Positions 1 through 64,000 of a DNA stretch of 64,000 bases are shown here, piece by piece (the first letter of the stretch is position 1; the number at the start of each line of letters is the position of its first letter). The notes beneath the pieces were generated by a model, which saw nothing but the letters and a program-made list of their open reading frames with translations, was not told where the DNA came from and made no database searches. A program made the translations under genes and the position numbers. Origin of the DNA: Tautonia plasticadhaerens (GTDB taxonomy: Bacteria > Planctomycetota > Planctomycetia > Isosphaerales > Isosphaeraceae); contig NZ_CP036426.1 in the NCBI RefSeq assembly GCF_007752535.1, forward strand, positions 5,022,001-5,086,000. Reading direction: 5' to 3'.

Positions 1-2
1 CC

Positions 3-65
3 ATCCTGAGGGGGAAGGACAGCGAGTGCACGTGCTGCCGGCGGCGGTTCGCCGACGCCGCCTGA
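3..65 (+). CDS. C-terminal end of a tyrosine recombinase (partial at window edge)
   Basis: The frame starting at base 3 encodes 20 residues ending in CCRRRFADAA and a TGA stop. It is nearly identical to the last residues of the recombinase that ends at 32205. The DNA similarity continues about 20 bases past the stop. The rest of this gene lies outside the window, so only membership of the same integrase subfamily can be claimed. Confidence 0.75.
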   Translation: MLRGKDSECTCCRRRFADAA

Positions 66-389
66 CGCGGCCGACCACACCGAAGCAGGCTGCGCCAGTG
101 ATTGTCCGTCTAGCGAACCTCACCCAAGGCATGTCAATTCGAGTTCTGCGTAGTCTGCCCCCAAAGGTGCAGGCCGCCGCAAATCCAAATAGATGGATGA
201 TAATATCGGAGCACGCCCCTCCTCTTCTCTCTTGCTCTTCCTCGTCGCCCGTAGCTCTCGGCTCGGGACATCGAGGCACTCTTCGAGTCTCGTGCCCGCT
301 TCACCGATGCCGTCGGGGGGTTCCGGGGTATCATGGCCCAAGATCGGATGAATCGAGAGGGGATGGTCGCCGGGACGGGAGTGACAGCG
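66..389. other. Intergenic stretch without a recognisable gene
   Basis: This is the gap between the integrase tail and the first complete gene. Only its first ~20 bases resemble the sequence after the integrase at 32205. No RNA gene, convincing promoter or conserved reading frame was seen. Confidence 0.5.
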
Positions 390-1838
390 ATGCAGGGATC
401 GACGAGCCGGGCCGGATCGGCGTTCGTTGGTGGTTGGTTCCTCGCCCTCCTCTCGACTCTGGGCGGCCTCACGTCCCTCGAAGCGCGTCATCTCTATGCG
501 CCTGGCGAGGGTCGGTCAACCGAAGGGGGCGGGCCCGTCTCCGCCGACGGCGCGTTGTCGTTCCCTCCCCGCCTCCCCGGGGGGAAAGACGTGGTGACGG
601 ACACCTCCGAGGCCTTCCTCCGCCCGCCCGCCTCGCTCAGGAGCGAGGTCGAAGTCGCCGAGACGCCCCCCACCGTCGACCTCCTGTACTATCCCGGGCA
701 GGATTACCCGGGGCAGCCGTGGTCGGGCTGGGGCGATGGCCTGGCGACGCGGGGGAAGTACTACTCCTCGATCGGCGACCATCTGACCATCGGCATGAAG
801 GGGGACGGCTCGCACGGGACCGGGACGGCGCGAGTCTTCGAGTATGACCCCAGGGCGAAGCGATTCCGCATGCTGGTGGACGTCGCCCGGGTCTTCGACC
901 TGCCGGAGGGCCACTACACGCCGGGCAAGATCCACAGCCGCCTGGACCTGGGACGCGACGGCCGGCTCTACTTCTCGACCCACCGCGGCTCCCCGCGGTC
1001 GGCCATCGATCGGTACCGCTACCGGGGCGACTGGATCATCCGGTGCGATCCGGAGGGCGGGCGGGCGGAGGTGGTCGCCCACGGGCCGGTCCCGGGGCAC
1101 AGCATCCCCTGCGGCGTCCTCGACCCGGCCCGGATGATCTTCTACGGCGGGACGGCGGCCGGCCCGGACGTCGATCGCCAGGGCATCCGCTTCTTCGCCT
1201 ACGACGTGGCCCGCGATCGCCTACTCTATGCCGGCCCCGACGGCCCCTCACGGGCGATGATCTTCGCCGCGTCGACCGGCCGGGTCTACTGGGTGCCGAA
1301 CACGGACGAGGGCCCGCTGATGCGATTCGATCCCGAGTCGGGAGGGCCGCCGGTGGAGGTCGGCGGCCGGATCGGGGTGCGGGCGGCCACGGGGGAGACG
1401 CCGGGGGGCCGCGTCTATACCGCCTCGTCGGGGCAAGGGGCCGCCGATGCGGACCTCTGGTCGTTCGACACGGAGACGGAGGCGACGGCGAGGATCGGGA
1501 CGGTGGCGGTGGGGACGCAATCGTATGTCGCCTCGCTCGATGCCGACCCGACCGGGAGGTATGTCTACTACATCCCCGGCGCGCACGGCGGCAGCGAACG
1601 GGACGGCAGCCCGGTGGTGCAATTCGACGTCGAGACGGGTCGGAAGAGGGTGCTCGCGTTCCTGGACCCGTTCTACCAGGAGCGATACGGCCTGAGGCTG
1701 AAGGGCAGCTACGGTTCGGCGCTCTCGGCCGATGGGGAGAGGCTCTACGTGACGTGGAACGTCAGCCGGGGCGGGAGGGCGTGGGACAGCTGCGCCCTGA
1801 CGGTGATCCACATCCCCGAGGCGGAACGCCGCCCGTAG
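390..1838 (+). CDS. Secreted beta-propeller-like protein of unknown function
   Basis: The product is about 482 aa. I chose the ATG at 390 because a hydrophobic signal segment (about residues 11-28, with LALLSTLGGLTSL) follows it directly; an upstream ATG at 333 would put 19 polar residues in front. The mature part has repeated aromatic-rich beta segments with GRLYFSTHRG, GRVYWVPN and GRYVYYIPG spaced through it, as in SMP-30 or YncE-like propellers. No catalytic motif is evident. It stands alone on this strand with 570 bases to the next gene. The function is unknown; export to the periplasm or cell surface is inferred from the leader. Confidence 0.7.
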   Translation: MQGSTSRAGSAFVGGWFLALLSTLGGLTSLEARHLYAPGEGRSTEGGGPVSADGALSFPPRLPGGKDVVTDTSEAFLRPPASLRSEVEVAETPPTVDLLYYPGQDYPGQPWSGWGDGLATRGKYYSSIGDHLTIGMKGDGSHGTGTARVFEYDPRAKRFRMLVDVARVFDLPEGHYTPGKIHSRLDLGRDGRLYFSTHRGSPRSAIDRYRYRGDWIIRCDPEGGRAEVVAHGPVPGHSIPCGVLDPARMIFYGGTAAGPDVDRQGIRFFAYDVARDRLLYAGPDGPSRAMIFAASTGRVYWVPNTDEGPLMRFDPESGGPPVEVGGRIGVRAATGETPGGRVYTASSGQGAADADLWSFDTETEATARIGTVAVGTQSYVASLDADPTGRYVYYIPGAHGGSERDGSPVVQFDVETGRKRVLAFLDPFYQERYGLRLKGSYGSALSADGERLYVTWNVSRGGRAWDSCALTVIHIPEAERRP

Positions 1839-2410
1839 CAGCCAAGGGGAGAGGCGAATCCCTCGGAAAATCCTAAGATCAATTCTGGATATCGTCGGTG
1901 ATCGTGCGCCTCTTGCCCTCAAATACACACCATGGAACAATGCTATGAAAAGGCTCTGCAGTGTGTAGTGGGTCCTGACCTGCGCCGGCCGCATTTCATT
2001 TTGCATCAGTCCTACCGGTGCCACGGACGTATGGCTATCCTGCTATGCTGACCGACGAAATGTTCGTCACCCCCCTTCAAATCCATCCGATAGATCAGTA
2101 CTGGCATCCGGTCCGGCCCGGACCTGTTGTAGTAGGAGTGGCTCGCGGGCTCGCAGATCATGGAGCAGGCCACCATGCCCAGCTCGTCGGGCACCGATGG
2201 CCCCGGATGCCAGTCTCGACCAGATACCAGATCCCCCGGCGATCCAGGGCGCAGGAGGCCGGCGCAGCCCCGCTCATCAGAGGGCCGCGAAGAAGCTCCC
2301 CGGTAACGATCGCCACGGAGACGAAGCGTGGCCGTTGGGAGAGGGGCGGATATGATGGGGGAGCGAGGACTTCCAACGAAGGCCATCGAGAACGAGATAC
2401 GAGGTGATTC
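1839..2410. other. Intergenic region with a possible minus-strand coding remnant
   Basis: No intact gene was found in these 572 bases. On the minus strand, about 2270 down to 2012, an open frame reads like real protein (LVSGRDWHPGPSVPDELGM, then MPVLIYRMDLKGG). I cannot see a sensible start for it or name a family. It may be the tail of a decayed gene. Nothing else stands out. Confidence 0.3.
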
Positions 2411-3337
2411 ATGCTCGTTGCAAGCCGACGCGCGTTCCTGGCCGGGGCGGGAGCCGGGCTGCTGATGGCCGCGGCGGGCCCGAGGTCGGAGCCGGACCGA
2501 CTCCTGATCGACACCCACCTCGAGGTCTGGGACCTCGACCCGAAGTTCCCGTTCGGCCACCCCGAGCGGCCCGACCTGCGGCCGGAGGTCGCCGCGCCGA
2601 TCGAGAACCAGGTCGCGCAGATGCGCGACTACGGCCTGGACTTCGCCGTGCTCGTCAACCCGCGCTACTACAGCTGGGACAACTCCTACATCGCCGACTG
2701 CCTCCGCCGCCACCCGACTCGCTTCGTCGCCCACGGCCTGATCGACCCGGAGGATCCCCGCGTCGCCGATCGCCTCCGGCACTGGGTCGTCGAGCACGGC
2801 TTCCAGGGCATGCGGTTCAGCCCGATCTACCACCCCGACTCCACCTGGCTGAACTCCGAGGCCCACTATCCGCTGTGGCGTGAGGCCGAGCGGCTCGGCG
2901 CCGTCTTCAACTTCTACATCCTGCCGCACCAGATGCCGATGCTCGCCGACATGGCCGCGCGCTTCCCCGGCGTGAAGATCGTGGTCGACCACCTGGGCAA
3001 GCCCGACCTCCGCCTTCGCGACCCCTGGCCCGAGTTCCGCAAGATGTTCGCCCTGGAGAAGTACCCGCAGGTCTGGATCAGCGCGTCGGAGCCCTACGAG
3101 CTGTCGCTGACCAAGCGGTACCCGTACCGCGACACGATCCCGTTATTCCGGGCGGTCTACGAGGAGTTCGGCGGCCGTCGGCTGATCTGGGGGACGGGCT
3201 ACCCCCGCCCGCGGTGGGAGCTGCCCATGGAGAAGGAACTCGAGTTCGTTGACGAGGTGCTCGACTTCTACACCCCTGAGGACCGCGAGCGGCTGCTGGG
3301 GAGGAACGCCCTGGACATCTGGACGTTCCCAACCTGA
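2411..3337 (+). CDS. Amidohydrolase-2 family metal-dependent hydrolase, Tat-exported
   Basis: The product is 308 aa. The N-terminus has a twin-arginine leader (SRRAFLAGAGAGLL, residues 5-18), so export is expected. The body fits the amidohydrolase_2 TIM-barrel family: an early LLIDTHLEVWD segment, KIVVDHLGKPDL near residue 195, and a late LIWGTGYPRP strand. The first metal motif reads DTHLE rather than the usual DxHxH, so one metal ligand may differ. Family members include lactonases and decarboxylases; the substrate cannot be inferred. The sugar isomerase-like gene starts 56 bases downstream on the same strand, so co-transcription is likely. Confidence 0.75.
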   Translation: MLVASRRAFLAGAGAGLLMAAAGPRSEPDRLLIDTHLEVWDLDPKFPFGHPERPDLRPEVAAPIENQVAQMRDYGLDFAVLVNPRYYSWDNSYIADCLRRHPTRFVAHGLIDPEDPRVADRLRHWVVEHGFQGMRFSPIYHPDSTWLNSEAHYPLWREAERLGAVFNFYILPHQMPMLADMAARFPGVKIVVDHLGKPDLRLRDPWPEFRKMFALEKYPQVWISASEPYELSLTKRYPYRDTIPLFRAVYEEFGGRRLIWGTGYPRPRWELPMEKELEFVDEVLDFYTPEDRERLLGRNALDIWTFPT

Positions 3338-3393
3338 CCGCGCCGAGGCCGTCGGCCGCGCCGGATACGAGGTCGATTATCAACGGATTATCG

Positions 3394-4194
3394 ATGGGAC
3401 GTGCGTTGGACGCGAGCGCAGAACGAGCAGTCGCGCTGCAACTCTGGACGATCAGGGACGCGATGGCTTCGGGCGTGGACGAGGCGTTGGGCCGCGTGAA
3501 GGCGGCCGGCTTCTCGGCCGTCGAGGTCGCCCCGCTGTCACCCGGGGTAACGCCGAAGGACCTCGCCGAGTGCCTCGATCGCCACGGACTGGCCGTCGCG
3601 TCGATCCACGGCGATTTGCCCACGGCCGCGAACATCGGCCAGTGGGAGGAGGTCGTCCGCGTGTACCGCTGCACCAAGATCATCTGGCACGGCTGGCCGC
3701 GCGACCCACGCTTCGATTCCCTCGCCGGGGTGCGGGAGCTGGCCGAGGCCTACGAAGGGGCGGGTGCAATCGCCCGTGACCGGGGCCTGCGATTCGGAAT
3801 CCACAACCACTGGTGGGAGTTCGATCCGGTCGAAGGGACGTGGCCCATCCGGATATTCAACGAGCGATTGCACCCCGACATCTTCTGTCAGCTCGACGTC
3901 TACTGGGCCCGGACCGCCGGCGTCGACCCCGCGGACGCGCTCCAGGAACTGATGCCGCGGCTCGGTTCGCTCCACTGGAAAAACGGGCCGGCCGTCCACG
4001 GCGAGCCGATGACGGCGCTCGGGCAGGGGACGATCGAGATCCCGCGCATCCACCGGTTGCTGGCGCATCCGGTCGACTGGGTCATCGAGCTCGACGAGTG
4101 TGCCACCGACCCGCTGGAAGCCGCACGCCAGGGGCGATTGTATCTCGAATCCCTGCGGGACGCCTCGGGTCAGGCCGATCCCAGGCCGTCTTGA
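3394..4194 (+). CDS. Sugar phosphate isomerase/epimerase family protein (xylose-isomerase-like TIM barrel)
   Basis: The product is 266 aa, near the usual 260-290 aa of this TIM-barrel family. Recognisable strands are ALQLWTIRDAM, GFSAVEVAP, LAVASIHGD, RFGIHNHWWEF (a His-Asn-His cluster typical of the metal site), FCQLDVYWA and DWVIELDEC. It has no signal peptide, so it is probably cytoplasmic. It follows the amidohydrolase closely. A diverged and broken paralog lies at 45399-46161. The substrate is unknown; family members isomerise or epimerise sugars and cyclitols. Confidence 0.8.
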   Translation: MGRALDASAERAVALQLWTIRDAMASGVDEALGRVKAAGFSAVEVAPLSPGVTPKDLAECLDRHGLAVASIHGDLPTAANIGQWEEVVRVYRCTKIIWHGWPRDPRFDSLAGVRELAEAYEGAGAIARDRGLRFGIHNHWWEFDPVEGTWPIRIFNERLHPDIFCQLDVYWARTAGVDPADALQELMPRLGSLHWKNGPAVHGEPMTALGQGTIEIPRIHRLLAHPVDWVIELDECATDPLEAARQGRLYLESLRDASGQADPRPS

Positions 4195-4701
4195 CCGGAC
4201 GCCGCCGGCAGCTTGCGGGCGAGCCGCATCGAGTCGGATGGACGACGGGGCCTGCTGTGGACCAGGCAGCGGGAAGTCGGGCCCCTGGATATGGCGGATG
4301 AGTCCTCCCGAGAGCCGGCAGCCCCGCTCGATACCGTGCATCCGGGGCACGTGCTCCTGCAGTGCGTAGCATCGTTCGGGGGACTGGCTGGCGTGGGCGA
4401 AGCACGCCCGTCGCCTCCTCGGGTCCGCGCCCGTGATGTCGACGTGGTGCGTCGGGGCGAACTGGACCGTGTCCTCGCAGCCGGTCACCACTTGGGGGTG
4501 AATTGAACCGCCCCGACGATCCGCCGCACGCCGGTCGAGGACTGGAGCCTCAATCGTCCCGAGGATCTCGGCATCAGGAGGATGGAGGGACCGGCTCGTC
4601 ACGCGGTCCGCCACACGATCCTTGACGGGCGAGTTGATCCGGGGTTCGATGAACATCCGAGGGGCGTCCAGCCTGGCAGAGCTGGCGACGGAGGCCGTTC
4701 G
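4195..4701. other. Probable decayed coding region
   Basis: No intact gene. The minus strand reads protein-like across about 4500-4220 (FAPTHHVDITGADP, then RCYALQEHVPRMHGIERG), but it runs antisense into the isomerase gene without a credible start or stop. I do not recognise the family. It is most likely a remnant. Confidence 0.3.
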
Positions 4702-4806
4702 ATGCAGATTCACGAGCGACCCGATGGCCATCGAGAGCGTCGGGTGTTTCTCGCGTCCGCAGGCCTCTTGCCCGCACTCGCCGCACTCTCCCGCGCCTCG
4801 ATGTGA
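4702..4806 (+). pseudogene. Truncated gene start: Tat-type leader cut off by IS21
   Basis: An ATG at 4702 opens a 34-residue frame with a typical leader: charged start, RRVFLASAGLLPALAALS, then stop. The stop lies in the left end of the IS21 element at 4802. It looks like the first ~33 codons of an exported enzyme whose body has been lost. The sequence on the other side of the element is an unrelated minus-strand gene, so a deletion accompanied or followed insertion. Confidence 0.5.
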
Positions 4807-4948
4807 ACGGCGGCCGAAAAACGTGGCGCGGGGCGGTGACCGGCGGGCGGTCAAAAAAACGTAGCGCCCATGGTTCCCCTCACGGAGACCGGGCCAGGCT
4901 TGAGGGTGGCTCCACCCCCTCCCTGACTCGGCACCGCGAGGTCCTTGG

Positions 4949-6454
4949 GTGTTCACCGACATGGAGAACTGGGCCGAGATCCGCCGTCGCGTCCTCGTCG
5001 ACGGCCTGGGCAAGCGGGCCGCTTGCCGCCAGTACGACATCCACTGGGACACGCTCCAGAAGATCCTCCGCCATCCCGAGCCGCCGGGCTATCGCCGGGC
5101 CTCGCCCCGGCCCCGGCCCAAGCTCGACCCCTTCCTGGGCGTCCTGCACCAGATCCTCCAGGACGACAAGAAGGCCCCCAGGAAGCAGCGGCACACCGCC
5201 AAGCGGCTCTTCGAGCGGCTGCGTGACGAGCACGGCTATACCGGCGGCCTGACCGGCATCAAGGACGCCGTGCGGGCCTGGCGACGCAGTCACACCGAGG
5301 TCTTCGTCCCGCTGACCCATCCGCCCGGCGAGGCCCAGGTCGACTTCGGCGAGGCCGAGGTCACGCTCGACGGCCGGCCCACCAAGGTGGCGGTCTTCGT
5401 CCTGACCCTGCCGTACTCCGACGCGATCTACTGCCGGGCCTTCCCGAGGGAGTGCACCGAGGCCTTCCTGGAGGGCCACGTCCGCGCCTTCTCGGCCCTC
5501 GGCGGCGTCCCGCGTCGCATCAGCTACGACAACTCGAAGATCGCCGTCGCCAGGATCACCGGCAGCCGCGACCGCCGGGTCACCGGCGAGTTCCTCCGGC
5601 TCAAGAGCCATTATCTGTTCGAGTCCCACTTCTGCCTGGTGCGGCGTCCCAACGAGAAGGGGCACGTCGAGACGCTCGTCGGATTCGCCCGCCGCAACTT
5701 CCTCGTGCTTATCCCGGTGCTGCATGACGGCCTGGAGGGGCTCAACGCCCGGCTCGAGGCCGACTGCCGCTCCGATCTCACACGCAGGCTGCGGGGCAAG
5801 CCGGCGTCCAAGGCCGAGTTGCTGGCCGAGGAGCGCGCGGCGATGCTGCCACAGCCGGCCGAGGCGTTCGTCGCGGCACGGGTCGAGCAGCCCTTTGCCG
5901 ACTCGCTGTCGCTGGTCCGCTTCGACGCCAACGACTACTCGGTGCCGACGCAGCTCGCCTATCGCCAGGTCACGGCCATCGGGACGGTCGACCTCGTTCG
6001 CATCGTCGTCGGCGACCGCGTGGTGGCGACTCACCGCCGGAGCTGGGGCCGCGAGGGCGTCTTCTACGAGCCGGTCCACTACCTGGCGCTGCTGGAGCGC
6101 AAGCCGGGGGCCTTCGACTTCGCGGCGCCGCTGGCGGGCTGGGAGCTGCCCGTGTGCTTCGGCGTGCTGCGTCGCCGGCTGGAGGCCGAGTTCGGCGGAC
6201 CGGGGACGCGGCAGTTCATCAAGGTCCTCCGGCTGCTGGAGCACGCCAGCCTCCGGGAGCTGACCCGGGCCGTGGAGGCGGCCCTGGAGCTGGGCACCGC
6301 CGACGCCGATGCCGTGCGGCTGATCCTCGAGCACCGCCGCGAGCGGCCGGTGGGCCTGTTCTGCCTCGACGGCCGACCGCACCTGAAGCTGGTCAGCGTG
6401 CCGGTCCCCGACCTGGACGCCTACCGGCGCCTGACGGCGGAGGTGCGGCCATGA
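4949..6454 (+). CDS. istA: IS21 transposase IstA
   Basis: The product is 501 aa from the GTG at 4949, or 497 aa from the ATG at 4961; the sequence does not decide. IstA cuts and joins the transposon ends. The N-terminal part is a helix-turn-helix (GLGKRAACRQYDIHWDTLQKI). The DDE catalytic core follows, with AQVDFGEAEV, ISYDNSKIAV and NEKGHVET supplying likely Asp, Asp and Glu. A C-terminal beta-barrel region follows. The stop overlaps the istB start as ATGA, the usual translational coupling. Confidence 0.92.
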   Translation: MFTDMENWAEIRRRVLVDGLGKRAACRQYDIHWDTLQKILRHPEPPGYRRASPRPRPKLDPFLGVLHQILQDDKKAPRKQRHTAKRLFERLRDEHGYTGGLTGIKDAVRAWRRSHTEVFVPLTHPPGEAQVDFGEAEVTLDGRPTKVAVFVLTLPYSDAIYCRAFPRECTEAFLEGHVRAFSALGGVPRRISYDNSKIAVARITGSRDRRVTGEFLRLKSHYLFESHFCLVRRPNEKGHVETLVGFARRNFLVLIPVLHDGLEGLNARLEADCRSDLTRRLRGKPASKAELLAEERAAMLPQPAEAFVAARVEQPFADSLSLVRFDANDYSVPTQLAYRQVTAIGTVDLVRIVVGDRVVATHRRSWGREGVFYEPVHYLALLERKPGAFDFAAPLAGWELPVCFGVLRRRLEAEFGGPGTRQFIKVLRLLEHASLRELTRAVEAALELGTADADAVRLILEHRRERPVGLFCLDGRPHLKLVSVPVPDLDAYRRLTAEVRP

Positions 6455-7245
6455 AGAAGATCGAGGCCAAGAGCACGGTCCTGCTGGGGCACCACCTCAA
6501 GGCGCTGAAGCTGCCGACGATGCACGCCGAGTGCGAGAAGGTGGCCCGGCGCTGCGCCGCCGAGAATGTCGACCACCTCGGCTTCCTGCTGCAATTGTGC
6601 GAGTTGGAGCTGATCGAGCGGGAGCGGAGGTCGGCCGAGCGGCGGCTCAAGGCGGCGCGATTCCCCTCGATCAAGGCGCTCGAGTCGTTCGACTTCGCGG
6701 CGGCCCCCCGGGTCAACAAGCCGCAGGTGCTGGAGCTGCTGCGGTGCGAGTACGTCGAGCGGCGGGAGAACGTCCTGCTGGTCGGCGGCCCGGGCACGGG
6801 GAAGACGCACCTGGCGACGGCCCTGGGCGTCGAGGCGTGCGGCCGGGGCAAGCGGGTGCGGTTCTACCGGGTCACCGAGCTGGTCACGCAGTTGCTGGAG
6901 GCCCGGGAGGATCGGCAGCTGGGTCGGCTGAAGGCGCAGCTGGCGAAGCTGGACCTGCTGATCCTCGACGAGCTGGGGTACGTGCCGGCGAGCAAGGCCG
7001 GCGCCGAGCTGCTCTTCGACGTGATCAGCCGGGCGTACGAGCGGAGTAGCGTGGTGGTGACGTCGAACCTGCCGTTCGAGCAGTGGACGGAGGTGCTCAT
7101 GAGCGAGCGGCTGACGGGGGCGACGCTGGACCGGCTGACGCACCGGTGCACGATCCTGGAGACGGGCGGGGAGAGCTACCGGCTACGTGCCGCCCGTCGC
7201 CGTCGCAGCGGTGAAGTGGTCGACGCCGCCTCGGGAGGGAAGTAG
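6451..7245 (+). CDS. istB: IS21 ATPase helper IstB
   Basis: The product is 264 aa, a normal IstB length. It is a DnaA-like AAA+ ATPase that assembles on DNA and activates IstA. Walker A is GGPGTGKTH, near residue 112, and Walker B is LLILDELGY. The N-terminal part is helical, as in family members. It overlaps istA by four bases (ATGA). The 3' end lies about 65 bases inside the right end of the element. Confidence 0.93.
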   Translation: MKKIEAKSTVLLGHHLKALKLPTMHAECEKVARRCAAENVDHLGFLLQLCELELIERERRSAERRLKAARFPSIKALESFDFAAAPRVNKPQVLELLRCEYVERRENVLLVGGPGTGKTHLATALGVEACGRGKRVRFYRVTELVTQLLEAREDRQLGRLKAQLAKLDLLILDELGYVPASKAGAELLFDVISRAYERSSVVVTSNLPFEQWTEVLMSERLTGATLDRLTHRCTILETGGESYRLRAARRRRSGEVVDAASGGK

Positions 7246-7310
7246 CCTGGACTGACCGGGCGCCACGTTTTTCAGCCGCCCCGCGCCACGTTTTCCGATC
7301 GCCGTTCACA

Positions 7311-7813
7311 AAACCGTACAAAATGAAGAATATCAACATGCATGGTAACGCAAATCTGGCGTCTACGCCCCATTCTCGCTCGAAACGCTCGCTGGCGTAC
7401 ATTTGGAATTCCCGACGGGCGTTGCCGGCCCACAACGAGAACCCATCATCCACAAGGAATGCCGCCACCGCGATGGCAGAGAGTAAGCTCGCGAGGATCA
7501 GCATGTCACTTCCCGGCCGGAGCTCGAAGACCGACTCTCCCAGACGTTCCAGCCTGAAGCTGATGAACGCCTCCAGGCCTAGATACCAGATCACCCCCAA
7601 GGCCACGGCTACGACGACGCAGGCGTAATTGCACAGCAACAGCGGGTTTTCGTACCTCTCCCTGAGGATCTCAAACACCTCCTCCTCCAGGAGGACCCTG
7701 GCCGGGAAATATCTCGCGCCGCCGATCCACCCGAGGATCGCGATCGTCGGGAGCACGATGGCCACCAAGACAATCGCGAAATTACTTATCATCCTTTTTT
7801 TTATTATTTTCAT
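7311..7813 (-). pseudogene. Membrane protein gene truncated by IS21
   Basis: The start is at 7813. About 167 native residues remain, with four predicted membrane segments: IVLVAIVLPTIAILGWIGG, LCNYACVVVAVALGVIWYL, MLILASLLSAIAVAAFLV and LPCMLIFFILYGF. Reading then runs into the IS21 right end (NGDRKTWRGAAEK), so the true C-terminus is lost. The base composition is clearly AT-richer than the neighbours, including long A/T runs at the start, which suggests foreign origin. It follows the 73-aa gene after three bases, so the two formed an operon. I do not recognise the family. Confidence 0.7.
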
Positions 7814-7816
7814 ATA

Positions 7817-8038
7817 TTATAACAGTTCCGGCGTGGACTGGGGCGTATCCCGAACTTCGGGGGCGAGGGTGGCGGAATCACTCGCCAAGTCTTTCGGAAA
7901 TACCTGTTTGCGATTATGCCAGTCGCTATAGAGCCCCAGGCCGAGCATGAGGACACCGGAATAGGCCATCAGGGCCAGCACCGAGGCAAACTCGCGTTCG
8001 GATGGTTTGCCTAGGACGAGCCATATACCAAATGCCAC
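7817..8038 (-). CDS. Small single-pass membrane protein, cut off from its upstream region by IS5
   Basis: The product is 73 aa from a GTG at 8038. One hydrophobic segment (VLALMAYSGVLMLGLGLY) is followed by a polar tail. The IS5-type element begins only a few bases upstream of the GTG, so the native ribosome-binding site and promoter are gone. If the element is removed, an in-frame stop lies shortly upstream, so the coding part may be complete. Together with the gene at 7813 it forms a two-gene, AT-rich remnant of unknown function. Confidence 0.5.
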   Translation of the reverse strand: MAFGIWLVLGKPSEREFASVLALMAYSGVLMLGLGLYSDWHNRKQVFPKDLASDSATLAPEVRDTPQSTPELL

Positions 8039-8042
8039 ATTA

Positions 8043-8949
8043 GAAGCCCTGACAAAACCGGGTGAATCACATCACATCCTGGTGGAGGATACGGAAGCAG
8101 ATGACACAGGCCGCCAGGGTCGTCCAGGTGTCCTGGATCACCCCCAGCCGGTCGTACCGCACCCGCATCCGCCGCAGGCCCTTGATCCAGCCGATCGTCC
8201 GCTCCACCACCCAGCGGACCTTGCCCAGCCCGCTGCCGTGCGGTGTCCGACGCTTGGCGATGTGCGGCTCGATGCCCATCCAACGCAGTAACGCCCTCGT
8301 CCCCTCGCTGTCGTAGCCCCGGTCGGCATACAGGTCATCCGGCAACTGCTTCGGCCTGCCCGGTTTGCCGGCGACGCTCGGGAAGTCGAGCACCAGCGGG
8401 ATGATCTGGCGGTGGTCGCTCTCGTTGGCCCCGGCGGTGCGGATCGCCAGCGGCACTCCGGTGCGACTGACCATCACCGTGTGCTTCGTGCCCTTCCTGC
8501 TGCGGTCGACGGGGCTCGGGCCGGTCGCCTCGCCGCCGCCGAAGGCCCGCACCGTCACGCCGTCGACGACCACCGTGTCGGTCTCCAGCTTGCCAGCCTT
8601 GCGGAGCAGCCTCAGCAGGTCGGCATGGAGGCGGTCCCAGATGCCGGCCTCCTCCCAGGCCCGCAGCCGGCGATGGGCGGTGCGACCTGAGCAGCCGAGT
8701 TCCTGCGGGACATCCTCCCAGCGATTGCCGGTGGCCAGGACGAACCAGATGACACGCAGGGCGACCCGGTGCCCGATCGGCGGACGCCCGCCGTAGGGGC
8801 CGATGGCCGGTTCCGGCGGCAGGTGGTGGGCAACCAGATCGAAGAACTCGTCCGGCATGTGGGCGCTCGCCATGGTGGTGTCTCCTTCGGTTCGGAGGAA
8901 AACAGCACCAGGGCGCAAACTCCATGCCACACGGTTTTGTCAGGGCTTC
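8043..8949 (-). mobile_element. IS5-family (IS427-like) insertion sequence
   Basis: The element is 907 bp. The termini are perfect inverted repeats: GAAGCCCTGACAAAACCG at 8043 and its complement ending at 8949. A TA dinucleotide flanks both sides (8041-8042 and 8950-8951), the expected target duplication. It carries one complete transposase gene on the minus strand. Confidence 0.9.
8067..8873 (-). CDS. IS5-family transposase
   Basis: The product is 268 aa from the ATG at 8873, which has a good ribosome-binding site (GAAGGAGAC) 7-12 bases upstream. An N-terminal DUF4096-like region (GGRPPIGHRVALRVIWFVLATGNRWEDVP) precedes the DDE core, with LETDTVVVDGV, LYADRGYDSE and WVVERTIGWIKG supplying likely Asp, Asp and Glu. 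It is a single uninterrupted frame and appears functional. Confidence 0.92.
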   Translation of the reverse strand: MASAHMPDEFFDLVAHHLPPEPAIGPYGGRPPIGHRVALRVIWFVLATGNRWEDVPQELGCSGRTAHRRLRAWEEAGIWDRLHADLLRLLRKAGKLETDTVVVDGVTVRAFGGGEATGPSPVDRSRKGTKHTVMVSRTGVPLAIRTAGANESDHRQIIPLVLDFPSVAGKPGRPKQLPDDLYADRGYDSEGTRALLRWMGIEPHIAKRRTPHGSGLGKVRWVVERTIGWIKGLRRMRVRYDRLGVIQDTWTTLAACVICFRILHQDVM

Positions 8950-8968
8950 TAATGCACCAGGAAGGCTA

Positions 8969-10189
8969 GTGGTCGTCCGCTATTGAGTTGCCGGGTATAG
9001 TCGGTGCAGTTTGATCCGGGCATCCGCCGTGGTGAACTGCCACCGAATGCCCACCATCCGCTCGTTGCGGTCCTCCTCCCACGCCGCGACCTCCCGCTTC
9101 AGTTCCTCGCTCGACCCGATCCGCCGGTCCAGGCACTGCCTCGCCAGCACCGACAGCTCGATCTCCGCCATGTTCAGCCAACTCCCGTGCTTCGGCGTGT
9201 GGTGGATCTCCAACTTCCCGGCGATCCGACGGGCCCGCTCCGGCGGGAACGCCTCGTACAGCGAGGCGATCTTGTGCGTGTTCAGGTTGTCCATCACCAG
9301 CACGACCTTCTCCGCCTCCTCGTGCACCTCCTCCACCAGCCAACGCACCACCTCGGCGAAGTCCAACGCCGTCCGACGCTCGGTGACGTGGACCGCACGC
9401 CACCCCAGCAGCGGCATCGTCACCATGAACAGGTTGGCCGTCCCGTTGCGGACGTATTCGTGATCGAACCGCTCGAGCCGCCCTGGCGCTGCCGGGATCG
9501 GCACGACCGTCTCGCCGATCAGTTGCTTGCTCGCCTCGTCGAGGCAGACCAGCGGTCGCGTCTCGTCGTAGGGCCGGTGGTAGACCTCCAGCACGTCCTC
9601 CATCGCCGCCACGAACTCGGCGTTCGCCTCCGGCGGGATGCACCACTGCTGCTTCAGATGCGGCCTCAGTTCGCTTTTTTCAAAGAGCGGCGCACCGTCT
9701 CGTCGGAGATCGAGGGGACGATCTCCAACTCGACGAGCTTGTCGGCCAGCAATCGCATCGTCCAGGCCTTGCGGCCGTCGGGGGGCTCCGAGCAGGCCAG
9801 GGCGATCAACTTCGCCTCGGCCCGGCCGTCGAGGGCCCGCTGGCGGCTGGGACGGGCCTGCGTCTTGCGGACCAGGGCGGCCTCCAGGCCCTGCTCGACG
9901 AACCGCTGGCGGACCCGCTCGATGGTGGCGACAGAGACCTCGACGGCCTCGGCGATGCGGTCGTCGGGCCAGGCGGGCCCGCCCTCGGCGGCATCAGCCT
10001 TGAGGAGGATGCGGGCATGGGCCAGTTTCAGAGCGGAGGCCTTGCCGGCGGAGATGAGATCGAGGAGGGCCTGGCGTTCGTCGGCGGTGAGCGTCACGAT
10101 GTACTTCTTCATGTCGATGCTCCTGAAGCGGTTAGGGCTCCAGGAGAACCGATTGCAGCCCATCCCTCAAGTCGTCAGTGGCCGACCAC
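8969..10189 (-). mobile_element. IS630-family insertion sequence, copy 1
   Basis: The element is 1221 bp and has the same length as the copy at 46635-47855, in opposite orientation. TA flanks both ends (8967-8968 and 10190-10191), as expected for IS630. Removing the element and one TA restores CTAG, a preferred target of this family. The ends are related inverted repeats beginning GTGGTCG. It lies 17 bases from the IS5 element. Confidence 0.93.
8980..10112 (-). CDS. IS630 transposase made by -1 frameshifting (orfA plus orfB)
   Basis: The first frame starts at 10112 (ATG after AGGAG) and ends at 9666 after 148 codons. It is a helix-turn-helix part (DDRIAEAVEVSVATIERVRQ). The second frame runs to 8980 and holds the catalytic core: LVCLDEAS, VVLVMDNLNTHK and GSWLNMAEIE carry the DDE residues. 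The frames overlap at an A6 run (TTGAAAAAAGCG). A -1 slip there continues as KKSELRPHLKQQW, so a fused transposase is expected. Both copies are the same at this site, so the shift is probably programmed and not damage. Confidence 0.88.
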
Positions 10190-10191
10190 TA

Positions 10192-10456
10192 GTGCCATTC
10201 GTCGACCACACCGACGCGCGCAACTGCGACACCGGTTTTCGAGACCGGCAATCTTCGGAGTCTATAGCAAGGAAAACGGGCCGGCTCGATGAACGCCGGC
10301 TGCATCCCCACCGGGGCTTCTCCTGGAGGCACTTGCCGATGGATCTCGGTTCCTCCGCGTTCCTCCACAACATTTGGGAGCGGGGCGAAGCGTTGCCGGG
10401 GGCGTCGACTGGAAGCTTGATCTCACCTCGCCGGGATCCGGCACCAGCGTGGCTGA
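10192..10456. other. Short spacer containing a tRNA-Ser anticodon-arm-like sequence
   Basis: Bases 10229-10249 are the exact reverse complement of 21 bases spanning the anticodon arm of the tRNA-Ser fragment at 52005-52025. The flanks do not fold into a tRNA. This is best read as a possible attachment-site core of an integrated element. The remaining bases up to the LuxR gene hold no recognisable feature. Confidence 0.45.
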
Positions 10457-10963
10457 TCAACCCCAGCGGGGGGAGAAACCTTCGACGTGCGCGGCCGACT
10501 CCCGTATCAGGCCTTCCTCGGCAAGTCGCGCCACCATGGCCGCTCGGGAGCAGACACCAAGCTTGGCAAAGATCCGCCGCAGGTGAGTGCCGACGGTCCA
10601 CGAACTAATTTCAAGTACAGCGGCGATGGTCTTATTGGGATATCCCTTGGCCACCATCCGCGCGATCTCGCACTCGCGCGGGCTCAAGACCAACACCGCC
10701 CGCGGGGGTTCGGGCGGGGCCTGCACGAGCAGGCAGCGGACGCCGTTGACTTCGACGTCCAGCAGGACGACCAGCAGTTCGCCGTCGAGGTGGCGCAGGG
10801 TCGCCTCGGGTCGCCGGTCCGCCGATCGGCCGATCAGCTCCTTGACTATCAAGGACACTAGCTCATCGTCGGCGTTGGTCCCCTCGGTCGCCGGGGACGA
10901 TCCGACGCGTCCATCCCGCGACTTCGCACCGACCGGATCGCCTTTGAGTGCCGCGCGGGCCAT
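10457..10963 (-). CDS. LuxR-type (GerE HTH) transcriptional regulator
   Basis: The product is 168 aa. The start ATG at 10963 is preceded by GGGAAGGG. The C-terminal half is a classic LuxR/GerE helix-turn-helix (LSPRECEIARMVAKGYPNK, then ISSWTVGTHLRRIFAKLGV, about residues 93-155). The N-terminal ~90 residues match no receiver or autoinducer domain I recognise; the segment LLVVLLDVEVNGVRCLLVQ may be a small sensor fold. It is transcribed divergently from the E-F-E-G cluster that starts 420 bases away, so it is a candidate regulator of that cluster. This is an inference from position only. Confidence 0.85.
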   Translation of the reverse strand: MARAALKGDPVGAKSRDGRVGSSPATEGTNADDELVSLIVKELIGRSADRRPEATLRHLDGELLVVLLDVEVNGVRCLLVQAPPEPPRAVLVLSPRECEIARMVAKGYPNKTIAAVLEISSWTVGTHLRRIFAKLGVCSRAAMVARLAEEGLIRESAAHVEGFSPRWG

Positions 10964-11383
10964 CGTTTTCCCTTCCCGACAATGGTGGATGAGAATCTAC
11001 CCACGGACGTATGCTACATCCCCCTTTCAGGACGCATTCTTGAACCCGGCGCTTCCCGATCATGACGGACGCCCGGGAGCGATGCAAGAAAATGCAGGCC
11101 ATTCATCCCATAGATTGCCGTGAAGTGTAGGGCCAGTCTCGGCGATTATAGCGACGCCGGGCAATGCCCCTGTCGCACGATCGGGTCACACTCGTTCGAG
11201 TGACCCGGGACGGGGGAGCCGGAAGGTGCGACTTCACCGGTCCGGGCGGGCCGTTATCTTTGGGATCGGACCAGGAGTCCGTCCCGGTGCCTCGCACATC
11301 CCGTCGGGGACGTCCGGGCCGCGAGGGGAAAGTCGCCGGGGTCGGCGAGCGGCCGACCACCCGCAAACCCGAGGGGGGCTGCC
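10964..11383. promoter_or_regulatory. Divergent intergenic region between the LuxR gene and the E-F-E-G cluster
   Basis: These 420 bases must hold the promoters of both divergent units. The clearest element is an imperfect inverted repeat at 11183-11206: GGGTCACACTCG facing CGAGTGACCC across a short centre. It could be an operator or a hairpin. No clear -35/-10 pair was recognised. The first cluster gene has a G-rich ribosome-binding site (GAGGGGGG) just before 11384. Confidence 0.4.
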
Positions 11384-12307
11384 ATGAGGACGCAACGCGA
11401 CGGCGAGCCGGAATGGGAACTCGAAGGGGAATTCGAGGGCGAGTTCGAGGGCGAGTTCGAGGGCGAGCAGTTCCTCGGTACGGCCGCCCGGGGCATCGGC
11501 GGCATGCTCGGACAGGGCGAGGGCGAGTTCGAGGGCGAGTTCGAAAGCGAGTTCGAGGGCGAGTTCGAAGGGGAGTTCGAAGGGGAGTTCGAGGGCGAGT
11601 TCGAGGGCGAGCAGTTCTTCCGACGGATCGCCCGGGGCATCGGCGGCTTCATCCGGCGGGCGGCCCCCGTGCTCCGATCCATGGCCCGGGTCGCGGCGCC
11701 GATCGTCGGGACGGCGGTCGGGGGGCCGCTCGGCGGCATGATCGGCCGCGTCGCCTCTCAGGCGCTGGGTGAGGAGGAATTCGAGTTCGAGGGCGAGTTC
11801 GAGGGCGAGTTCGAGGGCGAGTTCGAGGGCGAGTTCGAGGGCGAGTTCGAGGAAGAAGCGGCGACGGCCTCCGCGCCGAGGACGCTCCAGCAGGCGTCGG
11901 CCGAATACATGGCGGCGGCGGCCTCCCGAGTCCCGACCGAGGCCGAGGCCGAGGCGATGATCGGCGCGGCGACCATCGCGACCCTCTCGCCGGCCGATCG
12001 GGCCGCCCTGCGCCGGGTCCTACCGCACCTGGTTCGCGGCACGGCGATCCTGACGCGGCTGCTCCGCCGCCGCCAGCTCACGCGACCGGCCGTCCGCGTC
12101 GTGCCGACGATCGTCCGCCGCACGGCCACCGTCCTCCGACGCCGCGCCGCTTCCGGCCAGCCGGTCACCCGGCGCACGGCGGCCCGCGCCATGGCATCCC
12201 AGACCCGCCGCGTCCTGGCCAGCCCCCGGACCTGCGCCACCGCCCTGCAGCGCAACGTCACCGCCACCCGGGCCGCGACGCGCCCCGTCCGCCGACGCCC
12301 GAGCTGA
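11384..12307 (+). CDS. E-F-E-G repeat protein 1
   Basis: The product is 307 aa and belongs to no family I recognise. Three blocks of alternating Glu-Phe-Glu-Gly repeats lie at about residues 12-29, 45-77 and 131-158. Between blocks two and three is a Gly/Ala-rich hydrophobic segment (APIVGTAVGGPLGGMIGRVA). The C-terminal ~140 residues are helical and very Arg-rich (LPHLVRGTAILTRLLRRR, PTIVRRTATVLRRRA, QTRRVLASPRTCATALQRN). The protein is therefore strongly acidic in front and basic at the back. It has no signal peptide. Alternating charged and aromatic residues favour beta-sheet self-assembly, so a structural or scaffold role is plausible but inferred. The C-terminal part is shared with the next gene. 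Confidence 0.85.
   Translation: MRTQRDGEPEWELEGEFEGEFEGEFEGEQFLGTAARGIGGMLGQGEGEFEGEFESEFEGEFEGEFEGEFEGEFEGEQFFRRIARGIGGFIRRAAPVLRSMARVAAPIVGTAVGGPLGGMIGRVASQALGEEEFEFEGEFEGEFEGEFEGEFEGEFEEEAATASAPRTLQQASAEYMAAAASRVPTEAEAEAMIGAATIATLSPADRAALRRVLPHLVRGTAILTRLLRRRQLTRPAVRVVPTIVRRTATVLRRRAASGQPVTRRTAARAMASQTRRVLASPRTCATALQRNVTATRAATRPVRRRPS
11429..11852 (+). repeat. 12-bp tandem repeats encoding E-F-E-G
   Basis: Three in-gene arrays (about 11429-11470, 11519-11611 and 11777-11852) are made of the unit GAGTTCGAGGGC with few variants (GAATTC, GAAGGG, GAAAGC). Codon choice is almost uniform, so the arrays have expanded recently or are homogenised. Unit numbers differ between arrays, so length variation between strains is likely. 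Confidence 0.85.
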
Positions 12308-12349
12308 ACCCGCGACCGACCAGCGCCGGGAGGCGAAGGAGGATCGAGC

Positions 12350-13183
12350 ATGTATCGGCCCGCAGCGGAATTCGAGTTCGAGACCGAATGGGAGGCCCTC
12401 CAGGAAGGGGAGGCCGAGTTCGAGTTCGAGGGCTTCGGCGAGTCGGAGACCGAGGAGTTCTTCGGTCGCCTGATGGGCCTGGCCCGCCAGGCGGCGCAGT
12501 CGCCGACCCTGCGGCGGATCGGCCTGACCGCCGCCCGGACGGCCCTGCGCCGGGGATTGCCGGCCGTCGGCGGCTACGTCGGCGGGCTGCTCGGCGACCA
12601 ATCCGCGGGCGCCCGCATCGGGGCCAGCCTGGGCGGCCAGCTCGCCGGCCTGGTCCCCCAGCGGGAGTTCGAGGGCGAGTGGGAATCCGAGGCCCTCCTC
12701 AACCCGGTCCGCCGCGTCTACCCCGACGCCCTGATGGAGCACCTGGGGCACGCGGCCACCGAGGCCGAGTCAAAGGCCGAGGCCGAGGCGTTCCTCGGCG
12801 CCCTGATCCCGCTGGCCGCGCAGCTCATCCCGAGGGTGGCGCCCACGATCATCCGGGCCGCCCCGGGCCTGATCCGCGGCGTGGCCGGCGCCGCCCGGAC
12901 GCTCCGGAGCAATCCGGCGACCCGGCCGCTGGTCCGCGCCCTGCCGACGATCGTCCGCCGGACGACCGCCAGCATCGCCCAGCAGGCCGCGCAGGGCCGG
13001 CCGGTGCCGCCCCGGGCCGCCGTCCGGACGCTGGCGCAGCAGACGGCCCGGGTCCTGTCCAGCCCGTCGCAATGCGCCCAGGCGTATCGGCGATCGCGTG
13101 CCCTGGACCATCGCTATCACCGGGCCACGGGGACGCCCGGCCCCGGCCTGCCCGCGGGCGGCCGCCTGCTCTACCCGCGTTGA
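12350..13183 (+). CDS. E-F-E-G type protein 2 (paralog of the preceding gene)
   Basis: The product is 277 aa with a strong ribosome-binding site (AAGGAGG) before the ATG. The acidic aromatic motif is present but degenerate: EFEFETEWEAL near residue 8, EAEFEFEGFGESETEEFF to about 40, and REFEGEWESEAL near 105. A Gly-rich hydrophobic stretch (GYVGGLLGDQSAG) follows the first block. The C-terminal domain aligns with the previous protein (LPTIVRRTTASIAQQAAQGRPVPPRAA versus VPTIVRRTATVL), including one conserved Cys in SPSQCAQAY. Gene duplication followed by divergence is likely. Both probably work together. No export signal is seen. Confidence 0.82.
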   Translation: MYRPAAEFEFETEWEALQEGEAEFEFEGFGESETEEFFGRLMGLARQAAQSPTLRRIGLTAARTALRRGLPAVGGYVGGLLGDQSAGARIGASLGGQLAGLVPQREFEGEWESEALLNPVRRVYPDALMEHLGHAATEAESKAEAEAFLGALIPLAAQLIPRVAPTIIRAAPGLIRGVAGAARTLRSNPATRPLVRALPTIVRRTTASIAQQAAQGRPVPPRAAVRTLAQQTARVLSSPSQCAQAYRRSRALDHRYHRATGTPGPGLPAGGRLLYPR

Positions 13184-13209
13184 GGGCAGACGGAGGGAGG
13201 GACGTGCCG

Positions 13210-14556
13210 ATGGACATCGAGACCGGTCTCCCCGAGCCGAACGGCAAGGCCAAGCGCACCCCGCGACCGGATCAGCCGACGACCGTTGCGACGGGCCGAG
13301 CCCCCGCGGTGCTCCGCCCCTGGCTACGGGCCCAGGCCGTCAATATCGCCCGGCACACCGCCGCCCTGCGGCCCTTCCGCACCGGCGAATTCGGCACCGC
13401 GCCGTCGGCGCCGTCCGATCCGCACCTGGAGGCCGCCAACGGCCTGATCTCCTCGCTCCGCGCCGGGCTCAAGCGGCTCTCCCGGGGGGTGGCCCAGGCC
13501 GCCAGCGACGCCGGCCGCGACCCGACCCCGGCCCGACTCCGGCGGCTCGTGATCCTCAAGGAGCGGGCCCACGACCGCGTCCGCTCCACCGAACGCATCT
13601 GGGACTTCTACTTCGAGCTGTTCGGCCAGCGGCAGTCGCAATACGGCCCCTGGCTGCTCGGCTGCGACCGGATCGCCCTGGATTGCTACCGCTATTCGTA
13701 CCTGGGCCTCGGCACGGCGCGGTCGATCCCCGCGCCGCCGCCCTTCTCGTACATGAGGACCGGCTTCTCGCCCGCGACCTTCCGCCGCGGCATCCCGCTC
13801 CGGCGCCTGGGCAAGCAGCTCAACCCGTTCCCGCTGGTGCAGCTGCCCTACCACCGGCTCGTCAACCCCTGGACGCTCGGCGCGGTGCTGCACGAGGTCA
13901 GCCACAACCTCCAGAACGACCTGGGCCTGGCCGAGGCCATCCCCCGGGCCCTCGCCCGTCGGCTGATGGACGCCGGCTGCGGGCCGATGGTCGCCGCGAC
14001 CTGGACCCGCTGGAACCGCGAGATCTTCGCCGACCTCGCCGGCCTGCTCCTGGGAGGCCCGGCCGTCGTCGGCTCCCTGCTGGACGTCATCGGCCGGTCG
14101 CCCGCCGCCGTGCTGGGCTTCAACCCCCGGGGGCCGCACCCGACGCCCTACCTCCGGGCCCTGATCAGCACCGAATTGCTCCTCCGGATGGGGTTCGTCG
14201 ACGAGGCCCGCGGCTACCGCCGCGCCTGGATGCGGATCTACCCCAACCCGAGTGCCGGCGGCCTCCCCCGGGCGCTGCTGAGTTCCTTCGCCGAGGTCAA
14301 CGCCCTGGTGGTCGACACAGTCTGCTACCGGCCGTACCCGTCGCTGGGCGGCAAGAGCCTGGCCGCCGTGATCCGCTTCGAGGCGAAGGAGCAGCAAATG
14401 ATCGAGGAGGCCGCCGGGCGGCTGGCGGCCGGCACCGACCCCGGGGTCGTCCCCGAGCGGTTCCTGATCGGCGCGGCCCGCGTGGCGCTCGATCGCCGGC
14501 TGGCTCGGCCAAGCCTGATCACCGAGAACTTCTACAAGGAGCTGACCAGGAGGTGA
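13210..14556 (+). CDS. Putative HExxH zinc metallopeptidase of the E-F-E-G cluster
   Basis: The product is about 448 aa. The start is ATG 13210 after GGAGGGAGGG; an in-frame GTG at 13204 is possible. A zinc-peptidase motif is visible: LHEVSHNLQNDLG gives H228, E229 and H232, and WNREIFADLAGLL 38 residues later offers E271 as a third ligand, a gluzincin-like layout. The N-terminal ~40 residues are polar and probably disordered. The remainder is helical (ANGLISSLRAGLKRLSRG, RVRSTERIWDFYFELFGQ). No signal peptide was found, so it probably acts inside the cell or is delivered with the cluster products. It may process one of the neighbouring proteins; this is inferred from clustering only. Confidence 0.72.
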   Translation: MDIETGLPEPNGKAKRTPRPDQPTTVATGRAPAVLRPWLRAQAVNIARHTAALRPFRTGEFGTAPSAPSDPHLEAANGLISSLRAGLKRLSRGVAQAASDAGRDPTPARLRRLVILKERAHDRVRSTERIWDFYFELFGQRQSQYGPWLLGCDRIALDCYRYSYLGLGTARSIPAPPPFSYMRTGFSPATFRRGIPLRRLGKQLNPFPLVQLPYHRLVNPWTLGAVLHEVSHNLQNDLGLAEAIPRALARRLMDAGCGPMVAATWTRWNREIFADLAGLLLGGPAVVGSLLDVIGRSPAAVLGFNPRGPHPTPYLRALISTELLLRMGFVDEARGYRRAWMRIYPNPSAGGLPRALLSSFAEVNALVVDTVCYRPYPSLGGKSLAAVIRFEAKEQQMIEEAAGRLAAGTDPGVVPERFLIGAARVALDRRLARPSLITENFYKELTRR

Positions 14557-14560
14557 GCCG

Positions 14561-15121
14561 GTGGCGTTGGAATCGGCCTTCCAGGATCTCTGCGAGCGGA
14601 CCCGACGCTGCCTCGACGCCGCACAGGCCCTGCGCCTGACGGTGGTCGAGGACCGCCCCCTCCGGGACGGGGCGCTGCTGGCGGACTGGCTGGGAGACGC
14701 GGCCGAGGGGCTCGTCGGCGACCTGGAGCAGGCGCACGGGGCGGCCGTCGAGGCGTACCGGGCCGCCGCCCTGGCCCGCGACCTGGCCCTCGCCCGGCGG
14801 GCGCTGGCGACCTGCCACGAGCGCACGATCGCCGCCTCCCTCGGCTACTCGGCCGAGCTGGGCTCCTACGACCGCCTCTCCGAGCTAATCCGCCTGGGAC
14901 GGCGCCGCAAGGGGGAGTGGCGGGCCTGGTCCGGCAGCGTCCGCGAGGCGCTCGACGCCTGCCCGCCTCCGCTGGGCGACCTGAATCAGGCGCTCTGCTC
15001 CTGCTGGCAGGAGCTGGCCGAGCGGGCGACCCCGCCCCCCATCACCGTCCACGCCATCGGCATCAGCAGCGGGCCGCCCCGGATCGACGACGAGCCGATC
15101 CTCGGGCGACGCACCCCATGA
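14561..15121 (+). CDS. Uncharacterised 186-aa helical protein of the E-F-E-G cluster
   Basis: It starts at a GTG four bases after the metallopeptidase stop, with AGGAGG just upstream, so translational coupling is likely. The sequence is almost all predicted helix with heptad-like Leu/Ala spacing (FQDLCERTRRCLDAAQALRL, AVEAYRAAALARDLALARRA) and several scattered Cys. The last ~25 residues are Pro-rich. No catalytic motif or known family was recognised. A structural or adaptor role would fit, but nothing in the sequence proves it. Confidence 0.7.
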   Translation: MALESAFQDLCERTRRCLDAAQALRLTVVEDRPLRDGALLADWLGDAAEGLVGDLEQAHGAAVEAYRAAALARDLALARRALATCHERTIAASLGYSAELGSYDRLSELIRLGRRRKGEWRAWSGSVREALDACPPPLGDLNQALCSCWQELAERATPPPITVHAIGISSGPPRIDDEPILGRRTP

Positions 15122-15199
15122 ACCCGCGAGAAGATCGGCAGTTCGATCGGCCCGGCCCGGTCGTCGCACGAGCAGCATCCGCAAGATGAGGGCGGCACC

Positions 15200-18100
15200 A
15201 TGGCGAATCACGACCCGCAGGATCGGCCCGAGGATCGTCCACCCGAGCCGGGCCCGATCGACGACTCCACCCCGACGCTCGAAGGCCAGGCTCCCCAAGA
15301 CCCCACGAACGGAGCCGGCGAGGCCGCCCCGCCATTCGAGGGCAGTGCGGACGACGACGTCCGCGTGCAGCCGATGGAGCACGGCGAGTTCGGGTCCGAG
15401 ACGCAGCCCGGGGAGGAGGTCCCCGACACATCGTTCACCGAGCCGCAGCATGAGTTGATGGCCGGGAGTTTCGGGGATCGGTTGCAGGCCGGATCGCCTC
15501 CGGGGGAGGACCTCGAACACGCAATGCAACCGGACGAGGACGATGTGCCCGGCGGGGTGAATCGCCCGGCCTGGGCGTATTTCGAGGGGTTCGGGACGCA
15601 GGAGGGGGCCGGGGCACTCTCGCCGGGACCGGCGTGGCCTACGTCGGACGAATCCGGCCCGTTCGCCGGAGGACGCGAGGAACTTCAAGCGGACGAGGTC
15701 CGGGAATCGCCCCGTCTGCATCCCGTGCTCCAGGCAGAGGATCTGCGATCATTCTCCTTCGATCAGGAAGTTGACACCTCCGAACAACGACCGTGCGACG
15801 AGGTCGAGCCGATCGCCCGGAAGTCCCGAAAGTCCAGGGGCGCCCCGAGATCGCGACCGACGCGGGACCCCTGCGCCCCCTGCGAGCCGATTTATGGGCC
15901 GCCCGTGACCGTCGACGAGCCGATCGCGGAACGATGCTCGGGGCGGCTCCGGGTGGAGGTGTTCGCCTACCCCGACGCCGAGGGCAAGGGCCCCTTCCTG
16001 CCGCAATATCCGTCCCTGGGCGGCGTCACGGTCGACTTCGTTCAGGTCGACACGGGCGCCTCCGACTCTCAGATGATCGACTTGAACGGCTCCACATGGG
16101 ACCTGATTCAGGGCTGCTACACGGTGTCCGCGCGGCCGACGGCCGGCTACGACCCCCAGAAGACCACCTATTTCGCTTCCGAGGGCAAGGACGACCAACA
16201 AATCCACCCCGGGGAGGCGGTCCTGGTCGCGACGGGTCGGGAGACGCTGGTGCGGATCGGGCTGGTGCCCGAACCCTCGCCCGTCGAGGTCCGCGTCTAT
16301 CTCACCACCGGCCGCGAAGCCAACTCGGAATGCCGATGGCCCATCCACAAGGCCAGGATCGACGTCGATCAGTGCGGGAGGAGGATCGACTGCAACCCCA
16401 CCGATGAGGACGGTCGGGTCCAGTTCTCGCTCAATTCGACCGAAGCGACAATCCTCAAGCTCAAGCAGACGCAACGGATCCAGGGGCGCGTGTACCGCCT
16501 CAGCGGCCCGTCGGAAGTTCGGGTCATGCCGAAGCCGGGGCAGACGTCCTACGTCGAGTTCGCCTACGCCCCGGCGACGGCCAGGATCCGCGTCGATGCG
16601 TTCTACGACCCACCGGCCGGTTCGGGCCAGTCGAAATCCCGCGTCTCCAAGGTAGAGTTCGCCCTGGTCGCCGCCGGGGCCGAGGGCGGGGGGAAGAAGG
16701 GATGGCTCCGGACCGGCACGTCCGGGGGCGGGCCGGTCGTCTTCGATGACCTCGACGAGACCTCCTATACGATCGAGGCCGTCTCCTGGCCCCCGGAGCA
16801 CAAGGGGAGGCCGATCGCCCCCTCCGATCCGGCCGGCAGGCGCCAGACGGTCCTGGCGAGCGTCGACGACTCGGCCGTCGTCGAGTTCCTGTTCGGGCCC
16901 CTCCTCGGCCGCGTACAAGGTGTCGTTCACGGCGACGAGGGTGGCCTGGAAGGCGTCCCGCTCGTCCTCATCGCGGAGGACGGGGCCAGGTTCGATGCCG
17001 TGAGCGGGCCCGACGGCCTTTACGTCTTCGAGGGGGTGCCCCCGGGCCCGGTCGAGGTCGACCCGAGGGACTCGAAACTCGAACTCCGCGATGCCACCTG
17101 GATCCTGGTCGAGCGGGACGAGGCGGCCGAATCGGCCAGCCATTCCGGCAACGGCACCGGGCGGGACGGGTCGGACGGCAGCGGCGGGCACTCGCATCGG
17201 CGAACCCTCCGCGTGGCGGCCTCCCGGACGGCCCACGGCCCGGACTTCCGCTTCAAGCGGGACCTGCCCCGCATCATCGGCGACATCGTTGACGAGCAGG
17301 ACCGCGCGATCCCCTACGCCGAGGTGCTCATCTTCGACCAGTCCGGCCGGAACGAGCTGGATCGGGTCTTCTGCGACGAGCACGGCAAGTTCGTCTGGGT
17401 CGCGCCGCGATCGGGCGACTACCTCGTCACGCCCCGCTTCCGGGGCTCGGGCGAGGTCGCGACCAGGACCCCCGTCAAGGTCCGGTCGGATGCCTTCGTC
17501 CGCCTCAAGGCCCGCTCGTACCGCCCCCCGGGCGACGAACCGCCCCCGGGCCGGGGCCACGGCGAGCTGGCCGGCAACGTCGCCGACATCACCACCTTCC
17601 CGCTCCAGATCGACGGGATCCGCCACGCGGCGATGCCCTCGGGTTCGACGGCATCCTCGGCCGGGGCCCCGATGGCGCCGATGAGCCGGCTGGTCGGCGA
17701 CACGATCCGCCAGGTCCTCGGCTGGCAGCCGCGCCCCGACGACCCGAAGGGCTTCACCGGCGCCCTGAAGCAGTCCTTCACCTGCGTCGAGGAGGACGGG
17801 ACGAGCGTCTGCAAGTGGACCCCGCGGACCTACGCCGTCCACACCGACCTGTCGGGCGGCATCGCCGGCCCGCAGGCCAGCCTGCACATCCGCGCCAAGG
17901 ACGCCCTGGACAAATTCCTGCCGCTGCTCAAGGGCCTCAATCCCCTCCGGCTGAACGCCGACGACGAGGATGTCGAGGCGCTGCGATCGGCCGTCGAGAT
18001 CCAGGCCTCCGCCCTCATCTCCGAGCTCGGCCAGCCGGGAGGCCCGCGCGTCCCCCGCGTCGACCAGATCTTCCGGACCCTGCTCGGCATCGAAGACAGG

Positions 18101-18775
18101 ATCACCGACCCGTCCGAGGTCGGCGGCCTGATGCAGGTCATCCGCGACGAGCTCGGCCTGAAGGACGAGCTGGTCAACACCGTCGAGGAGGAGCGGAACG
18201 TCACGAATTACTTCATCATGGTCGACTACCTGACCGGCTTGCGGCAGAGCTGGACGATCAACCGGTCCTACTTCGACCGCTCGGGCGAGGCACAGCCGTT
18301 CTTCGGCACGCAGCTGGTGCTGCTGTCGCGGTCGCTCTCGGTGGTCGCCGAGTCGGTCGAGGAGCTGCGGTCGACCTTCGACAGCGTCTTCATCGGCCCG
18401 GCCGAGCGGCAGACGCTCGAGATCGCCTTCCCCTCCACCGTCTCGCCGCCCGGCGGCCCGACCGCGGCCGTGATCGGCACCCGCGCGATGATCCTGGAGG
18501 ATCTGCTGCGGTGGGTCGCCGACTTCGCGGCCCACGAGGGGCCGCGGTACATTCAGGACGGCGGCAAGTTCGCCGTCAGGAACGCCTTCCTGCCGATCGT
18601 CGAGACGCTCAGGAACCTGGCCTTCGGCGCCCTCTCCCCGGCGAACGAGCAGGCCCTGCCGCGGGGCTACTCGACCACGCGGGTCAAGCGTGCGATCAAG
18701 GAGCTGGCGCTGCACCTCAACGAGCTGCACCGGCTGGCCGAACCGCTGAACCATACCATCCCGTCGCAGAGCTAG
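15200..18775 (+). CDS. Large multidomain protein with carboxypeptidase-regulatory-like beta domains
   Basis: The product is 1191 aa. Residues 1 to ~220 are acidic, Pro/Gly-rich and probably disordered. A Cys pair (CAPC, near 224) opens the folded part. Several beta-sandwich units follow; two look like carboxypeptidase-regulatory or SdrD-B type folds (GRVQGVVHGDEGGLEGVPLV near 570, and PRIIGDIVDEQDRAIPYAEV near 689). From about 780 onward there is a helical domain of ~400 residues unlike anything I recognise (HIRAKDALDKFLPLLKGLNP, NYFIMVDYLTGLRQSWTINR). No leader or membrane segment is visible. It is by far the largest cluster member and may be the scaffold or binding component. That role is an inference. 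Confidence 0.75.
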   Translation: MANHDPQDRPEDRPPEPGPIDDSTPTLEGQAPQDPTNGAGEAAPPFEGSADDDVRVQPMEHGEFGSETQPGEEVPDTSFTEPQHELMAGSFGDRLQAGSPPGEDLEHAMQPDEDDVPGGVNRPAWAYFEGFGTQEGAGALSPGPAWPTSDESGPFAGGREELQADEVRESPRLHPVLQAEDLRSFSFDQEVDTSEQRPCDEVEPIARKSRKSRGAPRSRPTRDPCAPCEPIYGPPVTVDEPIAERCSGRLRVEVFAYPDAEGKGPFLPQYPSLGGVTVDFVQVDTGASDSQMIDLNGSTWDLIQGCYTVSARPTAGYDPQKTTYFASEGKDDQQIHPGEAVLVATGRETLVRIGLVPEPSPVEVRVYLTTGREANSECRWPIHKARIDVDQCGRRIDCNPTDEDGRVQFSLNSTEATILKLKQTQRIQGRVYRLSGPSEVRVMPKPGQTSYVEFAYAPATARIRVDAFYDPPAGSGQSKSRVSKVEFALVAAGAEGGGKKGWLRTGTSGGGPVVFDDLDETSYTIEAVSWPPEHKGRPIAPSDPAGRRQTVLASVDDSAVVEFLFGPLLGRVQGVVHGDEGGLEGVPLVLIAEDGARFDAVSGPDGLYVFEGVPPGPVEVDPRDSKLELRDATWILVERDEAAESASHSGNGTGRDGSDGSGGHSHRRTLRVAASRTAHGPDFRFKRDLPRIIGDIVDEQDRAIPYAEVLIFDQSGRNELDRVFCDEHGKFVWVAPRSGDYLVTPRFRGSGEVATRTPVKVRSDAFVRLKARSYRPPGDEPPPGRGHGELAGNVADITTFPLQIDGIRHAAMPSGSTASSAGAPMAPMSRLVGDTIRQVLGWQPRPDDPKGFTGALKQSFTCVEEDGTSVCKWTPRTYAVHTDLSGGIAGPQASLHIRAKDALDKFLPLLKGLNPLRLNADDEDVEALRSAVEIQASALISELGQPGGPRVPRVDQIFRTLLGIEDRITDPSEVGGLMQVIRDELGLKDELVNTVEEERNVTNYFIMVDYLTGLRQSWTINRSYFDRSGEAQPFFGTQLVLLSRSLSVVAESVEELRSTFDSVFIGPAERQTLEIAFPSTVSPPGGPTAAVIGTRAMILEDLLRWVADFAAHEGPRYIQDGGKFAVRNAFLPIVETLRNLAFGALSPANEQALPRGYSTTRVKRAIKELALHLNELHRLAEPLNHTIPSQS

Positions 18776-18823
18776 GGGCCCGCACCGACCCCGTGACCTC
18801 CCCGGATGCGAGGAGCCTCAGAG

Positions 18824-19981
18824 ATGGCGACCGAACGCGACTATCAGGATCTCTACGACCGCATCGCGGCGCTGCGGCAGGCGGTGGCGGGCCAGCTCGC
18901 GGGCGACCTCGTGCAGAACCCGGGCCTCGGCGACGCCCTGGTCCAGCAGATCGACGCCATGCTCCGATCGGTCGAGGAGGCCGACGCCAAGGAGCCGCCA
19001 CCGCCGGACAAGGGCCTCGCCCAGCTCGCCGGCATCGGCCCCGATGCGGCCGCCGAGCTCGGCCAGACTCGGCTCCCGCCCGGCGTCAAGGCCTACGACG
19101 AGACCGTCACCTCCGAACGGCTGATCGCCGTCGGCGACCTGTATTATTTGTATCAACATGAGCGGATCGGGGTCTTCCGCGTCGTCCAGAAGCTCAAGGA
19201 ACTCTTCCGCGCCGGCGCCGTCCGGCTCTCGGCGGGGCCCGGGGCCTTCGCGCTGTACCAGTTCGACCGCCGCGAGGTCCTGAGATTCACCCGACGCGAG
19301 CGGCTGGGCGCCTACCGCCGCGTCCTCGGCTACGGCTCGGCCGCGGTCCCCGCCGGGGCGCGGCCCAACGCCGAGTTCCATACGATGTTCAGCCACTTCG
19401 TCAACCAGATCGTCCTCTACTGGCGCGACAAGCGCATCTCGGACGTGATCCGCGAGCGCGCCTACGACCCGAGCTTCGGCAGCGTCTCGATCGTCCGCCG
19501 CGCCGGGCTGGATCTGCGCAACAACCTGAAGTTCACCTCCTACGGCAACCTCAACGTCCTCCGCGTCGAGGTCATGCAGCTGCTCGACGAGGCGTTCCGG
19601 ATCCTCGGCTCCGACGACGTCAAGCGCCTCTTCGGCGCCGACAACGCCTGGGACGTGGTCGAGGAGGTGCTCGTCCGCTACTTCAACGAACGCCTGGTCA
19701 CCTCGCCCCGCCAGCGGATGGCCGTCGCCGGCCGGGAGATCCTCCGCTGGCTCGCCCAGCCGCACATCCTCCAGTCGGCCCGCGCCCAGTTCGAGGCCCT
19801 GCTCCTCCAAGTCGCCGAGTACGCCGAGGAATGGCTCACCAGCGCCCAGGCCCTCGGCCTCGCCCGCCGCGTCACCACCGACCGGGTGGCCCCCTTCGGC
19901 CGCCCGGCATCCGGCGCGGTTCGGACCGTCCCCGATCGGGCGACCCTCCGGGCCGAACGCGAGTTCGAGTTCGAGATGTGA
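18824..19981 (+). CDS. Cluster protein with a C-terminal EFEFE tail
   Basis: The product is about 385 aa from ATG 18824, preceded by GAGGAG; an upstream ATG at 18806 is less well placed. The body is helical (DYQDLYDRIAALRQAV at the start, HTMFSHFVNQIVLYWRDKRI, VVEEVLVRYFNERLV). No enzymatic motif is seen. The striking feature is the last seven residues, REFEFEM, which repeat the acidic-aromatic motif of the first two cluster proteins. This suggests a docking tag or co-assembly signal. It is the best sequence evidence that genes at opposite ends of the cluster are functionally linked. The family is unrecognised. Confidence 0.78.
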   Translation: MATERDYQDLYDRIAALRQAVAGQLAGDLVQNPGLGDALVQQIDAMLRSVEEADAKEPPPPDKGLAQLAGIGPDAAAELGQTRLPPGVKAYDETVTSERLIAVGDLYYLYQHERIGVFRVVQKLKELFRAGAVRLSAGPGAFALYQFDRREVLRFTRRERLGAYRRVLGYGSAAVPAGARPNAEFHTMFSHFVNQIVLYWRDKRISDVIRERAYDPSFGSVSIVRRAGLDLRNNLKFTSYGNLNVLRVEVMQLLDEAFRILGSDDVKRLFGADNAWDVVEEVLVRYFNERLVTSPRQRMAVAGREILRWLAQPHILQSARAQFEALLLQVAEYAEEWLTSAQALGLARRVTTDRVAPFGRPASGAVRTVPDRATLRAEREFEFEM

Positions 19982-20103
19982 GGGGCGACGGGCATCGAAT
20001 CGGCGCCGGGACGGCCCCCGGGACGACGGCCCGATCGAACCCCGCCCGCCCGGGGCTTCCCGACGCGTTCAAGCCTGCTGATGGTTACGGAAGGGGGTGG
20101 GAC

Positions 20104-20502
20104 ATGTCGATCGCCGATCGGAGGCTGGATGCGGAACTCGATCGGCTCCTGGCCCGGGCCGGCGAGGCGTTCATTCGCACGCCGCTCGCGCCGCCCTACC
20201 GGGGACCGCTCCCATTGACCCGGGCGAGCCAGGCCCCCGCCGCGCGAGGGGTGTATCGCATCTACCGCGCCGGGATTCTCGTCTACCAGGGCGAGACGGC
20301 CGATATCCGCCGCCGACTCCTACAGCACCTCCTCTGCCTGACTCACCTGCGGATCACGCCGGCACCTTACACGTTCCGCTACGGGCTGATGCCCCGGAGC
20401 ACGCCCAGGACACGTCGGATCATCGAGCGGAGGGCGATCGAGAACAATCGCCGCCTCCTCCCGCAGCAGCGGGAATGGGAGCTCACCTCGGCGTTCTATT
20501 GA
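20104..20502 (+). CDS. GIY-YIG nuclease-like protein
   Basis: The product is 132 aa; the ATG at 20104 has GGAAGGGGG upstream. A GIY-YIG core is readable: GVYRIY (49-54), LVYQGETADIRRRLLQH (59-75, with Tyr61-Gln-Gly63 for YIG and Arg69-71), and RRIIERRAIENN (104-115) giving a candidate catalytic Glu and Asn. YQG replaces YIG, so activity is not assured. Known relatives cut DNA in repair or mobile-element movement, while some domains only bind. It lies 122 bases after the EFEFE-tail gene on the same strand, at the end of the cluster. A nuclease beside self-assembling proteins could be a cargo, but this is inferred. Confidence 0.72.
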   Translation: MSIADRRLDAELDRLLARAGEAFIRTPLAPPYRGPLPLTRASQAPAARGVYRIYRAGILVYQGETADIRRRLLQHLLCLTHLRITPAPYTFRYGLMPRSTPRTRRIIERRAIENNRRLLPQQREWELTSAFY

Positions 20503-20539
20503 TCCCGACCGCGCCGAGCCGTCGACCCGGAGCCGTCGG

Positions 20540-21940
20540 ATGGATGACGCCGTGGCCCGTGCCCTGGCCTACGCGAAGGCCGCTCGGCCTGGCTTCGTCG
20601 CCCAGTTGAAGGACTTCGTCCGCATCCCGTCCGTCAGCGCCGATCCCCGCCACGCCGCCGACGTGCGGCGGTGTGCCGACTGGCTGGCCCGGGACCTCCG
20701 CCGGATCGGGATGCCGCGCGTCCGGGTCATCGCCACGCCGCGGAACCCGATCGTCTACGCCGACTGGCTCGGCGCCCCGGGCCGGCCGACCGTCCTGATC
20801 TACGGCCATTACGACGTCCAGCCCGCCGATCCCCCGGACGCCTGGCGGACGCCCCCCTTCGAGCCGACCGTGCGCGGCGACGATCTCTTCGGCCGGGGGG
20901 CGAGCGACGACAAGGGGCCGCTGTTCGCGCACGTCAAGGCCCTGGAGTCCTTCCTCCGCACCCGCGGCACACCGCCGGTCAACATCCGCTGCCTCTTCGA
21001 CGGCGAGGAGGAGATCGGCAGCCCCAACCTCGTCCCCTGGTTGGCGCGGCACCGCCGCGCCCTGGCGTCCGACCTCGCCGTGATCTCCGACACCCGGATG
21101 CTCGGGCCAGACCGGCCGGCGATGACCTATTCGCTGCGCGGCTCGCTCGGCCTGGAGCTGGAAGTCCGCGGGCCGCGTCGCGACCTGCACTCCGGCGCCT
21201 TCGGCGGCGCTGTGCACAACCCGCTCCAGGCCCTCTGCGAGATCCTCGCCCGCCTGCACCACCCCGACGGCCGCGTCGCGGTCCCCGGCTTCTACGACCG
21301 CGTCCGCCCCGTCGGCCCAGACGAGCGGTCCTTCATGGCCCGTCGCGGCCCGAGCGACGCCCGCATCCTCCGCGACGCCGGGGTCGATCGTCCCTGGGGA
21401 GAGCCCGGCTATTCGCTCCACGAGCGGACGACCATCAGGCCCGCGTTGACGATCAACGGCCTGTCCGGCGGCTACCAGGGCCCCGGCGGGAAGGCCGTTA
21501 TTCCGGCCTCGGCCGTCGCCAAGGTCGGCATCCGCCTAGTCCCCGACCAGGACCCGGGCGAAATCTCGCGGCTCGTCCGCCGCCATATCGCTCGCCTGGC
21601 TCCGCCGACAGTCCGGGTCGCCGTCCGAACGCTCCAACGGGCCCGGCCCGTGCACCTCGTCCACCGCCATCCCGGCTTTCAGGCCGCTGCAATCGCCTAT
21701 CGTCGCGGGTTCGGGACTGTGCCTGTGCTCCTCCGCTCCGGGGGGACGATTCCCGTGGTCGATGCGCTCCAGTCCATCCTCTGCACCCCGTGCATTCTGA
21801 TGGGATTCGCGCTGCCCGACGACCGGATGCATGCGCCCGACGAAAAGCTCCATCTCCCCACCTTCGGCCGCGCGATCGCGACCTGTATCCATTTCCTAGC
21901 CGAGGTCCCCGTGTCGCTGTCATATAACGAAATACATTAA
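20540..21940 (+). CDS. M20-family dipeptidase/peptidase
   Basis: The product is 466 aa, typical of M20 dipeptidases. Zinc-site motifs are in order: VLIYGHYDVQP (His and Asp), LFGRGASDDKG, CLFDGEEEIGS (the catalytic Glu pair), VISDTRML (Asp), RDLHSGAFGG (dimer-domain His), and HAPDEKLHLP near the C-terminus. It has no leader, so it is cytoplasmic. It hydrolyses small peptides or related amides. It starts 37 bases after the GIY-YIG gene, so it may be co-transcribed with the E-F-E-G cluster. It could also be an ordinary housekeeping gene. Confidence 0.88.
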   Translation: MDDAVARALAYAKAARPGFVAQLKDFVRIPSVSADPRHAADVRRCADWLARDLRRIGMPRVRVIATPRNPIVYADWLGAPGRPTVLIYGHYDVQPADPPDAWRTPPFEPTVRGDDLFGRGASDDKGPLFAHVKALESFLRTRGTPPVNIRCLFDGEEEIGSPNLVPWLARHRRALASDLAVISDTRMLGPDRPAMTYSLRGSLGLELEVRGPRRDLHSGAFGGAVHNPLQALCEILARLHHPDGRVAVPGFYDRVRPVGPDERSFMARRGPSDARILRDAGVDRPWGEPGYSLHERTTIRPALTINGLSGGYQGPGGKAVIPASAVAKVGIRLVPDQDPGEISRLVRRHIARLAPPTVRVAVRTLQRARPVHLVHRHPGFQAAAIAYRRGFGTVPVLLRSGGTIPVVDALQSILCTPCILMGFALPDDRMHAPDEKLHLPTFGRAIATCIHFLAEVPVSLSYNEIH

Positions 21941-22134
21941 AATTGTATCATATTGGCAAATTAAGCTGTAGAGTCTAGGAGTGGCGCGGTGGCTGATGCT
22001 CCGTTTCCACTCCCCGCTCATCGAACCGGACGGGCGGGTTTCCCGCATCCGGCTCTCAGACAAGAACTCATGCGTTAGCCCACGGAAAGCTTCGAGGACG
22101 GTCGCTAAAGCGGATGAGGCCGAATTCGTCATGC

Positions 22135-23674
22135 GTAGCCGTTCACGGCCCATTGTTGCGTCTGTTGCGTGATGGCGGTAGAACGGCGGCATGAAGGATC
22201 AGCCGCCGATCGACCAACCGCTCTGGGATGGCTTGCCGGCCGAGGCACGGGCGGCCGTCTCGGCATTGGTCGATTCCTACGAGCGGTGGCTCGCCGAGCT
22301 GGAGCAGCGGCTGGGCAGGAACTCCACCAACTCCTCCAGGCCGCCCTCCTCCGATCCCCCGTCACTCAAGCGGCGGCGTCCGCCGGCCCCTCACTCGGGC
22401 AGGAAGCGGGGTGGGCAGCCCGGCCACCGCCGACACGTCCGCCCCCTGGTCCCGCCCGAGCGACTCCGGCAGGTCGTCGAATGCAGGCCGCCGTCCTGCC
22501 GCCGGTGCGGCGACGCCCTCGCCGGCGACGACCCCGAACCGATCCGGCATCAGGTCGCCGAGGTGCCGCCGATCCAGCCCGTGGTCGATGAGTACCGGCT
22601 CCATCGCCTGAAGTGCCCCCGCTGTCGCACCACCACCTGTGCGAAGCTGCCTCCGGGTGTGCCCATCGGGGCGTTCAGGCCACGGTTGCGGGCCGCCCTG
22701 AGCGTCCTGGCGGGGGCCTACCGCCTCGGCAAGCGCCCGATCCGGCAACTCGCCTGCGACCTGCTCGGCCTGTCGATCTCCGCCGGGGTGATCTGCCGCC
22801 TGGAGCGGCAGTGGGCCGCCGAGTTGGAAGCCCCGGTCGAGGGGCTCCGAGAGCATGACCGCGCCGCCGCCTCGGCCCACATCGACGAGACCTCGTGGTG
22901 GCAGGGCCGGGACAAGATGTGGCTGTGGGCGGCCATCACCAAAGGGGCGACGGGCTTCACCATCGCCAAGTCCCGGGGGGCTGCGGTCGCCAAGGCCATG
23001 CTGGGGACCGATCGCCGCAAGGTGGTCATCAGCGATCGGTTCAAGAGCTACGCCTGGGTCAAGCGTCGCCAGTTCTGCTGGGCCCACCTCCGCCGGGATT
23101 TCCAGGCGATGATCGACCGGGGCGGCGAGGCGGGCGAGGTCGGCCGGCGGTTGCTCGACCGCTCCGACGCCCTGTTTCGGTGGTGGCATCGGGTGCGGGA
23201 CGGGACGCTGGCCCGGTCGAGCTTCCGGCTCTATGTCTCGTGGCTGCGGGACTGCCTGCGGGACGACCTGCGTCGGGGGCTGGGGTGCGGCTGCGCTCAG
23301 ACGGCGGCGACGTGCCGGGAGTTGCTGGCCGGCGAGACGCACCTCTGGACGTTCGTGCGAGTCGAGGGGATCGAGCCGACGAACAACCACGCCGAGCGTG
23401 CACTGCGGCACGGGGTGATCTACCGCAAGCTCAGCGGCGGGACCGACAGCGAGTCGGGGAGCCGGTTCGTGGAGCGGATGCTCTCGGTGTTGGCGACCTG
23501 CCGCCAGCAGGGAATGAATGTGCAGGACTACCTCACCCGAGCCTACCGGGCGCATCTCGACGGCGGTACAGTCCCGTCGCTCATCCCGGCTGCCCCACCC
23601 ATTGCGCCGGCCTGACGGGACGACGAGTTGCCGCTCAGCGAGCCAAGGCCGGCATTGGGGGCGTGAACGGCTAC
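22135..23674 (+). mobile_element. IS66-family insertion sequence, lone tnpC type
   Basis: The element is about 1.54 kb. Inverted ends are GTAGCCGTTCACG at 22135 and CGTGAACGGCTAC ending at 23674. No 8-bp target duplication was found (CGTCATGC versus TGTTGGAT). Only the large transposase gene is present; tnpA and tnpB are absent, as in the ISBst12-type subgroup. Confidence 0.85.
22191..23615 (+). CDS. tnpC: IS66-family transposase (TnpC)
   Basis: The product is 474 aa. The N-terminal part has a short coiled region (YERWLAELEQRLGRNSTNSSRPPS) and a basic linker (GRKRGGQPGH). A zinc-finger-like region follows (CRRCGD and CPRCRTTTC, about residues 100-145). The DDE core follows (SAHIDETSWW, VVISDRFKSY, EPTNNHAERALRH). 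It is a complete single frame. Confidence 0.92.
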   Translation: MKDQPPIDQPLWDGLPAEARAAVSALVDSYERWLAELEQRLGRNSTNSSRPPSSDPPSLKRRRPPAPHSGRKRGGQPGHRRHVRPLVPPERLRQVVECRPPSCRRCGDALAGDDPEPIRHQVAEVPPIQPVVDEYRLHRLKCPRCRTTTCAKLPPGVPIGAFRPRLRAALSVLAGAYRLGKRPIRQLACDLLGLSISAGVICRLERQWAAELEAPVEGLREHDRAAASAHIDETSWWQGRDKMWLWAAITKGATGFTIAKSRGAAVAKAMLGTDRRKVVISDRFKSYAWVKRRQFCWAHLRRDFQAMIDRGGEAGEVGRRLLDRSDALFRWWHRVRDGTLARSSFRLYVSWLRDCLRDDLRRGLGCGCAQTAATCRELLAGETHLWTFVRVEGIEPTNNHAERALRHGVIYRKLSGGTDSESGSRFVERMLSVLATCRQQGMNVQDYLTRAYRAHLDGGTVPSLIPAAPPIAPA

Positions 23675-23714
23675 TGTTGGATCGACCTTGATACCAGGAC
23701 CGAGGAGCGCCGTC

Positions 23715-24911
23715 ATGAGAGCAGCGTCGACGGGGTTCGCATGGCTTCTCCCGCTGGTCGGCCAGATCGCCCTGGCGCAATCCGCCCCGGCTCAGGACGC
23801 CCCGGCCGAGCCCGCGCCGGCCGTGGAGGCCTTCAAGCCGGCGTCCTCCAACCAGGGCGGCAAGGAGTATCCCCAGGTCAACTCCGAGGGCCGCGCCCGA
23901 TTCCGCATCGTCGCCCCCGAGGCCCGGAGCGTGCGGGTGCCCGAGTGGGGCGGGATCGACCTGACCAAGGGCGAGGACGGCGCCTGGGTCGGCACCACGC
24001 GCCCCCTGGACGAGGGGTTCCACTACTACCGGATCAACATCGACGGCGCCGACGTCCCGGACCCCGGCAGCAAGCCCTTCTACGGGGCCGGCCGCTGGGG
24101 CAGCGCCATCGAGATCCCCGCCGAGGACCAGGACTTCTATGCCGTCGAGGACGTCCCGCACGGCCAGCTCCGCGAGGTCCTCTACCACTCCGAGAGCACC
24201 GACGCCACGCGCCGCTGCTTCGTCTACACGCCTCCCGGCTATGACGAGGACACCAGTAAGCGGTACCCGGTGTTGTATCTCCAGCACGGCGCGTTCGAGG
24301 ACGAGACCGGGTGGGGGAATCAGGGACGCGCGAACCTGATCATGGACAACCTGATCGCGGCGGGCGAGTCGAAGCCGTTCATCATCGTGATGGACAACGG
24401 CGGCAACAACTTCGCCGGCGGGCCCCGGCGTGGCGCCCCCCCCGCCCCCGGCGGCGCCGGCGGCCGGCCCCCCGGGCGCCCGAGGTTCGACTTCTCCGGC
24501 TTCGCGAAGATCATGACCGACGAGCTGATCCCCTTCATCGACGCCCACTTTCGCACGATCGCCGACCAGCCGCATCGGGCCATGGCGGGGCTGTCGATGG
24601 GCGGGGCGCAGACCCGGCAGATCACCCTGGCCAACCTCGACACGTTCTCGCACATCGGGCTCTTCAGCGGCGGCAGCATCGCGGCGGACGATCCGGCGCT
24701 GGCCGACCCGGAGGCCTTCAAGGAGAAGGTCGAGGTGCTGTTCGTCAGCTACGGCAGCAGGGAGAACACCGCCGCCGCGAAGGCGAACCACGAGGCCCTG
24801 GAAGCGGCCGGCATCGTGAACACCTACTACGAATCGCCCAACACGGCCCACGAGTGGCAGACCTGGCGGCGGAGCCTCTACCGGTTCGCGCCGCTGCTGT
24901 TCCGGGACTAA
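23715..24911 (+). CDS. Secreted CE1-type esterase with N-terminal E-set domain
   Basis: The product is about 398 aa from ATG 23715, which follows GAGGAG. A signal peptide is present (TGFAWLLPLVGQIALAQ). Residues ~45-130 form an E-set/CBM48-like domain (RARFRIVAPEARSVRVPEW, EGFHYYRINIDG). The esterase-D type alpha/beta hydrolase follows: the nucleophile elbow GLSMGG gives S294, and HEWQTWR gives H379 as catalytic His. Relatives are feruloyl or acetyl-xylan esterases that remove side groups from xylan. The GH10 xylanase 4 kb downstream on the same strand supports a hemicellulose role. The substrate itself is inferred. Confidence 0.85.
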   Translation: MRAASTGFAWLLPLVGQIALAQSAPAQDAPAEPAPAVEAFKPASSNQGGKEYPQVNSEGRARFRIVAPEARSVRVPEWGGIDLTKGEDGAWVGTTRPLDEGFHYYRINIDGADVPDPGSKPFYGAGRWGSAIEIPAEDQDFYAVEDVPHGQLREVLYHSESTDATRRCFVYTPPGYDEDTSKRYPVLYLQHGAFEDETGWGNQGRANLIMDNLIAAGESKPFIIVMDNGGNNFAGGPRRGAPPAPGGAGGRPPGRPRFDFSGFAKIMTDELIPFIDAHFRTIADQPHRAMAGLSMGGAQTRQITLANLDTFSHIGLFSGGSIAADDPALADPEAFKEKVEVLFVSYGSRENTAAAKANHEALEAAGIVNTYYESPNTAHEWQTWRRSLYRFAPLLFRD

Positions 24912-25115
24912 GCACGTGGACGGGGTTACACTTCATACCCACGATTCGAGGGTTCAGTGGCCTCATGGGCCGGTCGACAGCCGGAAAGACGGCTAATCCG
25001 GCCGCTCGTCCGCGACGGCTGCTCACCCGAGAGTTGAAGGACAACCGAGGCCAGGTGCTTAGCGGCACTTCCGGCCCGCGCCGGTTCGCCGACGCCACCC
25101 GACCAGGAGCGAGCG

Positions 25116-27866
25116 ATGTTGCGTCACCGATCCCTCCGGGATGGCCGAGGCCCGTCCCTCCTCCGACGCCTCGGGGTCGCGGCGCTGATCCTGCTCGGGG
25201 GCCGGTCGTCGGGGGCGGCCGACTCGGCCGCCCCCGACGACGACTTCGTCATGGACCATTGCTGGCGTTGCCACGACGGCGCGATCGACGAGGACCGGCT
25301 CGACCTGACGGCGCTGGCCTTCGAGCCGGACGATCCCGCCAACCTCGCCGTCTGGATCAGGGTCCACGACCGCGTGAAGGCCGGCGAGATGCCGCCACGG
25401 GGCGAGGAGCGGCCCGACCCCGCCCGGCGGGAGGCCTTCGTCGAGGGCCTGGCGCGGTCGATCGTCGCCGCGGAGCGGGCGGCCCTGGCCGGCGAGGGCC
25501 GGGCGGTCCGGCGCCGGCTGAATCGCCACGAATATGAGAATGCCCTGCGCGACCTCCTCGGGGTCCCCTGGGCCCAGGTCGCCGACCGGCTGCCCGAGGA
25601 CGGCGAGGCCCATCACTTCAACAAGAGCGGCGAGGCGCTCGACGTCTCGTACCTCCAGGTCACGCGGTTCATGGACTCGGCCGACTACGCGATGCGGCTG
25701 GCGATGGCGAGGCACGTCGAACCGGCGGCGAGGGCGACCCTCAGGCTGTACGCCCGCGACGAGCGGAGCCTGCGCAACTGGTGGCCCCGCGAGAACGGGA
25801 CCCTGCCCGACCGGCTGTCGTTCCCCGTGCTCGACGCCCACGCCCAACCGGACGTCCGCGCCGACCGCGCCCCGGCGACCAGCCCGGAGACGCGCGACCG
25901 CGAGGCGGTCGGCAAGGTCTCGAGCAGCTTCAGCGACGCCGGCGGCTACGGGTGGAACGGCTGGCGGGCGCCGGCCGCGGGGCGCTACCGGGTCCGGGTC
26001 GCCGGCTACACGATCTGGGTCGCCGGGGGCGGGGTGGCGCGCTGGTTCTTCGAGGGCCAGGGGGACGAGAAGGCGCCGGTGTATCACACTCTCCTGTGGC
26101 ACCGCCCGAACCTGGACGAGGTCTACCCCGGCCGGCGCGACGAGCCGATCGCCGTGTACGCGCAGGGGGGTGGCCAGACCCGCCCGGTCGGGGCCGTCGA
26201 CTTCACGCCGGAGCCGACGGTCGGCGAGATCGAGGTCTTCCTGCGGCCGGGCGAGTCCCTGCGGACCGACGGCTCCCGGCTCTTCCGCACGAGGGTCAGC
26301 GGCACCGACGAGCAGTACGTCAACCCCCTCGCGACCGAGGACGGCATGCCCGGCTACGCCATCCAGTGGGTCGAGGTTGACGGCCCGCTGAACGACGACC
26401 CAACCGGCGGATCGGGCTATGAACTGCTGTTCGGCCGGCTGCCGCTGATGCCCACGGAGGACCCGCGGGTGGGAGTCCCGCTGGAGCTCGTCGCGGACAC
26501 GTCGGCCGGCGAGCGACGCGGGCCGCCGGGTTTCGGCCGCGCCGCGACGCGCGAGGTGCTCCATGAGGTCCGGTCCGATGCGCCCCGGGAGGACGCCGAG
26601 CGGCTCCTGCGGGCGTTCCTGGCGCGGGCGTATCGCCGGCCGGTCGCCCAGGCCGACGTCCAGCGACTCCTGCGGCTCTTCGACGACCAGTTCGGACAGG
26701 GCTCCGGCTTCGGCCGGTCCCTGCTCTCGGCCTACACGGCCGCCCTGGCGTCGCCGGGCTTCGTGTTCGTCGACGAGGCGCCGGGCCGGCTCGACGACCA
26801 CGCCCTGGCCACGCGGCTGTCGCTGTTCCTCTGGAATTCGACCCCCGACGAGACGCTCCGAGAGCTGGCCGACCGCGGCGAGCTGGGCGGGCCCGAGGTC
26901 CTCCGCGCCCAGGTCGAGCGGCTGCTCGACTACCCGAAATCACGGCGATTCGTCGATGCGTTCACCGATTCCTGGCTCGACCTCCGCAAGATCGACGACA
27001 CGGCGCCGTCGACGACGCTCTACAACGATTACGAGCTCGACGACCCGCTGAAGCTGGCCGCGGTCGAGGAGACGCGGCTCTTCTTCGCCGAGCTGCTGCG
27101 CGCCGACCTGCCGTCGCGCAACGTCGTCGATTCGGAGTTCACCATCCTCAACGAGCGGCTCGCCGAGCATTACGGCATCCAGGACGTCTCCGGCGTCCGG
27201 TTCCGCAGGGTGACGCTGCCGGCCGACAGCCGCCGCGGGGGCGTGATGACCCAGGCCAGCGTCCTGAAGGTGACGGCCAACGGCACGACGACCTCGCCGG
27301 TGCTGCGCGGGCACTGGATCACCGAGCGGATCCTGGGCCTGGAGACGCCGCCCCCGCCGCCGACGGTCAAGGCCGTCGAGCCCGACATCCGCGGCGCCGT
27401 GACGATCCGCCAGCAGTTGGAGAAGCACCGCGCCAACGTGAGCTGCGCCTCCTGCCATCGCACGATGGACCCGCCGGGCTTCGCGTTGGAGAGCTTCGAC
27501 GTGATGGGCGGCTATCGCGAGCGGTATCGGGCGGTGTCCGCCGACGCGCCCCCGGTCCGGGGCTTCGGCTTGAACGGGCAGGCCTTCGCGTTCCATGACG
27601 CCCTGCCGGTCGACTCGGCCGGCACGCTCCCCGACGGCCGCCCGTTCCGGGACGTGCGTGAGTTCAAGGCGCTGCTCGTCGAGGATGAGAGGCCGATCGC
27701 GAGGAACCTGGCCCGGCAACTGACGATCTTTGCCACCGGCGCCCCGGTTCGGTTCTCCGATCGCGAGGAGATCGAGCGGATCCTCGACGCGGCGGAGCCC
27801 GGCCGTTACGGCGTGCGCAGCATCGTCCACGCGATCGTGCAGAGCGACCTCTTCCGCAACAAGTAG
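25116..27866 (+). CDS. DUF1592/DUF1588-type planctomycete c-type cytochrome-like protein
   Basis: The product is 916 aa. It has a short signal peptide (GVAALILLGG). A heme-binding motif CWRCH lies at residues 49-53 and a second, CASCH, at 777-781, as in the planctomycete DUF1587-1592-1588-1585 architecture. Recognisable conserved stretches include LNRHEYENALRDLLGV, FLARAYRRPV, LSLFLWNSTPDETL, RGGVMTQASVL and HRTMDPPGFALE. An inserted ~190-residue region (about 250-440) is probably a carbohydrate- or ligand-binding beta domain. Such genes are almost always paired with a DUF1552 gene, as here 12 bases downstream. The role is thought to be redox-linked and periplasmic but is not established. Confidence 0.88.
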   Translation: MLRHRSLRDGRGPSLLRRLGVAALILLGGRSSGAADSAAPDDDFVMDHCWRCHDGAIDEDRLDLTALAFEPDDPANLAVWIRVHDRVKAGEMPPRGEERPDPARREAFVEGLARSIVAAERAALAGEGRAVRRRLNRHEYENALRDLLGVPWAQVADRLPEDGEAHHFNKSGEALDVSYLQVTRFMDSADYAMRLAMARHVEPAARATLRLYARDERSLRNWWPRENGTLPDRLSFPVLDAHAQPDVRADRAPATSPETRDREAVGKVSSSFSDAGGYGWNGWRAPAAGRYRVRVAGYTIWVAGGGVARWFFEGQGDEKAPVYHTLLWHRPNLDEVYPGRRDEPIAVYAQGGGQTRPVGAVDFTPEPTVGEIEVFLRPGESLRTDGSRLFRTRVSGTDEQYVNPLATEDGMPGYAIQWVEVDGPLNDDPTGGSGYELLFGRLPLMPTEDPRVGVPLELVADTSAGERRGPPGFGRAATREVLHEVRSDAPREDAERLLRAFLARAYRRPVAQADVQRLLRLFDDQFGQGSGFGRSLLSAYTAALASPGFVFVDEAPGRLDDHALATRLSLFLWNSTPDETLRELADRGELGGPEVLRAQVERLLDYPKSRRFVDAFTDSWLDLRKIDDTAPSTTLYNDYELDDPLKLAAVEETRLFFAELLRADLPSRNVVDSEFTILNERLAEHYGIQDVSGVRFRRVTLPADSRRGGVMTQASVLKVTANGTTTSPVLRGHWITERILGLETPPPPPTVKAVEPDIRGAVTIRQQLEKHRANVSCASCHRTMDPPGFALESFDVMGGYRERYRAVSADAPPVRGFGLNGQAFAFHDALPVDSAGTLPDGRPFRDVREFKALLVEDERPIARNLARQLTIFATGAPVRFSDREEIERILDAAEPGRYGVRSIVHAIVQSDLFRNK

Positions 27867-27878
27867 GGAAGGCAGGCC

Positions 27879-29201
27879 ATGAGACCGCAATCCGGGTCGA
27901 GACTCCGGGCCCCCTTCGCGTCGCTGCGGCGGCCGATCCCGCGCCGGCGGTTCCTCCGCGGCGCGGCCGTGGCGATGGCGCTGCCCCTCCTGGAATCGAT
28001 GGCCGCACCGTTCGCGCGGGCGGCCCACGGCCCGGAGCCGCGGCGGATGTTCTGCATCTGCAACAACCTCGGCGTCCTGCCTGGGCCGTTCTTCCCCGAG
28101 GATGAGGGCGCGGGCTACACCCCGACGCCGTATCTGAAGCTCCTCGACGAGCACCGCGCCGACTTCACCGTGCTCAGCGGCGTGTCGCACCCGTTCGTCG
28201 ACGGCGGGCACCCGTCGGACGTCAGCTTCCTGACCGCGGCCCCGCACCCGGCCAGCAGCTCGTTCCGCAACTCGATCTCGCTCGATCAGGTCGTGGCCGA
28301 GCGGATCGGGACGCTCACGCGGTTCCCCTCGCTCACCCTGGCCGTCAACGGCGGCCGCAGCCTCTCGTGGACCCGCGCCGGCGTGGCGATCCCGCCGGAG
28401 GGCCGGGCGTCGGAGGTGTTCCGGCAGCTCTTCCTGCAGGGGACGCCCGCCGAGGTCGAGCGGCAGATCCGCGAGATCGACACGGGGCGGAGCATCCTCG
28501 ACGTCGTCGCCGAGCAGGCCAGGGACCTCCGGCGGGACCTCGGCGCGCGCGACCGGGCGCGCCTCGACCAGTACGAGTCCGGCGTGCGCGACCTGGAGCA
28601 CCGGCTCCAGGAGTCGCGCGGCTGGGCCGACCGGTCGAAGCCGAAGGTCGACATCCCCCCCCCGATCGACCCGGCCAGCCCGGCGCAGTACATGGCCCGG
28701 GTGCAGGTCATGTACGACCTCGCGCGCCTGGCCTTCGAGACCGACTCGACCCGGGCGATCACCCTGATGCTCAACAGCGTCGGCACGCCGGTCGTGCAGA
28801 TCGACGGCGCCACGATCACCGACAGCTACCACAACCTCTCACATCACGGGATGGCCGACTAGAAGCTGTCACAGCTCAAGGTGATCGACGAATGGCACAT
28901 GCGGCTGCTCGCCGACCTGTTCCGGTCCCTGAAGTCCGCCATGGAGGGCGGCGCGACGCTGCTGGACCGCACGATGGTCCTGTACGGCTCCAACCTCGGC
29001 GACGCCAACGCGCACTCGACGACGAACCTGCCGACGCTCCTCGCCGGCGGGGGCTTCCGGCACGGCCAGCACCTGGCCTTCGACCGCGGTCGGAATTATC
29101 CGCTGCCGAACCTCTTCGTCACGATGCTCCAGCGGTTGGGGATCGACGAGGCCCGCTTCGGACCCTCGACGGGCACGATGCGCGGATTGGAGATGCTCTG
29201 A
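27879..29201 (+). pseudogene. DUF1552 family gene split by an in-frame amber codon
   Basis: The full frame would give 440 aa. A Tat-like leader is present (PRRRFLRGAAVAMALPLLES). The frame is interrupted only by TAG at 28860-28862. The same frame continues immediately as [19 protein letters not shown] and ends normally at 29201 in GTMRGLEML. All typical DUF1552 segments are otherwise conserved ([30 protein letters not shown]). The amber probably replaced a Glu (or other) codon by one base. It is either a very recent pseudogene, a readthrough case, or a sequence error. The partner gene upstream is intact. Confidence 0.82.
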
Positions 29202-29204
29202 GCC

Positions 29205-30899
29205 ATGACGCACGCCCGAACGATCGTCCTGGCGATCCTCGGGGGCCTGGGGGCGCCCGCCGCCGCGGCCCCCGCCGATGGCCCGGTGATCATCACCTTC
29301 GACGAGGCGGAGACCGGCAGGCCGATGCCGAGCTATGAGGCTCAGGGCGTCGTGTTCGCCCCGGCGCACCCGCCGGCGAAGAGCCGCGCCGCCGGGAGGG
29401 TGATGTTCTTCCCGCACCTGAAGACGCCGCGGAAGGGCATCCTCAACGCGATGGCCGACGAGTCGATCCCGGTCGAAGCCCGCTTCCCGGAGCCGGCGAC
29501 GGGCGTCACCCTCGTCCTCTGGGGCTCGATCGGCAGCGCGGCGGTCGTCGAGGCGTACGACGCCGACGGCAACGTGGTGGACCGGGCGGCCCGGGACGCG
29601 GTGCCGACGCGGGCCGGCCCGGAGCAGCCGATCCCGAGCTTCGAGCTGACGGTCGAAGCCCCGGCGATCGCGTCCGTCCGCTTCTCGGGAGCGCCGCCGG
29701 GCGGCTACCTGGTCTGCGACGAGGTGCGCGTCACGCCGTCGGCCGACGCGGAGACGACCATCGACGGTGAGCCGACGGAGGTCGAGGCCGCGGCCGGGAC
29801 GCTGCGGGAGGCCGCCGAAGGTCGGCTCCTCGTCGGCGCCGCGGTCATGTCCCGGCGGCTCGACGACCGGGGGCTGGCGACGCTCGTCGCCGAGCAGTTC
29901 AACTGCCTCACCGGCGAGAACGAGTTCAAGCCCGCGCCCATCCACCCGCAGCCGGACCGGTTCAACTTCGAGGGCGCCGACCGGATCGTCGCCTTCGCCC
30001 AGGCCCACGACATGGAGGTGATCGGCCACACCCTCTGCTGGCACAGCCAGTCGCCGCGCTGGATGTACCAGGGCCCCGACGGCGAGCCGCTGTCGCGGGA
30101 CGAGGCGCTGCGGAACCTCGAGGGCCACATCGACGCGGTCATGGGGCACTTCAAGGGGAAGGTCGTCGGCTGGGACGTGGTCAACGAGGCGATCAGCGAC
30201 GCGGGGGACGATCACCTGCGCAACACCCTGGCGCGCCGGGCGATCGGCCACGACTACATCGTCAAGGCGTTCGAGCTGGCCCACGAGGCCGACCCCGACG
30301 CCGAGCTGTACTACAACGACTACGACAACGAGCAGCCCGAGAAGCGCGAGAAGACGCTCCGCCTGATCCGCGAGCTGAAGGCCGCCGGCGTGCGCCTCGA
30401 CGCGGTCGGGATGCAGTGCCATTTCCGGCTGGACGAGCCCGACGCGCCCGACCTGCTGGACCGGGCGATCGCGGCGTACGCGGCCGAGGGCGTGAAGGTC
30501 ATGCTCACCGAGCTCGACGTGGACGTCCTGCCGCGCCGCACCCGCGGCGCCGACGTCGTCACCCGCGAGCGGGGCGGGGCCGACCCGTATCGGGACGGCC
30601 TGCCGCCCGAGGTCGCCGAGGCCCAGGCCCGCTACTACGCCCGGATCTTCGAGGTCGTCCGGAAGCATCCCGGCGTGGTCACGCGCGTCACCTTCTGGGG
30701 CACGCACGACGGGGCGTCCTGGCTGAACTCCTTCCCGGTGCGCGGCCGCACGAATCACCCGCTGCTCTGGGACCGGGACCTCGAGCCCAAGCCCGCCTTC
30801 GAGGCCGTCCTCGAGACCCTGGCCACGCCGGGACCGGGCCCGAGCGACCCCGCGGTGCCCGGAAGCCACTCCGAGGCAGGGCTCCCTCCGCAACCCTGA
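29205..30899 (+). CDS. Secreted GH10 endo-1,4-beta-xylanase
   Basis: The product is 564 aa. It starts with a signal peptide (IVLAILGGLGAPAAAAPA). Residues ~28-185 form a beta-rich N-terminal domain (ITFDEAETGRPMPSYEAQGV, GYLVCDEVRV), probably binding. The GH10 barrel follows from about 195: FNCLTGENEFKPAPIHP, GHTLCWHSQSPRWM, GWDVVNEAI with acid/base E328, YYNDYDNE, and VMLTELDVDVL with nucleophile E436. It cuts internal xylan bonds. It starts four bases after the DUF1552 stop, so it belongs to the same transcription unit. The last ~20 residues are a disordered tail. Confidence 0.92.
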   Translation: MTHARTIVLAILGGLGAPAAAAPADGPVIITFDEAETGRPMPSYEAQGVVFAPAHPPAKSRAAGRVMFFPHLKTPRKGILNAMADESIPVEARFPEPATGVTLVLWGSIGSAAVVEAYDADGNVVDRAARDAVPTRAGPEQPIPSFELTVEAPAIASVRFSGAPPGGYLVCDEVRVTPSADAETTIDGEPTEVEAAAGTLREAAEGRLLVGAAVMSRRLDDRGLATLVAEQFNCLTGENEFKPAPIHPQPDRFNFEGADRIVAFAQAHDMEVIGHTLCWHSQSPRWMYQGPDGEPLSRDEALRNLEGHIDAVMGHFKGKVVGWDVVNEAISDAGDDHLRNTLARRAIGHDYIVKAFELAHEADPDAELYYNDYDNEQPEKREKTLRLIRELKAAGVRLDAVGMQCHFRLDEPDAPDLLDRAIAAYAAEGVKVMLTELDVDVLPRRTRGADVVTRERGGADPYRDGLPPEVAEAQARYYARIFEVVRKHPGVVTRVTFWGTHDGASWLNSFPVRGRTNHPLLWDRDLEPKPAFEAVLETLATPGPGPSDPAVPGSHSEAGLPPQP

Positions 30900-31160
30900 G
30901 GATCAGGGCAATGCGTGGGTGAAGTTAAGGGGAGTGTAACCCTGTCTCCAGCAGGCTTCGGTCCGAAACGCCGTGTACCCGCGTGCGACTCGCATCAATC
31001 CGGATAGTCGCACCAGGCGGCCCCGTGCCCCGACGGATTCTGTGGGCGCCCGGATCCGGCCGCGTCCGATCCTTATCCCTGTACTCGACGGACCGGTCCG
31101 GGGACGGACCCCGAACCGGTCGAGCGGCGGGCAAGGTGCAGCGGCGCGGAGGCCGACGCG
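30900..31160. other. Spacer before the integrase remnant, with a 19-bp repeat
   Basis: No gene is visible. Bases 30955-30973 (GCTTCGGTCCGAAACGCCG) recur exactly at 41529-41547 in the same orientation. The repeat contains a near-palindrome, TTCGGTCCGAA. Its meaning is unknown. Confidence 0.4.
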
Positions 31161-32205
31161 ATGCCGACGACCCTCAGGACGGCGGCCGAGGGCTACCTCC
31201 GCGCCAAGGCCCTCTCGCGAGTGACCCGCAACGAGTATCTCACGACCCTCCGGAAGTGGGAGGAGTGGGGCGCCGGCACGCCGATCGAGCAGCTCCAGCG
31301 TAGGGACATCAGAGTTCCTCGACCGGGTCCACGAGCAGGCCGTCAGGGACCAGGGGACCAACCCCGGCCGCACGGCCAACAAGGCCCGCGAGCACCTCCG
31401 CGCCATCCTCTCCTGGGCCTGGGAGCAGGAGCTGATCGAGGCGCTTCCCCGGTTCCCCGGGCCGAGGGACCAGCGCGACGTGGCCGGCCGCCACTACCTG
31501 ACCAAGCCCGAGATCAACGCCTTGTACTTCGCCACCTACAAGATGGAGCGGCCGCGGGGCTGGGACGGCCCGCTGCCCGTCGGCCGGTACTGGCGCGCCG
31601 CCCTGGTCGTCTTCTTCAACTACGGCGTGGACACCGGGACCGTCTGGCCGTCGACGCCGGCCCACGAGCCGATCCTCTGGCGGCACGTCATCTGGGACCG
31701 GCAGTCGCCGGACCGGCAGGCCAAGGAGCAGTCGCCATGGGGCTGGCTGTTCTACCGCCGGGTGAAGACCGGCAAGGCGTTCTACCGGCCGATGAACCGG
31801 GTCGTACACGCGCACCTGCGGGGACTCATGCCGGACGACCCGCGGCCCGACGCGCCCGTGTTCCTCGGCGGCGGGGCCCGCCCCAACGCCCGTTTCCAGT
31901 TGCTGTGCGGCCTCGCCGGCATCAAGCCGAGGTTCGACGTCGAGACCGGTAAGGAGGAGCCCTGGGAGCTGAAAGACCTGAGAAAGACCTGCGCGACCTA
32001 CCACGACGAGCACGTGCCGGAGTCGTCGGTGGAGATCCTCGGCCACTCGGTCGGCGGGATCACGTATCGCCACTACGCCCACCGGGCCCCGCTGGCCTTC
32101 CGGGCGATCATGACGCTGCCGCAGCCGTCGGCATTCTCGACCATCCTGAGGGGCAACGATGGCGAGTGCCCGTGCTGCCGGAGGCGGTTCGCCGACGCCG
32201 CCTGA
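31161..32205 (+). pseudogene. Tyrosine recombinase (phage-type integrase), frameshifted
   Basis: The start at 31161 reads a core-binding domain beginning (AAEGYLRAKALSRVTRNEYL). The frame breaks near 31311 and resumes in another frame as EFLDRVHEQAVRDQG, running to 32205. The C-terminal catalytic part shows DLRKTCATYHDEH, EILGHSVGGITYRHYAH with His and Tyr in the right places, then a Cys-rich tail (CPCCRRRF). The first catalytic box appears degenerate: where TGLRxGE is expected the sequence reads YGVDTGTVW without Arg. With one base corrected the length is normal (~345 aa). Its tail is nearly identical to bases 3-65. It was probably the integrase of an element that is no longer mobile. Confidence 0.8.
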
Positions 32206-32411
32206 CGCGGCCGACCACGCCGAAGCAGGACATACACGCCAAGCCACGATCCTCTTTTCCGGTGATGGCAGACGCAGGCCTCTGGAGTTCCCATGTCCTG
32301 GTGGAAGATCAGGAACGAACGGACGACAGGAGCGGACTCCGACGCGAGGATGGCGCCCATCGCCTCGGACGAGCAAACCGCCTGCGCCTCGTAAGCCTCC
32401 CCGATCGACGA

Positions 32412-32990
32412 TCAGGGGGATCCTTCCTGGCCGATCGTTCCTGGGGCTCCTTCGGGAGTCGGCGGGAGATCGCGAGATGCAGACTCCGCCTCCTTGTTGT
32501 CGTTCGGCTCGGGCGGGCTCGCCTCGGGGACCGGCGGCGGGGCGGGCATCATCGACGCGTCCATGTGCATGATCATTTCGAAATCTTCAGTGCGGTAGAC
32601 CCAGACGGGGTCGCGGCCGAAGACGTAGTAGGTGGCGACGACGGAATCGTCGGGCTCTGCCAGCGAGAGCCGGGCCAGGAACCGCCGGTAGCCTTCGCCC
32701 TCATAGCCGGGGGTCTCGCCGAGGATGTCGAAGCGGAGCAGCCGCTGTCCGGGAGGTTGCTGTTGCTCGACGAACATGACCGGGCGGGTCGTCGTGGTCG
32801 TCCGCTCGACCTGAGGGTCGTCCTGCCAGGAGCGCAGGGCGGACTCGACGGCCCGGAGGGCGGCCTCCGGCTCGGGCAATTCGCGTCCCCGCTCGGCACG
32901 ATGATCTGACCCGCAGGACGCGCACGAGAGGGCCGCCAGGCCGCTCAGCAGCCAGTCGATGACGGGGATTCGGCCCGAGCGTCTCCGCAT
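32412..32990 (-). CDS. Secreted lipoprotein-like protein, paralog of the one at 34985
   Basis: The product is 192 aa. The N-terminus is a lipoprotein-type leader (WLLSGLAALSCASCGSD). The core aligns with the lipoprotein at 34985-35449: GQRLLRFDILGETPGYEGEG, RFLARLSLAEPDD and YYVFGRDPVWVYRTEDFEM match GQRLASFEIIEESEAEGAV, RFTVRLSLAQPD and YHVLGTDPLMVFRDEDYQ. The C-terminal 40 residues are Pro/Glu-rich and disordered. Such small proteins often sit beside DUF1559 genes in planctomycetes. The function is unknown. It points away from the DUF1559 gene. Confidence 0.75.
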   Translation of the reverse strand: MRRRSGRIPVIDWLLSGLAALSCASCGSDHRAERGRELPEPEAALRAVESALRSWQDDPQVERTTTTTRPVMFVEQQQPPGQRLLRFDILGETPGYEGEGYRRFLARLSLAEPDDSVVATYYVFGRDPVWVYRTEDFEMIMHMDASMMPAPPPVPEASPPEPNDNKEAESASRDLPPTPEGAPGTIGQEGSP

Positions 32991-33209
32991 CGGTCAACTC
33001 CTGCACGAGCTTCGGGCGTGGACTGGCTTCGGGCAAGCCCGGTCAGGGTCCCAGGACCGATCGAGCGGACTGCCGTCCGACGATTCGGGACTGATCTCGA
33101 TTTTGCGCTGGCTGTCGTATCCCTGCCAGGGTATCTTTCATGTTGCATCCGTCTCGTTCGCCCGAGAAATCCACGCGCCCATCGGGCTGCCCCAAATCAC
33201 ATTGGCTTG

Positions 33210-33635
33210 ATGTCGCTTCTCCGCCGCCTGCCGACCTCCGGATCGCTCGTCACCGCCCTGCTGCTCGTCAGCGGGATGTGGCTGGCCCCGTCGACATCGT
33301 GGGCGAGCTGCGGTCATTACGTCACCTCGAGGCTGTACGCCGACGGTACGTTGGGGATCGGCTTCGCGGGGCTCGACGCGGTCGAGGCTCCGATCAAGAC
33401 GAGTCAGGATCCCACTTCCCCTGGGCGGCCCACCGCGCCCTGTGCCGGCCTCCGATGTTCGCAGGAGCGTCCCCTCCCCGGACCCGCGCCCCGGGTCGAG
33501 GCGCGGTCGAATCAGTGGGCGTGTCTCCACCTCCCGGCATCCAGCCTGCGGATGCCCTCCTCGCTCTTGCCCTCCGAGGACGACTGTCCACCCCCGTCCG
33601 ATCGGGCCGACCGGCTCGAACGCCCTCCCCGGTGA
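33210..33635 (+). CDS. Small Cys-containing secreted protein of the planctomycete type
   Basis: The product is about 141 aa from ATG 33210. It has a signal peptide (GSLVTALLLVSGMWLAPSTSWA) followed directly by SCGHYV. Two further Cys occur in PCAGLRCSQ. The remainder is Pro/Ser/Arg-rich and low complexity. Short secreted proteins that begin SCG and contain PC-x-GxxC are frequent in planctomycetes and uncharacterised. The C-terminal third may not be native, since it is composition-biased. Confidence 0.55.
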   Translation: MSLLRRLPTSGSLVTALLLVSGMWLAPSTSWASCGHYVTSRLYADGTLGIGFAGLDAVEAPIKTSQDPTSPGRPTAPCAGLRCSQERPLPGPAPRVEARSNQWACLHLPASSLRMPSSLLPSEDDCPPPSDRADRLERPPR

Positions 33636-33914
33636 ATCGGCGACGACCTCGATTCGAGGGGCCGCTTGCTCCCCGTCCGGACCCGCGCCTCGCCCGGAGG
33701 TTCGCGGGTGGTGCCGCGGGGTGATGGGGGCTCCGAATCGCCCACAGCAAGCCCACGACCAGGCGGTCGGGACCTGCCGCAGGCCCCGACGCTCGGTGCC
33801 GGGTGATCGCGTGATGATCCCTCGGCACGACGGCCGTGGCGCGTCTCTTCGCGTCGTCCCGTCTCCATTCCCTGGGCACAGCCCCGTTCACTTCCCGGTC
33901 GGGAGGGATTATCC
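33636..33914. other. Intergenic region upstream of the DUF1559 gene
   Basis: No reading frame with protein-like content was seen. The only clear signal is the purine-rich GGGAGGG just before the DUF1559 start at 33915, which serves as its ribosome-binding site. Confidence 0.4.
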
Positions 33915-34970
33915 ATGCGCGCACGCCGGAACGGCTTCACGCTGATCGAATTGCTCGTCGTCATCGCCATCATCGGCATCCTGATCGCCCTGCTCCTGCC
34001 CGCCGTCCAGGGGGCACGCGAGGCGGCGCGGCGGGCCCAGTGCACGAACAATCTCAAGCAGATCGGCATCTCCTGCCACAATTACGTCTCCACCTTCAAC
34101 GTCTTGCCGTTCGGCAAGGGGCCTAGCTACGACCAGCTCATCCCGGGGACCCCGTTCTATGCCCGCTGGTCCAGCCACAGCCAGTTGCTGCTCTACATCG
34201 AGCAGGGCAACCTCTTCAACAGCATCAACTTCGAGCTCGCTCCGGAGACGCCCGGCATGGCCGGGGACGTCCCGTTCATGCCGCCGTATCAGAACACGAA
34301 CCGGGCGAACGCCACCGCGTCGCGGACCCAGGTGTCGACGTTCCTCTGCCCCTCGGACGGTGGCCCGTTCGTCGACGGGTGGCCCGGGGGCAACAGCTAC
34401 CTTGGCAACATGCAGACCTGGGCGTGTGACCTGGGAGACCGCAACCCGGCGGTGGTCGCCCCGGCCGAGAAGCCGCGCGGCGTCTTCTATTATTTGAGCG
34501 GGGTGAGCCTCGCGAGCATCACGGACGGGACGAGCAACACGGCCTTCTTCAGCGAGAAGATCCGGGGGACCGGTACGAGGGACGGCGACGCTCGTTCCGA
34601 CTCCCTGATCACGGCATCGCCGACGACCCTGGACGAGACCTATCAGAACTGCACGTCCACGAACCCCCAGACGACCCCTCGCCTGACGATGGTCCAGGGC
34701 GCGAGCTGGGTGATGGGCGAGATGTGCTGCACACAGTACAACCACGTCTCGACGCCGAACACGGCCACCTGCGCGGGACTGGGCTTCGCCAACAACAGCA
34801 TGGCCAACATGCCGATGCAGGTCCCGCCCTCGAGCGATCACCCGGGCGGCGTCAACACGCTCTTCGGCGACGGGACCGTCCGGTTCGTCAAGGACGGCGT
34901 CTCGCTCCAGACCTATCGCGCCCTGGGCACGCGGAATGGCGGGGAAACCGTCTCCGCGGACTCCTATTGA
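33915..34970 (+). CDS. DUF1559 pseudopilin-like protein
   Basis: The product is 351 aa. It has a type IV prepilin N-terminus: [20 protein letters not shown] followed by [20 protein letters not shown]. Cleavage after the Gly by a prepilin peptidase is expected. The DUF1559 body follows with [42 protein letters not shown] and [17 protein letters not shown]. These proteins are hugely expanded in planctomycetes and are located in the cell envelope; their function is poorly known. The lipoprotein gene starts 15 bases later, so they form an operon. Confidence 0.93.
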
Positions 34971-34984
34971 GGAGGCGCATCCGT

Positions 34985-35449
34985 ATGCATAAGTCGAGAA
35001 AACCCGCGCGGCGAGCCTTCGTCTCCGCCGCGCTCCTCCTGGCCCTCGGCGCCGGGTGCGGAAGCGGCTCGGCCGCCGTCCCCTCCACGGATACCGCGCG
35101 CGATGCCCTCGACGCGGCGCTGACGGCCTGGACCCGGGGCGAGACGCCCGGCGAACTGGCCGGGACCGAAACGAGCGTGTTCGTCCACGACACGCCGTGG
35201 AGCCAGGGCCAGCGGCTGGCGTCCTTCGAGATCATCGAGGAATCCGAGGCCGAGGGCGCGGTCGCGGAGAAGCGGTTCACCGTCCGGCTCTCGCTGGCCC
35301 AGCCCGATCGCGCCGAGGAGGTCCAGTACCACGTGCTCGGCACCGATCCCCTGATGGTGTTCCGCGACGAGGACTATCAGCGGAACATCAACATGGTCAA
35401 CGGCCCCAGCACCACCGCGCCCCCTTCGCGGGGGCAGCGGCCGAGATAA
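34985..35449 (+). CDS. Small lipoprotein paired with the DUF1559 gene
   Basis: The product is 154 aa with a strong GAGGAGG ribosome-binding site. The leader RRAFVSAALLLALGAGC has a lipobox, so Cys is the expected mature N-terminus. The body is a compact domain (LDAALTAWTRGETPG, QRLASFEIIEESEAEG, EVQYHVLGTDPLMVFRDEDY) shared with the protein at 32412-32990. The function is unknown. Coupling to the pseudopilin-like gene suggests a common envelope complex, by inference. Confidence 0.78.
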   Translation: MHKSRKPARRAFVSAALLLALGAGCGSGSAAVPSTDTARDALDAALTAWTRGETPGELAGTETSVFVHDTPWSQGQRLASFEIIEESEAEGAVAEKRFTVRLSLAQPDRAEEVQYHVLGTDPLMVFRDEDYQRNINMVNGPSTTAPPSRGQRPR

Positions 35450-35747
35450 CGCGGCTCCTGCCGATCCGACGCCCCGGGGCGACGTCTCGGGGCCATCGGT
35501 AGCTCAACAAGCCGCTGGCGTAACACCTCTCCAGTTCGGCCGACCGCGAGGGCGAGCGCCCCTTCACGATCGCCTGGGCCGGCTCGGTTGGTTCGACAAC
35601 CCTCGCGGACGGGATGCTGCGGTCGGCCGCCATCCCCCGGATGGGCGGCCTCCCGGCCGCGTCGTGTCCCCCCCGTCCTGGTCCGATCAATCCCGGGACG
35701 CCGGCCCTCGCGCCGGCTCGTCACGGAGCCTGAGGATTCGACTCATC
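35450..35747. other. Spacer between the lipoprotein and the metal-efflux operon
   Basis: No complete gene. A minus-strand frame around 35690-35460 contains a protein-like run (IVKGRSPSRSAELERCYAS), but it has no clear start or partner. The metal-efflux operon promoter should lie here; no canonical boxes were recognised. Confidence 0.35.
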
Positions 35748-37304
35748 ATGTGGCGAGTGCTTCGACGCCCACGGGGCCCCGAGCGCGATGGCCCTGCTCG
35801 AGCGAGCGGACTCCTCAAGGCTGTGCTGCCGGCCTTGCGGCTCCTGCAGGTACGGTTGCGAATCCCGGCGGCCTTGCTGGTGGTAGCGATCGTGGCCGGG
35901 CAATGGGAAACGCTCCGCAACCGCTGGGACACGCTGACCCGGCCCCGTTCGACGGCAGACCCCGCCATGCTCGCGGTGACGAACGACGTGGAGTACTTCT
36001 GCCCGATGGATCCCGGCGTCGTCTCGGGATGGCCGGGGAAGTGCGGCGTCTGCCACATGGCCCTCGTCGTGCGGAAGAAGGGCGACGCCACGATGCTCCC
36101 CGACGGGGTCGTCGCCCGGATGCAGCTCTCGCCCTATCGGGTGCAGCTCGCCGGCATCCTCACCTCCCCGGTGGACTTCCGGCCGCTCATGCGGACCAGG
36201 GAAGCGACCGGCGTGGTGGACCGGCTCGAGGATCGGGCCCGGGTCCGTTGCGAGGTCGCCGCCCGCCGCGCCCCCTGGATCGCGGTGGGCCAGGAGGCCG
36301 AGATCCGCTCCCCCGACCTGCCCGAATTCGGAGCGCGGCTCGGGAAGGTCGCGGCCGTGACGCCGCAGGTCGTCGACGGCTTCGAGACCCTCCAGGCCGA
36401 GGTGGAGGTCGACGACGCGGAAGGAGGGCTCCGGCCCGGGATGGTGGCGGAGGTGACGTTCCGGGTCCCCGCGGCCGGGCTGGAGCCATTCCGCTCGCTG
36501 CCATCCGACCCGCCGCCGCGACGCGCGGGCGAGCCGGTCCAGGTCTATGCCTGCGTCGAACACCCCGACTCGATCGGCCTGATCCCCGGGCGATGCCCAG
36601 AGGACCAGCTCCCCCGCATGCTGCTCAACCTCGACGACCGGCAGCGGGTGCGCTGGTGGTGCCCGATGCATCCGGAGGTGACGGATGACCGGCCGGGTTC
36701 CGATTGCGCCGAGTGCGGCGGCATGGAGCTGAGGCCCCGGCTCGTGACCTTCCGCCCCGCCGGGCAGGTGCTGGCCGTGCCGGAGTCCGCGGTCGTCGAC
36801 TCCGGGTCGAGCACCGTCGTCTTCGTCGAGAGCATGCCGGGCATGTTCGACGGCGTGGAGGTGGAGCTCGGGGCCCGATGCGGCGACGCCTACCCTGTGA
36901 TCCGTGGCCTCGAGGCGGGCCAGACGATCGTGATCCGCGGCGCGTTCCTGCTCGACGCCGAGACCCGCCTGAACCCGAGCCTGACCGCCAGCTACTTCGG
37001 TGCGGCCCGTCGGCAGGCCGAGGCGTCGGCCGTCGCCCTCGGGGCTGCCACACGGGCGGACCCGGCGGGCGGGGCGGAGGCCGAGGCCCTCGCGTCGCTC
37101 CCGCCGGGCGACCTCGAGCTGGCCCGGCGACAGGGCACCTGCCCCGTGACGGGGATGCCGCTCGGCTCGATGGGTCGGCCGATCCGGGTGGAGGTCGACG
37201 GGCGGGTGGTCTTCCTCTGCTGTTCGGGCTGCGAAGGCAAGCTCCGGCGTGACCCGGCGCGGTATCTCGGCGGCGCAACCGGAGCGGGCACCGACCAGCC
37301 ATGA
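35748..37304 (+). CDS. RND efflux periplasmic adaptor with heavy-metal-binding domains and YHS-like tail
   Basis: The product is about 518 aa from ATG 35748. A hydrophobic anchor (IPAALLVVAIVAGQW) places it at the inner membrane. A heavy-metal-binding domain with CPMDPG and CGVCHMALV lies near residue 83. The adaptor core follows (SPYRVQLAGILTSPVDF, ARVRCEVAARRAPWIAVGQEA). It also has extra metal domains at about 267 (ACVEHPD) and 303 (CPMHPEV with CAECGGMEL), then a membrane-proximal part. A C-terminal YHS-like Cys domain (CPVTGMP, LCCSGCEGKL) ends it. It overlaps the pump gene by ATGA. It links the pump to an outer-membrane channel and probably captures Cu or Ag. The multiple Cys domains in one chain are unusual. 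Confidence 0.85.
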   Translation: MWRVLRRPRGPERDGPARASGLLKAVLPALRLLQVRLRIPAALLVVAIVAGQWETLRNRWDTLTRPRSTADPAMLAVTNDVEYFCPMDPGVVSGWPGKCGVCHMALVVRKKGDATMLPDGVVARMQLSPYRVQLAGILTSPVDFRPLMRTREATGVVDRLEDRARVRCEVAARRAPWIAVGQEAEIRSPDLPEFGARLGKVAAVTPQVVDGFETLQAEVEVDDAEGGLRPGMVAEVTFRVPAAGLEPFRSLPSDPPPRRAGEPVQVYACVEHPDSIGLIPGRCPEDQLPRMLLNLDDRQRVRWWCPMHPEVTDDRPGSDCAECGGMELRPRLVTFRPAGQVLAVPESAVVDSGSSTVVFVESMPGMFDGVEVELGARCGDAYPVIRGLEAGQTIVIRGAFLLDAETRLNPSLTASYFGAARRQAEASAVALGAATRADPAGGAEAEALASLPPGDLELARRQGTCPVTGMPLGSMGRPIRVEVDGRVVFLCCSGCEGKLRRDPARYLGGATGAGTDQP

Positions 37305-40300
37305 TCGACGCGATCATCACCTATTCGATCCGGCACCGGGGGGTGGTCATCGCCGCCGGGGTGGTGCTCGGGATCCTGGGCGCCTGGGCCGCCTGGACGA
37401 CGCCCGTCGACGCGATCCCCGACCTGTCCGATAACCAAGTCATCGTCTTCGTCGAGTGGAAGGGGCACGGCCCTCGCGAGATCGAGGAACAGGCGACCTA
37501 CCCCTTGGCCCTCGGGCTCCAGGGCCTGCGCGGGGTGCGGGTGGTCCGCTCGTCGAGCGAGGTCGGGTTCGCGATGATCAGCGTGATCCTCGAGGACCGG
37601 GTCGCGATGGCCGAGGGGCGGCGGCGGGTCGACGAGCGGGTCGCCCGCCTTCGAGACCGGCTGCCGGAGGGCGCGACGGCCGTGCTCGGGCCGGACTCCC
37701 CGGCCACGGGACAGATTTACTGGTACAACCTCGAAGGCGGCGGCCTCGACCTCGGCCAGCTCCGCGACCTCCAGGACTGGTACGTCGGCCCGCAGCTCAG
37801 CTCGGTCCCCGGCGTGGCCGAGGTGGCCAGCGTGGGCGGGTTCCCGACCGAGTACGAGGTCGCGGTCGACCCGCTGCGGCTCGCCGCCGAGGGCGTGACG
37901 CTCCGGGACGTGATGGACGCCGTCGCGGAGTCGAACGCCGGCGCCGGCGGGCACGTGATCCACAAGGGGAATGCCGAGTACGTGGTCCGGGGCGTCGGCT
38001 GGCTCGGGGCGTCGCCCGAGCCGGGAGATTCGTCCTTCGACCGCACCCGGGCGATCCGCGACCTGGAGGACGTGGTCGTGCCTCGGTCCGACCCGGCCGG
38101 CCCGGTCCGGCTCGGCGAGGTGGCCCGGATGTCGATCGCGCCGGGATACCGCCGCGGGGCTCTCGAGAAGGACGGCAACGAGGTCGCCGGCGGCGTCGTG
38201 CTCATCGCCAGCGGCGAGAACCCGCTGGAGGTCACGCGACGGATCAAGGCGAAGGTGCGCGAGATCGAGCCCGGCCTCCCCGACGGCGTGCGGATCGTCC
38301 CGTTCTACGACCGCACGCCGCTGATCGAGGGGGCAATCAGGACGGTCACGGGCACGGTCGTCGAGGCGATCGCGACGGCCTCGCTGTGCGTCCTGCTGAT
38401 CCTGCTCCACGTCCGCACCTCGTTCGTCATCGCCTTGACGCTGCCCCTGGCGGCGCTCTCCTCGTTCCTGATCATGGCGGCGCTCCGGCACCTCGGGATC
38501 CTCGACCTCCAGGCCAACGCGATGTCGCTGGCGGGCATCGCCATCTCCGTCGGCGTCCTCGTCGACTCGTCGATCGTGATGGCCGAGAACGTGATGCACC
38601 GGCTGCACGGCCATTCCGGCGGGCGTCCGGTGCGGGGCGACACGCGTGACGTGGTGCTGCCGGCCTGCCTGGCGGTCGGCCGGCCGATCGTCTTCTCGGT
38701 GGCGATCATGCTCCTGTCGTTCCTCCCGGTGTTCGCGCTCGGGGGCATCGAGGGGAAGATGTTCCGCCCGCTCGCCTACACGAAGTCGTTCGCCCTGCTG
38801 TCGGTGGCCGTGCTGGCCATCACGCTGGTGCCCGCCCTCTGCACGGTCTTCATCCGGGGCAGGATCCGATCGGACCGCGAGAACCCGCTGGTGAGGGGCG
38901 TGATCGAGGTCTACCGGCCGGTCCTCTCGTACATGCTCGACCACCCGGTCGTGCTGGCCTGGATCATCGGCGCGACGTTCCTCCTCGGATTCGCCCCGCT
39001 CGGCAGCCGGCCGCTGTTCCTCGCGACGCTGGCCGCCGCCTTCACGGCGACGGCGGCGCTGGCGAAGCGACGCCGCACCATGATCCTGGCGCCGGCGAGC
39101 CTGCTCGTCCTCGCCCTCTGGGCCGACCAGGTCATCACGCCCCTGGAGCGGGAGTTCATGGTCCCGCTCGACGAGGGGATGGTCATGGACATGCCCATCA
39201 CGGTGCCGCGAGCCTCAGTGACCCAGGCCGTCGACGACCTGAAGGCGCGCGACATGGCGCTCTGCCGCTTCCCCGAGGTGGAGATGGTCGTCGGCAAGGC
39301 CGGCCGCGCAGAGACGCCCACCGACCCCGCGCCGATCGACATGATCGAGTCGATGGTCAGCTTCCGGCCCCGGGCCTTCTGGCCCCGCCGCAGTCTCCGA
39401 CGCCCCGACGCGCGCCGCCAGGCGGTGGAGGTGCTCGACGCCCTCGTGGAGGGCGGGATGGTCCGCCCCCCGGCGGATCGAGCGGCCCGAGACCGCCTGC
39501 TAGACGAGGCGGTCGACGCCGCCTTGCCGACCTTCGACGTGGTGCTCCGCGAGTTCGCCAGCCAGCGCAACCTGGATCTGGTGCGGCGTTCCGGCGGGCG
39601 TTCGCCGCTCTCCCTCCACCCGTCCGACCCCGAGGATGCCCGGCTTGTCCCGATCTGGTATGAGCATGTGAAGCAACTCAACAGCGACCTAATCGACCGC
39701 GGGGCCGCGGTCTTCACCCGACTGATCCTGGTGGAACTGCTGGCGAGGGCCGAGATCTCCTCACCCGAGACGGTCGCGATGCTCGCCGAGCGCCAGCGGA
39801 TCCGCGCGGCGGGGATCGCCAGCCTGGCTGCCGCCGCGGAGCGGGGGCCAATTTCGGGCTCGGCAGCGGGCGAACACCATCACCACCACGCGACCGTCGA
39901 CCCGCTCCTCCTGCCCCCGCAGCCTCCCCTCGACCGGCTGGAGGCGTACCTGGCCGCACGCTTGGCACGCCGGCTCTTGCTCTGGAAGGTCGACCGCGAC
40001 CAGTTGGTCGGGTTCGGTGGTGAGCTGGACCGCGTCGTCTCGATGCCGGGCTGGACGAACGTCTGGACGATGCCGATCCAGAACCGCGTCGACATGCTCG
40101 CGACCGGGGTAAATACCATGGTCGGCGTCCGCGTGATGGGCCGCGACCTCGACGACGTCGTGCTCGCCTCCGAGCGGATCGCCGCCGCGGTCGGGGCCGT
40201 GGCCGGGGCCGCCGACGTGATCGCCGACCCGGTGCGCGGCAAGCCCTACCTCGAGATCCGCTTCGACCGCGCCCGGGCCGCTCGACTTGGCGTGAGCATC

Positions 40301-41380
40301 GGCGAGGCCAACGAGGTGATCGAGGCCGCGCTGGCGGGCAAGGCCGTCACCACCACCGCCGAGGGGCGCGTGCGGCACCCGGTCGTCGTCCGCTACCGTC
40401 GCGACCGCCGGCAGGACGAGGACGCGGTGCGCGACCTGCTCGTGCCCGCCCGCGGCGGCTCGGCGGCCAGCCCCCGGCTGGTGCCCCTGGACGAGGTGGC
40501 CGACGTCCTGGTGGTCGAGGGCCCGGCGACGATCAAGGGCGAGAACGGCTTCCTCCGGAACTATGTCCGCATGAACGTGCGTGGCCGCGACGCCGCCGCG
40601 TTCGTGGCGGAGGCCCGCCGCGTCGTCGCCGGGTCGGTGGAGCTGCCGCCCGGGGTGTTCGTGGAGTGGACCGGGCAGTTCGAGCACGAGGTCCGCTCTC
40701 GGCGGACGCTCGCGGTGGTGGTCCCCCTGGTCGTGGCCCTGATCTTCCTGCTGCTGTACTGGACGTACCACGACCTCGCCGACGCCGCCCTGATGATGCT
40801 CGCCGTCCCGGGGGCGGTGGCCGGCGGGCTGTTCTTCCAGTGGTGTCTCGGCTTCAAGCTGTCGGTGACGGTCTGGGTCGGATACATCGCCTGCTTCGGC
40901 ATGGCGACCTCGACCGGCATCATCATGCTGGTCTACCTGCGCGAGGCGGTGGAGCGGGCCGGCGGGCTCGGGAGCATGGGGCTCGACGAATTGCGACGAG
41001 CCGTGCTCGACGGCGCGGCCCACCGGCTCCGCCCCAAGCTGCTCACCGAGGGAACCGTGGTGATCGGGCTGGCCCCCATGCTCTGGTCGAGTGGGGTCGC
41101 CTCAGAGGTCATCCGGCCCATGGTCGCGCCGGTGATGGGCGGCATCCTCGTCGCCGACGAGGTCATCGACCTTCTCCTTCCCGTCCTGTTCTATTGGGTG
41201 CGCCGGTCGCGCTGGCACCGGCTCCACGCCGGTCGAGGTCAGGTCCCCCAGGACGTCGACCCCGCGGCGACTCCCGTCCCTGTCGGGGGAGCCGCTCCGA
41301 TCGCCCGCGACAATAGCGAGCCGACGGGCGATCTCCGGTCCCCGATGACCTCACCCGAGCCCGACGTATGCCGGCATTGA
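37301..41380 (+). CDS. CusA/CzcA-family heavy-metal RND pump, Cu/Ag type, with a large insertion
   Basis: The product is 1359 aa; E. coli CusA has about 1047. It is a proton-driven inner-membrane pump exporting metal. The N-terminal signature is AWAAWTTPVDAIPDLSDNQV. The TM4 segment GIAISVGVLVDSSIVMAEN has the CusA-like Asp and Glu. All three Met of the CusA copper site appear conserved: M631 (MDMPITVP), M681 (IDMIESM) and M932 (NRVDMLATG). Between about 690 and 914 there are ~200 extra residues, mostly helical, ending near a five-His run (GEHHHHHAT, ~859). The C-terminal ~45 residues are disordered. It is translated with the adaptor (ATGA overlap). No outer-membrane channel gene is nearby. 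Confidence 0.88.
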   Translation: MIDAIITYSIRHRGVVIAAGVVLGILGAWAAWTTPVDAIPDLSDNQVIVFVEWKGHGPREIEEQATYPLALGLQGLRGVRVVRSSSEVGFAMISVILEDRVAMAEGRRRVDERVARLRDRLPEGATAVLGPDSPATGQIYWYNLEGGGLDLGQLRDLQDWYVGPQLSSVPGVAEVASVGGFPTEYEVAVDPLRLAAEGVTLRDVMDAVAESNAGAGGHVIHKGNAEYVVRGVGWLGASPEPGDSSFDRTRAIRDLEDVVVPRSDPAGPVRLGEVARMSIAPGYRRGALEKDGNEVAGGVVLIASGENPLEVTRRIKAKVREIEPGLPDGVRIVPFYDRTPLIEGAIRTVTGTVVEAIATASLCVLLILLHVRTSFVIALTLPLAALSSFLIMAALRHLGILDLQANAMSLAGIAISVGVLVDSSIVMAENVMHRLHGHSGGRPVRGDTRDVVLPACLAVGRPIVFSVAIMLLSFLPVFALGGIEGKMFRPLAYTKSFALLSVAVLAITLVPALCTVFIRGRIRSDRENPLVRGVIEVYRPVLSYMLDHPVVLAWIIGATFLLGFAPLGSRPLFLATLAAAFTATAALAKRRRTMILAPASLLVLALWADQVITPLEREFMVPLDEGMVMDMPITVPRASVTQAVDDLKARDMALCRFPEVEMVVGKAGRAETPTDPAPIDMIESMVSFRPRAFWPRRSLRRPDARRQAVEVLDALVEGGMVRPPADRAARDRLLDEAVDAALPTFDVVLREFASQRNLDLVRRSGGRSPLSLHPSDPEDARLVPIWYEHVKQLNSDLIDRGAAVFTRLILVELLARAEISSPETVAMLAERQRIRAAGIASLAAAAERGPISGSAAGEHHHHHATVDPLLLPPQPPLDRLEAYLAARLARRLLLWKVDRDQLVGFGGELDRVVSMPGWTNVWTMPIQNRVDMLATGVNTMVGVRVMGRDLDDVVLASERIAAAVGAVAGAADVIADPVRGKPYLEIRFDRARAARLGVSIGEANEVIEAALAGKAVTTTAEGRVRHPVVVRYRRDRRQDEDAVRDLLVPARGGSAASPRLVPLDEVADVLVVEGPATIKGENGFLRNYVRMNVRGRDAAAFVAEARRVVAGSVELPPGVFVEWTGQFEHEVRSRRTLAVVVPLVVALIFLLLYWTYHDLADAALMMLAVPGAVAGGLFFQWCLGFKLSVTVWVGYIACFGMATSTGIIMLVYLREAVERAGGLGSMGLDELRRAVLDGAAHRLRPKLLTEGTVVIGLAPMLWSSGVASEVIRPMVAPVMGGILVADEVIDLLLPVLFYWVRRSRWHRLHAGRGQVPQDVDPAATPVPVGGAAPIARDNSEPTGDLRSPMTSPEPDVCRH

Positions 41381-41875
41381 TTCCCGTTTCCGCGGCCTGG
41401 GGAGCAGGGATTGCGTTTGACTCCTGTCGCCAGACTGCGCCCGTCGTGTACCCTTACGGAGAACCTGCTGGGTCCAGAGTCATGGATGCACTTCGTTGAA
41501 TGATCCTCTTTCAGCCTCGAACATGGGTGCTTCGGTCCGAAACGCCGACGCGTCCTCCGAGGTTGTCTCAGACCGCCCGTCGGTTGGATCGGATCTCATG
41601 CTGCCGCACCTTGTTCGCTTATTTACGAACGGCGCGCTCATCGACCCGGAGGGCCGCTCAGTCCTGGGCGTACTCCGGGGACATCACCGGGGCACGCCGG
41701 GGAACTCGGCCCCTGTCGAGGCCGAGGCGGACGGGGGCCGAGCTCCGTCGTTGCCGGGGGCAATGCTCCTCTCGGAGTGACCCCAGGACATCGCCCTCCT
41801 TCGGCGTGGCGTCGGTGGTGGCGGGGATCGACGATCGATCACGCCGCTTGCTCCCTGCCGACGGGAGATGAGGCA
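41381..41875. other. Intergenic region containing the second 19-bp repeat copy
   Basis: No gene is recognisable in 495 bases. Bases 41529-41547 repeat 30955-30973 exactly. Some open frames exist on both strands, but they have no leader, motif or ribosome-binding site. Confidence 0.4.
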
Positions 41876-43192
41876 TTACCCGTCCAGGCCGGATAACTCG
41901 TCGAGGAGGGCCTGGAGCCGGGCCACCCGCTCGGGCTCTCGGCCCGCCAGGTCATCCTGCTCGGTCGGGTCGTCCCCCAGGTGGAACAGCTCGACCCGGT
42001 CGCCCAGGCGCTCCCGGATGAGCTTCCAGTCGCCCCGGCGGACGGCGGAGTGGCTTGGCGTCTTCCAGTACATGGCCCGGTCGGGCAGGGAGGAGCCGTC
42101 GCCGCGCAGGGCCGACCACAGGTTAATCCCCTCGGCCGCCTCGAGCCGCCGCGGGTCGCCGCCGGCGGCCCGGATCAGCGTGGGGAGCCAGTCCACGACG
42201 TGGGTCGGCGTCTCGAAGACGACGCCGGCCGGGAGGCGACCCGGCCCGTGGACGAAGGCCGGCACCCGGATGCCGCCCTCGTACAAGTCCCCCTTCCAGC
42301 CGCGCAGCGGCCGGTTGCTGCCGAGGGTGGCGTGGGCGGCGTAGCGGCCGTTGTACTCCCGATCCGGCGCGTCCCACCGGCGCTGGCCCCCGTTGTCGGA
42401 GGAGAAGACGATCAGCGTGTCCTCGAGCCGATTGGTCCGCTCCAGGGCCTCGACGATCCGCCCCACTCCGTGGTCGAGGTGGGAGACGGCCGCCGCTAAG
42501 TGCCGGCGCCACAGGTCGTCGATCTCCCCCTCGTAGGGGGCGATCCAGCCCGGCGGCTCGTTGGGCGCGTGGTGGGCGACGTAGAGGAAGAACGGCCCCT
42601 CGCCGGCCGACTCGATCACCCGGATCGCCTCCTCGGTGATCAGGTCGGTGACGTGGCCGCGGTCCTCGACTAACCGGTCGTTGCGATGCCAAGTGAGGTG
42701 GTCGCCGAACTTGTAGCGGTGCGTGTAGGGGTCGACCTGGCCGCGGAGGTAGCCGTAGCTCGTGTCGAACCCATAGCGGAGCGGGCGGTGTTCGGGCGTC
42801 TCGCCGATGTGCCACTTCCCGCTGATGTGGGTGCGGTAGCCCAGCCCCTGCAGCGTCCGGGTGAGCAGGGCGTCCTCCGGCCGCATCTGCGTCGTGGCGC
42901 CCAGCGGGCCCAGCACGCCGAAGCGGCTGGGGAAGCGGCCGGAGAGCAGGGCCACCCGCGTGGGCGAGCAGGTGGGACAGACGTAATGCCGCTCCAGCCG
43001 CACCCCTCCGGCGGCCAGCCGATCCAGGTTCAACGTGCGGACGTCGGAGTCGTGATACCCGATGTCCGCCCAGCCCAGGTCGTCGGCGAGGATGAAGACG
43101 ATGTTCGGCCGGGGGTCCGGGTGCTCGGCCGCCGGCGTCGGGCCGATCCAGGACGCGAGGACCGCGAGGGAAGCGAGGAGGTGTCTCATCAT
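41876..43192 (-). CDS. Secreted arylsulfatase-family enzyme
   Basis: The product is about 438 aa from ATG 43192. It has a signal peptide (LLASLAVLASWIGPTPAA). The sulfatase signature is CSPTRVALLSGR with C75 as the predicted formylglycine residue; a further Cys (C72) precedes it. Metal ligands are D37 and D38 in ILADDLGW and an Asp-Asn pair in VFSSDNGG. GKWHIGE and LRGWKGDLYEGG are typical. It removes sulfate esters from polysaccharides or related substrates; the substrate is not inferable. It is divergent from the second sulfatase. Confidence 0.9.
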   Translation of the reverse strand: MMRHLLASLAVLASWIGPTPAAEHPDPRPNIVFILADDLGWADIGYHDSDVRTLNLDRLAAGGVRLERHYVCPTCSPTRVALLSGRFPSRFGVLGPLGATTQMRPEDALLTRTLQGLGYRTHISGKWHIGETPEHRPLRYGFDTSYGYLRGQVDPYTHRYKFGDHLTWHRNDRLVEDRGHVTDLITEEAIRVIESAGEGPFFLYVAHHAPNEPPGWIAPYEGEIDDLWRRHLAAAVSHLDHGVGRIVEALERTNRLEDTLIVFSSDNGGQRRWDAPDREYNGRYAAHATLGSNRPLRGWKGDLYEGGIRVPAFVHGPGRLPAGVVFETPTHVVDWLPTLIRAAGGDPRRLEAAEGINLWSALRGDGSSLPDRAMYWKTPSHSAVRRGDWKLIRERLGDRVELFHLGDDPTEQDDLAGREPERVARLQALLDELSGLDG

Positions 43193-43633
43193 GGCGGATT
43201 GTCCCGGCGGGACGCTCGTCGATAGGTGGATCGGTGCCCAGGCTCCTGGCCCTCGCGTGCTCAACGAGCGTCGCCCGACCACCGGCGGGGCATCGGCCAT
43301 CTTCGCCCGGAGTTGCCACGCGACAAAGGCGAGCCCTGGCAGTTCGACCAGGCACGTATCTTGGTGGGGAGACTCCTCCGTGTCAAAGACTTCGATCGAG
43401 GCGTAGTCCTCCGCTCCATCGCAGGACGGCGACGTTCCTATCGCCGATCCCGATATCCCGAAAGCCACCTTCGACCGGCTGGCGAAGTGGGGGCCGGGGA
43501 AATAGAGTGAGCGTGGTCGAGCGGCCGGCGGGCTCCCGTCCTCGTCATCGTCCCCCGGCGGCGCCGAAACCGCGGGTCGAGCCCGAGCAGCGGCCTTGCA
43601 CCCGCCCCGACAGTCAGCGGAGCGATCACGAAC
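43193..43633. other. Divergent intergenic region between two sulfatase genes
   Basis: These 441 bases separate two divergently transcribed sulfatases and should hold both promoters. No canonical promoter, operator repeat or small gene was recognised. A short purine tract (GGAGCG) precedes the start at 43634. Confidence 0.4.
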
Positions 43634-45160
43634 ATGATCCCTCGTCTCATGCGATACCGGGCCGGGGCGAGCCCGCTCGCCATCGCGGCCCTCCTCGTGG
43701 TGGCGGGCGCCGCAACCGCCTCGGACCAGCGGCCCAACATCGTGCTCCTGGTGGGCGACGACCACGGCTGGGACGAGACGGGCTACAACGGCCACCCCCA
43801 CCTGCGGACGCCCGTGCTCGACGAGATGGCGGCCACGGGGCTCCGCTTCGATCGCTTCTACGCGGCGCACCCGTCGTGCTCGCCGACGCGCGGCAGCGTG
43901 ATCACCGGCCGACACCCGGTCCGCTACGGGACGTTCGCCCCCGGCTGGTCGATCCGGCCCGAGGAGGTCGGCATCGCCCGGATCCTCGGCGAGGCCGGCT
44001 ACGAGTGCGGCCACTTCGGCAAGTGGCACCTCGGGCCGGTCAAGGCAGAGTCGCCCACCAACCCCGGCGCCATGGGGTTCGATGCGTGGGTCTCGCACGA
44101 CAACTTCTTCGAGATGGACCCGGCCCTCTCGCGCGACGGCGGGCCGCCCGAGGTGTATCCGGGCGAGGGCTCGGCGGTCGTCGTCGAGCAGGCAATCCGG
44201 TTCATCGGCGAGGCGAGGCGACGCGACAAGCCGTTCTTTGCGATGGGCTGCTTCGGCTCGCCGCACGAGCCCTACAGCGGCCTGGAGCGGGACCTCGCCC
44301 TGTACGACGACCTGCCCGAAGCCTACGGCGAACGGTCGTTCCGGTTGACCTCGAATGAGACGGGGGATCCCACCACGAGGCCGCTCGACGAGGTGCTCCG
44401 GGAGCGGTACGCCGAGATCACCGCGATGGACCGGGCGATCGGGCAATTGCGGCTATGGCTCGACGAGGAGGGCCTGCGCGGGGACACGCTGCTGTGGTAC
44501 GTCAGCGACAACGGCTCGCCGGCCGACGGTGCCGTCACGTCGCCGCTGCGCGGCCACAAGGGCCAGATGTACGAGGGGGGCCTCCGCGTCCCCTCGATCC
44601 TCGAATGGCCGGAGCGCATTACCGAGCCGCGGGCCAGCGACGTGAACGCGGTCACAAGCGACCTGCTGCCCACCCTCTGCGACCTGCTCGGCCTTACCCA
44701 CCCCGACCGGCCGATCGACGGCGTCAGCCTCCGGCCCCTCATCGACGGCGAGGTGGCCACGCGGCCCCGCCCCATCGGCTTCTGGGAGTTCCAGGTAAGC
44801 CCGCCCCCCGATCGCCGGGCCGAGCCCTATATCGACCCGGGGCTCCAGGAGGGGACGACGCCGCTGGTGAAGCGGATGGGGGGCCTGATCACCCGCGACT
44901 TCCGGAACGTCCGCATCGACGAGGTCACGGAGCAGGACTTCGACGGGCCCCGGGCCTTCCTGGACAACCACTACAAGCTCGTCGTCCATGAGCGGCGCGG
45001 GGTCGAGCCGGCCCGGGAGTTGTTCGACCTGCGCGACGACCCGGCGGAGGAGCACAACCTCATCGACGAGGAGCCGGAGATCGCCGAGGAGCTGGGGCAG
45101 CAGCTGCGCGACTGGCAGGCATCGGTCCTCCGAAGCCTCACCGGTGCCGATTACCGGTGA
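43634..45160 (+). CDS. Secreted arylsulfatase-family enzyme
   Basis: The product is 508 aa. It has a signal peptide (LAIAALLVVAGAATAS). CSPTRGSVITGR gives C82 as the formylglycine site. Metal ligands sit in LLVGDDHGWD and YVSDNGSP. GKWHLGP and LRGHKGQMYEGGLRVP are typical. It differs from the neighbouring sulfatase in its central region, so a different substrate is likely. Clusters of sulfatases near glycosidases fit breakdown of sulfated polysaccharide in planctomycetes. Confidence 0.9.
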   Translation: MIPRLMRYRAGASPLAIAALLVVAGAATASDQRPNIVLLVGDDHGWDETGYNGHPHLRTPVLDEMAATGLRFDRFYAAHPSCSPTRGSVITGRHPVRYGTFAPGWSIRPEEVGIARILGEAGYECGHFGKWHLGPVKAESPTNPGAMGFDAWVSHDNFFEMDPALSRDGGPPEVYPGEGSAVVVEQAIRFIGEARRRDKPFFAMGCFGSPHEPYSGLERDLALYDDLPEAYGERSFRLTSNETGDPTTRPLDEVLRERYAEITAMDRAIGQLRLWLDEEGLRGDTLLWYVSDNGSPADGAVTSPLRGHKGQMYEGGLRVPSILEWPERITEPRASDVNAVTSDLLPTLCDLLGLTHPDRPIDGVSLRPLIDGEVATRPRPIGFWEFQVSPPPDRRAEPYIDPGLQEGTTPLVKRMGGLITRDFRNVRIDEVTEQDFDGPRAFLDNHYKLVVHERRGVEPARELFDLRDDPAEEHNLIDEEPEIAEELGQQLRDWQASVLRSLTGADYR

Positions 45161-45398
45161 TGCCCCGGGGCGATCGACCGATCCCGGCGGGCCGTCGGAT
45201 GGCGAGGATCCCAGCGTCGGGCTCCGGATCCGATCCCGAGGGCGTCCCTCGCTCGCTCCGATGGCTTGCCCCGTCGCAGTGCGCGTGACTCGGCGGGCCG
45301 TTGTCGTCGATGCCGTCCGTCGCTACCCTCGACGCCGTCGACCCGACTCGGCACCGGGGCCGGCCCCCGAAGGACAATCGACGGACCATCGATCGGCC
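45161..45398. other. Spacer before the isomerase pseudogene
   Basis: No gene is seen. Reading frames run through, but they lack leader or motif. Confidence 0.3.
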
Positions 45399-46161
45399 GT
45401 GGAACACGACCATGCCATCGCGCTGCAGCTCTGGACGATCCGGGACGCGATGGCCTCGGATGCGGACGAGGCGTTGCGCCGGGTGAAGGCGGCCGGCTTC
45501 CGGGCCGTCGAGGTCGCCCCGCCGCCGCCGGGCCTGACGCCGGGACGCCTCGCCGAATGCCTCTCGCGTTACGAACTGGCCGTGGTCTCGATCCACGGCG
45601 ACCTGCCCATCCCCACGAACATCGACCGGCTGACGCGGGACGCACGCGCGTTCCGATGCCCGAAGGTCGTCTGGCACGGCTGGCCGCGCGACCCGCGGTT
45701 CGATTCCCTCGCCGGGGTGCATGCCCTGGCCTCGGCCTGCAACCAAGCCGGGGTGATCGCCCGGGATCACGGGCTCCGCTTCGGCCTCCACAACCACTGG
45801 TGGGAATTCGAGCCGGTCGAGGGCGAGCTCCCGGCCCGGCTGCTCCACGGGCTGTTGCACCCCGACATCTCCTGAAGCTGGACGTCTACTGGGCGCAGAC
45901 GGCCGGCGTCGACCCGGCGGAGGCGTTCCGGGGATTGATGCCGCGGGTCGGCTCGATCCAAAGGACGGCCCGGCCGTCCACGGCGAGCCGATGACGGCAC
46001 CTGGGCGGGGCACGCTCGACATCCCGCGCATCGTCCGGGCCCTCGCGCATCCGGTCGACTGGGTCGTCGAGCTCAACGAATGCGCCACCGACCCCCTGGA
46101 TGCCGCACGACAGGGCCGAGAATACCTCGAGACGTTGCGGGACGACCCGGGACACGACTGA
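45399..46161 (+). pseudogene. Broken copy of the sugar isomerase/epimerase gene
   Basis: From a GTG at 45399 the frame matches the intact paralog at 3394-4194 almost throughout (ALQLWTIRDAMAS, IHGDLPIPTNI, WHGWPRDPRFDSLAGV, LHNHWWEFEPVEG). A one-base deletion near 45873 (ATCTCCTGAAGC where the paralog has ATCTTCTGTCAGC) creates a stop. A further four-base loss near 45960-45970 shifts the frame again (SIQRTARPST where the paralog has SLHWKNGPAV). The ending, with ECATDPLDAARQG, is still recognisable. It is not functional as sequenced. Confidence 0.85.
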
Positions 46162-46634
46162 GCACCGGTGACGTCCCCCGCCGAAGAGGGGATCGCACGC
46201 GGGACGAGGCCATCCCGGCGGGATCCGACTCGACATCGAGGCCGACGCAATACCCGGAGGAATCGAGATGACACGGTGGTTCGGCCCCCTGGCATTCGTG
46301 CTCGCCGTCGCCCCTCATGCCGTGGCCGATGATCGGGAACCAGGACGCATCCGGCTCTGGCCCGAGGACCCCCGCTACTGGCCTACTCCCTGAAGCGCCC
46401 CAACGTCCTCTACTGCATCGACAACGAGACCAGCGGCGCCGAGGCGTGGTCGACCTACTGGGCCGAGCACATCCGCAGGCGTGCCGAGGAGGCGGGCGTC
46501 GAGGTCTTCATCACCGAGATGTGGGACGACCACGACGTGAAGGGCGGACGGCACTCCCGGACGTTCGACCACCCGGGGCGGTACGACTTCGTCGACGTCT
46601 CCCAGAACAACCACGACTCTGGCCAGGAGCACTA

Positions 46635-47855
46635 GTGGTCGGCCACTGACGACTTGAGGGATGGGCTGCAATCGGTTCTCCTGGAGCCCTAACCGCTTCA
46701 GGAGCATCGACATGAAGAAGTACATCGTGACGCTCACCGCCGACGAACGCCAGGCCCTCCTCGATCTCATCTCCGCCGGCAAGGCCTCCGCTCTGAAACT
46801 GGCCCATGCCCGCATCCTCCTCAAGGCTGATGCCGCCGAGGGCGGGCCCGCCTGGCCCGACGACCGCATCGCCGAGGCCGTCGAGGTCTCTGTCGCCACC
46901 ATCGAGCGGGTCCGCCAGCGGTTCGTCGAGCAGGGCCTGGAGGCCGCCCTGGTCCGCAAGACGCAGGCCCGTCCCAGCCGCCAGCGGGCCCTCGACGGCC
47001 GGGCCGAGGCGAAGTTGATCGCCCTGGCCTGCTCGGAGCCCCCCGACGGCCGCAAGGCCTGGACGATGCGATTGCTGGCCGACAAGCTCGTCGAGTTGGA
47101 GATCGTCCCCTCGATCTCCGACGAGACGGTGCGCCGCTCTTTGAAAAAAGCGAACTGAGGCCGCATCTGAAGCAGCAGTGGTGCATCCCGCCGGAGGCGA
47201 ACGCCGAGTTCGTGGCGGCGATGGAGGACGTGCTGGAGGTCTACCACCGGCCCTACGACGAGACGCGACCGCTGGTCTGCCTCGACGAGGCGAGCAAGCA
47301 ACTGATCGGCGAGACGGTCGTGCCGATCCCGGCAGCGCCAGGGCGGCTCGAGCGGTTCGATCACGAATACGTCCGCAACGGGACGGCCAACCTGTTCATG
47401 GTGACGATGCCGCTGCTGGGGTGGCGTGCGGTCCACGTCACCGAGCGTCGGACGGCGTTGGACTTCGCCGAGGTGGTGCGTTGGCTGGTGGAGGAGGTGC
47501 ACGAGGAGGCGGAGAAGGTCGTGCTGGTGATGGACAACCTGAACACGCACAAGATCGCCTCGCTGTACGAGGCGTTCCCGCCGGAGCGGGCCCGTCGGAT
47601 CGCCGGGAAGTTGGAGATCCACCACACGCCGAAGCACGGGAGTTGGCTGAACATGGCGGAGATCGAGCTGTCGGTGCTGGCGAGGCAGTGCCTGGACCGG
47701 CGGATCGGGTCGAGCGAGGAACTGAAGCGGGAGGTCGCGGCGTGGGAGGAGGACCGCAACGAGCGGATGGTGGGCATTCGGTGGCAGTTCACCACGGCGG
47801 ATGCCCGGATCAAACTGCACCGACTATACCCGGCAACTCAATAGCGGACGACCAC
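46635..47855 (+). mobile_element. IS630-family insertion sequence, copy 2
   Basis: It is 1221 bp, the same length as copy 1 (8969-10189), in the opposite orientation, with identical translated frames. TA flanks both sides (46633-46634 and 47856-47857). Removing it with one TA restores CTAG inside the glycosidase-like pseudogene. Confidence 0.93.
46712..47844 (+). CDS. IS630 transposase made by -1 frameshifting (orfA plus orfB), copy 2
   Basis: OrfA runs 46712-47158 (148 codons), and the overlapping orfB frame ends at 47844. The A6 run near 47144 is the shift site; after a -1 slip the protein continues KKSELRPH. The DDE core is intact (LVCLDEAS, VVLVMDNLN, WLNMAEIE). It is identical in protein to copy 1, so one of the two moved recently. 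Confidence 0.88.
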
Positions 47856-48386
47856 TAGGACAACCTGATGTGGGTCCGCGACCGGGTCGCCGAGCCCCCC
47901 CGGCCGATCAACCACGTGAAGATCTACGGCGCGGACGCCGGCCGCTACGGCACGACGCGGGACGGGGTCGAGCGGTTCTGGCGATGCCTGATCGGCGGTG
48001 CGGCGTCGGCCCGGTTCCACCGGCCGGACTCGAGGATCGGCCTGGACGCGACGGCGAAGCGGCACCTCGCCGCCTTCCGCATGCTGGAGGCCGAGTGCGA
48101 CCTGACCCGCTACGAGCCGGACGAGACCGGCCGGCGACTCTCCGATCGCGTGCCGGACGATGCATATCTGACCTGCGAGCCGGGTGAGCAATACGTCGTC
48201 TACTTCCCCGACGGCGGCCGCGTCGGTCTGGACCTGGGCGAGGCCGCCGGGCGGTTCCGCGTGCGGTGGCTCGACGTCGAGGCCGGCGATTGGCGCGATG
48301 CCGGCCCGGCGGACGGCACCCGACGCCTGGATCTCGAGGCGCCCGGGGAGGGCCACTGGGTGGCGTTGGTCACCAGGATCCCGTGA

Positions 48387-49019
48387 GCCCGAGCTCATAT
48401 TTCATGCCGATGGTGGACCGGATCACAAGGCCCCGCGATCGAGCCGAGTCCGGAGTCCGTGGCTCGTCCGCCGCCCGCCCCGGCTCGTCAACCCGGGGAC
48501 AGGCCATTTCAAGAAGTCCAACCAGGCCTGTGCCCGGTTCGGCGGCCACGGCGTCGGCGCATTCATGGCCCCGGAGGGACGGTAGGCTCGTGGTGAACTT
48601 CCGAGCATAACCGAGGCACGCCGAGTCGGTCCCCAGGGTCCCGGCCCCGACAGGGACGGCTGAGGACGGGGGACGACATCAGTCGTCGCCGGGGGCGACG
48701 CTCGAGAGGGACGTCACGACATGACCGGTGGTCGGCCATGACCGTTCGAGGAAGCGACCTGATGGCCGCGCCTCCTCGCCGAAGCCGCAGTCAATCCTGC
48801 AAGATGAGGGCGGAGGAACGGCCCCTTCCCCCGGCGCGGCTCCCCGCTCGGTGCCGGAAACGCCACAAGGGCCCCGATCCGCCGACCCGCTGCCGTCGGC
48901 CCGGCAATCCGTCGCCGATCCCAAGTCCAGGCGTCAACATGCCCCCGACCTCGGCAACCGCGGCCCGCCGGGACTCCGATCCCGGGGGGGCGACGCCCCG
49001 ATCCGCGCCCCGCAGCCTC
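48387..49019. other. Intergenic region without a recognised gene
   Basis: This is a gap of 633 bases downstream of the glycosidase remnant. Open frames are GC-driven and show no leader, motif or start signal. No repeat or RNA gene was noticed. Confidence 0.45.
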
Positions 49020-49967
49020 TCACGGGACCTCAGCCGGTTGCGGCCTTGATCGGTCGGCCGGGACCGTCTCCGTCGTCGTGGATCCCGGAGGGGCGGCCCG
49101 CGCACCCACCTCGATCACCAGCTTCTCGCCCTGCTCGAGGATGTGGTACCGCTCCTGCAGCGGCCCCGACAACCGCAGGCGCACCTCATGCGGGTAGCCG
49201 ACGGTCCAGAATCGGTTCTCGGGCGTCACGCGATAGGTGTCGCGGTGCTGCGGCAGGATGTAATCGGGCTCCAGCTCGTTTATCAGGATCACCGACGGGT
49301 CGACGTGCATGTTGTGTTCGGTCGGAGAGAAGAGCAGCACGTCGACGTGATCCAGGAACAGGTGGTCCTCCAGCAGCACCGAGTCGCCCGGCTGGAGGAC
49401 CGTCACGCCCCCGAGCTCGATCAGGTAGCCGCAGTCCTCCAGGTTCGCCTCGTGGTAGACGGCGAACCGGCCGTTGCCGTGGATGGCGCGCAGCGGCGTG
49501 ACTCGCAGGCCCTGCAGCTCGAACGGCTCGCGCGGCCGGGCGACCTCGATCCGGGCCTCCGGGATGCCGATGCGTCGGGCCTCCGCAACGCAGTTGGCCG
49601 GCATGACGAAGGCGCAATCGCCCCGCTCGGCGAGGATGCGGCAGGTCTCCCGATTGAAATGGTCGCCGTGCCCGTGAGTGACGAAGGCGATGTCGAGCAG
49701 CGGGGCCAGCTCCGCCGCCGTGATGGGGGAGCGGTGGAGCCGGCCCGGGTCCTCGGTGGCCAGGTCGGTGCCGATCAGGGTGTCGCCGGCCTTGATGAGC
49801 CAGCCGTTGTGCCCGGTCCACCACACGGCCGTGCCGGAGTTGTGGGCCTTGATCTCGTCGAGGATCGGCGGCGCGGGGATCTGCCCCTCGGGCCGCTGCT
49901 GGCCGAGGGCGATCGGCACGTGGAGGAGGAGGGAGACGGCCGCTGCGATGGCCCGGGAGCTATTCAT
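49020..49967 (-). CDS. Secreted metallo-beta-lactamase-fold hydrolase
   Basis: The product is 315 aa. A signal peptide (AIAAAVSLLLHVPIALGQ) is followed by the MBL fold. The metal motif THGHGDHF gives H98, H100, D102 and H103. Further ligands are expected in HGNGRFAVYH, LQPGDS and LPQHRD. It resembles the UlaG-like lactonase branch (GTAVWWTGHNGWLIKAGD). The C-terminal 30 residues are disordered. The substrate is unknown. The gene upstream of it on the same strand is a truncated DUF2891 gene. Confidence 0.82.
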   Translation of the reverse strand: MNSSRAIAAAVSLLLHVPIALGQQRPEGQIPAPPILDEIKAHNSGTAVWWTGHNGWLIKAGDTLIGTDLATEDPGRLHRSPITAAELAPLLDIAFVTHGHGDHFNRETCRILAERGDCAFVMPANCVAEARRIGIPEARIEVARPREPFELQGLRVTPLRAIHGNGRFAVYHEANLEDCGYLIELGGVTVLQPGDSVLLEDHLFLDHVDVLLFSPTEHNMHVDPSVILINELEPDYILPQHRDTYRVTPENRFWTVGYPHEVRLRLSGPLQERYHILEQGEKLVIEVGARAAPPGSTTTETVPADRSRPQPAEVP

Positions 49968-50082
49968 GGTCGGTCCCTTCGGCGGAGGACGATGCCCGTG
50001 GGCACCTCGATGATACCCGCTCGATGGCCCGAGGTGGGGCGACTCCCCGCCCGGACGACGACGCCGGACCGCCAGGCCCCGG

Positions 50083-50613
50083 TCAATCCAGCCCCGGCGT
50101 CGTCAACAGGTAGACGGTGAACGAGGCCAGCCAGTGCTCGCCGGCGTAGTCGCCGCCGACCACGTGCCCCAGGGCCGCTTCGGCGTGGAGGGCCGCCGAC
50201 GCGGCCAGCCCCTCGCGGGCCGGGTCGCCGTCCGGCAGGTCCGCCGCGATGCTCCGCATGCACCAGGCCCGGCTCAGGTTCAGGCCGTCCGGGTGGACCA
50301 GCTGTGGGTCCGTCCGGTCCGTCACCTCGGCCGGCGCGAACAGCGACGCCGGACGGCCCGCGGCCGCACCCGGTAGGAGTCGATCGAACCAGGCCCAGAA
50401 TTCCTCGGGCGGCAGGACCCGCCGCATCAGGTCGGCCTCCATGAGGACCGGCGAGAAGAAGTCGGCCCCGCTGCTGGGCTCCCAGCCAGCCGGGGCGTCG
50501 GCGCCGAATGAGGCCCGCGTCCGCTCCGCGACCAGGGCCGCCATGGGCTCGTCGCCGACAACCCGGGCATAATCGTGGGCGGATGCCAGGCCGAACGTCG
50601 TGTTGGGGTGGTC
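50083..50613 (-). pseudogene. C-terminal half of a DUF2891 family gene
   Basis: The frame from [19 protein letters not shown] to YAGEHWLASFTVYLLTT matches the second half of DUF2891 proteins (full length ~330-350 aa). Conserved parts are [22 protein letters not shown]-like (shown shortened: [12 protein letters not shown]), DPQLVHPDGLNLSRAWCMR and HVVGGDYAGEHW. The first half is missing. The open frame extends upstream to 50700 without similarity and overlaps the SDR start region. This is a truncation breakpoint near 50613. Confidence 0.7.
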
Positions 50614-50690
50614 GCCGGAGCGGCTCGATCGACCGGCCGATACTCCACCGGGCGCAGCTTCGAGAATCCCTGTTCGAAGGAGTCGGTGCG

Positions 50691-51449
50691 ATGAAGCCAA
50701 CCGGCAAGTCGGTGATCGTCACGGGGGCCGGCTCGGGGATCGGTCGGGCGACGGCCCTCGCCCTGCTGCACGAGGGCTACTCGGTCGTGCTCGCCGGACG
50801 CCGCCCCGAGGCCCTCGAGGAGACCGCCGCCCAGGCGGGGCCGTCCGGCCCACGCACCCTCGTCGTCCCGACCGACGTGACCGACCCCGAATCCGTCCGG
50901 GAGCTCTTCGAGGCGACGACCAGGGCCTTCGGCCGGATCGACGTACTGTTCAACAACGCCGGGACCGGCGCCCCGGCGGTCCCGCTCGAGGACCTGACAA
51001 TCGAGCAGTGGCGGCGGGTCATCGACGTCAACCTGACCGGCGCGTTCCTCTGCATCCGGGAGGCGTTCCGCCTGATGAAGGGCCAGTCGCCGCGGGGCGG
51101 CCGCATCATCAACAACGGGTCCGTCTCGGCCAGGGTGCCGCGCCCGGACTCGGCGCCCTACACGTCGGCCAAGCACGCGATCACGGGGCTGACCCGCTCG
51201 ACCGCCCTCGACGGGCGGAGGTACGATATCGCCTGCGGCCAGATCGACGTCGGCAATGCGGACACCGAGATGACGGCCCGGATGAAGGAAGGAGTCCGGC
51301 AGGCGGACGGTTCGGTGGCCGTCGAGCCGACGATCGACACGGGGCACGTCGCGCGGGCGGTCGTGTACATGTCCGGATTGCCCCTGGACGCCAACGTCCT
51401 GTTCCTGACCGTGATGGCCACCGGGATGCCGTTCGTCGGCCGGGGCTGA
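50691..51449 (+). CDS. Short-chain dehydrogenase/reductase (SDR)
   Basis: The product is 252 aa, typical for a classical SDR. The cofactor motif TGAGSGIG lies at 11-18 and NNAG at 88-91. The catalytic residues are S144, Y157 and K161 (NGSVSARVP and YTSAKHA). GRR near residue 36 after the second strand suggests NADP(H) preference. It has GAAGGAG upstream. It starts next to the breakpoint of the DUF2891 remnant, so its original neighbour is lost. The substrate is unknown. Confidence 0.9.
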
Positions 51450-51914
51450 CGGCAGTGGTCGTGGCGCCTCGATCGACGTCCGGCGGGGTCGGCGGCCCTG
51501 GGGAACGGAGCCCGGCGGGTCCCTCGGTGACGAGGCGATCGAGTCCCTGTCAACCCGCTGCTCGAGGATCTGGCGCAGGCTGGATGGCGAGGACACGCGG
51601 GTCTGGCGGCCTGGACCTTCGGTGGGCTGTCGATCGCCCCGCCTTCCTTCGGACTTCGCGTCGCGACGAGAAGGTCGAGACGCTTACCATTCGTCAGCCC
51701 CCCCGACCTCACCGAGGAGATGCACGGGCGACAGGCGTTCCGGGGCGGCTTCGGCCCGACGGTTAGCTGCGAGGGGGTCCCGTTCGGGCCGCCGTCTCAC
51801 CCCGGGTAGGGGGTGGAGGGGGCACCTCAACTATGGAGCATCCACGAAGGCTGGAGTCGACGCGAGGAAGGTCGCCCAAACTGAATGACGGGCTGGTCTG
51901 CGTCGGCTGCAGAA
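51450..51914. other. Non-coding stretch before the tRNA-Ser remnant
   Basis: No recognisable gene in 465 bases. Frames are open by GC bias. The right end borders the repeat arms around the tRNA fragment. Confidence 0.4.
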
Positions 51915-51937
51915 TAGGCGTATGGGAAGGCGTATGC
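51915..51937 (+). repeat. Left copy of a 23-bp direct repeat flanking the tRNA-Ser remnant
   Basis: It begins TAGGCGTATG and contains two AGGCGTATG units 12 bases apart. An exact copy lies at 52216-52238. The tRNA fragment, hairpin and phased repeats lie between them. It could be arm-type integrase binding sites. Confidence 0.6.
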
Positions 51938-52005
51938 ACGCCCCCCAGTGAGCGGACGGGATGTAGAAAATGCCGTGATTCGCGGTGTCTGGTGGTCGTC
52001 GTGGG

Positions 52006-52067
52006 CCGGTCTCGAAAACCGGTGTACCGGGCAACCGGTACCGTGGGTTCGAATCCCACCTCCTCCG
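52006..52067 (+). tRNA. 3' part of tRNA-Ser(CGA), 5' half missing
   Basis: The anticodon arm CCGGT-CTCGAAA-ACCGG (52006-52022) has anticodon CGA. A long serine-type variable arm (GTACCGGGCAACCGGTACC) follows. The T arm is GTGGG-TTCGAAT-CCCAC (52043-52059), and the 3' acceptor strand CTCCTCC plus G ends at 52067. The bases upstream of 52006 give no GGAGGAG acceptor strand and no D arm. This is therefore a 3' fragment, as left by integration into a tRNA gene, and not a working tRNA. Confidence 0.75.
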
Positions 52068-52097
52068 CTAGCAAGCCGTTGAGACGGCGATCCTTAT

Positions 52098-52130
52098 GCC
52101 GAGAGCCGCGTCCGGGACGCGGCTCTCGGC
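52098..52130 (+). terminator. Strong hairpin terminator after the tRNA-Ser remnant
   Basis: Two 16-base arms are perfectly complementary (GCCGAGAGCCGCGTCC and its complement) with one base between, followed by GTTTCC. This is a typical intrinsic terminator of a tRNA gene, although the T-run is short. Its presence suggests the native downstream flank of the tRNA is still here. Confidence 0.7.
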
Positions 52131-52175
52131 GTTTCCGGTCCGGCCGCCGGGACCGGCCCGGATCACCCCTCGCTT

Positions 52176-52202
52176 GTCGCATCCCGTCGCATCCGGTCGC
52201 AT
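52176..52202 (+). repeat. Three GTCGCAT repeats at 10-base spacing
   Basis: GTCGCAT occurs at 52176, 52186 and 52196, so the copies lie on one face of the helix. They sit between the hairpin and the right 23-bp repeat. A protein-binding array is plausible (integrase or accessory factor). The function is unproven. Confidence 0.5.
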
Positions 52203-52215
52203 GTCGGCGGATCGG

Positions 52216-52238
52216 TAGGCGTATGGGAAGGCGTATGC
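52216..52238 (+). repeat. Right copy of the 23-bp direct repeat
   Basis: It is an exact copy of 51915-51937 at a distance of 301 bases, again with two AGGCGTATG units. Confidence 0.6.
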
Positions 52239-52574
52239 GCCGCGGCCCGTCCCGCGGCCGTGACCGACAGCCGAGGGCCGCCCTCGGGACGGTTCGGACA
52301 CGGGATGTCCGAAGGGCTTCGGAGGTCGAGGAATCGCTCGGGCCGGGGGCCGGATCGGGTCCCCTCGCGGGCATGTCGAAGGTGCCGCCGGTCCATATCT
52401 GGCCGGTACCCCCTCTGATCTCCCCCACGCGCCGGAAGGAACGGGCAGTTGGCGACGTGTTGCCGGCGGGATTGGTGCAGCCTGTGGGGTAGGCCGAGTT
52501 CGTCCTGACCGATCAGCTCTCGCTGTGGAGGGCCGACCGCGACTCGCGTTCGCGCCTCGGATTAACGGTCTCTC
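52239..52574. other. Non-coding stretch before the IS701 element
   Basis: No gene was recognised. It ends in CTCTTAC, whose last four bases (TTAC, 52575-52578) are the left target copy of the next element. Confidence 0.4.
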
Positions 52575-52578
52575 TTAC

Positions 52579-54024
52579 TACTACTCCGTTAGTTGCTCGG
52601 GAGGTGGGTCGACGAGTCCCCGGCAGTAGGGGCAGTCGTGCCGGCAGATCGGGGCCAGCAGGCGTTGCAGGGCCCGGCGGATCGACGGCAGCGTGATCAC
52701 CGGACCTCGGCGCCCCCCCTTTTGCCCGGCCGGGGTCGACCCCGGCGGGCTCGCCGCTGCTCGAGTGCCAGGAAGCCGTAGGCCAGCATCACCAGGCAGG
52801 CGTGGTGGTGGAACCCGCGCCAGGAGCGGCCCTCGAAGTGGTCCAGCCCGAGTTCCTCCTTCATCTGCTGGTAGCCCTGCTCCACCGGCCAGCGGCTCCG
52901 CCACAGCCGCACTGCCCGCAGGCGGCTGGTGCCCGCCGGCAGGTCGCTGAAGGCGTACTTGAGCTTGCCGTCGGCCTGCTCCTCGATCAGCAGCCAGAGC
53001 GGCTCCTCGCCGGCACAGTCGCCGGTGGCCCAGCCGTGCCCCGGCCAGACCCGCAGCCAGGCGAAGCGGCCCGACATCGGGCCCTTCGTCCCTTCGCGCC
53101 AGGTGACCTTCCGCCGCGGCGTCCGCGAGGCCAGCTCCCTCAGGCTGACCGGCCGGGGGGATCCCTCGGCCAGGCGGGGCCGCTTCTGCGGGCGGCCGCC
53201 CGTCGCGGCCGTCGGCTCGATCCACCGGGGCTCCTCGGTGAAGACCACCAACTCGTCGGTGACGCCGACGATATAGTGCAGGCCACGCTCGGCCAGGCCG
53301 GCGCGGGACGGCCCGGAGACGCCGTAGCCGGCGTCGGCCAGCACCAGCTGCCCCGGCAGCCCCTCGCCACGGACCCGGTCCAGCAGCTCCAAGGCGATCT
53401 GCCCCTTGGTCAGCATCCGCCGCTCCGGCTCGGGCACGCCCGCCCGGTCGAGGCGCGCCTCGTCCCCCAGCCAGCTCTCCGGCAGGTACAGCCGCAGGTC
53501 GAGCGGGCAGTGCCCCTTCGGGCTGACGTAGTGCACCGAGACGGCGCACTGGCAGTTGGCCTTCTTGCCCAGCGCGCCGCAGTGCTGACGCTGCACCCCG
53601 ACGGAGTGCTTGCCCTGCTTGGGGAAGGTCGTGTCGTCGATGACGAAGATGCCGGCCGGGTCGGCGAAGCACTCGGCCATGACGGCCCTGTAGCGCTTCC
53701 AGGCCGCCTGCTCGTCCCAGGGGCTCTGGCTGACGAACTGCTGCAGCGCCTGCTCGGGGTCCTTGACGGCCAGCTCGGGCGGCAGGGGGACGCGTCGGGA
53801 GAGCGGCTCGATGCTCTTGCGCTCGCCGTCGGTGATCAGGCCGCGGAGATAGACCGGGCACCAGCGGGCGGGCCGATCGAGGGCGAAGGCGTCGCGGAAG
53901 CGGGCGGCGTAGGCGTCGAGGCGTGAGAGGGCCTCGGGGTCGAGTTCGGGGGTGTAGGTCTTGCTCATACCACCTGGTACGAACAAGACCCCGGGGCTGG
54001 TTCGTAGTGGCTAACGGAGTAGTA
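52579..54024 (-). mobile_element. IS701-family insertion sequence
   Basis: The element is 1446 bp. The ends are inverted: TACTACTCCGTTAG at 52579 and CTAACGGAGTAGTA ending at 54024. The 4-bp duplication TTAC is present on both sides (52575-52578 and 54025-54028), as usual for this family. The right TTAC includes the first base of the neighbouring IS5-type element, so IS701 landed on that element's edge. Confidence 0.9.
52697..53968 (-). CDS. IS701-family transposase
   Basis: The product is about 423 aa from ATG 53968, which has AGGTGG upstream. The DDE core shows FVIDDTTFPKQGKHS (first Asp), LVLADAGYGVSG (second Asp) and PVEQGYQQMKEELGLDHFEG (Glu). The C-terminus is basic (RRARRGRPRPGKR). 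It is complete, with no frameshift. Confidence 0.92.
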   Translation of the reverse strand: MSKTYTPELDPEALSRLDAYAARFRDAFALDRPARWCPVYLRGLITDGERKSIEPLSRRVPLPPELAVKDPEQALQQFVSQSPWDEQAAWKRYRAVMAECFADPAGIFVIDDTTFPKQGKHSVGVQRQHCGALGKKANCQCAVSVHYVSPKGHCPLDLRLYLPESWLGDEARLDRAGVPEPERRMLTKGQIALELLDRVRGEGLPGQLVLADAGYGVSGPSRAGLAERGLHYIVGVTDELVVFTEEPRWIEPTAATGGRPQKRPRLAEGSPRPVSLRELASRTPRRKVTWREGTKGPMSGRFAWLRVWPGHGWATGDCAGEEPLWLLIEEQADGKLKYAFSDLPAGTSRLRAVRLWRSRWPVEQGYQQMKEELGLDHFEGRSWRGFHHHACLVMLAYGFLALEQRRARRGRPRPGKRGGAEVR

Positions 54025-54027
54025 TTA

Positions 54028-54887
54028 CAGCGTGTTGGGAAAGCGTGACCTAGCCTTCCGGCATGGACACACGAGCCGCCTACCCGAGTGACCTGAGCCA
54101 CGCCGAGTGGGCCCAGGTCGAGCGCGTCATCCCGGCCCCCAAGCCTGGCGGCCGCCCCGCCAAGCACGAGCGGCGCGAGATCGTCAACGGCCTGCTGTAC
54201 GTCGCCCGCACCGGCTGCCAGTGGCGGGCCATGCCCCACGACCTGCCCCCCTGGGCCACCGTGTATTGGTACTTCCGCATCTGGAAGCGGGACGGCACCT
54301 TCGATTGCCTCATGGACCTGCTCCGCGGCGACGCGCGGCGGGCCGCGGGCCGGCAACGGCAGCCCTCGGCGGCGATCATCGACTCCCAGTCGGTCAAGAC
54401 GACGGAAAAGGGGGGCCCCGCGGCTACGACGCGGGCGAGCAGGTCCACGGCCGCAAGCGGCATATCCTGGTGGACACGCTCGGCCTGATCCTGGCCGTGG
54501 TCGTCCACCCGGCCGACGTGCAGGACCGCGACGGGGCCCGGCTGCTGCTGGAGCCGCTTCGGCATCGCTTCGGCCGCCTGCAGCTGATCGTCGCCGACGC
54601 GATCTACAACGGCGGGATCGCCGAGTGGGTCGCGTCGCTTCGCCCCCGGAACAAGCTGCGCCTGAAGGTGGTGGCCAAGCGGCCCGGCGCCGAGCGTTTC
54701 GAGGTGCTGCCGTTCCGCTGGCGGGTCGAGCGGACCTTCGCCTGGCTGGGCCGATGGCGTCGGCTCTCGAAGGACTACGAGGAGACCTGCTCCAGGAGCG
54801 AGGCGTTCGTCAAGCTGGCGATGATCCATCTGATGGCCCGCCGTCTCGCGAGAAAACCTCCGCGTCGATAGCTTTCCCAACAGTCTG
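54028..54887 (+). mobile_element. IS5-family insertion sequence (two overlapping frames)
   Basis: The element is about 860 bp. The ends are imperfect inverted repeats centred on TGTTGGGAAAGC (from 54033) and GCTTTCCCAACA (to 54882), with outer CAG and CTG. A TTA lies on each side (54025-54027 and 54888-54890), giving a 3-bp duplication. The right TTA is shared with the next element. Confidence 0.82.
54063..54871 (+). CDS. IS5-family transposase, frameshift-type
   Basis: The first frame (from 54063) carries the N-terminal part (SDLSHAEWAQVERVIPAPKP, GCQWRAMPHDLPPW) and the first catalytic Asp in AAIIDSQSVKTTEKGG. At the A4G6 run near 54410 the reading must slip -1, after which PRGYDAGEQVHGRKRHILVD, LIVADAIYNGG and WRVERTFAWLGR follow. 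Such A/G slippery sites are used for programmed frameshifting in this group, so the element may be active. A simple mutation cannot be excluded. Confidence 0.82.
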
Positions 54888-54890
54888 TTA

Positions 54891-56333
54891 GCTCGACTGA
54901 TGCGGAATGCCGTGGGCTACGCTGCCGGAGCCAGGGCGTAGAAGAGGGCCTTGTGCGGCGCCTCGGGGAGTTGATCGAGGGCCGTGCAGCCGCCCGCCCG
55001 TGGGGAAACCCACTCCCGCCCCAGCCGGCGACGCACCGAGGTCAAGGCGTCCGAGGACGTCATGCCCGCCTTGCCCGGACACTCGACGCGACCCGATCGC
55101 TCTGCCTCGGGCGGGCACTGGTACAGCAGGGCGACGACCGTGTACAGCCCCGGCAAGCGCGGGGCGGCTCGGGCACCGTCCGCCGACACCAGCCCTTGGT
55201 GCTCTCCAGTCCGAGCAAGCGACGCGCCTCCTGGAAGGTGGTCTCCAGGTCCCAGCGACCGTGGTAGGCGGCGATCATCGCCGCCGCCGTCATCGTCGGG
55301 TCGGTGCTGTAGAAGTATTCGTCCCGGTGCGTCCCGGTCTCGTCTCGCACGGAGGTCCACGTCAGGGGTATCAGCTTCTCGCCGGCCTTGTACCAGTGCC
55401 CCGTGCCGGCGGCCACCCCCGCCTGCCGCTCGCCTCCGCCGTACCAGGCCACCGTCAGGGCCTGAAGCGTGGCGGCCTCGACCGCCTGCCTGGGCTTGGG
55501 GCGTCGAGGTCCCTTGACCGGGGGCCGTCCCTTGCCCCCCGTACGGCGGGGGCGGGTCGAAGAGGTTGGCCTCGGGGTGCGGCTCGCTGACGAGGCAGAG
55601 GTGGCCCCGTAGGCGGTGGGCGAACCGGGCCAGCTCGTGCGCGCCGTAGCCCGAGTCGCCCACGAAGACGGACTCCCGGTCGGGGGACCCGCCGAGCATG
55701 ACTTGCGACAGCGTGGCCATGATTCGGGCCGGGGTACGGTGGGGGCGACACCGCTCCCGGTCGCCCTCCTCGCTACGGTCCGGGTCCGCCAGCACCGATA
55801 GGGCCCAGGGCCGGGTCGCCCACGGGAAGCGGACGATCATGGCGAGGACGACCCGGGGGTGGCCGTACCGCCAGGCGGTGTAGCCGTGGCCGGAGGGGAC
55901 CGGATCCCGCTGGCGGGCCTCGCCGTAGACCCGACGACCGGGATGGCCACCGGCGGTGTCATCGCCGACCAGGATGACGGCCTGATCGGCCGGCACCGGG
56001 GCCAGGACGAGGCGGCACGTCTGGCAGGCCAGCCGGAGGGCGGACCACTCGGCGGAGGAGGGTCCAGCTGGTAGGTGGTCGGATGCCCCCGGGTCAGCGG
56101 GGCGGAGGATGTCGGCGACGGTGCGCCGCCCGGTGGTGAGAATCGCCGAGCCGAAGAGGATGACGAAGCGGTGGGGCGTTGGTTGCGTGAAGACACAGGC
56201 GAGCGCATCGAGCAGCGGACGAGCCTCGGGGGGTATAGTCATCGGGGGTCGTCCTCGGTCGGTGGGCTGGGGTGCGTGTGCGACTCCCCAAGCTTCCGCC
56301 GAGGCGGCCCACCGTAATCTGCATCAGTCGAGC
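54891..56333 (-). mobile_element. DDE-type insertion sequence with decayed transposase
   Basis: The element is 1443 bp. The termini are exact inverted repeats, GCTCGACTGATGC at 54891 and GCATCAGTCGAGC ending at 56333. TTA flanks both ends (54888-54890 and 56334-56336). The left TTA is also the right flank of the preceding IS5-type element. Confidence 0.8.
54917..56242 (-). pseudogene. Frameshifted transposase (DDE_5-like)
   Basis: From 56242 the frame reads a transposase N-terminal part (AVILVGDDTAGGHPGRRVYG, ARQRDPVPSGHGYTAWRYG, ESVFVGDSGYGAHELARF). Near 55545 the sequence leaves the frame. It continues in a second frame as GHWYKAGEKLIPLTWTSV and AYHGRWDLETTFQEARRLLG. Near 55190 it shifts again, ending LYTVVALLYQCPPE to 54917. 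Two unrelated shifts indicate decay. The first Asp (GDD), the second (GDSGYG) and the Glu (TTFQEAR) are still readable. Confidence 0.78.
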
Positions 56334-56863
56334 TTAATTAAATAAAGTGTTTACTGATTGCGCGGCGGGGGCCGATCCAGGACTGAAGAAACACGGGCCG
56401 ATCCTTGGCGAGACCAGGGTGGGCCCCAAGTCTACGGCTCGGGCCGGCACCGGAACCTAGTCCTGGCGGCGGTGGCGTGCGGCTTCGGCGGACCGCCATC
56501 TCATATCAGACTGCTTCGGGAAGTGCGCGACGGACTGCCGGTGATCCCTACGAGCCGCTGCTCAAAGACGGCCGTGCGTGGGAGGACATCCAAGCTGCCT
56601 CGACTTTGGGAGTCATAGCACTTATGCTGACCGAGCCCTCTGAGTCTGTCTCATGCCCGGGAAGGCGAAGCATGCCCACGGCAAATCAGAATGCACCCAA
56701 TCATTCTTGTTAACATTCACGCAAGAATTTCATTTGCAAGGCATGTCCATATATACAAGCAGATCCTGTCGAAGTACCATTAGGGGGGCCCTTAACTGGT
56801 CCAACCCCAGAAGCGCGCTTCAGACATTCCCCTGAGCGGACATGCTGGTGATAGTGCATCCTG
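56334..56863. other. Non-coding stretch between two insertion sequences
   Basis: These 530 bases are locally AT-richer than the surroundings. They hold no leader, motif or plausible start. No RNA gene or repeat was identified. Confidence 0.4.
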
Positions 56864-58167
56864 GTTTCTGTAAATTCCCCGCCCGCCCCGGCGGGGACTC
56901 GGCTTGAAGCGGCAGGTCACCGCCGGTTCCCCTGGAAGGTGCCAACCGAACCAAGGGAGACCACCGACGATGACCCACCACGATCAACCTACCGCCCTCG
57001 GCGAGATCCTGGAACTGCTGGCCGAGCACGGCTTCGACGGCATGGCCCAGGCTATCGGCGTCCTGCTCGACGAGGTCATGAAGCGGGAGCGGACGCACGC
57101 CCTCGGGGCCGCCCCCTACCAGCGATCCGAGCACCGCAACGGCTACGCCAATGGCTTCAAGCCCAAGACGCTGCACACCCGGATGGGGCCGGTCACCGTC
57201 CGGGTGCCCCAGACCCGAGGCATCGACTTCTACCCCTCGGCGTTGGAGAAGGGCGTCCGCAGCGAGCGGGCCTTGAAGCTGGCCGTGGCCGAGATGTACG
57301 TCCAGGGCGTCTCGACCCGCAAGGTGGCCGCCATCACCGAGAAGCTCTGCGGCCTGGAGGTCACCAGCGGCCAGGTCAGTCGGGCCGCCGCCGCCCTGGA
57401 CGAGGAGTTGCAGAAGTGGCGATCCCGCCCGCTGGGGGAGACGCCGTACCTGATCCTCGATGCCCGCTATGAGAAGGTCCGCCTCGGCGGCTCGATCGTC
57501 TCCTGTGCCGTGCTCGTGGCCATCGGCATCGACCCGCAGGGTCGGCGGTCGATCCTGGGGGTGAGCGTCTCGATGTCCGAGGCGGAGGTCCACTGGCGGG
57601 AGTTCCTGGCCTCGCTGCAGGCCCGTGGGCTGCACGGGGTCAAGATGGTCACCAGCGACGCCCACGCCGGGCTGAAGGAGGCCCTGGCCGCCCGGCTGAC
57701 CGGCGTGCCGTGGCAGCGGTGCCAGTTCCACCTGCAGAAGAACGCCCTGGCCTACGTGCCGAAGCCATCGATGCAGCCGGAGGTCACCGCCGGCCTGCGG
57801 GCGGTCTTCGACGCCCCGGATCGCAGCGAGGCCGACCGGCAACTTGACCTGGCGGTGAAGAAGTACCGGGCCGTGGCCCCGAGGCTGGCCGAGTGGCTGG
57901 AGCAGAACGTGCCGGAGGGGCTGACCATCTTCACGCTGCCCTCGGGCCACCGCAGGCGATTGCGGACGAGCAACATGCCGGAGCGACTGAACGAGGAGGT
58001 GAGCCGGCGGACGCAGGTGGCGGGGCTGTTCCCGAACGAGGGGTCGGCCCTGCGGCTGGTCAGTGCCGTGTTGATGGAGATCAGTGAGGATTGGGAGACG
58101 GGACGGAGATACTTGACGATGGGACCGGGCTGACCTGTCCGCCTTCAGGCCGGGTTTTTACAGAAAC
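56864..58167 (+). mobile_element. IS256-family insertion sequence
   Basis: The element is about 1.3 kb. The ends are short inverted repeats, GTTTCTGTAAA at 56864 and TTTACAGAAAC ending at 58167. No 8-9 bp duplication was seen (TGCATCCTG versus AAGTTTGCA). Confidence 0.85.
56970..58133 (+). CDS. IS256-family (Mutator-like) transposase
   Basis: The product is about 387 aa from ATG 56970 with AGGGAG upstream. Typical segments are EHRNGYANGFKPKTL, TRMGPVTVRVPQTRG, YLILDARYEKVR (first Asp), VTSDAHAGLKEAL (second Asp), WQRCQFHLQKNAL and SNMPERLNEEVSRRTQVAG (Glu). It is a complete single frame. Confidence 0.93.
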   Translation: MTHHDQPTALGEILELLAEHGFDGMAQAIGVLLDEVMKRERTHALGAAPYQRSEHRNGYANGFKPKTLHTRMGPVTVRVPQTRGIDFYPSALEKGVRSERALKLAVAEMYVQGVSTRKVAAITEKLCGLEVTSGQVSRAAAALDEELQKWRSRPLGETPYLILDARYEKVRLGGSIVSCAVLVAIGIDPQGRRSILGVSVSMSEAEVHWREFLASLQARGLHGVKMVTSDAHAGLKEALAARLTGVPWQRCQFHLQKNALAYVPKPSMQPEVTAGLRAVFDAPDRSEADRQLDLAVKKYRAVAPRLAEWLEQNVPEGLTIFTLPSGHRRRLRTSNMPERLNEEVSRRTQVAGLFPNEGSALRLVSAVLMEISEDWETGRRYLTMGPG

Positions 58168-58839
58168 AAGTTTGCACAATCATGCTGGTCGAGCCCGAGA
58201 CCCAATGGTAACTGGCAGGAGGCAGGCGAGTTCGAGGAACAATTGGCTTCGGGTGATCAGGGTCGCCCAGCTTGCGGTCGACATGTTTCGGAAGAAGGAC
58301 GAGGGTAAAGGACGGGGGAAGCCCTGCGGGCCACCAGGCCAGAGGGCCGATGTTTTCAGTGCATCTTGGTGAGCCGGGCAGGCAAGGCGGTCGGCCGCGA
58401 GTAGGGAAGAGAGCGCGGCGAACTGGTCGTCGCGGAAGATTGGTCCGAGCTCATCGGCGATGCGGAGGTAGGGCGTGCCCTTGAGGAAGGAGGCGTGGGC
58501 GACACGCCGGGTCTCGTCTCATCGGGGATCGTGAGGTCCGGTCGGGGCTGGAGTGACACGGGAGGTGCTCGTGGGCCAGGGGGTCCGGAGGAGTCGCCGG
58601 GGCTCGACTCGGTCTGACCAGGATCCTCTCACAACTGCATGCCAGGAAGGAATATGGAATTCGCCACCAATGTCACTGTTGGGTCTGGGCCTTGTTCAGC
58701 GGTTGGCCGCCGGATAACCTCGATTTCCAGCCGGACCGCCGCTGCTTCCGACGACCGGCGTGACGTCATCATGCCTTCGCGGTCAGGTCGATCGCCCACT
58801 TGGCTCCCCTCCAGCATCCATCAAAGAGTTCGTTCAACA
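58168..58839. other. Non-coding stretch upstream of the polysaccharide-type operon
   Basis: This region of 672 bases has no recognisable gene. The promoter of the operon that begins at 58840 should lie here, but no consensus was recognised. Open frames upstream of 58840 extend the first gene without similarity and are not supported. Confidence 0.45.
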
Positions 58840-59700
58840 ATGGATCGATCAGAGGAGGATGACCCCACTCCGTTCCTGGATTTCGGCGATGCGGTGATGA
58901 AGGATGCCGGGGAACTCTTGAGGAGCCATCTGGGACGATCCTTATCCTCCGCGAAGGGGCCGTTCGACCTCGTCACCGAGGCCGACCATGCCGTCGAATC
59001 GATGTTCGCCGAGAGGTTGTCGCGGTCCTTCCCCTCTCATGATATGATCGGAGAGGAGCGGGGGCTGAGGAGGGGCGAGGGCGAGTCCGGGTATTGCTGG
59101 ATCATCGATCCGCTGGACGGGACCGTCAACTTCGCGGCGGGGCACCCGTGCTTCTCGGTGTCGCTGGCGCTGTTCCGGCATGGTTCTCCGGTGATCGGCT
59201 GGGTCTACGACCCGGTCCATGACGAGCAATTCAGGGCCGTCCGGGGGGGCGGGGCGACGCTAAATGGCTCCCTAATGGGACCATCTGCCGATCGTTCCTG
59301 CGTGCTCCCGGTCGGCCTGAGCACCGGCTTCATCGAATGGGCCCTGGCATGCTCGAGGGGGGAGATGCTGGCCGAGGTCATCCGACGATTCGGGAAGATC
59401 CGCATCCTCGGCAGCCAGGCGTTGCACCTCTGCTATGTGGCGGCCGGCCGGCTTCGCCTGGCGGCCAGCGTCGAGGCCAAGCTCTGGGACGACGCCGCCG
59501 GGGCGCTGATCGTGGCCGAGTCGGGCCGACGGTACTCGGGCCTGCGGGGCGAGCCGGTCTTCCCGATCCCCCCGGACAGCCCACTGTGGGCCGGGGCCCG
59601 CGTTGGCAGCCTCGCCGGCGATGATGTCACGGTCGAGCAGATTCTCGGTATGCTTGGTGAGTCCGGGGCCAGGGTCCCCGGCGACGGGGAGGGGCCGTGA
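58840..59700 (+). CDS. Inositol monophosphatase-family phosphatase
   Basis: The product is 286 aa from ATG 58840; the longer frame upstream adds only low-quality sequence. The family motifs are in place: D49 in TEADHAVE, GEE at 71-73, DPLDGTVNF at 90-98, and LWDDAAGALIVAESGG-like (here WDDAAGALIVAESG) for the second metal Asp. It dephosphorylates inositol phosphate, 3'-phosphoadenosine-5'-phosphate or a sugar phosphate. Its position in front of envelope-type genes favours a sugar phosphate, by inference. Its stop overlaps the next start (GTGA). Confidence 0.88.
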   Translation: MDRSEEDDPTPFLDFGDAVMKDAGELLRSHLGRSLSSAKGPFDLVTEADHAVESMFAERLSRSFPSHDMIGEERGLRRGEGESGYCWIIDPLDGTVNFAAGHPCFSVSLALFRHGSPVIGWVYDPVHDEQFRAVRGGGATLNGSLMGPSADRSCVLPVGLSTGFIEWALACSRGEMLAEVIRRFGKIRILGSQALHLCYVAAGRLRLAASVEAKLWDDAAGALIVAESGRRYSGLRGEPVFPIPPDSPLWAGARVGSLAGDDVTVEQILGMLGESGARVPGDGEGP

Positions 59701-60704
59701 AGCACGTCATCGTCAACGAATCGCTGCAGGAATCCGAGGCGAGGCCCCCCGGGGCGTTCGACACCCTCGTCGATCGGAGCGTGGCTGCGGCGCGGGATAT
59801 GCTAGCGAGTCCGGCCGGGTCGGAGCGGCTGTCCCGCTGCCCGGCCTGCGGCTCGACGGCGCTTGCCGGGGCGTTCTCCCGGCACGGGTACGACTACTCC
59901 GAGTGCCGCGACTGCCGCTCCCTCTGGGCCTTGCACCGGCCCTCGGCCGGGCAGATGCGATGGTACCTGCACGAGTCTCCCGCGGCCCGGTTCCGATCCG
60001 ACCCGGGGTACCTTGGGAGCATTCGGGGGCGGCTGAACGACCTCGCCCTGGGCCATGCCGAGCTGATGGAAGACCAGGCCGGCCGGGCCCGCGTCGAGGG
60101 CTGGGTCGCCCAGGTCGGCCCGAGGTCGCCGGTGGCGATCGACCGGCTTGCGCGCCGGGGCGTGTCGCCAGTAGCGGCCGTCGCCCCGCTTCCCCCGTTC
60201 GAAGCCTTCGGTGGGACCGACCAGGAGACCTTCGGCAGCCTGTCGGACCTGGGACCCGACTCGGCCCGGCTCGTCTCGGCCTTCGAGATCCTGGAGCACG
60301 AGCGCGACCTCCCCGCCTTCCTGGCCGAGGCCCGACGGGTCCTGGCCCCGGGGGGCATCCTCGTCGCCACGGCCCGGGCCGGCAGCGGGTTCGACGTCCA
60401 GGTGCTCTGGGAGCACGCCGATGTCTTCCCGGCCGAGCACATCAACCTCCCCTCGGTCGAGGGGATGCAGACGCTCCTGGACCGCACCGGGTTCGAGGCC
60501 GTCGAGATCAGCACGCCCGGGCAGCTCGACCTCCAGATCGTCCGCCGGCTCCACGATCGCAGCGGGGTGCAACTGCCCCGGTTCCTCGAATACATCCTGT
60601 CGCATCGCGACTCCTCCTGCCTCGAGCGCTTCCAGGCCTTCATCCAGGAGCAACGGCTCAGCTCCCACCTGAGGGTCATCGCCCGGAAGCTCCCCACGGA
60701 ATAG
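59697..60704 (+). CDS. Zinc-ribbon SAM methyltransferase-like protein
   Basis: The product is 335 aa starting at GTG 59697, which overlaps the previous stop. An N-terminal zinc ribbon has CPAC (48-51) and CRDC (70-73). The later half resembles class I methyltransferases (VSAFEILEHERDLPAFLAE, RRVLAPGGILVATA, NLPSVEGMQTLLDRTGFEAV). The usual Gly-rich SAM loop is poorly conserved around residues 140-160, so activity is uncertain. Similar zinc-ribbon methyltransferases occur in sugar and surface-polymer clusters. Confidence 0.75.
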   Translation: MKHVIVNESLQESEARPPGAFDTLVDRSVAAARDMLASPAGSERLSRCPACGSTALAGAFSRHGYDYSECRDCRSLWALHRPSAGQMRWYLHESPAARFRSDPGYLGSIRGRLNDLALGHAELMEDQAGRARVEGWVAQVGPRSPVAIDRLARRGVSPVAAVAPLPPFEAFGGTDQETFGSLSDLGPDSARLVSAFEILEHERDLPAFLAEARRVLAPGGILVATARAGSGFDVQVLWEHADVFPAEHINLPSVEGMQTLLDRTGFEAVEISTPGQLDLQIVRRLHDRSGVQLPRFLEYILSHRDSSCLERFQAFIQEQRLSSHLRVIARKLPTE

Positions 60705-60836
60705 GTCCCCCGCCGGCCCCCCTGGCCGCAGGCGGCGACACGCCGCCCCCCCGCCGGCCGATCGCTCGGGCCCGGATCGCCCGGCCACCGACTCGCACCC
60801 GAGATGCCCCCGACTTCGACCCAGGATCGCACCGCG

Positions 60837-61925
60837 ATGAACCTCCAGGTCCAAGAGACGCAGATCGCCCCCGACCAGGCCACGGCCGAGATGCCCGCCA
60901 CTCAGGGGCATCTCGCCGGTCCGATCCGGGTCGGGATCATCGGGATGGGGCGCGTCGGCGCCCGCAGGGCCGAATGCGTCAAGCGGCACCCGGACATGGA
61001 GCTGGCCGCCCTCTGCGATGTCGACGCGAAGCGGGCCGAGGCCTGGCCCGGCGTCTCCTTCTCGACCGACTACCGCGAGCTGATCGACCGGGACCTCGAT
61101 GCGGTCTTCATCTGCACCTACAACGACACGGCGCCGGCGATCGTCATCGAGGCCCTGAACCGGGGCAAGCACGCCTTCTGCGAGAAACCGCCGGGCCGTT
61201 CGGTCGAGGACGTCCGGCGGATCATCGAGGCCGAGCGCGCTAACCCGGAGCTGAAGCTGAAATTCGGCTTCAACCACCGCTATCACTACTCGATCATCGA
61301 GGCCAAGCAGATCGTCGACAGCGGCCGGTACGGGAGGGTCCTCTGGGTCCGGGGCGTCTACGGCAAATGCGGAAGCATCCAGTTCGAGAACGAGTGGCGC
61401 AACGACCGCAACATCGCCGGCGGCGGGATCCTGCTGGACCAGGGGATCCACATGATCGACCTCTGCCGCTACTTCTGCGGCGACTTCGACCAGGTCAAGA
61501 GCCTGGTCAACACGGCCTACTGGAAGATCCCTTTCGAGGATAACGCCTTCGCCATCCTGAGCAACGGCGACGGCCAGGTGGCCATGGTCCACTCCTCGGC
61601 GACCCACTGGAAGCACCTCTTCTCGATGGAAATCTGCATGGAGGACGGCTTCGTCAGGCTCCAGGGCATCCTCTCCAGCACCCGGAGCTACGGCGACGAG
61701 ACGCTGACCTACGCCCGCAAGCAGTTCGAGGACACGACCCGGGCCTTCGGCCGCCCCCGGGAGGAGACGATCATCTACGACACGGACGACTCCTGGGCCC
61801 TGGAGGTCGCCGATTTCGCCGAGGCGATCCGCGCCGGCTGGCCCATCACCTCGGGCAACTCGTCCGACGCATTGCGGGCGATGCAGCTGATCGAAGACAT
61901 CTACGCCGACGGGAGACCGCGATGA
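60837..61925 (+). CDS. Gfo/Idh/MocA-family NAD(P)-dependent oxidoreductase
   Basis: The product is about 362 aa from ATG 60837; an alternative ATG at 60804 would add 11 residues. The Rossmann motif is VGIIGMGRVGARRAE. The EKP motif (GKHAFCEKPPGRS) and FGFNHRYHYS are typical. The C-terminal substrate domain contains GGILLDQGIHMIDLCRYF with the catalytic-region His. It oxidises or reduces a sugar or cyclitol derivative. It overlaps the next gene by ATGA, so the two are co-translated. Confidence 0.9.
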   Translation: MNLQVQETQIAPDQATAEMPATQGHLAGPIRVGIIGMGRVGARRAECVKRHPDMELAALCDVDAKRAEAWPGVSFSTDYRELIDRDLDAVFICTYNDTAPAIVIEALNRGKHAFCEKPPGRSVEDVRRIIEAERANPELKLKFGFNHRYHYSIIEAKQIVDSGRYGRVLWVRGVYGKCGSIQFENEWRNDRNIAGGGILLDQGIHMIDLCRYFCGDFDQVKSLVNTAYWKIPFEDNAFAILSNGDGQVAMVHSSATHWKHLFSMEICMEDGFVRLQGILSSTRSYGDETLTYARKQFEDTTRAFGRPREETIIYDTDDSWALEVADFAEAIRAGWPITSGNSSDALRAMQLIEDIYADGRPR

Positions 61926-62839
61926 TCCGGGGCATCGGCCGGCTGCACCTGCCCGGCGTCGGCCCCCTCGCGGTCCTGATTGACGAGGAGGCGGTCCGCC
62001 CCCTGCCGGGCCGGACCCTGGCCGACCTGCTCTCCGGTGCCGAGGCTCCCGGCGCCCTCCGGGCCGAGGTCGATCGGGCTGCCGCCGAGGCGTCCGGGCC
62101 GATCCCGATCGGCGAGCTGGCAACCTCCCCCGACCCGTACCGGCCCCACATGCTCGCCCCGGTCGATCGGCAGGACTGCTGGGGGGCCGGCTGCACCTAC
62201 CGGCTCGACGACGAGTCCCTGGCCCGGATGAAGGCCGACCGGCCGCTCTACGCCGCCTCCTTCGAGGCCGACCGGCCGATGCTCTTCTACAAGGGGGCCG
62301 CACCGGCCGCCTCGGGCCCCGGGGCGCCGATCCGATGCCGGGCCGGGTCGTCCCAGACGATCCCCGAGGCCGAGCTGGCCGTCCTGCTCGGCCCGACCGG
62401 GGCGGTGATAGGCTTCTCCCTGGGCAACGACGTGACGGCACTGGACCTGGAGCGCCGCAACCCGCTCTACCAGCCCCAGGCGAAGGTCTTCGACGGCTCG
62501 GCCGCCCTGGGGCCTTGGTGGGCGCTGGCCGACGCCGTCCCCGAGGCTCCGACGATGCCGATCTCCTGCCGGGTCGTCCGCGGTGGCGAATGCGTCCTGG
62601 AGCAACGGATCGACCCCCGGCGGCTGGCGAGGCGGATCGACGATCTTTCCGGCTGGCTGTTCGAGTCGGCCGAGTTCCCGATCGGGGTCGTCCTGATGAC
62701 CGGCGGCGGTGCCGCAGTCCCCGACGGTTTCGCCCTGGCGCCCGGCGACGAGGTCGTCATCACCCATCCCGTGCTGGGGGCCCTTCACAACCCCGTCGCC
62801 CGGCCGGAGCGCCCGTCTTGGTCGAACCGTCGGGGATGA
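61922..62839 (+). CDS. Fumarylacetoacetate hydrolase-fold protein
   Basis: The product is 305 aa. The FAH fold is recognised by APVDRQDCWGAGCTYRL, MLFYKGAAPAASGPGAPI, EAELAVLLGPTGAVIGFSLG, GNDVTALDLERRNPLYQPQA and a late GDEVVITHPVLGAL. The metal-site Glu residues would sit in EAELAV. Members hydrolyse or decarboxylate 2-oxo acids or dehydrate sugar acids. Co-translation with the Gfo/Idh/MocA gene suggests both act on the same sugar-derived acid. This is inference. Confidence 0.82.
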   Translation: MIRGIGRLHLPGVGPLAVLIDEEAVRPLPGRTLADLLSGAEAPGALRAEVDRAAAEASGPIPIGELATSPDPYRPHMLAPVDRQDCWGAGCTYRLDDESLARMKADRPLYAASFEADRPMLFYKGAAPAASGPGAPIRCRAGSSQTIPEAELAVLLGPTGAVIGFSLGNDVTALDLERRNPLYQPQAKVFDGSAALGPWWALADAVPEAPTMPISCRVVRGGECVLEQRIDPRRLARRIDDLSGWLFESAEFPIGVVLMTGGGAAVPDGFALAPGDEVVITHPVLGALHNPVARPERPSWSNRRG

Positions 62840-63016
62840 CGAACCTTCACCACACTCCTTGAGGGGACCGCCTCGCCTCAGTAAACTTGTTGACAGCCTA
62901 CGATCCAGTGCTCCCTCCCCGATCCGATCACCCACCGATGGGCTCCACATCGTCTCTCCGGCCTGCCTCTCCCCGGCTGTCCCCCTGAGCGACCGACCCG
63001 ACCACCCCCGAGTTGC

Positions 63017-63955
63017 ATGATCGACCACCTCGCGAAGCAACCGACCTTCGCCGGCGAGCAGCCGGCGACCCGAACCGATCCCGGCGGGCCGATCGCCCCG
63101 GAGTCGCCCCTGCCGGTCGTCGTCTACACCGCGCAGGCCAAGATCCGACACCCGGCCCACATGATCCGGGAGCTGGTCGATGACTTCGTGAAGGGTCGGG
63201 AGCTGGGCTGGCGGCTGTTCCTCCGCAACCTCCAGGGCCAGTACCGGCAGACGTTCCTGGGCTACGTCTGGGCCGTCCTCCCCCCCTTGATGACGACGCT
63301 GATCTGGGTCGTCCTGCAATCCTTCCGGGTGGTGAACTTCGAGGCGCCGGCCGGGGTCCCGTACGTCGTCTACGTCCTGACCGGGACGATCCTCTGGCAG
63401 TCATTCATCAAGGCCCTGGAGGCCCCCATCTCGTCGATCAACCAGGGGCGAGAGATGCTGGTCAAGCTGAACTTCCCGAGGGAGTCGCTGCTGATCGCGG
63501 GCCTGGCCCAGGTCCTCTTCAACTTCGTGATGCAGGTCATTCTCCTGGTCGTGGTGATGGCGGTCATGCGCGTCCCCGTCCCGCCGACCGCCCCGCTGTT
63601 CCTCCTGGGAACGGCGATGCTCATCGCGCTGGGGCTGGGCCTGGGCCTGGTCCTCGCCCCGGTCGGCCTCCTCTACCAGGATGTGCAGCGGGCGATCACG
63701 ACCTTCGCGCCGTTCCTGATGTACCTGACCCCGGTGCTCTACCAGCCGCCGCAGTCCGGGACGGCCCGGCTGCTCCTCTGGGCGAACCCGATGGCACCCA
63801 CGCTGAACGCCGCCAGGGACTGGTTGCTGATCGGCCCGACCCCGTACCTCGCCGGCTTCCTCGCCTACTCGGCGCTCGGGCTGATCCTGACGCTCGTCGG
63901 GGTCCTCGTCCTGCGGGCATCGATGCCCTTCCTGATCGAGCGGATGGGCTCGTGA
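63017..63955 (+). CDS. ABC-2 polysaccharide export permease
   Basis: The product is 312 aa. A polar N-terminus of ~65 residues is followed by ELVDDFVKGRELGWRLFLRNLQ-like sequence (RELGWRLFLRNLQGQYRQTF), the hallmark of polysaccharide or polyol-phosphate exporters (Wzm/TagG type). About six membrane segments follow, for example YVWAVLPPLMTTLIWVVLQ, LFNFVMQVILLVVVMAV and LIALGLGLGLVLAPVGLLY. It exports a lipid-linked polysaccharide together with an ATPase, whose gene probably begins at 63979. Confidence 0.9.
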   Translation: MIDHLAKQPTFAGEQPATRTDPGGPIAPESPLPVVVYTAQAKIRHPAHMIRELVDDFVKGRELGWRLFLRNLQGQYRQTFLGYVWAVLPPLMTTLIWVVLQSFRVVNFEAPAGVPYVVYVLTGTILWQSFIKALEAPISSINQGREMLVKLNFPRESLLIAGLAQVLFNFVMQVILLVVVMAVMRVPVPPTAPLFLLGTAMLIALGLGLGLVLAPVGLLYQDVQRAITTFAPFLMYLTPVLYQPPQSGTARLLLWANPMAPTLNAARDWLLIGPTPYLAGFLAYSALGLILTLVGVLVLRASMPFLIERMGS

Positions 63956-63978
63956 CCCAGACCCCCGGAGGACCCCCG

Positions 63979-64000
63979 ATGGCGACCGCCGAATCCCCCC
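63979..64000 (+). CDS. Start of the next gene, probably the ABC exporter ATPase (partial)
   Basis: An ATG at 63979 with CCGGAGGA upstream opens a frame (MATAESP) that runs off the window. Genes for the ATPase partner normally follow the permease, so this is the likely product. The seven residues alone do not show it. Confidence 0.45.

What the first reader, a model, noticed from the sequence alone, without database searches (positions are those of the whole stretch)
11384..20502. Candidate undescribed system: a seven-gene E-F-E-G cluster with a metallopeptidase and a GIY-YIG-like protein
Seven same-strand genes with short gaps encode two acidic-aromatic repeat proteins, an HExxH peptidase, a helical 186-aa protein, a 1191-aa beta-domain protein, a 385-aa protein ending in EFEFE, and a GIY-YIG-like protein. 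None has an export signal. I recognise no named system with this content. The shared EFE motif at both ends links the genes. One model is a self-assembling particle or scaffold (E-F-E-G) with a processing peptidase and a nuclease cargo; this is inference. It is intact inside a region where many other genes are broken.
Basis: partly seen in the sequence, partly recalled or inferred. Interest (0 to 1): 0.88.

Follow-up and report, generated by a model that had tools for sequence, protein, structure and literature searches.

The report
Widespread undescribed acidic/glycine-zipper gene system
A planctomycete carries a block of genes that recurs, in the same order, in bacteria of many unrelated phyla but matches no described system; it probably makes and matures a pair of membrane-active glycine-zipper proteins together with swappable enzyme cargo.

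Summary
The cluster recurs in conserved order (A, B, HExxH peptidase C, D, E, F, then an M20 peptidase and often an amidohydrolase) in seven other genomes from Acidobacteriota, Chloroflexota, Actinomycetota and Pseudomonadota. F is 65-73% identical to the window's across phyla. A second, commoner form was found in about 75 loci from many phyla: acidic/glycine-zipper pair, peptidase C, an F-like protein, a BioF-like enzyme, a variable cargo slot, amidohydrolase and a sigma-54 activator. The window's GIY-YIG gene sits in the matching slot and matches the GIY-YIG domains found there (E=5e-9). Other slot genes encode peptidoglycan hydrolases, proteases and deaminases. Pfam, NCBIfam, PADLOC, PHROGs and the literature searched gave no match for the core proteins. 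The strict E-F-E-G repeat is not the conserved feature. What is conserved is an acidic aromatic head, a glycine-zipper stretch and a basic tail. My best guess is charge-masked, membrane-active proteins matured by C and deployed with enzymatic cargo, possibly against other bacteria (about 0.4). A self-assembling intracellular scaffold is possible but unsupported. Function is untested.

The parts
10457..10963 (-). LuxR-type (GerE) transcriptional regulator, divergent from gene A
   Evidence: Pfam GerE 2.2e-17; 55-65% identical relatives in 5 of 7 other type I loci
11384..12307 (+). gene A: acidic E-F-E-G repeat head, glycine-zipper stretch, basic tail (307 aa)
   Evidence: orthologs in L008, L014-L017, L019; the L018 contig begins inside C
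12350..13183 (+). gene B: paralog of A (277 aa)
   Evidence: 44% identity to A; type II glycine-zipper profile E=1.2e-6; orthologs
13210..14556 (+). gene C: HExxH metallopeptidase of an unnamed family (448 aa)
   Evidence: HEVSH plus E/D downstream, HExxH kept in all 84 readable homologs of 86 loci; 58-67% identical relatives in 4 other phyla
14561..15121 (+). gene D: 186-aa protein, type I only
   Evidence: 28-43% identical in L008, L014, L015, L016, L018, L019
15200..18775 (+). gene E: 1191 aa; CarboxypepD_reg beta domains plus a conserved C-terminal domain
   Evidence: CarboxypepD_reg 1.6e-11; C-terminal ~400 aa conserved at 34-43% in L008, L014-L019, beta part optional
18824..19981 (+). 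gene F: 385-aa protein, the most conserved component, acidic-aromatic tail EREFEFEM
   Evidence: 65-73% identity in 7 other genomes; probably the same superfamily as the type II E2 core
20104..20502 (+). gene G: GIY-YIG-like protein in the variable cargo slot
   Evidence: profile built from slot GIY-YIG domains without the window, E=5e-9; Pfam GIY-YIG 13.7 bits, below its cut-off of 22.6
20540..21940 (+).
   Evidence: Peptidase_M20 1e-24; same position after F in L008, L014, L015, L017-L019
8067..10163 (-). flanking insertion sequences (IS5-like 8067-8930; IS630-like in two ORFs 8980-9612 and 9666-10163)
   Evidence: Pfam
22191..23615 (+). IS66 transposase at the place where other type I loci have the amidohydrolase
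   Evidence: Pfam DDE_Tnp_IS66 2.4e-28

Best explanation
This is one copy (type I) of a widespread, undescribed gene system. A and B are a tandem pair of charge-masked, membrane-active proteins: an acidic aromatic head neutralises a basic, glycine-zipper body. Peptidase C, working with the F/E core as assembly or chaperone factor, releases or matures them, and the M20 peptidase and amidohydrolase trim or recycle products. Enzymes placed in the slot behind F (here a GIY-YIG nuclease; elsewhere peptidoglycan hydrolases, proteases, deaminases) are carried or let in by the A/B proteins, most likely against other bacteria. Shown by sequence: gene set, order, bipolar charge, HExxH, slot variability and fusions, horizontal spread. 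Inferred: membrane activity, processing by C, role of F/E, export and targets.
For: Conserved order A-B-C-D-E-F-M20(-amidohydrolase) in 8 genomes of 5 phyla. Type II loci: with C as bait, E2 in 75, glycine-zipper genes in 72, BioF-like in 64, sigma-54 activator in 59, amidohydrolase in 56 of 86 loci; the commonest order occurs 31 times. Reciprocal bait: all five other planctomycete F homologs found have C beside them. Acidic head (-13 to -59) and basic remainder (+9 to +46) in every A/B protein examined. GxxxG stretches exceed shuffles in window A and B (p=0.04 and 0.002) and in most type II members tested. The slot holds PG_binding_1 (21 of 60 proteins), Amidase_2, glucosaminidase, M23, trypsin, papain and APOBEC-like deaminase and GIY-YIG (33 proteins), often fused to the acidic head and zipper domain. 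Slot cassettes differ between loci whose C is 88-97% identical. Patchy and horizontally spread: absent from 58 relatives, F tree mixes phyla, IS-flanked.
Against: No export signal, no secretion machine and no recognisable immunity gene in the cluster. Peak hydropathy of A/B is modest (about 1.4), so they are not classic transmembrane proteins. The enzymes with metabolic relatives (M20, amidohydrolase, BioF-like) are not explained by a killing role. The closest type I relatives lack any cargo between F and M20. No experiment.
Confidence: 0.4

Rival explanations
1. Self-assembling intracellular scaffold or condensate: alternating acidic-aromatic heads form beta assemblies or coacervates with the basic tails, gather cargo enzymes bearing similar acidic-aromatic segments, and C processes the particle.
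For: Oppositely charged halves within each A/B protein; acidic-aromatic segments recur on cargo and on 5 of 8 F tails; FEFE-type peptides are known to form amyloid (PMC5770463); no export signals.
Against: The repeat letters are not conserved, so a specific beta lattice is unlikely; cargo is dominated by peptidoglycan-binding and hydrolase domains, which act outside the cytoplasm; no shell-protein match.
Confidence: 0.2
2. Peptide maturation pathway (RiPP-like or signalling): A/B are precursors, and C, M20, amidohydrolase and the BioF-like enzyme make a modified peptide or small signal under LuxR or sigma-54 control.
For: Several peptide- and amide-processing enzymes conserved in the cluster; the BioF-like protein also matches autoinducer synthase models; dedicated regulators; type II A/B proteins share a C-terminal GxWxRRGxxI tag (39 of 52).
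Against: Does not explain large cargo enzymes fused to the A/B domain or the F/E core; A/B domains are long and repetitive for precursors.
Confidence: 0.18
3. Programmed self-lysis or abortive response: zipper proteins permeabilise the producer's own membrane, letting peptidoglycan hydrolases, nucleases and proteases destroy the cell after a stress signal gates C.
For: Holin/endolysin-like combination of membrane-active and wall-degrading parts without signal peptides; stress-type regulators; distant C homologs lie beside CHAT, patatin and phospholipase genes.
Against: No match in PADLOC; not found in viral contigs; no sensor domain in the window cluster.
Confidence: 0.12

Closest known systems
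Cdz system of Caulobacter (contact-dependent killing by two glycine-zipper proteins CdzC/CdzD; PMC5380434)
   Same: Tandem pair of related glycine-zipper proteins proposed to aggregate and disrupt membranes; patchy across bacteria
   Different: CdzC/D are 84-86 aa with RTX-like N-terminal signals, a type I secretion system (CdzAB) and a membrane immunity protein; here A/B are 277-307 aa with acidic heads, no transporter or immunity gene in the cluster, and a dedicated peptidase, F/E core and cargo enzymes
Polymorphic toxin systems (PMC3482391)
   Same: A conserved carrier with exchangeable effector domains: nucleases, deaminases, peptidases, peptidoglycan hydrolases; a processing metallopeptidase
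   Different: None of the trafficking routes listed in that paper's abstract was recognised here, no paired immunity genes found; variable parts are separate slot genes or fusions to the zipper domain
Class IIb two-peptide bacteriocins
   Same: Two partners with GxxxG motifs and maturation from a precursor (own knowledge and PMC5380434)
   Different: Acidic repeat heads and large size; no adjacent export transporter found
eCIS / PVC contractile injection systems
   Same: Gene cluster with a metallopeptidase and toxin-like cargo
   Different: No sheath, tube, baseplate or PHROGs match; C has no Pfam match

Membership tests
Cdz-type contact-dependent glycine-zipper system | two tandem related glycine-zipper proteins | tested here: met
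   A and B 44% identical, GxxxG above shuffles p=0.04 and 0.002; but much larger than CdzC/D
Cdz-type contact-dependent glycine-zipper system | adjacent type I secretion ABC transporter and periplasmic adaptor | tested here: not met
   none among the cluster and the flanking genes scanned, nor among the recurring genes of the relatives
Cdz-type contact-dependent glycine-zipper system | membrane immunity protein | tested here: inconclusive
   no small multi-pass gene seen; hydropathy scan only on A-G
Polymorphic toxin system | exchangeable effector domains on a constant carrier | tested here: met
   slot contents and fusions vary between near-identical chassis in type II relatives; in the window only one cargo gene is seen
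Polymorphic toxin system | known secretion or trafficking domain | tested here: not met
   no Pfam/NCBIfam family on A, B, C, D, F or on type II A/B and E2
Polymorphic toxin system | paired immunity gene | tested here: inconclusive
   no conserved small gene next to cargo; not searched for exhaustively
eCIS / PVC | sheath, tube and baseplate genes in the cluster | tested here: not met
   no such Pfam or PHROGs match for any cluster protein
Encapsulin or similar shell nanocompartment | HK97-type shell protein | tested here: inconclusive
   no sequence-level match; A/B and E not folded
GIY-YIG nuclease | GIY-YIG catalytic domain above curated threshold | tested here: not met
   G scores 13.7 bits against a cut-off of 22.6
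GIY-YIG nuclease | GxY, YxG, catalytic Arg and Glu motifs | tested here: inconclusive
   GVY, YQGE, RRRL and a Glu align with slot GIY-YIG domains; profile E=5e-9; two slot members pass E<0.001 in Pfam GIY-YIG
HExxH (zincin-type) metallopeptidase, for C | HExxH with a downstream acidic ligand | tested here: met
   84 of 84 readable homologs; activity not tested; no named peptidase family matched
Known anti-phage defence systems | match to PADLOC models | tested here: not met
   no match

The most novel reading that the evidence does not exclude
A new class of bacterial effector system, independent of known secretion machines, in which paired charge-masked glycine-zipper proteins matured by a dedicated metallopeptidase carry exchangeable nucleases, wall hydrolases, proteases or deaminases out of one cell and into another.
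Probability: 0.28. Interest if true: 0.93.

Novelty: categorically new. Interest (0 to 1): 0.82.

Why it matters
A gene system with a fixed order and at least three unnamed core families (A/B, C, F/E2) recurs in more than 80 loci across at least ten bacterial phyla or classes, yet no library or paper searched names it. If the cargo reading is right, it would be a new way for bacteria to deploy enzymes against competitors. Even if it is not, it is a broadly distributed, horizontally spread system whose function can now be tested in culturable hosts such as Janthinobacterium and Nitrosomonas.

Tried and rejected
AlphaFold of F from seven close sequences was poor (pLDDT 40) and was not used. AlphaFold of the type II E2 core (L031, 47 rows) was good (pLDDT 84), but Foldseek against PDB and BFVD gave nothing at E<=0.001 and the best VIA-align Z was 4.1 (TIPE2), too weak to name a fold. 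Direct profile comparison of F with E2 and of the E C-terminus with either was not significant; F and E2 were joined only through intermediates, and E stays separate. PDB sequence searches with C, F and E2 gave no credible hit (an antifreeze/SAF-like match to F at E=0.01 was set aside). Weak B hits in three planctomycetes have no C or F beside them and were taken as chance. Viral contigs hold no C or F relatives. Literature searches for the repeat, the gene set and related terms found no description. A phage origin, a known defence system and an encapsulin were considered and not supported.
Full report
What is there. The seven ORFs lie on the + strand at the stated place with gaps of 4-122 bases. 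A and B are paralogs (44%). A has 14 GEFE units, B only three EFE. C carries HEVSH with a downstream E and D. E holds CarboxypepD_reg domains (1.6e-11). G scores 13.7 bits against Pfam GIY-YIG, below its cut-off of 22.6. No other curated Pfam or NCBIfam family is met by A, B, C, D or F. The next gene, an M20 peptidase (20540-21940), and a divergent LuxR-type regulator (10457-10963) turn out to belong to the unit. The host is a planctomycete, judged by planctomycete-type PSD/PSCyt domains in neighbouring genes, with a 9.4 Mb genome.

A tblastn search of plasmids with C found a 65% relative on a Paraburkholderia megaplasmid, and that locus holds A, B, C, D, E (C-terminal part), F (74%), M20 (57%) and an amidohydrolase in the same order. 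One scan of 84,980 genomes with a C alignment found six more close loci: two Terriglobia, a Chloroflexaceae, a Pseudonocardiaceae, a Streptosporangiaceae and a Nocardioides, again with the same order where the contig allows. F is 65-73% identical to the window's in global alignment and its tree mixes phyla, with Paraburkholderia 80% identical to a Terriglobia bacterium. C is absent from 58 relatives of the window genome. This is horizontal spread of a whole gene set. The LuxR-type regulator recurs at 55-65% in five of the seven other type I loci; the other two contigs are short. In the window an IS66 element sits where the others have the amidohydrolase, and only weak homologs lie elsewhere in the genome.

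Type II. The same scan returned 74 distant loci (25-31% identity in C) from Beta-, Gamma- and Alphaproteobacteria, Bacteroidota, Acidobacteriota, Gemmatimonadota, Nitrospirota, Myxococcota, Actinomycetota, Chloroflexota, Planctomycetota and Rokubacteria. Together with the plasmid and type I loci, 86 loci were mapped. Around C there is a constant arrangement: one or two acidic/glycine-zipper genes, C, a ~700-aa protein (E2), a BioF/Kbl-like PLP-enzyme homolog, a variable slot, sometimes M20, an amidohydrolase, and a convergent sigma-54 activator. Counts among the 86 loci: E2 75, glycine-zipper 72, BioF-like 64, sigma-54 activator 59, amidohydrolase 56, M20 16; the commonest order occurs 31 times. 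These counts are conditional on C as bait. As a reciprocal test, F used as bait in 392 planctomycete-phylum genomes found five further carriers, and all five have a C homolog beside F and an acidic gene upstream. L100, from that search, also has a BioF-like gene, a LuxR regulator and a trypsin-like gene, so it bridges the two types.

F and E2 are probably one superfamily. Direct profile comparison fails, but an intermediate from a planctomycete (L104) matches window F (4e-10) and several E2 proteins (1.6e-9 to 4e-7) in a database of about 55 sequences, and an intermediate profile aligns with E2 at E=7.6e-5, probability 62%. I regard this as likely, not proven. A confident AlphaFold model of the E2 core (pLDDT 84) has no significant match in PDB or BFVD.

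The A/B proteins. Across type I and type II, every A/B protein examined has an acidic head (net -13 to -59) and a basic remainder (+9 to +46). The repeat letters vary (EFEG, EYQG, EWEDESEG, EFGQ, ELEGE), so E-F-E-G is a local version of a general acidic-aromatic head. The body has GxxxG stretches above shuffles in window A (p=0.04) and B (p=0.002) and in most type II members tested. Type II A/B proteins end in a conserved GxWxRRGxxI tag (39 of 52, most exceptions being cargo fusions). The type II A/B profile reaches window B at 1.2e-6 but window A only weakly, and the composition is biased, so the A/B link between types rests mainly on position, charge plan and zipper.

The cargo slot. Downstream of the BioF-like gene lies a slot whose contents vary: PG_binding_1 in 21 of 60 proteins scanned, Amidase_2 in 5, trypsin in 5, glucosaminidase, M23, papain, OmpA, APOBEC-like deaminase, frequently fused to an acidic head and to the A/B zipper domain. 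A GIY-YIG-like domain occurs in 33 slot proteins; a profile built from slot domains, without the window, finds window gene G at E=5e-9. G sits at the equivalent place, between F and M20. Slot cassettes come and go between loci whose C is 88-97% identical (for example the M23 and 192-aa genes present in L060 and absent in L061; papain only in L026).

How it may work. Acidic pro-regions that neutralise basic membrane-active bodies, a dedicated HExxH peptidase, tandem zipper partners and exchangeable hydrolytic or nucleolytic cargo fit a system that matures membrane-active proteins and uses them to deploy enzymes, most simply against other bacteria. The nearest experimentally studied parallel for the pair is the Cdz system of Caulobacter (PMC5380434), which works through two aggregating glycine-zipper proteins; [quoted passage not shown] Polymorphic toxin systems (PMC3482391) share the exchangeable-cargo logic but not their known trafficking domains or immunity genes. 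The metabolic-looking partners (M20, amidohydrolase, BioF-like) remain unexplained and keep a peptide-maturation reading alive.

Verdict. Observation confirmed and extended; interpretation partly supported. No curated family library, defence library, phage library or paper searched here describes the system, so I call it categorically new as a gene system, with function open.

Noticed in passing
window 8980-10163 (-) and 46375-47820: IS630-like transposase in two ORFs; the same antisense ORF start recurs at 46.4-47.8 kb, suggesting a second near-identical copy in the window.
   Followed up: partly
L009 (Bradyrhizobium quebecense plasmid) and L010 (Sinorhizobium terangae plasmid), around 15 kb: Distant C homologs sit without A/B or E2 among CHAT, patatin, phospholipase D, S8 and C25 peptidase genes: C seems reused in another cluster type.
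   Followed up: no
L100 9004-10095 and L101 F gene: In two planctomycete F homologs the segment aligned with F's LNVLRVEVM reads LALTHEVGH, an HExxH motif absent from type I F: F may derive from, or converge on, a metallopeptidase.
   Followed up: partly
L032 14433-15560 and L053 14452-15546: APOBEC/SNAD-like deaminase genes in the cargo slot of Rufibacter and Sabulibacter.
   Followed up: no
L102 5812-7692: A glycine-zipper protein whose N-terminal part reads like a permuted papain-fold (YiiX/NlpC-like) peptidase (coordinates on the reverse complement of the locus).
   Followed up: no
L008 4852-4953: PLSDB lists a GIM beta-lactamase prediction of only about 100 bases on this Paraburkholderia plasmid; probably a spurious call.
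   Followed up: no
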